From: Agelas oroides
Taxonomy: Eukaryota; Porifera; Demospongiae; Agelasida; Agelasidae
Direction: 5' to 3'
Assembly: GCA_949130485.1 (NCBI GenBank)
Contig: OX422194.1
Location: forward strand, 4,600,699-4,664,698
Length of the DNA stretch: 64,000 nt
The notes below the pieces were generated by a model. That model saw only the letters and a list, made by a program, of their open reading frames with translations, was not told the origin of the DNA and did not search any database. A program made the position numbers and the translations under genes. Of this stretch, positions 1 through 64,000 are shown one piece after another. Numbering within the stretch: position 1 is the stretch's first letter; every line of letters begins with the position of its first letter.

Positions 1-1003
1 CACACTCTACCCTGGCTCGACCCGACTCTACCTCACTTTACCACACTCTACCCTGGCTAGACCCGACTCTACCTCACTCTACCACACTCTACCCTGGCTT
101 GACCCGACTCTAACTCCCTCTACCACACCCTACCCTGGCTCGACCCGACTCTACCTCACTCTACCACACTCTACCTTGGCTCGACACGACTCTATCTAAT
201 TCCACCACACTCTAACCTGGCTCGACCTGACTCTACCTCACTCTACCACACTGTACTCTGTCTCGACCCGACTCTACCTCACTCTACCACACTCTACCCC
301 GAATCTACCTCACTCTACCACACTCTACCCTGCCTCGACCAAATTCTACCTCACTCTACTACACTCTACCCTGGCTCGACCCGACTCTACCTCACTCTAC
401 CACAGTCTACCTTGGCTCGACCCAACTCTATCTAATTCCACTACACTCTAACCTGGTTCGACATGACTCTACCTCACTCTACCATACTCTACCCTGGCTA
501 GACCCGACTCTACCTCACTTTACCACACTCTACCCTGGCTCGACACGACTGTACCTAAGTCTACCACACTCTACCCCGACTCTACCTCACTCTACCACAC
601 TTTACCCTGGCTCGACCCGACTCTACCTCACTCTACCACACTCTACCCTGGGTCGACCCGACTCTACCTCACTCTACCACACTCTAACCTTGGTCGACCC
701 GACTGTACCTCATTCTACCACACTCTACCCCGACTCTACCTCACTCTACCACACTCTATCCTGGCTCGACCCGACTCTACCTCACTCTACCACACTCTAC
801 CCCGACTCTACCTCACTCTACCACTCTCTACCGCGACTCTACCTCACTCTACCACACTCTACCCTGGCTCGACCCGACTCTACCTCACTTTACCACACTC
901 TACCCTGGATAGACCCGACTCTACCTCACTCTACCACACTCTACCCTGGCTTGACCCGACTCTAACACCCTCTACCACACCCTACCCTGGCTCGACCCGA
1001 CTC

Positions 1004-1775
1004 TACCTCACTCTACCACACTCTACCCTGGCTCGACACGACTGTACCTCTGTCTATCACACTCTACCCCTGTTCTACCTCACTCTACCACACTCTACCC
1101 TGACTCGAGCCGACTCTTCCTCACTTTTCCACACTCTATCCTGGCTCGACCCGACTCCACCTCATTCTACCACACTCTACCCTGACTCTACCTCACTATA
1201 CCACACTCTATCCTGGTTCGACCCGGGTCTACCTCACTCTACCACACTCTACCCCCATTCGACCCGAATCTACCTCACTCTACAACGCTCTACCCCAGGT
1301 CTACCCGACTCTACCTCACTCTACGACGCTCTACCCCGGCTCGAACCGACTCTACCTCACTCTTTCCCGCTCTACCCCGACTCCACCTCACTCTACCACA
1401 CTCTACCCTGGCTCGACACGACTGTACCTCTGTCTATCACACTCTACCCCTGTTCTACCTCACTCTACCACACTCTACCCTGACTCGAGCCGACTCTTCC
1501 TCACTTTTCCACACTCTATCCTGGCTCGACCCGACTCCACCTCATTCTACCACACTCTACCCTGACTCTACCTCACTATACCACACTCTATCCTGGTTCG
1601 ACCCGGGTCTACCTCACTCTACCACACTCTACCCCCATTCGACCCGAATCTACCTCACTCTACAACGCTCTACCCCAGGTCTACCCGACTCTACCTCACT
1701 CTACGACGCTCTACCCCGGCTCGAACCGACTCTACCTCACTCTTTCCCGCTCTACCCCGACTCCACCTCACTCTA
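1004..1775 (+). repeat. Perfect 380-bp tandem duplication
   Basis: Positions 1004-1395 read identically to 1384-1775, an offset of 380 bp with no mismatch that I could find over about 392 bp. 380 equals 7 x 41 + 3 x 31, a whole number of monomers. The flanks differ (ACCACAC against ATCACAC just past 1395/1775), which sets the edge. Neighbouring copies of the same segment at about 4461 and 7641 carry several differences. The duplication is therefore very recent, consistent with unequal crossing-over or replication slippage in register. Confidence 0.9.
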
Positions 1776-4700
1776 TCACACTCTACCCTGGCTCGACCCG
1801 ACTCTACCTCACCCTACCACTCTCTACCCCGAATCTACCTCACTCTACCACACTCTACCATGGCTCGACCCGACTCTACCTCACTCTACCACACTCTAAT
1901 CTCGCTCGAACCGACTCTACCTCACTCTACCACACTCTACCCTGGCTTGACCCGACTCTACCTCACTCTACCACACTCTACCCCCACTCCACCTCAGTCT
2001 ACCTCACTCTACCACACTCTACCCTGGCTTGACCCGACTCTACCACACTCTACCACTTTCTACCCCGACTCTACCTCACTCTACCACACTCTAACCTGGC
2101 TCGACCCGACTCTACCTCACTCTACCACACTGTACTCTGTCTCGACCCGACTCTACCTCACTCTACCACACTCTACCCCGAATCTACCTCACTCTACCAC
2201 ACTCTACCCTGCCTCGACCAAATTCTACCTCACTCTACTACACTCTACCCTGGCTAGACCCGACTCTACCTCACTCTACCACAGTCTACCTTGGCTCGAC
2301 CCGACTCTATCTAATTCCACCACACTCTAACCTGGTTCGACATGACTCTACCTCACTCTACCATATTCTAACCTGGCTAGACCCGACTCTACCTCACTTT
2401 ACCACACTCTAACCTGGCTCGACCCGACTGTACGTAAGTCTACCACACTCTACCCGGACTCTACCTCACTCTACCACACTTTACCCTGGCTCGACCCGAC
2501 TCTACCTCACTCTACCACACTCTACCCTGGGTCGACCCGACTCTACCTTACTCTACCACACTCTACCCTGGGTCGACCCGACTGTACCTCATTCTACCAC
2601 ACTCTACCCCGACTCTACCTCACTCTACCACACTCTATCCTGGCTCGACCCGACTCTACCTCACTCTACCACACTCTACCCCGACTCTACCTCACTCTAC
2701 CACTCTCTACCGGAACTCTACCTCACTCTACCACACTCTACCCTGGCTAGACCCGACTCTACCTCACTTTACCACACTCTACCCTGGCTAGACCCGACTC
2801 TACCTCACTATACCACACTCTACCCTGGCTTGACCCGACTCTACCTCACTCTACAACTCTGTACCCCTAATCTACCTCACTCTACCACACTCTACCCTGG
2901 CTCGACCAGACTCTACCTCACTCTACCACACGGTACTCTGTCTCGACCCGACTCTACCTCACTCTACCACACTCTACCCTGGCTCGACCCGACTCTACCT
3001 CACTCTACCACAGTCTACCTTGGCTCGACCCGAATCTACCTCACTCTTCCACACTCTACCCTAACTCGACCCGACTGTACCTAACTCTACTACACTCTAC
3101 CCTAGCTAGACCCGACTCCACCTCACTCTACCACAGTCTACCCTGGCTCGACCCGGCTCTATCAAACTCTACCACACTCTATCCTGGCTCGATACGACTC
3201 TACCTCACTCTACCACACTCTACCCTGGCTAGACACGACTCTACCTCACTCTACCACACTCTACCCTGGCTCGACACGACTGTACCTCTGTCTATCACAC
3301 TCTACCCCTGTTCTACCTCACTCTACCACACTCTACCCTGACCCGAGCCGACTGTTCCTCACTCTACCACACTCTACCCTGGCTCGACCAGACTCCACCT
3401 CATTCTACCACACTCTACCCTGACTCTACCTCACTATACCACACTCTATCCTGGTTCGACCCGGGTCTACCTCACTCTACCACACTCTACCCCCACTCGA
3501 CCAGACTCTACCTCACTCTACCACACTCTACCCTGGCTCGACACGACTCTCCCTCACTCTACCACACTCTACCCTGGCTCGACCCGACTCTACCTCACTC
3601 TACCACACTCTACCCCGACTCCACCTCAGTCTACCTCACTCTACCACACTCTACCCTGGCTTGACCCGACTCTACCACACTCTACCACTTTCTACCCCGA
3701 CTCTACCTCACTCTACCACACTCTAACCTGGCTCGACCCGACTCTACCTCACTCTACCACACTCTACCCTGCCTCGACCAAATTCTACCTCACTCTACTA
3801 CACTCTACCCTGGCTAGACCCGACTCTACCTCACTCTACCAGTGTCTACCTTGGCTCGACCCGACTCTATCTAATTCCACCACACTCTAACCTGGTTCGA
3901 CATGACTCTTCCTCACTCTACCATAGTACCCTGGCTAGACCCGACTCTACCTCACTTTACCACACTCTACCCTGGCTCGACCCGACTGTACCTAAGTCTA
4001 CCACACTCTACCCCGACTCTACCTCACTCTACCACACTTTACCCTGGCTCGACCCGACTCTACCTCACTCTACCACACTCTAACCTGGGTCGACCCGACT
4101 CTACCTCACTCTACCACACTCTACCCTTGGTCGACCCGACTGTACCTCATTCTACCACACTCTACCCCGACTCTACCTCACTCTACCACACTCTATCCTG
4201 GCTCGACCCGACTCTACCTCACTCTACCACACTCTACCCAGACTCTACCTCACTCTACCACTCTCTACCGCGACTCTACCTCACTCTACCACACTCTACC
4301 CTGGCTCGAACCGACTCTACCTCACTTTACCACACTCTACCCTGGCTAGACCCGACTCTACCTCACTCTACCACACTCTACCCTGGCTTGACCCGACTCT
4401 AACTCCCTCTACCACACCCTACCCTGGCTCGACCCGACTCTACCTCACTCTACCCCACTCTACCCTGGCTCGACACGACTGTACCTCTGTCTATCACACT
4501 CTACCCCTGTTCTACCTCACTCTACCACACTCTACCCTGACTCGAGCCGACTCTTCCTCACTCTTCCACACTCTATCCTGGCTCGACCCGACTCCACCTC
4601 ATTCTACCACACTCTACCCTGACTCTACCTCAATATACCACACTCTATCCTGGTTCGACCCGGGTCTACCTCACTCTACCACACTCTACCCCCACTCGAC

Positions 4701-7700
4701 CCGACTCTACCTCACTCTACAACGCTCTACCCCAGGTCTACCCGACTCTACCTCACTCTACGACGCTCTACCCCGGCTCGAACCGACTCTACCTCACTCT
4801 TTCCCGCTCTACCCCGACTCCACCTCACTCTATCACACTCTACCCTGGCTCGACCCGACTCTACCTTACCCTACCACTCTCTACCCCGAATCTACCTCAC
4901 TCTACCACACTCTACCATGGCTCGACCCGACTCTACCTCACTCTACCACACTCTAATCTCGCTCGAACCGACTCTACCTCACTCTACCACACTCTACCCT
5001 GGCTCGACCCGACTCTACCTCACTCTACCCCGACTGCACCTCAGTCTACCTCACTCTACCACACTCTACCCTGGCTTGACCCGACTCTACCACACTCTAC
5101 CACTTTCTACCCCGACTCTACCTCACTCTACCACACTCTAACCTGGCTCGACCCGACTCTACCTCACTCTACCACACTGTACTCTGTCTCGACCCGACTC
5201 TACCTCACTCTACCACACTCTACCCCGAATCTACCTCACTCTACCACACTCTACCCTGCCTCGACCAAATTCTACCTCACTCTACCACACTCTACCCTGG
5301 CTAGACCAGACTCTACCTCACTCTACCACAGTCTACATTGGCTCGACCCGACTCTATCTAATTCCACCACACTCTAACCTGGTTCGACATGACTCTACCT
5401 CACTCTACCATACTCTACCCTGGCTAGACCCGACTCTACCTCACACTACCCTGGGTCGACCCGACTGTACCTCATTCTACCACACTCTACCCCGACTCTA
5501 CCTCACTCTACCACACTCTATCTTGGCTCGACCCGACTCAACCTCACTCTACCACACTCTACCCCGACTCTACCTCACTCTGCCACTCTCTACCGCGACT
5601 CTACCTCACTCTACCACACTCTACCCTGGCTCGACCCGACTCTACCTCACTCTACCACACTCTACCCCGATTCCACCTCAGTCTACCTCACTCTACCACA
5701 CTCTACCCTGGCTTGACCCGACTCTACCACACTCTACCACTTTCTACCCCGACTCTACCTCACTCTACCACACTCTAACCTGGCTCGACCCGACTCTACC
5801 TCACTCTACCACACTGTACTCTGTCTCGACCCGACTCTACCTCACTCTACCACACTCTACCCCGAATCTACTTCACTCTACCACACTCTACCCTGCCTCG
5901 ACCAAATTCTACCTCACTCTACTACACTCTACCCTGGCTAGACCCAACTCTACCTCACTCTACCACAGTCTACCTTGGCTCGACCCGACTCTATCTAATT
6001 CCACCACACTCTAACCTGGTTCGACATGATTCTACCTCACTCTACCATACTCTACCCTGGCTAGACCCGACTCTACCTCACTCTACCACACTCTACCCTG
6101 GGTCGACCCGACTGTACCTCATTCTACCACACTCTACCCCGACTCTACCTCACTCTACCACACTCTATCCTGGCTCGACCCGACTCAACCTCACTCTACT
6201 ACACTCTACCCTGGCTAGACCCGACTCTACCTCACTCTACCACAGTCTACCTTGGCTCGACCCGACTCTATCTAATTCCACCACACTCTAACCTGGTTCG
6301 ACATGACTCTACCTCACTCTACCATACTCTACCCTGGCTAGACCCGACTCTACCTCACTCTACCCTGGGTCGACCGGACTGTACCTCATTCTACCACACT
6401 CTACCCCGACTCTACCTCACTCTACCACACTCTATCCTGGCTCGACCTGACCCAACCTCACTCTACCACACTCTACCCCGACTCTACCTCACTCTGCCAC
6501 TCTCTACCGCGACTCTACCTCACTCTACCACACTCTACCCTGGCTCGACCCGACTCTACCTCACTTTACCACACTCTACCCTGGCTAGACCCGACTCTAC
6601 CTCACTATATCACACTCTACCCTGGCTTGACCCGACTCTAACTCCCTCTACCACACCCTACCCTGACTCGACCCGACTCTACCTCACTCTTCCAAACTCT
6701 ACCCTGTTTCGACCCGACTCTACCTCACTCTACCACATTCTACCTGGCTCGACCCCACTCTACGTCACTTTACTACACTCTACTCTGGCTCGACCCGACT
6801 CTACCTCACTCTACCACACTCTACCATGGCTCGACTCAATTCTACCTCACTCTACCACACTCTACCCCGACTCTACTTCACTCTACCACACTCTATCCTA
6901 GCTCGACCCGACTCTACCTCACTCTACCACTCTCTACCCCGACTCTACCTCACTTTATCACACTCTACCCTGGCTCGACCCGACTGTACCTATGTCTACC
7001 ACACTCTACCCCGACTCTACCTCACTCTACCACACTTTACCCTGGCTCGACCCGACTCTACCTCACTCTACCACACTCTACCCTGGGTCGACCCGACTCT
7101 ACCTCACTCTACCACACTCTACCCTTGGTCGACCCGACTGTACCTCATTCTACCACACTCTACCCCGACTCTACCTCACTCTACCACACTCTATCCTGGC
7201 TCGACCCGACTCTACCTCACTCTACCACACTCTACCCCGACTCTACCTCACTCTACCACTCTCTACCGCGACTCTACCTCACTCTACCACACTCTACCCT
7301 GGCTCGACCCGACTCTACCTCACTTTACCACACTCTACCCTGGCTAGACCCGACTCTACCTCACTCTACCACACTCTATCCTGGCTCGACCCGACTCTAC
7401 CTCACTCTACCACACTCTACCCCGACTCTACCTCACTCTACCACTCTCTACCGCGACTCTACCTCACTCTACCACACTCAACCCTGGCTCGACCCGACTC
7501 TACCTCACTTTACCACACTCTACCCTGGCTAGACCCGACTCTACCTCACTTTACCACACTCTAACCTGGCTTGACCCGACTCTAACTCCCTCTACCACAC
7601 CCTACCGTGGCTCGACCCGACTCTACCTCACTCTACCACACTCTGCCCTGGCTCGACACGACTGTACCTCTGTCTATCACACTCTACCCCTGTTCTACCT

Positions 7701-7950
7701 CACTCTACCACACTCTACCCTGACTCGAGCCGACTCTTCCTCACTCTACCACACTCTACCCTGGCTCGACCCGACTCCACCTCATTCTACCACACTCTAC
7801 CCTGACTCTACCTCACTATACCACACTCTATCCTGGTTCGACCCGGGTCTACCTCACTCTACCACACTCTACCCGCACTCGACCCGACTCTACCTCACTC
7901 TACAACGCTCTACCCCAGGTCTACCTGACTCTACCTCACTCTACAACGCT

Positions 7951-9344
7951 CTACCCTGGCTCGAACCGACTCTACCTCACTCTTTCCCGCTCTACCCCGA
8001 CTCCACCTCACTCTATCACACTCTACACTGGCTCGACCCGACTCTACCTCACCCTACCACTCTCTACCCCGAATCTACCTCACTCTACCACACTCAACCA
8101 TGGCTCGACCCGACTCTACCTCACTCTACCACACTCTAATCTTGCTCGAACCGACTCTACCTCACTCTACCACACTCTACCCTGGCTCGACCCGACTCTA
8201 CCTCACTCTACCACACCCTACCCCGACTCCTCCTCAGTCTACCTCACTCTACCACACTCTACCCTGGCTTGACCCGACTCTACCACACTCTACCACTTTC
8301 TACCCCGACTCTACCTCACTCTACCACACTCTAACCTGGCTCGACCCGACTCTACCTCACTCTACCACACTGTACTCTGTCCCGACCCGACTCTACCTCA
8401 CTCTACCACACTCTACCCCGAATCTACCTCACTCTACCACACTCTACCCTGCATCGACCAAATTCTACCTCACTCTACTACACTCTACCCTGGCTAGACC
8501 CGACTCTACCTCACTCTACTACAGTCTACCTTGGCTCGACCCGACTCTATCTAATTCCACCACACTCTAACCTGGTTCGACACGACTCTACCTCACTCTA
8601 CCATACTCTACACTGGCTAGACCCGACTCTACCTCACTTTACCACACTCTACCCTGGCTCGAACCGACTCTACCTCACTCTACCCTCTCTACCCCGACTC
8701 CACCTCACTCTATCACACTCTACCCTGGCTCGACCCGACTCTACCTCAGCCTAGCACTCTCTACCCCGAATCTACCTCACTCTACCACACTCTACCATGG
8801 CTCGACCCGACTCTACCTCACTCTACCACACTCTAATCTCGCTCGAACCGACTCTACCTCACTCTACCACACTCAACCCTGGCTCGACCCGACTCTACCT
8901 CACTCTACCACACTCTATCCCGACTCCACCTCAGTCTACCTCACTCTACCACACTCTACCCTGGCTTGACCCGACTCTACCACATTCTACCACTTTCTAC
9001 CCCGACTCTACCTCACTCTACCACACTCTAACCTGGCTCGACCCGACTCTACCTCACTCTACCACACTGTACTCTGTCTCGACCCGACTCTACCTCACTC
9101 TACCACACTCTACCCCGAATCTACCTCACTCTACCACACTCTACCCTGCCTCGACCAAATTCTACCTCACTCTACCACACTCTACCCTGGCTAGACCCGA
9201 CTCTACCTCACTCTTACCGCAGTCTACCTTGGCTCGACCCGACTCTATCTAATTCCACCACACTCTAACCTGGTTCGACATGACTCTACCTCACTCTACC
9301 ATACTCTACCCTGGCTAGACCCGACTCTACCTCACTCTACCACA
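7951..9344 (+). repeat. Two 697-bp tandem units with a rare internal junction
   Basis: About 7951-8647 and 8648-9344 are two copies offset by 697-698 bp: markers at 8100 and 8797, and at about 8550 and 9247. Near 8640-8690 the first unit jumps straight from the CATACTC/GGCTAGACCC segment to the segment that normally precedes the ATGG variant, skipping roughly 800 bp of the usual domain I order. The same unusual junction is present, reversed, in the inverted block (about 12780-12900). Confidence 0.75.
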
Positions 9345-11380
9345 CTCTACCCTGGGTCGACCCGACTGTACCTCATTCTACCACACTCTACCCCGACTCT
9401 ACCTCACTCTACCACACTCTATCCTGGCTCGACCCGACTCAACCTCACTCTACCACACTCTACCCCGACTCTACCTCACTCTGCCCCTCTCTACCGCGAC
9501 TCTACCTCTCTCTACCACACCCTACCCTGGCTCGACCCGACTCTACCTCACTTTACCACACTCTACCCTGGCTAGACCCGACTCTACCTCACTATACCAC
9601 ACTCTACCCTGGCTTGACCCGACTCTACCGCTCTCTACCACACACTACCCTTGCTCGACCCGACTCTACCTCACTCTACAACACTCTACCCTGTTTCGAC
9701 CCGACTCTACCTCACTCTACCACACTCTACCTGGCTCGACCCCACTCTACGTCACTTTACTACACTCTACTCTGGCTCGACCCGACTCTACCTCACTCTA
9801 CCACACTCTACCCTGGCTCGACTCAATTCTACCTCACTCTACCACACTCTAGCCCGACTCTACTTCACTCTACTACACTCTATCCTAGCTCGACCCGACT
9901 CTACCTCACTCTACCACTCTCTACCCCGACTCTACCTCACTCTACCACACTCTACCCTGGCTCGACCCGACTCTACCTCACTCTACCGCACTCTACCCTG
10001 GCAAGACCCGACTCTACATAACTCTACCACACTCTACCCAGACTTGACCCGACTCTACCTCACTCTTCCTCACTCTACCGTACCTCTCCCTCACTCTACC
10101 ACACTCTATCCTTGCTCGAACCGACTCTACCTCACTCTACCACACTCTACCCTGACTCTACCTCACTCTACCACTCTCTACCCCGACTCTACCTCATTCT
10201 ACCACACTCTACCCTGTTTCAACCCGACTCCACCTCACTCTACCACACTCTACCCAGGCTCTATCCGACTCTACCTCACTCTACTACACTCTACCCTGGC
10301 TCGACCCGACTCTACCTCACTCTACCACACTCTACCATGGCTCGATCCGACTCTACCTCACTCTACCACACTCTACCCGACTCTACGTCACTCTACCACA
10401 CTCTATCCTGGCTAGACCCAAGTCTACCTCACTCTACCACACTCTACCCCGGCTCGACCCGACTCTACCTCACTCTACCCCGCTCTTCCTCGATTCAACC
10501 TCACTCTATCACAGTCTACCCTGGCTCGACCCGACTCTACCACACTCTATCCTGGCTAGACCCTACTCTACCTCACACTACCACACTCTACCCCGGCTCG
10601 ACCCGACTCTACCTCACTCTACCCCGCTCTACCTCGACTCAACCTCACTCTATCACAGTCTACCCTGGGTCGACCCGACTCTACCTCACTCTACCACTCT
10701 CTTCCCCGATTCTACCTTACTCTACCACACTCTACACTGGCTCGACCCGACTCTACCTCACTCTACCACACTCTACCCCGACTCCACCTCAGTCTACCTC
10801 ACTCTACCACACTCTACCCCCACTCGACCCGACTCTACCTCACTCTACAACGCTCTACCTCAGGTCTACCCGACTCTACCTCACTCTACGACGCTCTACC
10901 CCGGCTTGAACCGACTCTACCTCACTCTTTCCCGCTCTACCCCGACTCCACCTCACTCTATCACACTCTATCCTGGCTCGACCCGACTCTACCTCACCCT
11001 ACCACTCTCTACCCCGAATCTACCTCACTCTACCACACTCTACCATGGCTCGACCCGACTCTACCTCACTCTACCACACTGTAATCTCGCTCGAACCGAC
11101 TCTACCTCACTCTACCACACTCTACCCTGGCTCGACCCGACTCTACCTCACTCTGCCACACTCTACCTCGACTCCACCTCAGTCTACCTCACTCTACCAC
11201 ACTCTACCCTGGCTTGACCCGACTCTACCACACTCTACCACTTTCAACACCGACTCTACCTCACTCTACCACACTCTAACCTGGCTCGACCCGACTCTAC
11301 CTCACTCTACCACACTGTACTCTGTCTCGACCCGACTCTACCTCACTCTACCACACTCTACCCCGAATCTACCTCACTCT

Positions 11381-13060
11381 AGGCCAGGGTAGAGTGTGGT
11401 AGAGTGATGTAGAGTTGGGTCGAAACAGGGTAGAGTGTGGTGGATTTAAGTAGAGTCGGGGTAGAGTGTGGTAGAGATATGTAGAGTCGGGTCTAGCCAG
11501 GGTAGAGTGCAGTAGAGTGAGGTAGAGTCTGGTCGAGCCAGGGTAGAGTGTGGTAGAGTGAGGTAGAGTCGTGGTAGAGAGTGGTAGAGTGAGGTAGAGT
11601 CGGGTCGAGCTAGGATAGAGTGTGGTAGAGTGAAGTAGAGTCGGGCTAGAGTGTGGTAGAGTGAGGTAGAATTGAGTCGAGCCAGGGTAGAGTGTGGCAG
11701 AGAGAGGTAGAGTCGGGTCGAGCCAGAGTAGAGTGTAGTAAAGTGACGTAGAGTGGGGTCGAGGCAGGTAGAGTGTGGTAGAGTGAGGTAGAGTCGGGTC
11801 GAAACAGGGTAGAGTTTGGTAGAGTGAGGTTGAGTCGGGTCGAGCCAGGTTAGGGTGTGGTAGAGGGAGTTAGAGTCGGGTCAAGCCAGGGTAGAGTGTG
11901 GTATAGTGAGGTAGAGTCGGGTCTAGCCAGGGTAGAGTATGGTAGAGTGAGGTAGAGTCGCGGTAGAGAGTGGCAGAGTGAGGTAGAGTCGGGGTAGAGT
12001 GTGGTAGAGTGAGGTAGAGTCGGGTCGAGCCAGGATAGAGTGTGGTAGAGTGAGGTAGATTTGGGGTAGAGTGTGGTAGAATGAGGTACAGTCGGGTCGA
12101 CCCAGGGTAGAGTGTGGTAGAGTGAGGTAGAGTCGGGTCGACCCAGGCTAGAGTGTGGTAGAGTGAGGTAGAGTCGGGTCTAGCCAGGGTAGAGTATGGT
12201 AGAGTGAGGAAGAGTCATGTCGAACCAGGTTAGAGTGTGGTGGAATTAGATAGAGTCGGGTCGAGCCAAGGTAGACTGTGGTAGAGTGAGGTAGTGTCGG
12301 GTCTAGCCAGGGTAGAGTGTAGTATAGAGTGAGGTAGAATTTGGTCGAGGCAGGGTAGAGTGTGGTAGAGTGAGGTAGATTCGGGGTAGAGTGTGGTAGA
12401 GTGAGGTAGAGTCGGGTCGAGACAGAGTACAGTGTGGTAGAGTGAGGTAGAGTCGGGTCGAGCCAGGTTAGAGTGTGGTAGAGTGAGGTAGAGTCGGGAT
12501 AGAAAGTGGTAGAGTGTGGTAGAGTCGGGTCAAGCCAGGGTAGAGTGTGGTAGAGTGAGGTAGACTGAGGTGGAGTCGGGGTAGAGTGTGGTAGAGTGAG
12601 GTAGAGTCGGGTCGAGCCAGGGTAGAGTGTGGTAGAGTGAGGTAAAGTCGGTTCGAGCGGGGTTAGAGTGTGGTAGAGTGAGGTAGAGTCGGGTCGAGGC
12701 ATGGTAGAGTGTGGTAGAGTGAGGTAGATTCGGGGTAGAGAGTGGTAGGGTGAGGTAGAGTCGGGTCGAGCCAGGGTAGAATGTGATAGAGTTAGGTGGA
12801 GTCGGGGTAGAGCGGGGTAGAGTGAGGTAGAGTCGGTTCGAGCCAGGGTAGAGTGTGGTAAAGTGAGGTAGAGTCGGGTCTAGCCAGGGTAGAGTATGGT
12901 AGAGTGAGGTAGAGTCATGTCGAACCAGGTTAGAGTGTGGAGGAATTAGATGGAGTCTGGTCGAGCCAAGGTAGACTGTGGTAGAGTGAGGTAGAGTCGG
13001 GTCTAGCCAGGTTAGAATGTAGTAGAGTGAGGTAGAATTTGGTCGAGGCAGGGTAGAGCT
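11381..13060 (-). repeat. Inverted block of the satellite (~1.68 kb)
   Basis: At 11380/11381 the sequence changes abruptly from CTCTACC-type to its complement (GGTAGAG-type), and it changes back at about 13059-13061. Both edges are known to within about 3 bp. Read on the minus strand, the block is ordinary domain I sequence matching about 8447-10055, including the rare junction seen at 8640-8690. The last plus-strand words before the block (11361-11380) are those that elsewhere precede the CCTGCCTCGACCAAATTC segment, and that segment is exactly what starts the reverse complement at 13058. Flipping the block back restores the monomer register apart from about 5 bp missing at one edge and 1 bp extra at the other. 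It is the only place in the window with minus-strand open frames. An in-place inversion fits better than insertion of a copy in reverse orientation. Confidence 0.93.
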
Positions 13061-15300
13061 CAACCCGACTCTACCTCACTCTACCACACTCTACCCCGAC
13101 TCTAACTGATTCTACCACTCTCTACCCCGACTCTACCTCACTCTACCACGCTCAACCCTGGCTCGTCCCAACTCTACCTCACTTTACAACATTCTACCCT
13201 GGCTCGACCCAACTCTACCTCACTTTACCACTACCCTGGCTCGACCCGACTCTTCCTCACTCTACCACACTCTACCTTGGCTCGACCCGACTCTACCACA
13301 CTTTACCACACTCTACCCTGGCTAGACCCGACTCTACCTAACTCTACCACATTCTACCCTGACTCTACTTAAATCCACCACACTCTACCCTGTTTCGACC
13401 CGACTCTACCTCACTCTACCACACTCTACCCTGCCTCGACCCGACTCTACCTCACTCTACCTCAATCTATCCTGGCTCGAACCGACTCTACCTCACTCTA
13501 CCACACTCTACCCCGACTCTACCTCACTCTACCACCCTCTACCCCGACTCTCCCTCACTCTACCACACTCTACCCTGTTTCGACCCGACTCTACCTCACT
13601 CTACCACACTCTACCTGGCTCGACCCTACTCTACGTCACTTTACCACACTTTACTCTGGCTCGACCCGACTCTACCTCACTCTACCAACTCTCTACGCTG
13701 GCTCGACTCGACTCTACCTCACTCTACAACACTCTAGCCTGACTCTACTTCACTCTACCACACTCTATCCTAGCTCGACCCGACTCTACCTCACTCTACC
13801 ACATTCTACCCCGACTCTACCTCATTCTACCACTCTCTACCCCGACTCTACCTCACTCTACCACACTCAAACCTGGCTCGTCCCAACTCTACCTCATTTT
13901 ACAACACTCTAACCTGGCTCGACCCGACTCTACCTCACTCTACAACACTCTACCCTGGCTCGACCCGACTCTACCTCACTCTACCACACTCTACCCTGGC
14001 TAGACCCGACTCTACCTAACTCTACCACACTCAACCCCGACTCTACTTAAATCCACCACACTCTACCCTGTTTCGACCAGACTCTACCTCACTCTACCAC
14101 ACTCTACCCTGCCTCGACCCGACTCTACCTCACTCTACCACACTCTACCGTGACTCTACCTCACTCTACCACACTCTACCCCGACTCTACCTCACTCTAC
14201 CACCCTCTACCCCGACACTCCCTCCCTCTACCACACTCTACCTTGTTTCGACCCGACTCTACCTCACTCTACCACACTCTACCCTGGCTCGACCCGACTC
14301 TACCTCACTCTACTACACTCTACCCTCGCTCGACCCGACTCTACCTCACTCTACCACCCTCTACCCTGGCTAGATCCGACTTCACCTCACTCTACCACAC
14401 TCTACCCCGACTCTACCTCACTCTACCACACTCTACCCTGGTTCGACCCGACTCTACCTCACTCTACCACACTCTACCCCGGCTCGACCCGACTCTACCT
14501 CACTCTACCCCGCTCTACCCCGACTCAACCTCACTCTATCACAGTCTACCCTGGCTCGACCCGACTCTATCTCACTCTACCACTCTCTTCCCCGATTCTA
14601 CCTCACTGTACCACACTCTACACTGGCTCGACCCGACACAACCTCACTCTACCACACTCTACCCTGCCTTGACCCGACTATACCTCACTCTTCCACACTC
14701 TACCCTTACTCGACCCGACTCTACCTCACTCTACCTTATTCTACCCTGGTTTGACCCGACTCTACCTCACTCTACCACACTCTACCCCGACTCTACCTCA
14801 GTCTACCTCACTCTACCACACTCTACCCTGGCTTGACCCGACTCTACCTCACTCTATCACTCTCTACCCCAAATCTACATCACTCTACGGCAGTCTACCC
14901 TGGCTCAACCCGACTCTACCTCACTCTACCACACTGTACTCTGTCTCGACCCGACTCTACCTCACTCTACCACACTCTACTATGGCTCCATCCGATTCTA
15001 CCTCACTGTTACCACACTCTACACTGGCTCGACCCGAATCTACCTCACTCAACCACACTCTACCCTGGCTCGACACGACTCTACCTAACTCTACCACACT
15101 CTACCCTGGCTCGACCAGACTCTACCTCACTCTACCACACTCTACCCCGAATCTACCTCACTCTACCACACTCTACCCTGGCTCGAGCCGACTCTACCTC
15201 ACTCTACCACACTCTACCCTGGCTCGACCAGACTCTACCTCAATCTACCACACTCTACCCTGGCTCGACTGAACTCTACCTCACTCTACTACACTCTACT

Positions 15301-17045
15301 CTGACTAGACCCGACTCTACCTCACTCTAGCACACTCTACCACTCTACCCTGGATAGACCAGAATCTACCTTACTCTACCACACTCTACCCTCGGTCGAC
15401 CCGAATCTACTTCACTCTACCACATTCTACCCTGGCTTGACCCGACTCTACCTCACTCTACCACACTCTATCCTGGCACGATCCGACACCACCTCACTCT
15501 ACCACACGCTACCCCGACTCTACCTTACTCTACCACACTCTACCCTCCCTCGAACCGACTCTACCTCACTCTACCACACTCCACACCGACTTGACCCGAC
15601 TCTACCTCACTCTACCACGCTCTACCGCGGCTAGACCCGACTCTACCTCACTCTACCCCGCTCTACCCCAACTCTACCTCACTCTACCACACTCTACCCC
15701 GTCTCTACCTCACTCTACCACTCTCTACCTCACTCTACCACACTCTACCCTGGATCGACCCGACTCTACCTCACTTTACCACACTCTACCCTGGCTAGAC
15801 CCGATTCTACCTCACTATACCACACCCTACCCTGGCTTTACCCGACTCTAACTCCCTCTACCACACTCTACCCTGGCTCGACCAGACTCTACCTCACTCT
15901 ACCACACTCTACCCTGTTTCGACCCGATTCTACCTCACTCTACCACACCCTACTTGGCTCGACCCCACTCTACGTCACTTTACCACACTCTACTCTGGCT
16001 CGACCCGACTCTACCTCACTCTACCACACTCTACCCCGACTCTACCTCATTCTACCACTCTCTATCCCGACTCTACCTCACTCTACCACACTCAACCTTG
16101 GCTCGTCACGGCTCTACCTCACTTTACAACACTCTACCTTGGCTCGACCCATCTCTACCTCACTTTACCACACTCTCCCCTGGCTCGACCCGACTCAACC
16201 CCACTCTACCACACTCTACCCTGGCTCGACCCGACTCTACCTCACTCTACTACACTCTACCCTGACTAGACCCGACTCTACCTCACTCTAGCACACTCTA
16301 CCACTCTACCCTGGATAGACCAGAATCTACCTTACTCTACCACACTCTACCCTCGGTCGACCCGAATCTACTTCACTCTACCACATTCTACCCTGGCTTG
16401 ACCCGACTCTACCTCACTCTACCACACTCTACCCTGGCTCGACCCGACACCACCTCAGTCTACCACGCTCTACCCTGGCTCGACCTGACTCTACCTCACT
16501 CTACCACACGCTACCCCGACTCTACCTTACTCTACCACACTCTACCCTCCCTCGAACCGACTCTACCTCACTCTAGCACACTCCACACCGACTTGACCCG
16601 ACTCTACCTCACTCTACCACGCTCTACCCCGGCTAGACCCGACTCTACCTCACTCTACCCAGCTCTACCCCGAATCTACCTCACTCTACCACACTCTACC
16701 CTGTTTCGACCCGATTCTACCTCACTCTACCACACTCTACCTGGCTCGACCCCACTCTACGTTACTTTACCACACTCTACTCTGGCTCGACCCGACTCTA
16801 CCTCACTCTACCCCACTCTACCCCGACTCTACCTCATTCTACCACTCTCTATCCCGACTCTACCTCACTCTACCACACTCAACCCTGGCTCGTCACGACT
16901 CTACCTCACTTACCAACACTCTATCTTGGCTCAACCCATCTCTACTTCACTTTACCACACTCTCCCCTGGCTCGACCCGACTCTACCCCACTCTACCCTG
17001 GCTCGACCCGACTCTACCTCACTCTACTACACTCTACCCTGGCTA
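15301..17045 (+). repeat. Internal duplication, 961 and ~784 bp copies
   Basis: 15301-16261 and 16262 to about 17045 start with the same unusual run, which includes TAGCACACTC, CCACTCTACCCTGGATAG and CCTCGGTCG. They continue in parallel through the CCCTCCCTCGAACC and ACTCCACACCGAC variants, the TGTTTCGACCCGATTC stretch (about 15915 and 16702) and the CTCGTCACG variant (about 16110 and 16890). The second copy is shorter by internal loss of several monomers. Divergence is visible, so this duplication is older than the 380-bp one. Confidence 0.75.
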
Positions 17046-18104
17046 GACCCGACTCTACCTAACTCTACCACACTCTACCCCGACTCTACTTAAATCCACC
17101 ACACTCTACCCTGTTTCGACCCGACTCTACCTCACTCTACCACACTCTACCCTGCCTCGACCCGACTCTACCTCACTCTACAACACTCTACCGTGACTCT
17201 ACTTCACTCCACCACACTCTATCCTGGCTCGAACCGACTCTACCTCACTCTACCACACTCTGCCCAGACTCTACCTCACTCTACCACTCTCTACCCCGAC
17301 TCTACCTCACTCTACCACACTCTACCCTGTTTAGAGCCGACTCTACCTCACTCTACCACACTCTACCCTGGCTCGACCCGACTCTACCTCACTCTACTAC
17401 ACTCTTCCCTGGCTCGACCCGACTCTACCTCACTCTACCACACTCTACCCAGACTCTACCTCACTCTACCATACGCTATCCTGGTTCGACCCGACTCTAC
17501 CTCACTCTACCACACTCTACCCCGGCTCGACCCGACTCTACCTCACTCTACCCCGCTCTACCCCGACTTAACCTCACTCTATCACAGTCTACCCTGGCTC
17601 GACCCGACTCTACCTCACTCTACCACTCTCTTCCCCGATTCTACCTCACTCTACCACACTCTACACTGGCTCGACCCGACTCTACCTCACTCTACCACAC
17701 TCTACCCTGCCTCGACCCGACTATACCTCACTCTTGCACACTCTACCCTTACTCGACCCGACTCTACCTCACTCTACCATATTCTACCCTGGTTTGACCC
17801 GACTCTACCTCACTCTACCACACTCTACCCCGACTCTACCTCAGTCTACCTCACTCTACCACACTCTACCCTGGCTTGACCCAACTCTACCTCACTCTAC
17901 CACTCTGTACCCCGAATCTACCTCACTCTACGGCAGTCTACCCTGGCTCGACCCGACTCTACCTCATTCTACCACACTGTACTATGTCTCGACCCGACTC
18001 TACCTCACTCTACCACACTCTACTCTGGCTCGACCCGATTCTACCTCACTCTACCACAGTCTACACTGGCTCGACCCAAATCTACCTCACTCTACCACAC
18101 TCTA

Positions 18105-18560
18105 CCCCGAATCTACCACACTCTACCACACTCTACTCTTGCTCGAGCCGACTCTACCTCACTCTACCACACTGTATTCTGGCTCGAGCCGACTCTACCT
18201 CACTCTACCACACTCTACCCTGCATAGACCAGACTCTACCTCACTCTACCACACTCTATCCTGGCTCGACCCGAATCTACTTCACTCTACCACATTCTAC
18301 CCTGGATTGACCTGACTCTACCTCACTCTACCACACTCTACCCTGGCTTGACCAGACTATGCCTCACTCTACCACACTCTACCCCGAATCTACCACACTC
18401 TACCACACTCTACTATTGCTCGAGCCGACTCTAGCTCACTCTACCACACTGTATTCTGGCTCGAGCCGACTCTACCTCACTCTACCACGCTGTATTCTGG
18501 CTCGAGCCGACACTACCTCACTCTACCACACTCTACCCTGGCTCGACCCGAATCTACTTC
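18105..18560 (+). repeat. 277-bp duplication with TGTATTC / GGCTCGAGCC units
   Basis: The variant CCCCGAATCTACCACACTC occurs at 18105 and again at 18382, followed both times by a CTTGCTCGAGCC or ATTGCTCGAGCC unit and then the TGTATTCTGGCTCGAGCC unit. The latter is itself doubled near 18460-18510. The GGCTCGAGCC form of the first decamer is a perfect 10-bp palindrome and is enriched here and in domain IV. Confidence 0.7.
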
Positions 18561-20146
18561 ACTCTACCACATTCTACCCTGGCTCGACCCGACTCTACCT
18601 CACTCTACCACACTCTACCCTGGCTCGACCAGACTCTACCTCACTCTACAACACTCTACCCTGGCTCGACTCGACTCTATCTCACTTTCCCACACGGTAC
18701 TCTGTCTCGACCCGACTCTACCTCACTCTACCACACTCTACCCTGGCTCGACCCGACTCTACCTCACTCTACAACAGTCTACCCTGGCTCGAACCGAATC
18801 TACCTCACTCTTCCACACTCTACCGTAACTCAACCCGACTGTACCTCACTCTACTACACTCTATCCTAGCTAGACCCGACTCCACCTCACTCTACCACAG
18901 TCTACCCTGGCTCGACCCGACTCTATCAAACTCTACCACACTCTACCCTGGCTCGACACGACTCTACCTCACTCTACCACACTCTACCACACTCTACCCT
19001 CGCTAGATCCGACTCTATCTCACTCTACGACACTCTACCCTGCTTCGACACGACTGTACCTCTGTCTACCACACTCTACCCCGATTCTACCTCACTCTAC
19101 GACAATCTACTCTGGCTCGAGCCGACTCTACCTAACTCTACCACACTCTACCCCGACTCTACTTAAATCTACCACACTCTAGCCTGTTTCGACCCGACTC
19201 TACCTCACTCTACCACACTCTACCCTGGCTCGACACGACTCTACCTCACTCTACCACACTCTACTCTGGCTCGACCCGACTCTTCCTCACTCTACCACAC
19301 TCTACCCTGGCTCGACCCAACTCCACCTAATTCTACCACACTGTACCCTGACTCTACCTCACTCTACCACACTCTATCCTGGCTCGACCGGAGTGTACCT
19401 CACTCTACCACACTCTACCCCGACTCGACCCGACTTTACCTCACTCTACCATGCTCTATCCCAGCTCTACCCGACTCTACCTCACTCTACCACGCTCTAT
19501 CTTGGCTCGACCTGACTCTACCTCACTCTACCACACTCTACCCCGACTCTACCTCAGTCTACCACGCTCTACCCTGGATCGACCCGACTCTACCACACTC
19601 TACCACATGCTACCCCGACTCTAACTTACTCTACCACACTCTACCCTGCCTCGAACCGACTCTACCTCACTCTACCACACTCTACTCCGACTCGACCCGA
19701 CTCTACCTCAATCTACCACACTCTACCCCAGCTCGAACCGACTCTACCTCACTCTACCCCGCTCTACCCCGACTCTACCTCACTCTATCACACTCTACCC
19801 TGGCTCGACCCGACTCTACCTCACTCTACCACTCTCTTCCCAGATTCTACCTCACTCTACCACACTCTACACTGGCTCGACCCGACTCTACCTCACTCCA
19901 CCACACTCTACCCTGCATCGATCCGACTCTACCTCACTCTACTACAATCTATTCTTGCTCGACCCGACTCTACCTCACTCTACCACACTCTACCCTGGCT
20001 CGACCAGACTCTACCTCACTCTACCACACTCTACCCCAACTCTACTTCAGTCTACCTCACTCTACCACACTCTACCCTGGCTTGACCCGACTCTACCTCA
20101 CTCTACCACTCTCTACCCCGACTCTACCTCACTCTACCACACTCTA

Positions 20147-23100
20147 CCCCAACTCTACTTCAGTCTACCTCACTCTACTACAATCTACTCTTGCTCGACC
20201 CGATTCTACCTCACTCTACCACACTCTACCCTGGCTCGACCAGAATCTACCTCACTCTACCACACTCTACCCTGCCTAGACCCAATTCTACCTCACTCTA
20301 CTACACTCTACCCTGGCTAGACACGATTCTACCTCACTCTACCACAGTCTACCCTACCTAGACCCGAATCTATCTAATTCCACCACACTCTAACCTGGTT
20401 CGACATGACTCTACCTCACTCTACCATACTCTACCCTGTCTACACCCGACTCTACCTCACTCTACCACACTCTACCCTGGCTCGACCCGACTGTACCTCA
20501 GTCTACCACACTCTACCCCGACTCTACCTCACTCTACCACACTCAACCTTGGCTAGTCACGACTCTACCTCACTTTACAACACTCTACCCTGGCTCGACC
20601 CGACTCTACCTCACTCTACCACACTCTACCCTTGCTCGACCCGACTCTACCTCACTCTACCATACTCTACCGTGACTCTACCTCACTCTACCACACTCTA
20701 TCCTGGGTTTACCCGACTCTACCTCACTCTACAACACTCTACCCTGTTTCGACCCGACTCTACCTCACTCTACCACACTCTACCCTGGCTCGACCCCACC
20801 CTACGTAACTTTACCACACTCTACTCTGGCTCCACCCGACTCTACCTCACTCTACCACACTCTACCCTGGCTCGACTCGACTCTACCTCACTCTACCACA
20901 TTCTACCCTGACTCTACCTCACTCTACCACACTAAAACATGGCTCGACCCGACTCTACCTCACTCTACCACACTCTACCCCGACTCTACCTCACTCTACC
21001 ACCCTCTACCCCGACTCTACCTCACTCTACCACACTCTACCCTTGCTCGACCCGACTCTACCTCACTTTACCACACTCTACCCTGGCTTGACCCGACTCT
21101 ACCTCACTCTACCACACTCTACCCTGGCTTGACCCGACTCTAACTTCCTCTACCACACTCTACCCTGGTTCGACCAGACTCTACCTCACTCTACCACACT
21201 CTACCCTGACTCGACCCAATTCTACCCCACTCTACCACACTCTACCACGACTCTGCCTAAATCTACCACACTCTACGCTGTTTCGAACCGACTCTAGCTC
21301 ACTCTGCCACACTCTACCCTGGCTCGACCCCACTCTACTTCATTTTACCACACTCTACTCTGGCTTGACCAGACTCTACCTCACTCTACCACACTCTACC
21401 CTCGCTCGACTCGACTCTACCTCACTCTACCACACTCTATCCCGACTCTACCTCACTCTACCACACTCTATCCTAGCTCGACCCGACTCTACCTCTCTCT
21501 ACCACACTCTACCTCATTCTACCACTCTCTACCCCGACTCTACCTTACTCTACCACACTCAACCCTGGCTCGTCCCAACTCTACCTCACTTTACAACACT
21601 CTACCCTGGCTCGACCTGACTCTACCTCACTCTACCATACTCCACCGTGACTCTACCTCACTCTACCACACTCTATCCTTGGTTCACCCGACTGTACCTC
21701 ACTCTACAACACTCTACACTGGCTCGACCCAATTCTACCTCACTGTACCACACTCTACAACGACTGTGCCTAAATCTACCACACTCTACCTTGTTTCGAC
21801 CCGACTCTACCTCACTCTACCACACTCTACCCTTGCTCGACCCGACTCTACCTCACTCTACCACACTCTACCCTGGCTCGAGCCGACTCTACCTCACTCT
21901 ACCACACTCTACCTTGGTTCGACCCATCCCTGCCTCACTCTACCACAAACTACCCCGACTCTACCTCACTCTACCACAAACTACCCCGACTCTACCTCAC
22001 TCTAACACACTCTATCCTGGCTCGACCTGACTCATCCTCACTCTACCCCGCTTTACCCCGACTCTACCTCACTCTACCATACTCTACCCTGGAACGATCC
22101 GACTCTACCTCACTCTATGACTCTATACACCGACTCTACCTCACTCTACCACACTCTTCCCTGGCTCGACCCGACTCTACCTCACTCTACCACATTCTAC
22201 CGTGGCTCGCCCCGACTCTACCTCACTCTACCACACACTACCCAGACTCTACCTCACTCTACCTCACTCTACCACTTTCTACCCAGGCTTGATCCGACTC
22301 TATCTCACTCTACCACCCTCTACCCTGGCTCGACCAGACTCTACCTCACTCTACCACAATCTACCCTGGCTCGACCCGACTCTAACTCACTGTAGCACAC
22401 TCTACCCTGGCTCGACCCGACTCTACCTCACTCTACCACATTCTACCCTGCATCGCCCCGACTTTACCTCACTCTACCACACACTACCCCGACTCTACCT
22501 CACTCTACCTTACTCTACCACTCTCTACCCCGACTCTACCTCACACTACCACACTCTACCCTTGCTCGACCGGACTGTACCTCACTCTACCACACTCTAC
22601 CCTGGCTAGACCCGACTCTACCTCACTGTGCTACACTCTACCCTTCCTCAACCCGACTCTACCGCACTCTACCACACTCTACCCTTGCTCGACCCAACTC
22701 TACCTCACTCTACCACGTTCTACCTTGGTTCGACCCAACTCTACCTCACTCTACCACACTCTATCCTGTCTCGACCTCACTCTACCTCACTCTATCACAC
22801 TCTACCCTGGCTCGACCCGACACTACCTCACTCTACCACACTCTACCCTGGCTCGACCCGACTCTACCTCACTCTACCACTCTCTGCCCCGACTCTACCT
22901 CACTCTACCACACTCTACCCTCGCTCGACCCGACTCTACCTCACTCCTCCACATTCTACCCTGGCTCTACCTGACTCTACCTCACTCCATAACACTCTAC
23001 CTTGACTCGACCCGACTCTACCTCACTCTACTACACTCTACCCTGGCTCGACCAGAATATACCTCCCTCTACCACACTCTATCCTGGCTCGACCCGACTC

Positions 23101-26100
23101 TACCTCACTCTACCACACTCTACCCTTGCTCGACCCGACTCTACCTCACTCTACCACCCTCTACCCTGGCTAGACCCGACTCTACCTCACTGTACCACAC
23201 TCTACCCTTCCTCGACCCGACTCTACCGCTCTCTACCACACTCTACCCTTGCTCGACCCGACTCTACCTCACTCTACCACACTCTACCTTGGTTCGACCC
23301 AAATCTACCTCACTCTACCACAAACTACCCCGACTCTACCTCACCCTATTACAATCTACGCTGGCTCGACTTGTCTCTACCTCACTCTACCACACTCTAT
23401 CCTGTCTCGACTTCACTCTACCTAACTCTACCACACTCTACCCTGGCTAGACCCGACTCTACCTCACTGTGCTACACTCTACCCTTCCTCAACCCGACTC
23501 TACCGCACTCTACCACACTCTACCCTTGCTCGACCCAACTCTACCTCACTCTACCACGTTCTACCTTGGTTCGACCCAACTCTACCTCACTCTACCACAC
23601 TCTATCCTGTCTCGACCTCACTCTACCTCACTCTACCACACTCTACCCTGGCTCGACCCGACACTACCTCACTCTACCACACTCTACCCTGGCTCGACCC
23701 GACTCTACCTCACTCTACCACTCTCTGCCCCGACTCTACCTCACTCTACCACACTCTACCCTCGCTCGACCCGACTCTACCTCACTCCTCCACATTCTAC
23801 CCTGGCTCTACCTGACTCTACCTCACTCCATAACACTCTACCTTGACTCGACCCGACTCTACCTTACTCTACTACACTCTACCCTGGCTCGACCAGAATA
23901 TACCTCCCTCTACCACACTCTATCCTGGCTCGACCCGACTCTACCTCACTCTACCACACTCTACCCCGACTCTACCTCACTCTACCACACTCTACCCTGG
24001 CTCGACCCGACTCTACCTCACTCTACCACATTGTACTCTGCCTCGACCCGACTCTACCTTACTCTACCACTCTCTACCCCGACTGTACCGCACTCTACCA
24101 CACTCTACCCTTGCTCGACCCAACTCTACCTCACTCTACCACACTCTATCCTGTCTCGACCTCACTCTACCTCACTCTACCACACTCTACCCTGGCTCGA
24201 CCCGACACTACCTCACTCTACCACACTCTACCCTGGCTCGACCCGACTCTACCTCACTCTACCACTCTCTGCCCCGACTCTACCTCACTCTACCACACTC
24301 TACCCTCGCTCGACCCGACTCTACCTCACTCCTCCACATTCTACCCTGGCTCTACCTGACTCTACCTCACTCCATAACACTCTACCTTGACTCGACCCGA
24401 CTCTACCTCACTCTACTACACTCTACCCTGGCTCGACCAGAATATACCTCCCTCTACCGCACTCTATCCTGGCTCGACCCGACTCTACCTCACTCTACCA
24501 CACTCTACCCTTGCTCGACCCGACTCTACCTCACTCTACCACCCTCTACCCTGGCTAGACCCGACTCTACCTCACTGTACCACACTCTACCCTTCCTCGA
24601 CCCGACTCTACCGCTTTCTACCACACTCTACCCTTGCTCGACCCGACTCTACCTCACTCTACCACACTCTACCTTGGTTCGACCCAAATCTACCTCACTC
24701 TACCACAAACTACCCCGACTCTACCTCACCCTATTACAATCTACGCTGGCTCGACTTGTCTCTACCTCACTCTACCACACTCTATCCTGTCTCGACTTCA
24801 CTCTACCTAACTCTACCACACTCTACCCTGGCTAGACCCGACTCTACCTCACTGTGCTACACTCTACCCTTCCTCAACCCGACTCTACCGCACTCTACCA
24901 CACTCTACCCTTGCTCGACCCAACTCTACCTCACTCTACCACGTTCTACCTTGGTTCGACCCAACTCTACCTCACTCTACCACACTCTATCCTGTCTCGA
25001 CCTCACTCTACCTCACTCTACCACACTCTACCCTGGCTCGACCCGACACTACCTCACTCTACCACACTCTACCCTGGCTCGACCCGACTCTACCTCACTC
25101 TACCACTCTCTGCCCCGACTCTACCTCACTCTACCACACTCTACCCTCGCTCGACCCGACTCTACCTCACTCCTCCACATTCTACCCTGGCTCTACCTGA
25201 CTCTACCTCACTCCATAACACTCTACCTTGACTCGACCCGACTCTACCTTACTCTACTACACTCTACCCTGGCTCAACCAGAATATACCTCCCTCTACCA
25301 CACTCTATCCTGGCTCGACCCGACTCTACCTCACTCTACCACACTCTACCCCGACTCTACCTCACTCTACCACACTCTACCCTGGCTCGATCCGACTCTA
25401 CCTCACTCTACCACATTGTACTCTGCCTCGACCCGACTCTACCTTACTCTACCACTCTCTACCCCGACTCTACCTCACACTACCACACTCTACCCTTGCT
25501 CGACCCGACTCTACCTCACTCTACCACCCTCTACCCTGGCTAGACCCGACTCTACCTCACTGTACCACACTCTACCCTTCCTCGACCCGACTCTACCGCT
25601 CTCTACCACACTCTACCCTTGCTCGACCCGACTCTACCTCACTCTACCACACTCTACCTTGGTTCGACCCAAATCTACCTCACTCTACCACAAACTACCC
25701 CGACTCTACCTCACCCTATTACAATCTACGCTGGCTCGACTTGTCTCTACCTCACTCTACCACACTCTATCCTGTCTCGACCTCACTCTACCTCACTCTA
25801 CCATACTCTACCCTGGCTCGACCCGACTCTACCTCACTCTATCACACTCTACCCCGACTCTACATCACTCTACCACACTGTACCCTGTCTCAACCCGACT
25901 GTACCGCACTCTACCACACTCTACCCTTGCTCGACCGGACTCTACCTCAGTCTACCACACTCTACCCTGGCTAGACCCGACTCTACCTCACTCTACCACA
26001 GTCTACCCTGGCTTGACCCGACTCTATCTAACTCTACCACACTCTACCCTGGCTCGACACGACTCTACCTCAGTCTACCACACTCTACCCTGGCGAGACC

Positions 26101-26190
26101 CGACTCTACCTCACTCTACCACACTATACCCCGACTCTACCTCATTCTACCACTCTCTACCCCGACTCTACCTCACTCTACCACACTCTA
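20147..26190 (+). repeat. Domain III unit 1 (6044 bp)
   Basis: This is the longest unit of the domain. Relative to unit 2 it keeps an extra block of about 123 bp (three monomers) at about 20335-20460 that carries the domain I-type TCTAATTCCACC variant, and it lacks one 41-bp monomer near 20590. 6044 - 123 + 41 equals the observed downstream offset of 5962. It also contains the 841/544/841 nested blocks. Confidence 0.8.
22628..25700 (+). repeat. Nested 841- and 544-bp blocks inside unit 1
   Basis: A block beginning with a CACTGTGCTACACTC variant starts at 22628, 23469 and 24854. A matching internal point, CCTTGACTCGACCCGAC, lies at 23002, 23843, 24387 and 25228. The spacings are 841, 544 and 841 bp, so this is a second level of tandem repetition inside the 6-kb unit. 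841 equals 19 x 41 + 2 x 31, and 544 equals 11 x 41 + 3 x 31. The 24013 block is truncated at its start. The same block occurs at 28580 and 29965 in unit 2 (1385 bp apart) and at 33720 in unit 3. The copy number of this block therefore explains much of the difference in unit length. Confidence 0.85.
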
Positions 26191-29100
26191 CCCCAACTCT
26201 GCTTCAGTCTACCTCACTCTACTACAATCTACTCTTGCTCGACCCGATTCTACCTCACTCTACCACACTCTACCCTGGCTCGACCAGAATCTACCTCACT
26301 CTACCACACTCTACCCTGCCTAGACCCAATTCTACCTCACTCTACTACACTCTACCCTGGCTAGACACGACTCTACCTCACTTTACCACACTCTACCCTG
26401 GCTCGACCCGACTGTACCTCAGTCTACCACACTCTACCCCGACTCTACCTCACTCTACCACACTCAACCTTGGCTAGTCACGACTCTACCTCACTTTACA
26501 ACACTCTACCCTGGCTCGACCCAACTCTACCTCACTTTACCACACTCTACCCTGGCTCGACCCGACTCTACCTCACTCTACCACACTCTACCCTTGCTCG
26601 ACCCGACTCTACCTCACTCTACCATACTCTACCGTGACTCTACCTCACTCTACCACACTCTATCCCGGGTTTACCCGACTCTACCTCACTCTACAACACT
26701 CTACCCTGTTTCGACCCGACTCTACCTCACTCTACCACACTCTACCCTGGCTCGACCCCACCCTACGTCACTTTACCACACTCTACTCTGGCTCCACCCG
26801 ACTCTACCTCACTCTACCACACTCTACCCTGGCTCGACTCGACTCTACCTCACTCTACCACATTCTACCCTGACTCTACCTCACTCTACCACACTAAAAC
26901 ATGGCTCGACCCGACTCTACCTCACTCTACCACACTCTACCCCGACTCTACCTCACTCTACCACCCTCTACCCCGACTCTACCTCACTCTACCACACTCT
27001 ACCCTTGCTCGACCCGACTCTACCTCACTTTACCACACTCTACCCTGGCTTGACCCGACTCTACCTCACTCTACCACACTCTACCCTGGCTTGACCCGAC
27101 TCTAACTTCCTCTACCACACTCTACCCTGGTTCGACCAGACTCTACCTCACTCTACCACACTCTACCCTGCCTCGACCCAATTCTACCCCACTCTACCAC
27201 ACTCTACCACGACTCTGCCTAAATCTACCACACTCTACGCTGTTTCGAACCGACTCTAGCTCACTCTACCACACTCTACCCTGGCTCGACCCCACTCTAC
27301 TTCATTATACCACACTCTACTCTGGCTTGACCAGACTCTACCTCACTCTACCACACTCTACCCTCGCTCGACTCGACTCTACCTCACTCTACCACACTCT
27401 ATCCCGACTCTACCTCACTCTACCACACTCTATCCTAGCTCGACCCGACTCTACCTCACTCTACCACACTCTACCTCATTCTACCACTCTCTACCCCGAC
27501 TCTACCTTACTCTACCACACTCAACCCTGGCTCGTCCCAACTCTACCTCACTTTACAACACTCTACCCTGGCTCGACCCGACTCTACCTCACTCTACCAT
27601 ACTCCACCGTGACTCTACCTCACTCTACCACACTCTATCCTTGGTTCACCCGACTGTACCTCACTCTACAACACTCTACACTGGCTCGACCCAATTCTAC
27701 CTCACTGTACCACACTCTACAACGACTGTGCCTAAATCTACCACACTCTACCTTGTTTCGACCCGACTCTACCTCACTCTACCACACTCTACCCTTGCTC
27801 GACCCGACTCTACCTCACTCTACCACACTCTACCCTGGCTCGAGCCGACTCTACCTCACTCTACCACACTCTACCTTGGTTCGACCCATCCCTGCCTCAC
27901 TCTACCACAAACTACCCCGACTGTACCTCACTCTACCACAAACTACCCCGACTCTACCTCACTCTAACACACTCTATCCTGGCTCGACCTGACTCATCCT
28001 CACTCTACCCCGCTTTACCCCGACTCTACCTCACTCTACCATACTCTACCCTGGAACAATCCGACTCTACCTCACTCTACGACTCTATACACCGACTCTA
28101 CCTCACTCTACCACACTCTTCCCTGGCTCGACCCGACTCTACCTCACTCTACCACATTCTACCGTGGCTCGCCCCGACTCTACCTCACTCTACCACACAC
28201 TACCCAGACTCTACCTCACTCTACCACTTTCTACCCAGGCTTGATCCGACTCTATCTCACTCTACCACCCTCTACCCTGGCTCGACCAGACTCTACCTCA
28301 CTCTACCACAATCTACCCTGGCTCGACCCGACTCTAACTCACTGTAGCACACTCTACCCTGGCTCGACCCGACTCTACCTCACTCTACTACATTCTACCC
28401 TGCCTCGCCCCGACTTTACCTCACTCTACCACACACTACCCCGACTCTACCTCACTCTACCTTACTCTACCACTCTCTACCCCGACTCTACCTCACACTA
28501 CCACACTCTACCCTTGCTCGACCCGACTGTACCTCACTCTACCACACTCTACCCTGGCTAGACCCGACTCTACCTCACTGTGCTACACTCTACCCTTCCT
28601 CAACCCGACTCTACCGCACTCTACCACACTCTACCCTTGCTCGACCCAACTCTACCTCACTCTACCACGTTCTACCTTGGTTCGACCCAACTCTACCTCA
28701 CTCTACCACACTCTATCCTGTCTCGACCTCACTCTACCTCACTCTACCACACTCTACCCTGGCTCGACCCGACACTACCTCACTCTACCACACTCTACCC
28801 TGGCTCGACCCGACTCTACCTCACTCTACAACTCTCTGCCCCGACTCTACCTCACTCTACCACACTCTACCCTCGCTCGACCCGACTCTACCTGACTCCT
28901 CCGCATTCTACCCTGGCTCTACCTGACTCTACCTCACTCCATAACACTCTACCTTGACTCGACCCGACTCTACCTCACTCTACTACACTCTACCCTGGCT
29001 CGACCAGAATATACCTCCCTCTACCACACTCTATCCTGGCTCGACCCGACTCTACCTCACTCTACCACACTCTATCCCGACTCTACCTCACTCTACCACA

Positions 29101-31301
29101 CTCTACCCTGGCTCGACCCGACTCTACCTCACTCTACCACATTGTACTCTGCCTCGACCCGACTCTACCTTACTCTACCACTCTCTACCCCGACTCTACC
29201 TCACACTACCACACTCTACCCTTGCTCGACCCGACTCTACCTCACTCTACCACCCTCTACCCTGGCTAGACCCGACTCTACCTCACTGTACCACACTCTA
29301 CCCTTCCTCGACCCGACTCTACCGCTCTCTACCACACTCTACCCTTGCTCGACCCGACTCTACCTCACTCTACCACACTCTACCTTGGTTCGACCCAAAT
29401 CTACCTCACTCTACCACAAACTACCCCGACTCTACCTCACCCTATTACAATCTACGCTGGCTCGACTTGTCTCTACCTCACTCTACCACACTCTATCCTG
29501 TCTCGACCTCACTCTACCTCACTCTACCACACTCTACCCTGGCTCGACCCGACTCTACCTCACTCTACCACACACTACCCAGACTCTACCTCACTCTACC
29601 TCACTCTACCACTTTCTACCCAGGGTTGATCCGACTCTATCTCACTCTACCACCCTCTACCCTGGCTCGACCAGACTCTACCTCACTCTACCACAATCTA
29701 CCCTGGCTCGACCCGACTCTAACTCACTGTAGCACACTCTACCCTGGCTCGACCCGACTCTACCTCACTCTACCACATTCTACCCTGCCTCGCCCCGACT
29801 TTACCTCACTCTACCACACACTACCCCGACTCTACCTCACTCTACCTTACTCTACCACTCTCTACCCCGACTCTACCTCACACTACCACACTCTACCCTT
29901 GCTCGACCCGACTGTACCTCACTCTACCACACTCTACCCTGGCTAGACCCGACTCTACCTCACTGTGCTACACTCTACCCTTCCTCAACCCGACTCTACC
30001 GCACTCTACCACACTCTACCCTTGCTCGACCCAACTCTACCTCACTCTACCACGTTCTACCATGGTTCGACCCAACTCTACCTCACTCTACCACACTCTA
30101 TCCTGTCTCGACCTCACTCTACCTCACTCTACCACACTCTACCCTGGCTCGACCCGACACTACCTCACTCTACCACACTCTACCCTGGCTCGACCCGACT
30201 CTACCTCACTCTACCACTCTCTGCCCCGACTCTACCTCACTCTACCACACTCTACCCTCGCTCGACCCGACTCTACCTCACTCCTCCACATTCTACCCTG
30301 GCTCTACCTGACTCTACCTCACTCCATAACACTCTACCTTGACTCGACCCGACTCTACCTCACTCTACTACACTCTACCCTGGCTCGACCAGAATATACC
30401 TCCCTCTACCACACTCTATCCTGGCTCGACCCGACTCTACCTCACTCTACCACACTCTACCCCGACTCTACCTCACTCTACCACACTCTACCCTGGCTCG
30501 ACCCGACTCTACCTCACTCTACTACATTGTACTCTGCCTCGACCCGACTCTACCTTACTCTACCACTCTCTACCCCGACTCTACCTCACACTACCACACT
30601 CTACCCTTGCTCGACCCGACTCTACCTCACTCTACCACCCTCTACCCTGGCTAGACCCGACTCTACCTCACTGTACCACACTCTACCCTTCCTCGACCCG
30701 ACTCTACCGCTCTCTACCACACTCTACCCTTGCTCGACCCGACTCTACCTCACTCTACAACACTCTACCTTGGTTCGACCCAAATCTACCTCACTCTACC
30801 ACAAACTACCCCGACTCTACCTCACCCTATTACAATCTACGCTGGCTCGACTTGTCTCTACCTCACTCTACCACACTCTATCCTCTCTCGACCTCACTCT
30901 ACCTCACTCTACCACACTCTACCCTGGCTCGACCCGACTCTACCTCACTCTATCACACTCTACCCCGACTCTACATCACTCTACCACACTGTACCCTGTC
31001 TCAACCCGACTGTACCGCACTCTACCACACTCTACCCTTGCTCGACCGGACTCTACCTCAGTCTACCACACTCTACCCTGGCTAGACCCGACTCTACCTC
31101 ACTGTACCACAGTCTACCCTGGCTCGACCCGACTCTATCTAACTCTACCACACTCTACCCTGGCTCGACACGACACTACCTCAGTCTACCACACTCTACC
31201 CTGGCTCGACCCGACTCTACCTCACTCTACCACACTATACCCCGACTCTACCTCATTCTACCACTCTCTACCCCGACTCTACCTCACTCTACCACACTCT
31301 A
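26191..31301 (+). repeat. Domain III unit 2 (5111 bp)
   Basis: It starts at the CCCCAACTCTGCTTCAG variant and repeats the order of unit 1, with two instead of four copies of the CACTGTGCTAC block (28580 and 29965). It lacks the three-monomer TCTAATTCCACC block of unit 1. Its first part (26630-28560) is almost identical to the same part of unit 3. Confidence 0.82.
28580..30440 (+). repeat. 1385-bp nested duplication in unit 2
   Basis: The CACTGTGCTAC block at 28580 recurs at 29965, and the following CCTTGACTCGACC point at 28954 recurs at 30339; both offsets are 1385 bp. The 1385-bp interval is a mosaic. After about 29560 it picks up the CCACTTTCTACCCAGG segment otherwise found upstream (about 22270 and 28225), so it arose by recombination between out-of-phase positions. 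1385 is also 841 + 544, but the content differs from that pair in unit 1, so I treat the equality as coincidence. Confidence 0.72.
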
Positions 31302-34300
31302 CCCCAACTCTACTTCAGTCTACCTCACTCTACTACAATCTACTCTTGCTACTACAATCTACTCTTGCTCGACCCGATTCTACCTCACTCTACCACACTC
31401 TACCCTGGCTCGACCAGAATCTACCTCACTCTACCACACTCTACCCTGCCTAGACCCAACTCTACCTCACTCTACTACACTCTACCCTGGCTAGACACGA
31501 CTCTACCTCACTCTACCACACTCTACCCTGGCTCGACCCGACTGTACCTCAGTCTACCACACTCTACCCCGACTCTACCTCACTCTACCACACTCAACCT
31601 TGGCTAGTCACGACTCTACCTCACTTTACAACACTCTACCCTGGCTCGACCCAACTCTACCTCACTTTACCACACTCTACCCTGGCTCGACCCGACTCTA
31701 CCTCACTCTACCACACTCTACCCTTGCTCGACCCGACTCTACCTCACTCTACCATACTCTACCGTGACTCTACCTCACTCTACCACACTCTATCCTGGGT
31801 TTACCCGACTCTACCTCACTCTACAACACTCTACCCTGTTTCGACCCGACTCTACCTCACTCTACCACACTCTACCCAGGCTCGACCCCACCCTACGTCA
31901 CTTTACCACACTCTACTCTGGCTCCACCCGACTCTACCTCACTCTACCACACTCTACCCTGGCTCGACTCGACTCTACCTCACTCTACCACATTCTACCC
32001 TGACTCTACCTCACTCTACCACACTAAAACATGGCTCGACCCGACTCTACCTCACTCTACCACACTCTACCCCGACTCTACCTCACTCTACCACCCTCTA
32101 CCCCGACTCTACCTCACTCTACCACACTCTACCCTTGCTCGACCCGACTCTACCTCACTTTACCACACTCTACCCTGGCTTGACCCGACTCTACCTCACT
32201 CTACCACACTCTACCCTGGCTTGACCCGACTCTAACTTCCTCTACCACACTCTACCCTGGTTCGACCAGACTCTACCTCACTCTACCACACTCTACCCTG
32301 ACTCGACCCAATTCTACCCCACTCTACCACACTCTACCACGACTCTGCCTAAATCTACCACACTCTACGCTGTTTCGAACCGACTCTAGCTTACTCTACC
32401 ACACTCTACCCTGGCTCGACCCCACTCTACTTCATTTTACCACACTCTACTCTGGCTTGACCAGACTCTACCTCACTCTACCACACTCTACCCTCGCTCG
32501 ACTCGACTCTACCTCACTCTACCACACTCTATCCCGACTCTACCTCACTCTACCACACTCTATCCTAGCTCGACCCGACTCTACCTCACTCTACCACACT
32601 CTACCTCATTCTACCACTCTCTACCCCGACTCTACCTTACTCTACCACACTCAACCCTGGCTCGTCCCAACTCTACCTCACTTTACAACACTCTACCCTG
32701 GCTCGACCCGACTCTACCTCACTCTACCATACTCCACCGTGACTCTACCTCACTCTACCACACTCTATCCTGGGTTCACCCGACTGTACCTCACTCTACA
32801 ACACTCTACACTGGCTCGACCCAATTCTACCTCACTGTACCACACTCTACAACGACTGTGCCTAAATCTACCACACTCTACCTTGTTTCGACCCGACTCT
32901 ACCTCACTCTACCACACTCTACCCTTGCTCGACCCGACTCTACCTCACTCTACCACACTCTACCCTGGCTCGAGCCGACTCTACCTCACTCTACCACACT
33001 CTACCTTGGTTCGACCCATCCCTGCCTCACTCTACCACAAACTACCCCGACTCTACCTCACTCTACCACAAACTACCCCGACTCTACCTCACTCTAACAC
33101 ACTCTATCCTGGCTCGACCTGACTCATCCTCACTCTACCCCGCTTTACCCCGACTCTACCTCACTCTACCATACTCTACCCTGGAACGATCCGACTCTAC
33201 CTCACTCTACGACTCTATACACCGACTCTACCTCACTCTACCACACTCTTCCCTATCTCGACCCGACTCTACCTCACTCTACCACATTCTACCGTGGCTC
33301 GCCCCGACTCTACCTCACTCTACCACACACTACCCAGACTCTACCTCACTCTACCTCACTCTACCACTTTCTACCCAGGCTTGATCCGACTCTATCTCAC
33401 TCTACCACCCTCTACCCTGGCTCGACCAGACTCTACCTCACTCTACCACAATCTACCCTGGCTCGACCCGACTCTAACTCACTGTAGCACACTCTACCCT
33501 GGCTCGACCCGACTCTACCTCACTCTACCACATTCTACCCTGCCTCGCCCCGACTTTACCTCACTCTACCACACACTACCCCGACTCTACCTCACTCTAC
33601 CTTACTCTACCACTCTCTACCCCGACTCTACCTCACACTACCACACTCTACCCTTGCTCGACCCGACTGTACCTCACTCTACCACACTCTACCCTGGCTA
33701 GACCCGACTCTACCTCACTGTGCTACACTCTACCCTTCCTCAACCCGACTCTACCGCACTCTACCACACTCTACCCTTGCTCGACCCAACTCTACCTCAC
33801 TCTACCACGTTCTACCTTGGTTCGACCCAACTCTACCTCACTCTACCACACTCTATCCTGTCTCGACCTCACTCTACCTCACTCTACCACACTCTACCCT
33901 GGCTCGACCCGACACTACCTCACTCTACCACACTCTACCCTGGCTCGACCCGACTCTACCTCACTCTACCACTCTCTGCCCCGACTCTACCTCACTCTAC
34001 CACACTCTACCCTCGCTCGACCCGACTCTACCTCACTCCTCCACATTCTACCCTGACTCTACCTCACTCCATAACACTCTACCTTGACTCGACCCGACTC
34101 TACCTCACTCTACTACACTCTACCCTGGCTCGACCAGAATATACCTCCCTCTACCACACTCTATCCTGGCTCGACCCGACTCTACCTCACTCTACCACAC
34201 TCTACCCCGACTCTACCTCACTCTACCACACTCTACCCTGGCTCGACCCGACTCTACCTCACTCTACCACATTGTACTCTGCCTCGACCCAACTCTACCT

Positions 34301-35460
34301 TACTCTACCACTCTCTACCCCGACTCTACCTCACACTACCACTCTCTACCCTTGCTCGACCCGACTCTACCTCACTCTACCACCCTCTACCCTGGCTTGA
34401 CCCGACTCTACCTCACTGTACCACACTCTACCCTTCCTCGACCCGACTCTACCGCTCTCTACCACACTCTACCCTTGCTCGACCCGACTCTACCTCACTC
34501 TACCACACTCTACCTTGGTTCGACCCAAATCTACCTAACTCTACCACAAACTACCCCGACTCTACCTCACCCTATTACAATCTACGCTGGCTCGACTTGT
34601 CTCTACCTCACTCTACCACACTCTATCCTGTCTCGACCTCACTCTACCTCACTCTACCACACTCTACCCTGGCTCGACCCGACTCTACCTCACTCTATCA
34701 CACTCTACCCTGGCTCGACCCGACTCTACCTTACTCTACCACTCTCTGACCCGACTCTACCTCACTCTACCACACTCAACCCTCGCTCGACCCGAGTCTA
34801 CCTCACTCCTCCACATTCTATCCTGGCTCTACCCGACTCTACCTCACTCCATAACACTCTACCCTCGCTCGACCCGACTCTACCTCACTCTACCACACTC
34901 TACCCCGATTCTACCTCACTCTACCACACTCTACCCTGGCTCAACCCGACTCTACCTCACTATACCACGCTCTAACCCCACTCGTCCCGACTCTACCTCA
35001 CTCTACCACGCTCAGATTATACCTCACTCTTCCACACTCTACCCTGGCTCGACCCAACTCTACCTCACTCTACCACACTCTACCCTGGCTCGACCCGACT
35101 CTACCTCACTCTATCACACTCTACCCCGACTCTACATCACTCTACCACACTGTACCCTGTCTCAACCCGACTGTACCGCACTCTACCACACTCTACCCTT
35201 GCTCGACCGGACTCTACCTCAGTCTACCACACTCTACCCTGGCTAGACCCGACTCTACCTCACTCTACCACAGTCTACCCTGGCTCGACCCGACTCTATC
35301 TAACTCTACCACACTCTACCCTGGCTCGACACGACTCTACCTCAGTCTACCACACTCTACCCTGGCGAGACCCGACTCTACCTCACTCTACCACACTATA
35401 CCCCGACTCTACCTCATTCTACCACTCTCTACCCCGACTCTACCTCACTCTACCACACTC
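31302..35460 (+). repeat. Domain III unit 3 (incomplete)
   Basis: It starts at CCCCAACTCTACTTCAG and follows unit 2 closely, with one CACTGTGCTAC block at 33720. A 19-bp direct duplication at 31332-31369 accounts exactly for the change in offset from 5111 to 5130. The unit loses order after about 34740 and has no fourth CCCCAACTC start after it. Confidence 0.78.
31332..31369 (+). repeat. 19-bp out-of-register duplication
   Basis: ACTACAATCTACTCTTGCT is present twice head to tail, at 31332-31350 and 31351-31369. The same place in units 1 and 2 (about 20185 and 26220) has it once. Unlike nearly all other indels in the array, its length is not a whole number of monomers or decamers, so it breaks the register of the repeat. 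Confidence 0.92.
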
Positions 35461-38400
35461 AAACCTTGCTCGTCCCGACTCTACCTCACTTTACAACACT
35501 CTACCCTGGCTCGACCCAATTCTACCTCACTGTACCACACTCTACAACGACTCTGCCTAAATCTACCACACCCTACCCTGTTTCGACCCGACTCTACCTC
35601 ACTCTACCACACTCTACCCTGGCTCGACCCCACTCTACATCACTTTACCACACTCTACTCTGGCTCGACCCGACTCTACCTCACTCTACCACACTCTACC
35701 CTGGCTCGACTCGACTCTACCTCACTCTACCACACTGTACCCCGACTCTACCTCACTCTACCACACTCTACCTTTGTTCGACCCATTCCTGCCTCACTCT
35801 ACCACAAACTACCCCGACTCTACCTCACCCTACAACACTCTACACTGGGTCGATTTGACTCTACCTCACTTTACCATACTCTACCCTGGCTCGACCCGAC
35901 TCTACCTCACTCTACCACTCTATACCCCGACTCTACCTCACTCTACCACACTCTACCCTGGCTCCACCCGACTCTACCTCACTCTACCACACTCTACCCT
36001 GGCTCGACCCGACACTACCTCACTCTACCACACTCTACCATGGCTCGACCCGACTCTACCTCACTCTACCACTCTCTGCCCCGATTCTACCTCACTCTAC
36101 CACACTCTACCCTCGCTCGACCCCACTCTACCTCACTCCTCCACATTCTACCCAGGCTCTACCCGACTCTACCTCACACCATAACACTCTACCTTGGTTC
36201 GACCCATCCCTGCCTCACTCTACCACAAACTACCCCGACTCTACCTCACTCTACCACAAACTACCCCGACTCTACCTCACTCTAAGACACTCTATCCTGG
36301 CTCGACCTTACTCATCCTAACTCTACCCCGCTTTACCCCGACTCTACCTCACTCTACCATACTCTACCCTGGAACGATCCGACTCTACCTCACTCTACGA
36401 CTCTATACACCGACTCTACCTCACTCTACCACACTCTTCCCTGGCTCGACCCGACTCTACCTCACTCTACCACATTCTACCGTGGCTCGCCCCGACTCAA
36501 CCTCACTCTACCACACACTACCCAGACTCTACCTCACTCTACCTCACTCTACCACTTTCTACCCAGGCTTGATCCGACTCTATCTCACTCTACCACCCTC
36601 TACCCTGGCTCGACCAGACTCTACCTCACTCTACCACAATCTACCCTGGCTCGACCCGACTCTAACTCACTGTAGCACACTCTACCCTGGCTCGATCCGA
36701 CTCTACCTCACTCTACCACATTCTACCCTGCCTCGCCCTGACTTTACCTCACTCTACCACACACTACCCCGACTCTACCTCACTCTACCTTACTCTACCA
36801 CTCTCTACCCCGACTCTACCTCACACTACCACACTCTACCCTCGCTCGACCCGACTCTACCTCACTCCACCACACTCTACCCTGGCTAGACCCGACTCTA
36901 CCTCACTCTACCACTCTCTGCCCCGACTCTACCTCACTCTACCACACTCTACCCTCGCTAGACCCGACTCTACCTCACTCCTCCACATTCTACCCTGGCT
37001 CTACCTGACTCTACCTCACTCCATAACACTCTAACCTGACTCGACCCGACTCTACCTCACTCTACCACAGTCTACCTTGGCTCGACCCGACTCTATCTAA
37101 TTCCACCACACTCTAACCTGGTTCGACATGACTCTACCTCACTCTACCATACTCTACCCTGGCTAGACCCGACTCTACCTCACTTAACCACACTCTACCC
37201 TGGCTCGACCCGACTGTACCTAAGTCTACCACACTCTACCCCGACTCTACCTCACTCTACCACACTCTACCCTGACTCGACCCGACTCTACCTCACTCTA
37301 CCACATTGTACTCTGCCTCGACCCGACTCTACCTTACTCTACCACTCTCTACCCCGACTCTACCTCACACTACCACACTCTACCCTTGCTCGACCCGACT
37401 CTACCTCACTCTACCACCCTCTACCCTGGCTAGACCCGACTCTACCTCACTGTACCACACTCTACCCTTCCTCGACCCGACTCTACCGCTCTCTACCACA
37501 CTCTACCCTTGCTCGACCCGACTCTACCTCACTCTACCACACTCTACCTTGGTTCGACCCAAATCTACCTCACTCTACCACAAACTACCCCGACTCTACC
37601 TCACCCTATTACAATCTACGCTGGCTCGACTTGTCTCTACCTCACTCTACCACACTCTATCCTGTCTCGACCTCACTCTACCTCACTCTACCACACTCTA
37701 CCCTGGCTCTACCCGACTCTACCTCACTCTATCACACTCTACCCTGGCTCGACCCGACTCTACCTTACTTTACCACTCTCTGACCCGACTCTACCTCACT
37801 CTACCACACTCAACCCTCGCTCGACCCGAGTCTACCTCACTCCTCCACATTCTATCCTGGCTCTACCCGACTCTACCTCACTCCATAACACTCTACCCTG
37901 GCTCCACCCGACTCTACCTCACTCTACCACACTCTACCCCGATTCTACCTCACTCTACCACACTCTACCCTGGCTCAACCCGACTCTACCTCACTATACC
38001 ACGCTCTACCCCCACTCGACCCGACTCTACCTCACTCTACCACGCTCTACCCCAGCTCTACCCGACTCTACCTATCTCTACCACTCTCTACCCTGGCTCG
38101 ACCCGACTCTACCTCATTCTACCACATTCTTCCCTGGCTCGACCCAACTCTACCTCACTCCACCTCACTCTACCCCGACTCTACCTCACTCTACAACACT
38201 CTACCACACTCTACCCTGGCTAGACCAGATTATACCTCACTCTTCCACACTCTACCCTGGCTCGACCCAACTCTACCTCACTCTACCACACTCTACCCTG
38301 GCTCGACCCGACTCTACCTCACTCTATCACACTCTACCCCGACTCTACATCACTCTACCACACTGTACCCTGTCTCAACCCGACTGTACCGCACTCTACC

Positions 38401-40185
38401 ACACTCTACCCTTGCTCGACCGGACTCTACCTCAGTCTACCACACTCTACCCTGGCTAGACCCGACTCTACCTCACTCTACCACAGTCTACCCTGGCTCG
38501 ACCCGACTCTATCTAACTCTACCACACTCTACCCTGGCGAGACCCGACTCTACCTCACTCTACCACACTATACCCCGACTCTACCTCATTCTACCACTCT
38601 CTACCCCGACTCTACCTCACTCTACCACACTTAAACCTTGCTCGTCCCGACTCTACCTCACTGTACCACACTCTACAACGACTCTGCCTAAATCTACCAC
38701 ACCCTACCCTGTTTCGACCCGACTCTACCTCACTCTACCACACTCTACCCTGGCTCGACTCGACTCTACCTCACTCTACCACACTCTACCTTGGTTCAAC
38801 CCATCCCTGCCTCACTCTACCACAAACTACCCCGACTCTACCTCACTCTACAACACTCTACACTGGGTCGATTTGACTCTACCTCACTTTACCACACTCT
38901 ATCCTGGCTCAACCGGACTCAACCTCACTCTACCCCGCTTTACCCCGACTCTACCTCACTCTACCATACTCTACCCTGGCTCGACCCGACTCTACCTCAC
39001 TCTACCACTCTATACCCCGATTCTACCTCACTCTACCACACTCTACCCTGGCTCCACCCGACTCTACCTCACTCTACCACACTCTATCCTGTCTCGACCT
39101 CACTCTACCTCACTCTACCACACTCTACCCTGGCTCGACCCGACACTACCTCACTCTACCACACTCTACCCTGGCTCGACCCGACTCTACCTCACTCTAC
39201 CACTCTCTGCCCCGACTCTACCTCACTCTACCACACTCTACCCTCGCTCGACCCGACTCTACCTCACTCCTCCACATTCTACCCAGGCTCTACCCGACTC
39301 TACCTCACTCCATAACACTCTACCCTGACTCGACCCGAGTCTACCTCACTCAACTACAGTCTACCCTGGCTCGACCAGAATATACCTCCCGCTACCACAC
39401 TCTATCCTGGCTCGACCCGACTCTACCTCACTCTACCACACTCTACCCCGACTCTACCTCACTCTACCACACTCTACCCTTGCTCGACCCGACTCTACCT
39501 CACTCTACCACATTGTACTCTGCCTCGACCCGACTCTACCTTACTCTACCACTCTCTACCCCGACTCTACCTCACACTACCACACTCTACCCTTGCTCGA
39601 CCCGACTCTACCTCACTCTACCACCCTCTACCCTGGCTAGACCCGACCCTACCTCACTGTACCACACTCTACCCTTCCTCGACCCGACTCTACCGCTCTC
39701 TACCACACTCTACCCTTGCTCGACCCGACTCTACCTCACTCTACCACACTCTACCTTGGTTCGACCCAACTCTACCTGACTCTACCACAAACTACCCCGA
39801 CTCTACCTCACCCTATTACAATCTGCGCTGGCTCGACTTGTCTCTACCTCACTCTACCACACTCTATCCTGTCTCAACCTCACTCTACCTCACTCTACCA
39901 CATTTTACCCTGACTCGACCCGACTCTACCTCACTCTATCACACTCTACCCTGGCTCGACCCGACTCAACATCACTCTACCACTCTCCGATCCGACTCTA
40001 CCTCACTCTACCACACTCAACCCTCGCTCGACCCGACACTACCTCACTCCTCCACATTCTACCCTGGCTCTACCCGACTCTACCTCACTCCATAACACTC
40101 TACCTTGGCTCGACCCGACTCTACCTCACTCCTCCACATTCTACCCTGGCTCTACCCGACTCTACCTCACTCCATAACACTCTAC
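35461..40185 (+). repeat. Domain III tail: rearranged mosaic
   Basis: Segments of the domain III unit recur out of order. CCATCCCTGCC lies at about 36205 and 38807; the GGAACGATCC variant at about 36371; CCATAACACTC at about 36178, 37019, 37881, 39308, 40090 and 40170; and the TTGTCTCTACC variant at about 37628 and 39837. A short domain I-type patch sits at 37063-37235. The last 200 bp hold two copies of a CTCCTCCACATTC plus CCATAACACTC pair about 82 bp apart. This is a zone of repeated unequal exchange next to the domain IV boundary. Confidence 0.7.
37063..37235 (+). repeat. Domain I-type patch inside domain III
   Basis: The run CACAGTCTACCTTGG, then ATCTAATTCCACC, then GGTTCGACATGAC, then CCATACTC, then GTACCTAAGTC is the standard order of domain I (compare 3830-4000 and 395-575). 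It is flanked on both sides by domain III variants. A remnant of the same patch lies in unit 1 at about 20335-20460. Either a gene-conversion tract or an ancestral block that survived here would explain it. Confidence 0.7.
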
Positions 40186-40234
40186 CCTGGCTCGACCCGA
40201 CTCTACCTCACTCTACCACACTCTACCCTGGCTC

Positions 40235-43200
40235 GACCCAACTCTACCTCACTCTTCCCCGCTCTACCCCGACTCTACCTCACTCTATCACAGTCTACCC
40301 TGGCTCGACCCGACTCTACCTCACTCTACCACTCTTTTCCCCGATTCTACCTCACTCTACCACACTCTACACTGGCTCGAGCCGAATCTACCTCACTCTA
40401 CCACACTCTATCCTGCCTCGACCCGACTCTACCTCACTCTTCCACACTCTAGCCTTACTCGACCCGACTCTACCTCACTCTACCACACTCTACCCCGACT
40501 CTACCTCAGTCTACATCACTCTACCACACTCTACCCTGGCTTGACCCGACTCTACCTCACTCTACCACTCTCTACCCCGAATCTACCTCACTCTACAGCA
40601 GTCTACCCTGGCTCGACCTGACTCTACCTCACTCTACCACACTGTACTCTGTCTCGACCTAACTCTACCTCACTCTAGCACACTCTACCCTGGCTCGAGC
40701 CAACTCTACCTCACTCTACCACACTGTATTCTGGCTTGAGCCGACTCTACCTCACTCTACCACACTCTACCCTGGATAGACCAGACTCTACCTCACTCTA
40801 CCACATTCTACCCTGGCTCGACCCGACTCTACCACACTCTACCACACTCTACCCTGGCTCGACCAGACTCTACCTCACTCTACCACACTGTACCCTGGCC
40901 CGACTCAACTCTACCTCACTCTACTACACTCTACCCTGGCTAGACCCGACTCTACCTCACTCTACCACACTCTACCCTGGCTAGACCCGACTCTATCTCA
41001 CTCTACCAAACTCTACCCTGGCTCGACATGACTCTACCTCACTCTACCACACTCTACCCCGGCTCGACCCGACTCTACCTCACTTTACCACACTCTACCC
41101 TAGCTCGACCAGACTGTACATAAGTCTACCACACGCTACCAAGACAATACCTAACTCTACCACACTTACCCTGGCTAGACCCGACTCTACCTAACTCTAC
41201 CACACTATACCCCGACTCTACTTAAATCCACCACACTCTACCCTGTTTTGACCCGACTCTACCTCACTCTACCACACTCTACCGTGACTCTACCTCACAC
41301 TACCACACTCTATCCTGGCTCGACCCTACTCTACCTTACTCTACCACACTCTACCCTCACTCGACCCGACTCTACCTCACTCTACCACGCTCTACCCCAG
41401 CTCTACCTGACTCTAACTCACTCTACCACGCTCTATCTTGGCTCGACCCGACTCCACCTCACTCTACCACACTCTACCCCGACTGTACCTCAGTCTACCA
41501 CGCTCTACCCTGGCTCGAGCCGACTCTACCTCACTCTACCACACTCTACCCTGCATAGACCAGACTCTACCTCACTCTACCACACTCTACCCTGGCTCGA
41601 CCCGAATCTACTTCACTCTGCCACATTCTACCCTGGCTCGAACCGACTCTACCTCACTCTACCACACTGTATTCTGGCTCGAGCCGACTCTACCTCACTC
41701 TACCACACTCTACCCTGGCTCGACCCGACTCTACCACACTCTACCACACTCTACCATGGCTCGACCAGACTCTACCTCACTCTACCACACTCTACCCTGG
41801 CCCGACTCAACTCTACCTCACTCTACTACACTCTACCCTGGCTAGACCATACTCTACCTCACTCTACCACACTGTACCCTGGCTAGACCCGACTCTATCT
41901 CACTGTACCACACTCTACCCTGGCTCGACATGACTCTACCTCACTCTACCACACTCTACCCTGGCTCGACCCGACTCTACCTCACTTTACCACACTCTAC
42001 CCTGGCTCGACCAGACTGTACATAAGTCTACCACACACTATCCAGACATTATCTCACTCTACCACACTTACCCTGGCTAGACCCGACTCTACCTAACTCT
42101 ACCACACTATACCCCGACTCTACTTAAATCCACCACACTCTACCCTGTTTCGACCCGACTCTACCTTACTCTACCACACTCTACCGTGACTCTACCTCAC
42201 TCTACCACACTCTATCCTGGCTCGACCCTACTCTACCTTACTCTACCACACTCTACCCCTACTCGACCCGACTCTACCTCACTCTACCACGCTCTACCCC
42301 AGCTCTACCCGACTCTACCTCACTCTACCACGCTCTATCTTGGCTCGACCCGACTCCACCTCACTCTACCACACTCTACCCCGACTATACTTCAGTCTAC
42401 CACGCTCTACCCTGGCTCGACCCGACTCCACATCACTCTACCACACGCTACCCCGACTCTACCTTACTCTACCACACTCTACCCTCCCTCAAACTGACTC
42501 TACCTCACTCTACCACACTACACCCCGACTTGACCCGACTCTACCTCACTCTACCACGCTCTACCCCGGCTAAACCCGACTCTACCTCACTCTACCCCGC
42601 TCTACCCCGACTCTACCTCACTCTATCACACTCTACCCTGGCTCGACCCGACTCTACCTCACTCTACCACTCTCTTCCCCGATTCTACCTCACTCTACCA
42701 CACTCTACACTTGCTCGACCGAACTCTACCTCACTCTACCACACTCTACCCTGCCTCGACCCGACTCTACCTCACTCTAACACACTCTACCCTTGCTCGA
42801 CCCGACTCTACCTCACTCTACCACACGGTACTCTGTCTCGACCCGACTCTACCTCACTCTACCACTCTGTTCCCCTAATCTACCTCACTCTACCACACTC
42901 TACCCTGGCTCGACCAGACTCTACCTCACTCTACCACACGGTACTCTGTCTCGACCCGACTCTACCTCACTCTACGACACTCTACCCTGGCTCGACCCGA
43001 CTCTACCTCACTCTACCACAGTCTACCTTGGCTCGAGCCGAATCTACCTCACTCTTCCACACTCTACACTAACTCGACCCAACTGTACCTCACTCTACTA
43101 CACTCTACCCTATCTAGACCCGACTCCACCTGACTCTACCACAGTCTACCCTGGTTCGACCCGACTCTATCTAACTCTACCACACGCTACCCCGACTCTA

Positions 43201-45400
43201 CCTTACTCTACCACACTCTACCCTCCCTCAAACTGACTCTACCTCACTCTACCACACTACACCCCGACTTGACCTGACTCTACCTCACTCTAACACTCTC
43301 TTCCCCGATTCTACCTCACTCTACCACACTCTACACTTGCTCGACCCGACTCTACCTCACTCTACCACACTCTACCCTGCCTCGACCCGACTCTACCTCA
43401 CTCTACCACACTCTACCCTTGCTCGACCCGACTCTACCTCACTCTACCACATTCTACCTTGCCTCGACCCGACTCTACCTCACTCTACCACACTCTACCC
43501 CGACTCTACCTCACTCTACCTCACACTACCATACTCTACCCTGGCTTGACCCGACTCTACCTCACTGTACCACTCTGTACCCCTAATCTACCTCACTCTA
43601 CCACACTCTACCCTGGCTCGACCAGACTCTACCTCACTCTACCACACGGTACTCTGTCTCGACTCGACTCTACCTCAGTCTACCACACTCTACCCTGGCT
43701 CGACCCGACTCTACCTCACTCTACCACAGTCTACCTTGGCTCGACCCGAATCTACCTCACTCTTCCACACTCTACCCTAACTCGACCTGACTGCACTCTA
43801 CCCTAGTTAGACCCGACTCCACCTCACTCTACCACAGTCTACCCTGGCCTGACCCGACTCTATCTAACTCTACCACACTCTACCCTGGCTCGACACGACT
43901 CTACCTCACTCTACCACACTCTACCCTGGCTCGACCCGACTCTACCTCACTCTACCACACTCTATCCTGGCTCGACACGACTGTACCTCTGTCTATCACA
44001 CTCTACCCCTGTTCTACCTCACTCTACCACACTCTACCCTGACTCGAGCCGACTCTTCCTCACTCTACCACACTCTACCTTGGCTTGACCCGACTCCACC
44101 TCATTCTTCCACACTCTACCCTGACTCTACCTCACTATACCACACTCTATCCTGGTTCGAGCCGGGTCTACCTCACTCTACCACACTCTACCCCCACTCG
44201 ACCCGACTCTACCTCACTCTACAACGCTCTACCCCAGGTCTACCCGACTCTACCTCACTCTACGACGCTCTACCCCGGCTCGAACCTACTCTACCTCACT
44301 CTACCCCGCTCTACCCCGACTCCACCTCACTCTATCACACTCTACCCTGGATCGACCCGACTCTACCTCACCCTACTACTCTCTACCCCGAATCTACCTC
44401 ACTCTACCACACTCTACCATGGCTCGACCCGACTCTACCTCACTCTACCACACTCTAATCTCGCTCGAACCGACTCTACCTCACTCTACCACACTCTACC
44501 CTGGCTCAACCCGACTCTACCTTACTCTACCACACTCTACCCCGACTCCACCTCAGTATACCTCACTCTACCACACTCTACCCTGGCTTGACCCGACTCT
44601 ACCACACTCTACCACTTTCTACCCCGACTCTACCTCACTCTACAACACTCTAACCTGGCTCGACCCGACTCTACCTCACTCTACCACACTCTACCCTGGC
44701 TCGACCCGATTGTACCTAAGTCTACCACACTCTACCCCGACTCTACCTCACTCTACCACACTCAACCCTGGCACGTCCCGACTCTTCCTCACTTTACAAC
44801 ACTCTACCCTGCCTCGATCCAACTCTACCTCACTTTACCACACTCTACTCTGGCTCGACCCGACTCTACCCCGCTCTACCACACTCTACCCTGGCTCGAC
44901 CCGAGTCTACCTCACTCTACCACACTCTACCCTGGCCAGACCCGACTCTACCTAACTCTACAACACTCTACCCCGACTCTACTTAAATCCACCACACTCT
45001 ACCCTGTTTCGACCCAACTCTACCTCACTCTACCACACTCTACTCTGCCTCGACCCGACTCTACCTCACTCTACCACACTCTACCCTGTCTAGACCCGAC
45101 TCTACCTCACTCTACCTCCCTCTACCGTGACTCTACCTCACTCTACCACACCCTATCCTGGCTCGAACCGACTCTACCTCACTCTACCACACTCTAACCC
45201 GACTCTACTTCACTCTACCACTCTCTATCCCGACTCTACCTCACTCTACCACACTCTACCCTGTTTCGACCCCACTCTACCTCACTCTACCACACTCTAC
45301 CCTGGCTAGAACCGACTCTACCTCACTCTACTACACTCTACCACACTCTACCCTGTTTCGAACCGACTCTACCTCACTCTACCACACTCTACCCTGGCTC
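40235..45400 (+). repeat. Domain IV unit 1 (5166 bp)
   Basis: This is the shortest complete unit. Compared with units 2 and 3 it lacks 113 bp (2 x 41 + 31) near 43270, between the CACTACACCCC variant and the AACACTCTCTTCC variant. It also lacks the 195-bp insertion found at the ends of units 2 and 3. Confidence 0.87.
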
Positions 45401-48400
45401 GACCCAACTCTACCTCACTCTTCCCCGCTCTACCCCGACTCTACCTCACTCTATCACAGTCTACCCTGGCTCGACCCGACTCTACCTCACTCTACCACTC
45501 TTTTCCCCGATTCTACCTCACTCTACCACACTCTACACTGGCTCGAGCCGAATCTACCTCACTCTACCACACTCTATCCTGCCTCGACCCGACTCTACCT
45601 CACTCTTCCACACTCTAGCCTTACTCGACCCGACTCTACCTCACTCTACCACACTCTACCCCGACTCTACCTCAGTCTACATCACTCTACCACAGTCTAC
45701 CCTGGCTTGACCCGACTCTACCTCACTCTACCACTCTCTACCCCGAATCTACCTCACTCTACAGCAGTCTACCCTGGCTCGACCTGACTCTACCTCACTC
45801 TACCACACTGTACTCTGTCTCGACCCAACTCTACCTCACTCTAGCACACTCTACCCTGACTAGAGCCGACTCTACCTCACTCTACCACACTGTATTCTGG
45901 CTTGAGCCGACTCTACCTCACTCTACCACACTCTACCCTGGATAGACCAGACTCTACCTCACTCTACCACATTCTACCCTGGCTCGACCCGACTCTACCA
46001 CACTCTACCACACTCTACCCTGGCTCGACCAGACTCTACCTCACTCTACCACACTGTACCCTGGCCCGACTCAACTCTACCTCACTCTACTACACTCTAC
46101 CCTGGCTAGACCCGACTCTACCTCACTCTACCACACTCTACCCTGGCTAGACCCGACTCTATCTCACTCTACCAAACTCTACCCTGGCTCGACATGACTC
46201 TACCTCACTCTACCACACTCTACCCCGGCTCGACCCGACTCTACCTCACTTTACCACACTCTACCCTAGCTCGACCAGACTGTACATAAGTCTACCACAC
46301 GCTACCAAGACAATACCTAACTCTACCACACTTACCCTGTCTAGACCCGACTCTACCTAACTCTACCACACTATACCCCGACTCTACTTAAATCCACCAC
46401 ACTCTACCCTGTTTTGACCCGACTCTACCTCACTCTACCACACTCTACCGTGACTCTACCTCACACTACCACACTCTATCCTGGCTCGACCCTACTCTAC
46501 CTTACTCTACCACACTCTACCCTCACTCGACCCGACTCTACCTCACTCTACCACGCTCTACCCCAGCTCTACCTGACTCTAACTCACTCTACCACGCTCT
46601 ATCTTGGCTCGACCCGACTCCACCTCACTCTACCACACTCTACCCCGACTGTACCTCAGTCTACCACGCTCTACCCTGGCTCGAGCCGACTCTACCTCAC
46701 TCTACCACACTCTACCCTGCATAGACCAGACTCTACCTCACTCTACCACACTCTACCCTGGCTCGACCCGAATCTACTTCACTCTGCCACATTCTACCCT
46801 GGCTCGAACCGACTCTACCTCACTCTACCACACTGTATTCTGGCTCGAGCCGACTCTACCTCACTCTACCACACTCTACCCTGGCTCGACCCGACTCTAC
46901 CACACTCTACCACACTCTACCCTGGCTCGACCAGACTCTACCTCACTCTACCACACTCTACCCTGGCCCGACTCAACTCTACCTCACTCTACTACACTCT
47001 ACCCTGGCTAGACCATACTCTACCTCACTCTGCCACACTGTACCCGGGCTAGACCCGACTCTATCTCACTCTACCACACTCTACCCTGGCTCGACATGAC
47101 TCTACCTCACTCTACCACACTCTACCCTGGCTCGACCCGACTCTACCTCACTTTACCACACTCTACCCTGGCTCGACCAGACTGTACATAAGTCTACCAC
47201 ACACTATCCAGACATTATCTCACTCTACCACACTTACCCTGGCTAGACCCGACTCTACCTAACTCTACCACACTATACCCCGACTCTACTTAAATCCACC
47301 ACACTCTACCCTGTTTCGACCCGACTCTACCTTACTCTACCACACTCTACCGTGACTCTACCTCACTCTACCACACTCTATCCTGGCTCGACCCTACTCT
47401 ACCTTACTCTACCACACTCTACCCCCACTCGACCCGACTCTACCTCACTCTACCACGCTCTACCCCAGCTCTACCCGACTCTACCTCACTCTACCACGCC
47501 CTATCTTGGCTCGACCCGACTCCACCTCACTCTACCACACTCTACCCCGACTATACCTCAGTCTACCACGCTCTACCCTGGCTCGACCCGACTCCACCTC
47601 ACTCTACCACACGCTACCCCGACTCTACCTTACTCTACCACACTCTACCCTCCCTCAAACTGACTCTACCTCACTCTACCACACTACACCCCGACTTGAC
47701 CCGACTCTACCTCACTCTACCACGCTCTACCCCGGCTAGACCTGACTCTACCTCACTCTACCCCGCTCTACCCCGACTCTACCTCACTCTATCACACTCT
47801 ACCCTGGCTCGACCCGACTCTACCTCACTCTACCACTCTCTTCCCCGATTCTACCTCACTCTACCACAATCTACACTTGCTCGACCGAACTCTACCTCAC
47901 TCTACCACACTCTACCCTGCCTCGACCCGACTCTACCTCACTCTAACACACTCTACCCTTGCTCGACCCGACTCTACCTCACTCTACCACACGGTACTCA
48001 GTCTCGACCCGACTCTACCTCACTCTACCACTCTGTTCCCCTAATCTACCTCACTCTACCACACTCTACCCTGGCTCGACCAGACTCTACCTAACTCTAC
48101 CACACGGTACTCTGTCTCGACCCGACTCTACCTCACTCTACGACACTCTACCCTGGCTCGACCCGACTCTACCTCACTCTACCACAGTCTACCTTGGCTC
48201 GACCCGAATCTACCTCACTCTTCCACACTCTACCCTAACTCGACCCAACTGTACCTCACTCTACTACACTCTACCCTATCTAGACCCGAATCCACCTCAC
48301 TCTACCACAGTCTACCCTGGTTCGACCCGACTCTATCTAACTCTACCACACGCTACCCCGACTCTACCTTACTCTACCACACTCTACCCTCCCTCAAACT

Positions 48401-50864
48401 GACTCTACCTCACTCTACCACACTACACCCCGACTTGACCCGACTCTACCTCACTCTACCACGCTCTACCCCGGCTAGACCCGACTCTACCTCACTCTAC
48501 CCCGCTCTACCCCGACTCTACCTCACTCTATCACACTCTACCCTGTCTCGACCTGACTCTACCTCACTCTAACACTCTCTTCCCCGATTCTACCTCACTC
48601 TACCACACTCTACACTTGCTCGACCCGACTCTACCTCACTCTACCACACTCTACCCTGCCTCGACCCGACTCTACCTCACTCTACCACACTCTACCCTTG
48701 CTCGACCCGACTCTACCTCACTCTACCACATTCTACCTTGCCTCGACCCGACTCTATCTCACTCTACCACACTCTACCCCGACTCTACCTCACTCTACCT
48801 CACACTACCATACTCTACCCTGGCTTGACCCGACTCTACCTCACTGTACCACTCTGTACCCCTAATCTACCTCACTCTACCACACTCTACCCTGGCTCGA
48901 CCAGACTCTACCTCACTCTACCACACGGTACTCTGTCTCGACTCGACTCTACCTCAGTCTACCACACTCTACCCTGGCTCGACCCGACTCTACCTCACTC
49001 TACCACAGTCTACCTTGGCTCGACCCGAATCTACCTCACTCTTCCACACTCTACCCTAACTCGACCCGACTGCACTCTACCCTAGCTAGACCCGACTCCA
49101 CCTCACTCTACCACAGTCTACCCTGGCCCGACCCGACTCTATCTAACTCTACCACACTCTACCCTGGCTCGACACGACTCTACCTCACTCTACCACACTC
49201 TACCCTGGCTCGACCCGACTCTACCTCACTCTACCACACTCTATCCTGGCTCGACACGACTGTACCTCTGTCTATCACACTCTACCCCTGTTCTACCTCA
49301 CTCTACCACACTCTACCCTGACTCGAGCCGACTCTTCCTCACTCTACCACACTCTACCTTGGCTTGACCCGACTCCACCTCATTCTTCCACACTCTACCC
49401 TGACTCTACCTCACTATACCACACTCTATCCTGGTTCGACCCGGGTCTACCTTACTCTACCACACTCTACCCCCACTCGACCTGACTCTACCTCACTCTA
49501 CAACGCTCTACCCCAGGTCTACCCGACTCTACCTCACTCTACGACGCTCTACCCCGGCTCGAACCGACTCTACCTCACTTTACCCCGCTCTACCCCGACT
49601 CCACCTCACTCTATCACACTCTACCCTGGATCGACCCGACTCTACCTCACCCTACTACTCTCTACCCCGAATCTACCTCACTCTACCACACTCTACCATG
49701 GCTCGACCCGACTCTACCTCACTCTACCACACTCTAATCTCGCTCGAACCGACTCTACCTCACTCTACCACACTCTACCCTGGCTCGACCCGACTCTACC
49801 TTACTCTACCACACTCTACCCCGACTCCACCTCAGGATACCTCACTCTACCACACTCTACCCTGGCTTGACCCAACTCTACCACACTCTACCACTTTCTA
49901 CCCCGACTCTACCTCACTCTACAACACTCTAACCTGGCTCGACCCAACTCTACCTCACTCTACCACACTCTACCCTGGCTCGACCCGATTGTACCTAAGT
50001 CTACCACACTCTACCCCGACTCTACCTCACTCTACCACACTCAACCCTGGCACGTCCCGACTCTTCCTCACTTTACAACACTCTACCCTGCCTCGATCCA
50101 ACTCTACCTCACTTTACCACACTCTACTCTGGCTCGACCCGACTCTACCCCGCTCTACCACACTCTACCCTGGCTCGACCCGAGTCTACCTCACTCTACC
50201 ACACTCTACCCTGGCCAGACCCGACTCTACCTAACTCTACAACACTCTACCCCGACTCTACTTAAATCCACCACACTCTACCCTGTTTCGACCCAACTCT
50301 ACCTCACTCTACCACACTCTACTCTGCCTCGACCCGACTCTACCTCACTCTACCACACTCTACCCTGGCTAGACCCGACTCTACCTCACTCTACCTCCCT
50401 CTACCGTGACTCTACCTCACTCTACCACACCCTATCCTGGCTCGAACCGACTCTACCTCACTCTACCACACTCTACCCCGATTCTACTTCACTCTACCAC
50501 TCTCTATCCCGACTCTACCTCACTCTACCACACTCTACCCTGTTTCGACCCCACTCTACCACACTCTACCCTGGCTAGAACCGACTCTACCTCACTCTAC
50601 TACACTCTACCACACTCTACCCTGTTTCGAACCGACTCTACCTCACTCTACCACACTCTACCCTGGCTCGACCCGATTCTACCTCACTCTACTACACTCT
50701 ACCCTGGCTCGACCCGACTCTACCTCACTCTACCACACTCTACCCTGGCTCGATAGGACTCTACCTCACTCTACCACACCCTACCACGACTCTACCTCAC
50801 TCTACCACACTCTACCCTGGCTCGACCCGACTCTACCTCACTCTACCACACTCTACCCTGGCTC
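45401..50864 (+). repeat. Domain IV unit 2 (5464 bp)
   Basis: It has the same order as unit 1 with the 113-bp block present at about 48435-48547. Near its end it loses one decamer (about 50555). It then carries a 195-bp addition (4 x 41 + 31) at about 50665-50860 that contains the GGCTCGATAGGAC variant. 185 bp net (195 - 10) equals the observed change in offset from 5279 to 5464. Confidence 0.87.
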
Positions 50865-52433
50865 GACCCAACTCTACCTCACTCTTCCCCGCTCTACCCC
50901 GACTCTACCTCACTCTATCACAGTCTACCCTGGCTCGACCCGACTCTACCTCACTCTACCACTCTTTTCCCCGATTCTACCTCACTCTACCACACTCTAC
51001 ACTGGCTCGAGCCGAATCTACCTCACTCTACCACACTCTATCCTGCCTCGACCCGACTCTACCTCACTCTTCCACACTCTAGCCTTACTCGACCCGACTC
51101 TACCTCACTCTACCACACTCTACCCCGACTCTACCTCAGTCTACATCACTCTACCACACTCTACCCTGGCTTGACCCGACTCTACCTCACTCTACCACAC
51201 TCTACCCTGGCTCGACCCGACTCTACCACACTCTACCACACTCTACCCTGGCTCGACCAGACTCTACCTCACTCTACCACACTGTACCCTGGCCCGACTC
51301 AACTCTACCTCACTCTACTACACTCTACCCTGGCTAGACCCGACTCTACCTCACTCTACCACACTCTACCCTGGCTAGACCCGACTCTATCTCACTCTAC
51401 CAAACTCTACCGTGGCTCAACATGACTCTACGTCACTCTACCACACTCTACCCCGGCTCGACACGACTCTACCTCACTTTACCACACTCTACCCTAGCTC
51501 GACCAGACTGTACATAAGTCTACCACACGCTACCAAGACAATACCTAACTCTACCACACTTACCCTGGCTAGACCCGACTCTACCTAACTCTACCACACT
51601 ATACCCCGACTCTACTTAAATCCACCACACTCTACCCTGTTTTGACCCGACTCTACCTCACTCTACCACACTCTACCGTGACTCTACCTCACACTACCAC
51701 ACTCTATCCTGGCTCGACCCTACTCTACCTTACTCTACCACACTCTACCCTCACTCGACCCGACTCTACCTCACTCTACCACGCTCTACCCCAGCTCTAC
51801 CTGACTCTAACTCACTCTACCACGCTCTATCTTGGCTCGACCCGACTCCACCTCACTCTACCACACTCTACCCCGACTGTACCTCAGTCTACCACGCTCT
51901 ACCCTGGCTCGAGCCGACTCTACCTCACTCTACCACACTCTACCCTGCATAGACCAGACTCTACCTCACTCTACCACACTCTACCCTGGCTCGACCCGAA
52001 TCTACTTCACTCTGCCACATTCTACCCTGGCTCGAACCGACTCTACCTCACTCTACCACACTGTATTCTGGCTCGAGCCGACTCTACCTCACTCTACCAC
52101 ACTCTACCCTGGCTCGACCCGACTCTACCACACTCTACCACACTCTACCCTGGCTCGACCAGACTCTACCTCACTCTACCACACTCTACCCTGGCCCGAC
52201 TCAACTCTACCTCACTCTACTACACTCTACCCTGGCTAGACCATACTCTACCTCACTCTAACACACTCTACCCTGGCTAGACCGACTCTATCTCACTCTA
52301 CCACACTCTACCCTGGCTCGACATGACTCTACCTCACTCTACCACACTCTACCCTGGCTCGACCCGACTCTACCTCACTTTACCACACTCTACCCTGGCT
52401 CGACCAGACTGTACATAAGTCTACCACACACTA

Positions 52434-52719
52434 TCCAGACATTATCTCACTCTACCACACTTACCCTGGCTAGACCCGACTCTACCTAACTCTACCACAC
52501 TATACCCCGACTCTACTTAAATCCACCACACTCTACCCTGTTTCGACCCGACTCTACCTTACTCTACCACACACTATCCAGACATTATCTCACTCTACCA
52601 CACTTACCCTGGCTAGACCCTACTCTACCTAACTCTACCACACTATACCCCGACTCTACTTAAAACCACCACACTCTGCCCTGTTTCGACCCGACTCTAC
52701 CTTACTCTACCACACTCTA
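52434..52719 (+). repeat. 143-bp tandem duplication shared by units 3 and 4
   Basis: TCCAGACATTATC occurs at 52434 and 52577, and the matching pair in unit 4 lies at 58307 and 58450. Units 1 and 2 have it once (about 42050 and 47210). 143 is the sum of four whole monomers (40 + 31 + 41 + 31; the 40-mer contains CACTTACCC, one base short). The shared duplication shows that units 3 and 4 are sisters for this part of the unit. Confidence 0.85.
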
Positions 52720-53065
52720 CCGTGACTCTACCTGACTCTACCACACTCTATCCTGGCTCGACCCTACTCTACCTTACTCTACCACACTCTACCCCCACTC
52801 GACCCGACTCTACCTCACTCTACCACGCTCTACCCCAGCTCTACCCGACTCTACCTCACTCTACCACGCTCTATCTTGGCTCGACCCGACTCCACCTCAC
52901 TCTACCACACTCTACCCCGACTATACCTCAGTCTACCACACTCTACCCTGCCTCGACCCGACTCCACCTCACTCTACCACACGGTACCCCGACTCTACCT
53001 TACTCTACCACACTCTACCCTCCCTCAAACTGACTCTACCTCACTCTACCACACTACACCCCGAC

Positions 53066-53661
53066 TTGACCCGACTCTACCTCACTCTACCACGCTCTAC
53101 CCCGGCTAGACCCGACTCTACCTCACTCTACCCCGCTCTACCCCGACTCTACCTCACTCTATCACACTCTACCCTGGCTCGACCCGACTCTACCTCACTC
53201 TACCACTCTCTACCCCGACTATACCTCAGTCTACCACGCTCTACCCTGGCTCGACCCGACTCCACCTCACTCTATCACACGCTACCCCGACTCTACCTTA
53301 CTCTACCACACTCTACCCTCCCTCAAACTGACTCTACCTCACTCTACCACACTACACCCCGACTTGACCCGACTCTACCTCACTCTACCACGCTCTACCC
53401 CGGCTAGACCTGACTCTACCTCACTCTACCCCGCTCTACCCCGACTCTACCTCACTCTATCACACTCTACCCTGGCTCGACCCGACTCTACCTCACTCTA
53501 CCACTCTCTTCCCCGATTCTACCTCACTCTACCACAATCTACACTTGCTCGACCTCACTCTACCTCACTCTACCACACTCTACCCTGCCTCGACCCGACT
53601 CTACCTCACTCTAACACACTCTACCCTTGCTCGACCCGACTCTACCTCACTCTACCACACG
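53066..53661 (+). repeat. 298-bp duplication private to unit 3
   Basis: The CTTGACCCGAC segment with CCACGCTCTACCCCGGCTAG at 53066 recurs at 53364. Unit 4 has a single copy: its downstream offset falls by exactly 298, from 5873 to 5575. 298 equals 5 x 41 + 3 x 31. The two copies are almost identical. Confidence 0.85.
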
Positions 53662-56542
53662 GTACTCAGTCTCGACCCGACTCTACCTCACTCTACCACT
53701 CTGTTCCCCTAATCTACCTCACTCTACCACACTCTACCCTGGCTCGACCAGACTCTACCTAACTCTACCACACGGTACTCTGTCTCGACCCGACTCTACC
53801 TCACTCTACGACACTCTACCCTGGCTCAACCCGACTCTACCTCACTCTACCACAGTCTACCTTGGCTCGACCCGAATCTACCTCACTCTTCCACACTCTA
53901 CCCTAACTCGACCCAACTGTACCTCACTCTACTACACTCTACCCTATCTAGACCCGAATCCACCTCACTCTACCACAGTCTACCCTGGTTCGACCCGACT
54001 CTATCTAACTCTACCACACGCTACCCCGACTCTACCTTACTCTACCACACTCTACCCTCCCTCAAACTGACTCTACCTCACTCTACCACACTACACCCCG
54101 ACTTGACCCGACTCTACCTCACTCTACCACGCTCTACCCCGGCTAGACCCGACTCTACCTCACTCTACCCCGCTCTACCCCGACTCTACCTCACTCTATC
54201 ACACTCTACCCTGTCTCGACCTGACTCTACCTCACTCTAACACTCTCTTCCCCGATTCTACCTCACTCTACCACACTCTACACTTGCTCGACCCGACTCT
54301 ACCTCACTCTACCACACTCTACCCTGCCTCGACCCGACTCTACCTCACTCTACCACACTCTACCCTTGCTCGACCCGACTCTACCTCACTCTACCACATT
54401 CTACCTTGCCTCGACCCGACTCTATCTCACTCTACCACACTCTACCCCGACTCTACCTCACTCTACCTCACACTACCATACTCTACCCTGGCTTGACCCG
54501 ACTCTACCTCACTGTACCACTCTGTACCCCTAATCTACCTCACTCTACCACACTCTACCCTGGCTCGACCAGACTCTACCTCACTCTACCACACGGTACT
54601 CTGTCTCGACTCGACTCTACCTCAGTCTACCACACTCTACCCTGGCTCGACCCGACTCTACCTCACTCTACCACAGTCTACCTTGGCTCGACCCGAATCT
54701 ACCTCACTCTTCCACACTCTACCCTAACTCGACCCGACTGCACTCTACCCTAGCTAGACCCGACTCCACCTCACTCTACCACAGTCTACCCTGGCCCGAC
54801 CCGACTCTATCTAACTCTACCACACTCTACCCTGGCTCGACACGACTCTACCTCACTCTACCACACTCTACCCTGGCTCGACCCGACTCTACCTCACTCT
54901 ACCACACTCTATCCTGGCTCGACACGACTGTACCTCTGTCTATCACACTCTACCCCTGTTCTACCTCACTCTACCACACTCTACCCTGACTCGAGCCGAC
55001 TCTTCCTCACTCTACCACACTCTACCTTGGCTTGACCCGACTCCACCTCATTCTTCCACACTCTACCCTGACTCTACCTCACTATACCACACTCTATCCT
55101 GGTTCGACCCGGGTCTACCTTACTCTACCACACTCTACCCCCACTCGACCTGACTCTACCTCACTCTACAACGCTCTACCCCAGGTCTACCCGACTCTAC
55201 CTCACTCTACGACGCTCTACCCCGGCTCGAACCGACTCTACCTCACTCTACCCCGCTCTACCCCGACTCCACCTCACTCTATCACACTCTACCCTGGATC
55301 GACCCGACTCTACCTCACCCTACTACTCTCTACCCCGAATCTACCTCACTCTACCACACTCTACCATGGCTCGACCCGACACTACCTCACTCTACCACAC
55401 TCTAATCTCGCTCGAACCGACTCTACCTCACTCTACCACACTCTACCCTGGCTCGACCCGACTATACCTTACTCTACCACACTCTACCCCGACTCCACCT
55501 CAGGATACCTCACTCTACCACACTCTACCCTGGCTTGACCCGACTCTACCACACTCTACCACTTTCTACCCCGACTCTACCTCACTCTACAACACTCTAA
55601 CCTGGCTCGACCCGACTCTACCTCACTCTACCACACTCTACCCTGGCTCGACCCGATTGTACCTAAGTCTACCACACTCTACCCCGACTCTACCTCACTC
55701 TACCACACTCAACCCTGGCACGTCCCGACTCTTCCTCACTTTACAACACTCTACCCTGCCTCGATCCAACTCTACCTCACTTTACCACACTCTACTCTGG
55801 CTCGACCCGACTCTACCCCGCTCTACCACACTCTACCCTGGCTCGACCCGAGTCTACCTCACTCTACCACACTCTACCCTGGCCAGACCCGACTCTACCT
55901 AACTCTACAACACTCTACCCCGACTCTACTTAAATCCACCACACTCTACCCTGTTTCGACCCAACTCTACCTCACTCTACCACACTCTACTCTGCCTCGA
56001 CCCGACTCTACCTCACTCTACCACACTCTACCCTGGCTAGACCCGACTCTACCTCACTCTACCTCCCTCTACCGTGACTCTACCTCACTCTACCACACCC
56101 TATCCTGGCTCGAACCGACTCTACCTCACTCTACCACACTCTACCCCGACTCTACTTCACTCTACCACTCTCTATCCCGACTCTACCTCACTCTACCACA
56201 CTCTACCCTGTTTCGACCCCACTCTACCTCACTCTACTACACTCTACCCTGGCTAGAACCGACTCTACCTCACTCTACTACACTCTACCACACTCTACCC
56301 TGTTTCGAACCGACTCTACCTCACTCTACCACACTCTACCCTGGCTCGACCCGATTCTACCTCAGTCTACTACACTCTACCCTGGCTCGACCCGACTCTA
56401 CCTCACTCTACCACACTCTACCCTGGCTCGATAGGACTCTACCTCACTCTACCACACCCTACCACGACTCTACCTCACTCTACCACACTCTACCCTGGCT
56501 CGACCCGACTCTACCTCACTCTACCACACTCTACCCTGGCTC

Positions 56543-59500
56543 GACCCAACTCTACCTCACTCTTCCCCGCTCTACCCCGACTCTACCTCACTCTATCACA
56601 GTCTACCCTGGCTCGACCCGACTCTACCTCACTGTACCACTCTTTTCCCCGATTCTACCTCACTCTACCACACTCTACACTGGCTCGAGCCGAATCTACC
56701 TCACTCTACCACACTCTATCCTGCCTCGACCCGACTCTACCTCACTCTTCCACACTCTAGCCTTACTCGACCCGACTCTACCTCACTCTACCACACTCTA
56801 CCCCGACTCTACCTCAGTCTACATCACTCTACCACACTCTACCCTGGCTTGACCCGACTCTACCTCACTCTACCACTCTCTACCCCGAATCTACCTCACT
56901 CTACAGCAGTCTACCCTGGCTCGACCTGACTCTACCTCACTCTACCTCACTGTACTCTGTCTCGACCCAACTCTACCTCACTCTAGCACACTCTACCCTG
57001 ACTCGAGCCGACTCTACCTCACTCTACCACACTGTATTCGGGCTTGAGCCGACTTTACCTCACTCTACCACACTCTACCCTGGCTCGACCCCACTCTACC
57101 ACACTCTACCACACTCTACCCTGGCTCGACCAGACTCTACCTCACTCTACCACACTGTACCCTGGCCCGACTCAACTCTACCTCACTCTACTACACTCTA
57201 CCCTGGCTAGACCCGACTCTACCTCACTCTACCACACTCTACCCTGGCTAGACCCGACTCTATCTCACTCTACCAAACTCTACCCTGGCTCGACATGACT
57301 CTACCTCACTCTACCACACTCTACCCCGGCTCGACCCGACTCTACCTCACTTTACCACACTCTACCCTAGCTCGACCAGACTGTACATAAGTCTACCACA
57401 CGCTACCAAGACAATACCTAACTCTACCACACTTACCCTGGCTAGACCCGACTCTACCTAACTCTACCACACTATACCCCGACTCTACTTAAATCCACCA
57501 CACTCTACCCTGTTTTGACCCGACTCTACCTCACTCTACCACACTCTACCGTGACTCTACCTCACACTACCACACTCTATCCTGGCTCGACCCTACTCTA
57601 CCTTACTCTACCACACTCTACCCTCACTCGACCCGACTCTACCTCACTCTACCACGCTCTACCCCAGCTCTACCTGACTCTAACTCACTCTACCACGCTC
57701 TATCTTGGCTCGACCCGACTCCACCTCACTCTACCACACTCTACCCCGACTGTACCTCAGTCTACCACGCTCTACCCTGGCTCGAGCCGACTCTACCTCA
57801 CTCTACCACACTCTACCCTGCATAGACCAGACTCTACCTCACTCTACCACACTCTACCCTGGCTCGACCCGAATCTACTTCACTCTGCCACATTCTACCC
57901 TGGCTCGAACCGACTCTACCTCACTCTACCACACTGTATTCTGGCTCGAGCCGACTCTACCTCACTCTACCACACTCTACCCTGGCTCGACCCGACTCTA
58001 CCACACTCTACCACACTCTACCCTGGCTCGACCAGACTCTACCTCACTCTACCACACTCTACCCTGGCCCGACTCAACTCTACCTCACTCTACTACACTC
58101 TACCCTGGCTAGACCATACTCTACCTCACTCTAACACACTCTACCCTGGCTAGACCGACTCTATCTCACTCTACCACACTCTACCCTGGCTCGACATGAC
58201 TCTACCTCACTCTACCACACTCTACCCTGGCTCGACCCGACTCTACCTCACTTTACCACACTCTACCCTGGCTCGACCAGACTGTACATAAGTCTACCAC
58301 ACACTATCCAGACATTATCTCACTCTACCACACTTACCCTGGCTAGACCCGACTCTACCTAACTCTACCACACTATACCCCGACTCTACTTAAATCCACC
58401 ACACTCTACCCTGTTTCGACCCGACTCTACCTTACTCTACCACACACTATCCAGACATTATCTCACTCTACCACACTTACCCTGGCTAGACCCGACTCTA
58501 CCTAACTCTACCACACTATACCCCGACTCTACTTAAAACCACCACACTCTGCCCTGTTTCGACCCGACTCTACCTTACTCTACCACACTCTTCCGTGACT
58601 CTACCTGACTCTACCACACTCTATCCTGGGTCGACCCTACTCTACCTTACTCTACCACACTCTACCCCCACTCGACCCGACTCTACCTCACTCTACCACG
58701 CTCTACCCCAGCTCTACCCGACTCTACCTCACTCTACCACGCTCTATCTTGGCTCGACCCGACTCCACCTCACTCTACCACACTCTACCCCGACTATACC
58801 TCAGTCTACCACACTCTACCCTGCCTCGACCCGACTCCACCTCACTCTACCACACGGTACCCCGACTCTACCTTACTCTACCACACTCTACCCTCCCTCA
58901 AACTGACTCTACCTCACTCTACCACACTACACCCCGACTTGACCCGACTCTACCTCACTCTACCACGCTCTACCCCGGCTAGACCCGACTCTACCTCACT
59001 CTACCCCGCTCTACCCCGACTCTACCTCACTCTATCACACTCTACCCTGGCTCGACCCGACTTTACCTCACTCTACCACTCTCTTCCCTGATTCTACCTC
59101 ACTCTACCACACTCTACACTTGCTCGACCGAACTCTACCTCACTCTACCACACTCTACCCTGCCTCGACCCGACTCTACCTCACTCTAACACACTCTACC
59201 CTTGCTCGACCCGACTCTACCTCACTCTACCACACGGTACTCTGTCTCGACCCGACTCTACCTCACTCTACCACACGGTACTCTGTCTCGACCCGACTCT
59301 ACCTCACTCTACGACACTCTACCCTGGCTCGACCCGACTCTACCTCACTCTACCACAGTCTACCTTGGCTCGACCCGAATCTACCTCACTCTTCCACACT
59401 CTACCCTAACTCGACCCAACTGTACCTCACTCTACTACACTCTACCCTATCTAGACCCGACTCCACCTCACTCTACCACAGTCTACCCTGGTTCGACCCG

Positions 59501-61210
59501 ACTCTATCTAACTCTACCACACGCTACCCCGACTCTACCTTACTCTACCACACTCTACCCTCCCTCAAACTGACTCTACCTCACTCTACCACACTACACC
59601 CCGACTTGACCCGACTCTACCTCACTCTACCACGCTCTACCCCGGCTAGACCCGACTCTACCTCACTCTACCCCGCTCTACCCCGACTCTACCTCACTCT
59701 ATCACACTCTACCCTGGCTCGACCTGACTCTACCTCACTCTAACACTCTCTTCCCCGATTCTACCTCACTCTACCACACTCTACACTTGCTCGAACCGAC
59801 TCTACCTCACTCTACCACACTCTACCCTGCCTCGACCCGACTCTACCTCACTCTACCACACTCTACCCTTGCTCGACCCGACTCTACCTCACTCTACCAC
59901 ATTCTACCCTGCCTCGACCCGACTCTACCTCACTCTACCACACTCTACCCCGACTCTACCTCACTCTACCTCACACTACCATACTCTACCCTGGCTTGAC
60001 CCGACTCTACCTCACTGTACCACTCTGTACCCCTAATCTACCTCACTCTACCACACTCTACCCTGGCTCGACCAGACTCTACCTCACTCTACCACACGGT
60101 ACTCTGTCTCGACTCGACTCTACCTCAGTCTACCACACTCTACCCTGGCTCGACCCGACTCTACCTCACTCTACCACAGTCTACCTTGGCTCGACCCGAA
60201 TCTACCTCACTCTTCCACACTCTACCCTAACTCGACCCGACTGCACTCTACCCTAGCTAGACCCGACTCCACCTCACTCTACCACAGTCTACCCTGGCCC
60301 GACCCGACTCTATCTAACTCTACCACACTCTACCCTGGCTCGACACGACTCTACCTCACTCTACCACACTCTACCCTGGCTTGACCCGACTCTACCTCAC
60401 TCTACCACACTCTATCCTGGCTCGACACGACTGTACCTCTGTCTATCACACTCTACCCCTGTTCTACCTCACTCTACCACACTCTACCCTGACTCGAGCC
60501 GACTCTTCCTCACTCTACCACACTCTACCTTGGCTTGACCCGACTCCACCTCATTCTTCCACACTCTACCCTGACTCTACCTCACTATACCACACTCTAT
60601 CCTGGTTCGACCCGGGTCTACCTCACTCTACCACACTCTACCCCCACTCGACCCGACTCTACCTCACTCTACAACGCTCTACCCCAGGTCTACCCGACTC
60701 TACCTCACTCTACGACGCTCTACCCCGGCTCGAACCGACTCTACCTCACTCTACCCCTCTCTACCCCGACTCCACCTCACTCTATCACACTCTACCCTGG
60801 ATCGACCCGACTCTACATCACCCTACCACTCTCTACCCCGAATATACCTCACTCTACCACACTCTACCATGGCTCGACCCGACTCTACCTCATTCTACCA
60901 CACTCTAATCTCGCTCGAACCGACTCTACCTCACTCTACCACACTCTACCCTGGCTCGACCCGACTCTACCTTACTCTACCACACTCTACCCCGACTCCA
61001 CCTCAGTATACCTCACTCTACCACACTCTACCCTGGCTTGACCCGACTCTACCACACTCTACCACTTTCTACCCCGACTCTACCTCACTCTACAACACTC
61101 TAACCTGGCTCGACCCGACTCTACCTCACTCTACCACACTCTACCCAGGCTCGACCCGAGTGTACCTAAGTCTACCACACTCTACCCTGACTCTACCTCA
61201 CTCTACCACA
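56543..61210 (+). repeat. Domain IV unit 4 (truncated, ~4.67 kb)
   Basis: It follows unit 3, including the 143-bp duplication. It keeps the block that unit 3 lost (CAGCAGTC at about 56903). It lacks one 41-bp monomer near 57085 and 72 bp (41 + 31) near 59260, where two ACGGTACTC variants now adjoin. The match to unit 3 ends at about 61210. There unit 3 continues with CACTCAACCCTGGCACG, whereas this copy switches to CACTTTACCCTGG of domain I type. Confidence 0.83.
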
Positions 61211-64000
61211 CTTTACCCTGGCTCGACCCGACTCTACCTCACTCTACCACACTCTAACCTGGGTCGACCCGACTCTACCTCACTCTACCACACTCTACCC
61301 TGGGTCGACCCGACTCTACCTCATTCTACCACACTCTACCCCGACTCTACCTCACTCTACCACACTCTACCCTAGCTCGACGCGACTCTACCTCACTTTA
61401 CCACACTCTACCCTGGCTAGACCCGACTCTACCTCACTATACCACACTGTACCCTGGCTTGACCCGACTCTAACTCCCTCTACCACACCCTACCCTGGCT
61501 CGACCAGACTCTACCTCACTCTACCACACTCTACCCTGTTTCGACCCGACTCTACCTCACTCTACCACACTCTACCTGGCTCGACCCCACTCTACGTCAC
61601 TTTACTACACTCTACTCTGGCTCGACCCGACTCTACCTCACTCTACCACACTCTACCCTGGCTCGACTCAATTCTACCTCACTCTACCACACTCTAGCCC
61701 GACTCTACTTCACTCTACCACACTCTATCCTAGCTCGACCCGACTCTACCTCACTCTACCACACTCTACCCAGAATCTACCTCATTCTACCACTCTCTAC
61801 CCCGACTCTACCTCACTCTACCACACTCTACCCTGGCTCGTCCCGACTCTACCTCACTTTACAACACTCTACCCTGGCTCGACCCAACTCTACCTCACTT
61901 TACCACACTCTACCCTGGCTCGAGCCGACTCTACCTCACTCTACCACACTCTACCCTGGCTCGACCCGACTCTACCTCACTCTACCGCACTGTACCTTGG
62001 CGAGACCCGACTCTACATAACTCTACCACACTCTACCCCGACTCTACTTAAATCCACCACACTCTACCCTGTTTCGACCCGACTCTACCTCACTCTACGA
62101 CACTCTACCCAGCCTCGACCCGACTCTACCTCACTCTTCCTCACTCTACCGTACCTCTCCCTCACTCTAACACAGTCTATCCTGGCTCGAACCGACTCTA
62201 CCTCACTCTACCACAATCTACCACTCTCTACCCCGACTCTACCTCACTCTACCACACTCTACCCTGTTTCAACCCGACTCTACCTCACTCTACCACACTC
62301 TACCTTTGCTCGATCCGACTCTACCTCACTCTACTACACTCTACCCTGGCTCGACCCGACTCTACCTCACTCTACCACTCTCTTCCCCGATTCTACCTCA
62401 CTCTACCACACTCTACACTGGCTAGACCCGACTCTACCTCACTCTACCACACTCTACCTTGCCTCGAGCCGACTATACCTCACTCTTCCACACTCTACCC
62501 TTACTAAACCCGACTCTACCTCATTCTACCATATTCTACCCTGGTTTGACCCGACTCTACCTCATTCTACCACACTCTAACCTGGCTCGACCCGACTCTA
62601 CCTCACTCTACCACACTGTACTCTGTCTCGACCCGACTCTACCTCACTCTACCACACTCTACCCTGGTTCGACCAGAATCTACCTCACTCTACCACACTC
62701 TACCCTCGCTCGACCCTACTGTACCTCACTCTACCACACTGTACCCTGGCTCGACCAGACTCTATCTCACTCTACCACACTCTACCCCAAATCTACCTCA
62801 CTCTACCACATTCTACCCTGCCTAGACCCAATACTACCTCACTCTACTACACTCTACCCTGGCTAGACCCGACTCTACCTCACTCTACCACAGTCTACCT
62901 TGGCTCGACCCGACTCTATCTAATTCCACCACACTCTAACCTGGTTCGACATGACTCTACCTCACTCTACCATATTCTACCCTGGCTAGACCCGACTCTA
63001 CCTCACTCTACCACACTCTACCCTGGGTCGACCCGACTGTACCTCAGTCTACCACACTCTATCCCGACTCTACCTCACTCTACCACACTTTACCCTGGCT
63101 CGACCCGATTCTACGTCACTCTACCACACTCTACCCTGGCTCGACCCGACTCTACCTCACTTTACCACACTCTACCCTGGCTAGACCCGACTCTACCTCA
63201 CTCTACCACACTCTACCCTGGCTCAAGCCGACTCTACCTCACTCTACCGCACTCTACCCTGGCTCGACCCGACTCTACCTCACTCTACCACACTCTACCC
63301 CGACTCTACTTAAATCCACCACACTCTACCCTGTTTCGACCCGACTCTACCTCACTCTACGACACTCTACCCAGCCTCGACCCGACTCTACCTCACTCTA
63401 CCACAGTCTACCTTGGCTCGACCCGAATCTACCTCACTCTTCCACACTCTACCCTAACTCGACCCGACTGTACCTCACTCTACTACACTCTACCCTAGCT
63501 AGACCCGACTCCACCTCACTCTACCACAGTCTACCCTGACCCGACCCGACTCTATCTAACTCTACCACACTCTACCCTGGCTCGACACGACTCTACCTCA
63601 CTCTACCACACTCTACCATGGCTCGACCCGACTCTACCTCACTCTACCACACTCTATCCTGGCTCGACATGACTGTACCTCTGTCTATCACACTCTACCC
63701 CTGTTCTACCTCACTCTACCACACTCTACCCTGACTCGAGCCGACTCTTCCTCACTCTACCACACTCTACCTTGGCTTGACCCGACTCCACCTCATTCTT
63801 CCACACTCTACCCTGACTCTACCTCACTATACCACACTCTATCCTGGTTCGACCCGGGTCTACCTCACTCTACCACACTCTACCCCCACTCGACCCGACT
63901 CTACCTCACTCTACAACGCTCTACCCCAGGTCTACCCGACTCTACCTCACTCTACGACGCTCTACCCCGGCTCGAACCGACTCTACCTCACTCTACCCCG
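61211..64000 (+). repeat. Domain V: domain I-type satellite returning to domain IV-type
   Basis: 61211-61450 follows about 4030-4380 (GGGTCGACCC variants). 61535-62200 follows about 9690-10120 and the inverted block; it includes CTCTTCCTCACTCTACCG at about 62131, matching 10064. From about 63385 the order CACAGTCTACCTTGG, CTTCCACACTC, CTAGCTAGACCC and GTACCTCTGTCTATC (63674) is that of 43710-44290, so a further domain IV-like copy begins and runs off the window. The return of domain I-type sequence 50 kb away shows that the families are interleaved. Confidence 0.75.

What the first reader, a model, noticed from the sequence alone, without database searches (positions are those of the whole stretch)
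11381..13060. Clean in-place inversion inside the array
This 1.68-kb block is the only reverse-oriented part of the window. Flipped back, it continues the domain I variant order on its left edge and almost restores the repeat register on both edges (about 5 bp missing at one, 1 bp extra at the other). The block also carries the rare junction found at 8640-8690, so it is local material. Both breaks lie in or beside a monomer, with small end changes of the kind left by end joining. Inversions are hard to purge by unequal exchange and are useful markers of array history.
Basis: seen in the sequence. Interest (0 to 1): 0.7.

Follow-up and report, generated by a model that had tools for sequence, protein, structure and literature searches.

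The report
In-place inversion inside satellite array
A 1.7-kilobase piece of a long tandem-repeat array appears to have been cut out, flipped and rejoined in the same spot; the same repeat family carries at least eight other such flips, most of them about the length of DNA on one nucleosome, which hints at how they arise.

Summary
The window lies in a ~180-kb, one-way array of a C-rich 41/31-bp satellite, and 11382-13058 is its only reversed stretch. Flipped back, the block continues the left flank's variant order: 7 of 7 close copies of the left flank continue with the block's own start, plus 5 bp (CCACA) that the block lacks, and a ~2.95-kb duplication runs through that edge at 95-99%. The far ~180 bp of the flipped block carry right-hand variants (0 of 779 left-flank window triples are as right-like). 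So the block spans the domain boundary and was inverted in place, not copied in. No inverted homology lies at the breakpoints, so two breaks plus end joining fit best. Genome-wide it is not alone: I resolved nine distinct inversions of this family on four contigs, four of them in 2-3 copies. Block sizes are 121, 175, 176, 178, 178, 180, 200, 1194 and 1676 bp. Five of nine fall at 175-180 bp, nucleosome or Okazaki-fragment size. A satellite inversion is a known kind of event; the size class may be new. Raw reads could not be checked.

The parts
11382..13058 (-). inverted block (about 1677 bp; ends ambiguous by 1-3 bp)
   Evidence: only strand-switched stretch of the ~180-kb array
11376..11390 (.). 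left (head-to-head) junction, CACTCTA|GGCCAGGG; CCACA lost relative to 7 of 7 close copies
   Evidence: pattern hit once at this place and nowhere else with this sequence
13052..13068 (.). right (tail-to-tail) junction, GGTAGAG|CTCAACCC; 1-2 extra bases on reversion
   Evidence: (once in the genome as held)
11382..11570 (-). part of the block carrying right-domain variants; the domain boundary lies at about 11570
11570..13058 (-). part of the block carrying left-domain variants; second copy of a ~2.95-kb tandem duplication
   Evidence: 95-99% in most 100-column bins, three at 89-93%; 57 of 1443 sites differ
6024..8435 (+). copy 1 of the local duplication, paralogous to the left flank 9000-11380
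8442..9968 (+). copy 1 of the local duplication, forward paralogue of the inverted block
1..64000 (+). 41/31-bp C-rich satellite array (whole window; the array runs from about C12:4537.7k to 4718.9k)

Best explanation
A ~2.95-kb tandem duplication first made a second copy of 6024-9968, which came to lie next to right-domain material. Later two double-strand breaks, about 1.68 kb apart and on either side of that domain boundary, released a segment that was rejoined in place in the opposite orientation by end joining; about 5 bp were lost at one edge and 1-2 bp gained at the other. Shown by the sequence: orientation, in-place position, lack of inverted homology at the breaks. Inferred: the order (duplication before inversion), two breaks, end joining. 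The same process appears to have acted at least eight more times on this satellite, mostly on pieces of ~175-180 bp.
For: Left edge: 7 of 7 close copies of the left flank continue with the block's diagnostic start, plus CCACA, and a 95-99% paralogue runs through the edge. Right edge: the last three 160-bp windows inside the flipped block's end score -27/-25/-19 (right-like); such a triple mean occurs in 0 of 779 left-flank triples and 65 of 172 near right-flank triples. Phase: 15 of 18 edges of nine inversions are within 6 bp of register, binomial p 9e-6 against a uniform phase; flanks joined without the block are within 6 bp in 2 of 9 (jumps typed in). Breakpoint inverted homology is no higher than between random places (mean 2.67 bp against 3.07).
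Against: No reads were available. The right-edge evidence is about 180 bp of variants with overlapping windows; windows at 13000 and 13040 are neutral, and 28% of windows in 4000-11220 are not left-like, with runs of -5 to -20 at 10000-10640. The right flank is not especially close to the sequence after 10115 (rank 1542 for 1420 bp); expected if the duplication ended inside the block, but no support. The 88.6% of the whole reverted sequence against 84-85% for joined flanks owes much to the block itself. Three of 18 edges are -10, +10 and -14 on the raw phase measure; I read them as 31/41-bp monomer alternatives. C15a and C15b are also nearly in phase without their blocks.
Confidence: 0.78

Rival explanations
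1. Inserted inverted copy: a 1.68-kb reverse copy of 8442-10115 was written into the array by template switching, with nothing removed.
For: The best forward relative of the block is only 2.9 kb upstream. In the family, C10b's flipped block has a 98% copy 940 bp upstream.
Against: The copy would have to end by chance at the very paralogue of its own insertion point, contain right-domain material at the proper end, and sit in register while the joined flanks are 15 bp out of phase (also 15 for C10b).
Confidence: 0.08
2. In-place inversion made by replication: double template switching or flap misjoining at the fork, related to the FEN1-linked small inverted triplications (148/160/148 bp) of PMC13334657 (abstract and sections 2.5 and 3 read), with block size set by Okazaki fragments or nucleosomes.
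For: 5 of 9 block sizes in the family are 175-180 bp. C10a has 92.7% copies of its flipped block on both sides, 53 and 22 bp away; C15a has a 97% match over 72 bp starting 51 bp to its right, cut off by the end of the fetched stretch. Both resemble triplications.
Against: No inverted homology at the breakpoints of any of the nine. The window's block and C10c are over 1 kb. C4a and C4b have no copy above 90.4% within 1.5 kb on either side. C10d and C15b had too little flank to test.
Confidence: 0.15
3. Assembly artefact: the assembler turned round a repeat block.
For: Long satellite arrays are hard to assemble; no reads could be inspected.
Against: Graph-made inversions need long inverted repeats at both ends (general knowledge) and there are none. 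Fold-back chimaeras give a near-identical adjacent reverse copy; the best copy is 92.8% and 2.9 kb away. Three other inversions of the family have 2-3 copies with matching junctions (some with point mutations) and equal block length (C10d, C15a, C15b).
Confidence: 0.05
4. Recombination between inverted repeats flanking the segment.
For: Common route for large inversions (general knowledge).
Against: The array is one-way, and no shared inverted word longer than 3 bp lies within 12 bp of both breakpoints at any of the nine inversions.
Confidence: 0.02

Closest known systems
Inversions in primate alpha-satellite arrays (PMC9549924 and PMC11062924; passages read)
   Same: A strand-reversed stretch inside an otherwise one-way satellite array.
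   Different: Passages seen describe one inversion in human centromere 1 and large polymorphic inversions (3.2 Mb in an orangutan). Here blocks are 0.12-1.7 kb, resolved to within a few bases, and recurrent within one family.
Definite human-chimpanzee microinversions (PMC8755829; abstract and introduction read)
   Same: In-place replacement by the reverse complement.
   Different: Those are 17-33 nt and all flanked by inverted repeats; these are 121-1676 bp with none found.
Small inverted triplications (PMC13334657; abstract, sections 2.5 and 3 read)
   Same: Inverted unit of ~160 bp, tied by its authors to nucleosome dyads and Okazaki termini.
   Different: DUP/INV/DUP with a spacer and a 6-bp junction. 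Here the window's block has no adjacent direct copies; in the family only C10a and possibly C15a have triplication-like neighbours.

Membership tests
In-place (conservative) inversion | Flipping the block restores the sequence at the left edge | tested here: met
   7 of 7 close copies; 5 bp lost
In-place (conservative) inversion | Flipping the block restores the sequence at the right edge | tested here: met
   register restored to 1-2 bp by reading; right-domain variants at that end of the block; weaker than the left edge
In-place (conservative) inversion | Flanks not contiguous without the block | tested here: met
   joined flanks 15 bp out of phase; best hits of the joined flanks 84-85%
End-joining product | No extended inverted homology at breaks, small indels | tested here: met
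   3 bp at most; net -3 bp at the window's block by reading
Microinversion at inverted repeats (PMC8755829 type) | Flanking inverted repeats | tested here: not met
Small inverted triplication | Direct copies of the unit on both sides of the inverted unit | tested here: not met
   window block: best copy 2.9 kb away; in the family C10a is suggestive and C15a partly so
Real genomic variant rather than artefact | Spanning reads or other individuals | not testable with these tools
   no reads or second haplotype available

The most novel reading that the evidence does not exclude
Satellite arrays of this genome suffer a recurrent mutation in which the DNA of one nucleosome (about 175-180 bp) is cut out by paired linker breaks and rejoined flipped, by end joining without inverted homology; kilobase blocks such as the window's are the multi-nucleosome tail of the same process. 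One-way satellite arrays, where every flip is visible, would then record break-and-rejoin events at single-nucleosome resolution.
Probability: 0.3. Interest if true: 0.75.

Novelty: new member of a known kind. Interest (0 to 1): 0.5.

Why it matters
In a one-way tandem array an inversion is visible without an outgroup and cannot easily be removed by unequal exchange, so it is a clean record of breakage and rejoining in DNA usually left out of such studies. The window's block can be ordered against a duplication and a domain boundary, giving a relative history of the array. If the ~178-bp size class holds in a larger sample, it links chromatin or replication spacing to a specific germline rearrangement and makes that testable in any well assembled genome.

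Tried and rejected
Whole-block DNA search of the genome was answered but not scored, because of too many candidates. Testing the right edge by long-range paralogy gave nothing; short windows by domain worked. The claim that the rare junction 8640-8690 recurs in the block was not reproduced without indels. Fold-back (a constant offset between the two sides of a junction) was considered by eye from the phases and dropped: no constant offset. The flanking 21-bp satellite (44.8 kb held) has no strand switches. The tail-to-tail pattern is no commoner in the genome than its control (38 against 153 per strand), so its raw count means nothing; only the resolved places count. The head-to-head pattern exceeds its control (31 and 29 against 1 and 3).

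Paper searches: (strand switches or micro-inversions in satellites) gave 0 papers at its threshold. Searches gave related material; among the titles and abstract starts listed, mostly capped at 11-20 rows, I saw no report of nucleosome-sized inversions in satellites. That is a statement about those seven searches of an open-licence library only.

Size test: the script printed 4 rather than 5 for its narrow window through rounding; I use its wider window (5 of 9 within a factor 1.08, p about 1.2e-4 against log-uniform 50-3000, about 6 of 50,000 draws). It is post hoc. Three fetches were planned with the ~180-bp size in mind: searches showed blocks of 178 and 175 bp, one search showed one of 121 bp.

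Full report
Setting. The window is G000:C12:4600699-4664698 of a 259-Mb, 141-contig genome. It is a single C-rich satellite with 41-bp units and 31-bp variants. Strand-specific word counts on 264 kb of stitched sequence put the array at about C12:4537.7k-4718.9k, all in one orientation except one stretch. On both sides lies a different 21-bp satellite (on the stretches L001 and L016). Open reading frames about 20 kb beyond the right end (L018) hold Ig and fn3 domains, so the genome is probably an animal's; the species was not identified.

The observation. A two-strand cyclic-profile Viterbi finds switches at 11382 (forward to reverse) and 13058 (reverse to forward). Over the remaining ~178 kb of the array it finds only two 8-bp noise calls. 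The flipped block's best forward relative is 8442-10115, 92.8% identical; the next best are at 85.9%.

Left edge. The reverted sequence aligns without interruption to 6024-9968, at 95-99% in the bins on both sides of the edge. Seven other places match the last 150 bp of the left flank at 98% or better. All seven continue with CCACA and then the diagnostic sequence that begins the flipped block (five exactly, two with 1-2 differences); the block lacks CCACA. Block and adjoining flank (10836-11380) have similar divergence from that paralogue, 57 of 1443 and 17 of 545 sites; the longer flank 9200-11380 is more diverged, 139 of 2148. I infer that the inversion is younger than the ~2.95-kb tandem duplication that made the two copies.

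Right edge. Identity to the paralogue falls to 84-87% in the last ~150 bp of the flipped block. Those 150 bp match best at 17010, 108308, 111467, 94626 and other right-hand places. Scoring 160-bp windows by best match to the left array minus best match to the right array gives +40 at reverted coordinates 12760 and 12800 and -27, -25, -19 at 12880-12960. A triple mean as low occurs in 0 of 779 left-flank triples, 0 of 31 triples earlier in the block, and 65 of 172 triples of the near right flank. The block thus contains the boundary between the two variant domains, and in its present orientation the two pieces are swapped. Limits: windows overlap; the windows at 13000 and 13040 are neutral; 28% of windows at 4000-11220 are not left-like; and the longer right flank (1420 bp) is not specially close to the sequence following 10115 (rank 1542).

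Register. On the cyclic profile the raw jumps are 6 and -3 for the reverted block's two edges, and 15 for the flanks joined without the block. By reading, 4-5 bp are missing at the left and 1-2 bp extra at the right, net -3, depending on where the boundary is set.

Other members. Two genome-wide gapped patterns for head-to-head and tail-to-tail junctions gave hits in four contigs carrying this satellite in long arrays, and in other, related or unrelated sequence. The head-to-head pattern is well above its control, the tail-to-tail one is not (38 against 153), so only resolved places count. Resolving them gave nine distinct inversions: C12 (this window, 1676 bp), C4a 176-177, C4b 178, C10a 180, C10b 200, C10c 1194, C10d 178 and C15a 121, and C15b 175 bp. 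Each hit inside C4:6.64-6.72M, C10:2.82-3.19M, C12 and C15:5.28-5.31M belongs to one of these nine; the second to third copies were assigned by their junctions, without fetching them. One further head-to-head hit near the edge of the C4 array was left unresolved. The listings were cut off at 100 rows, so more arrays and more inversions may exist. Raw edge jumps within 6 bp of register: 15 of 18; the others are -10, +10 and -14, which I read as 31/41-bp monomer alternatives. Flanks joined without the block are within 6 bp in 2 of 9, namely C15a and C15b. C4b reverts with no base lost or gained if its boundary is shifted by one base; C10b does so too, with two substitutions at its right edge, or else has a -10 step there (my reading).

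Copies. Four events occur more than once: C10c twice (identical junction strings, head-to-tail distances 1190 and 1345), C10d three times (offset 170 each), C15a three times (offset 128 each) and C15b twice (offset 175 each). The window's two junctions occur once each. So inversions can be carried along by local duplication, and some copies have point mutations in their junctions.

Mechanism. For all nine, the longest inverted word shared within 12 bp of both breakpoints is 2-3 bp, no more than between random places of the array (mean 2.67 against 3.07). That argues against recombination between inverted repeats and against the inverted-repeat route proposed for human-chimpanzee microinversions (PMC8755829, abstract and introduction read). 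Two breaks and end joining fit best. Five of nine blocks are 175-180 bp. Against a log-uniform 50-3000 bp null, five of nine within a factor 1.08 has p about 1.2e-4, post hoc. Of three fetches planned around ~180 bp, two gave 178 and 175 and one gave 121. This size invites a single-nucleosome explanation, or an Okazaki-fragment one as for small inverted triplications (PMC13334657); the data here do not decide between them. Of the five small blocks with flank enough to test, C10a has 92.7% copies of its flipped block 53 and 22 bp to either side, C15a a 97% match over 72 bp 51 bp to its right (cut off by the end of the stretch), C10b a 98% copy 940 bp to its left, and C4a and C4b nothing above 90.4%. 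C10d and C15b could not be tested. C10a and perhaps C15a could therefore be triplications.

Known context. Satellite inversions are known: a review calls the centromere-1 inversion the single unique event in the live human centromeres (PMC9549924, passages), and megabase inversions vary in primate arrays (PMC11062924, passages); Brachypodium centromeres mostly consist of blocks on opposite strands (PMC10910784, passages). The window's feature is a new member of that kind. The possible size class is the new part.

Verdict. By 25-mer counts (649 in the held region, 11696 in the genome) the family may total about 3 Mb if density is even, a rough figure.

Noticed in passing
C4:6673.4k and 6714.0k; C10:2826.9k, 2829.4k, 3119.7k, 3171.8k; C15:5283.8k, 5297.6k (L025, L027, L042, L044, L045, L046, L047, L048): Eight further in-place inversions of the same satellite, six of them 175-200 bp long; four events are present in 2-3 copies.
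   Followed up: partly
C12:4500699 to ~4537.7k and ~4719k to ~4726k (L001-L004, L016, L017): A 21-bp satellite (TCTTGTCCCAATGCTGTCCAG) flanks the 41-bp array on both sides in the same orientation; no strand switches in 44.8 kb.
   Followed up: partly
C9:7336190-7342210 (L039-L041): A related, more diverged satellite with alternating forward and reverse stretches; the same head-to-head junction occurs twice, 1496 bp apart.
   Followed up: no
window ~43768-60272: A 26-bp doublet recurs four times at ~5.3-5.7 kb spacing (43768, 49047, 54715, 60218), and k-mer distances peak at 5130-5962 bp: higher-order repeats of the right-hand domain.
   Followed up: no
C4:6643600: Head-to-head switch close to the edge of the C4 array, not resolved.
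   Followed up: no
L018 (C12:4734.7k-4744.7k), L020 (C12:4754.7k-4764.7k): Open reading frames with immunoglobulin and fibronectin III domains in L018; a V-set match in L020 is below its curated cut-off.
   Followed up: no
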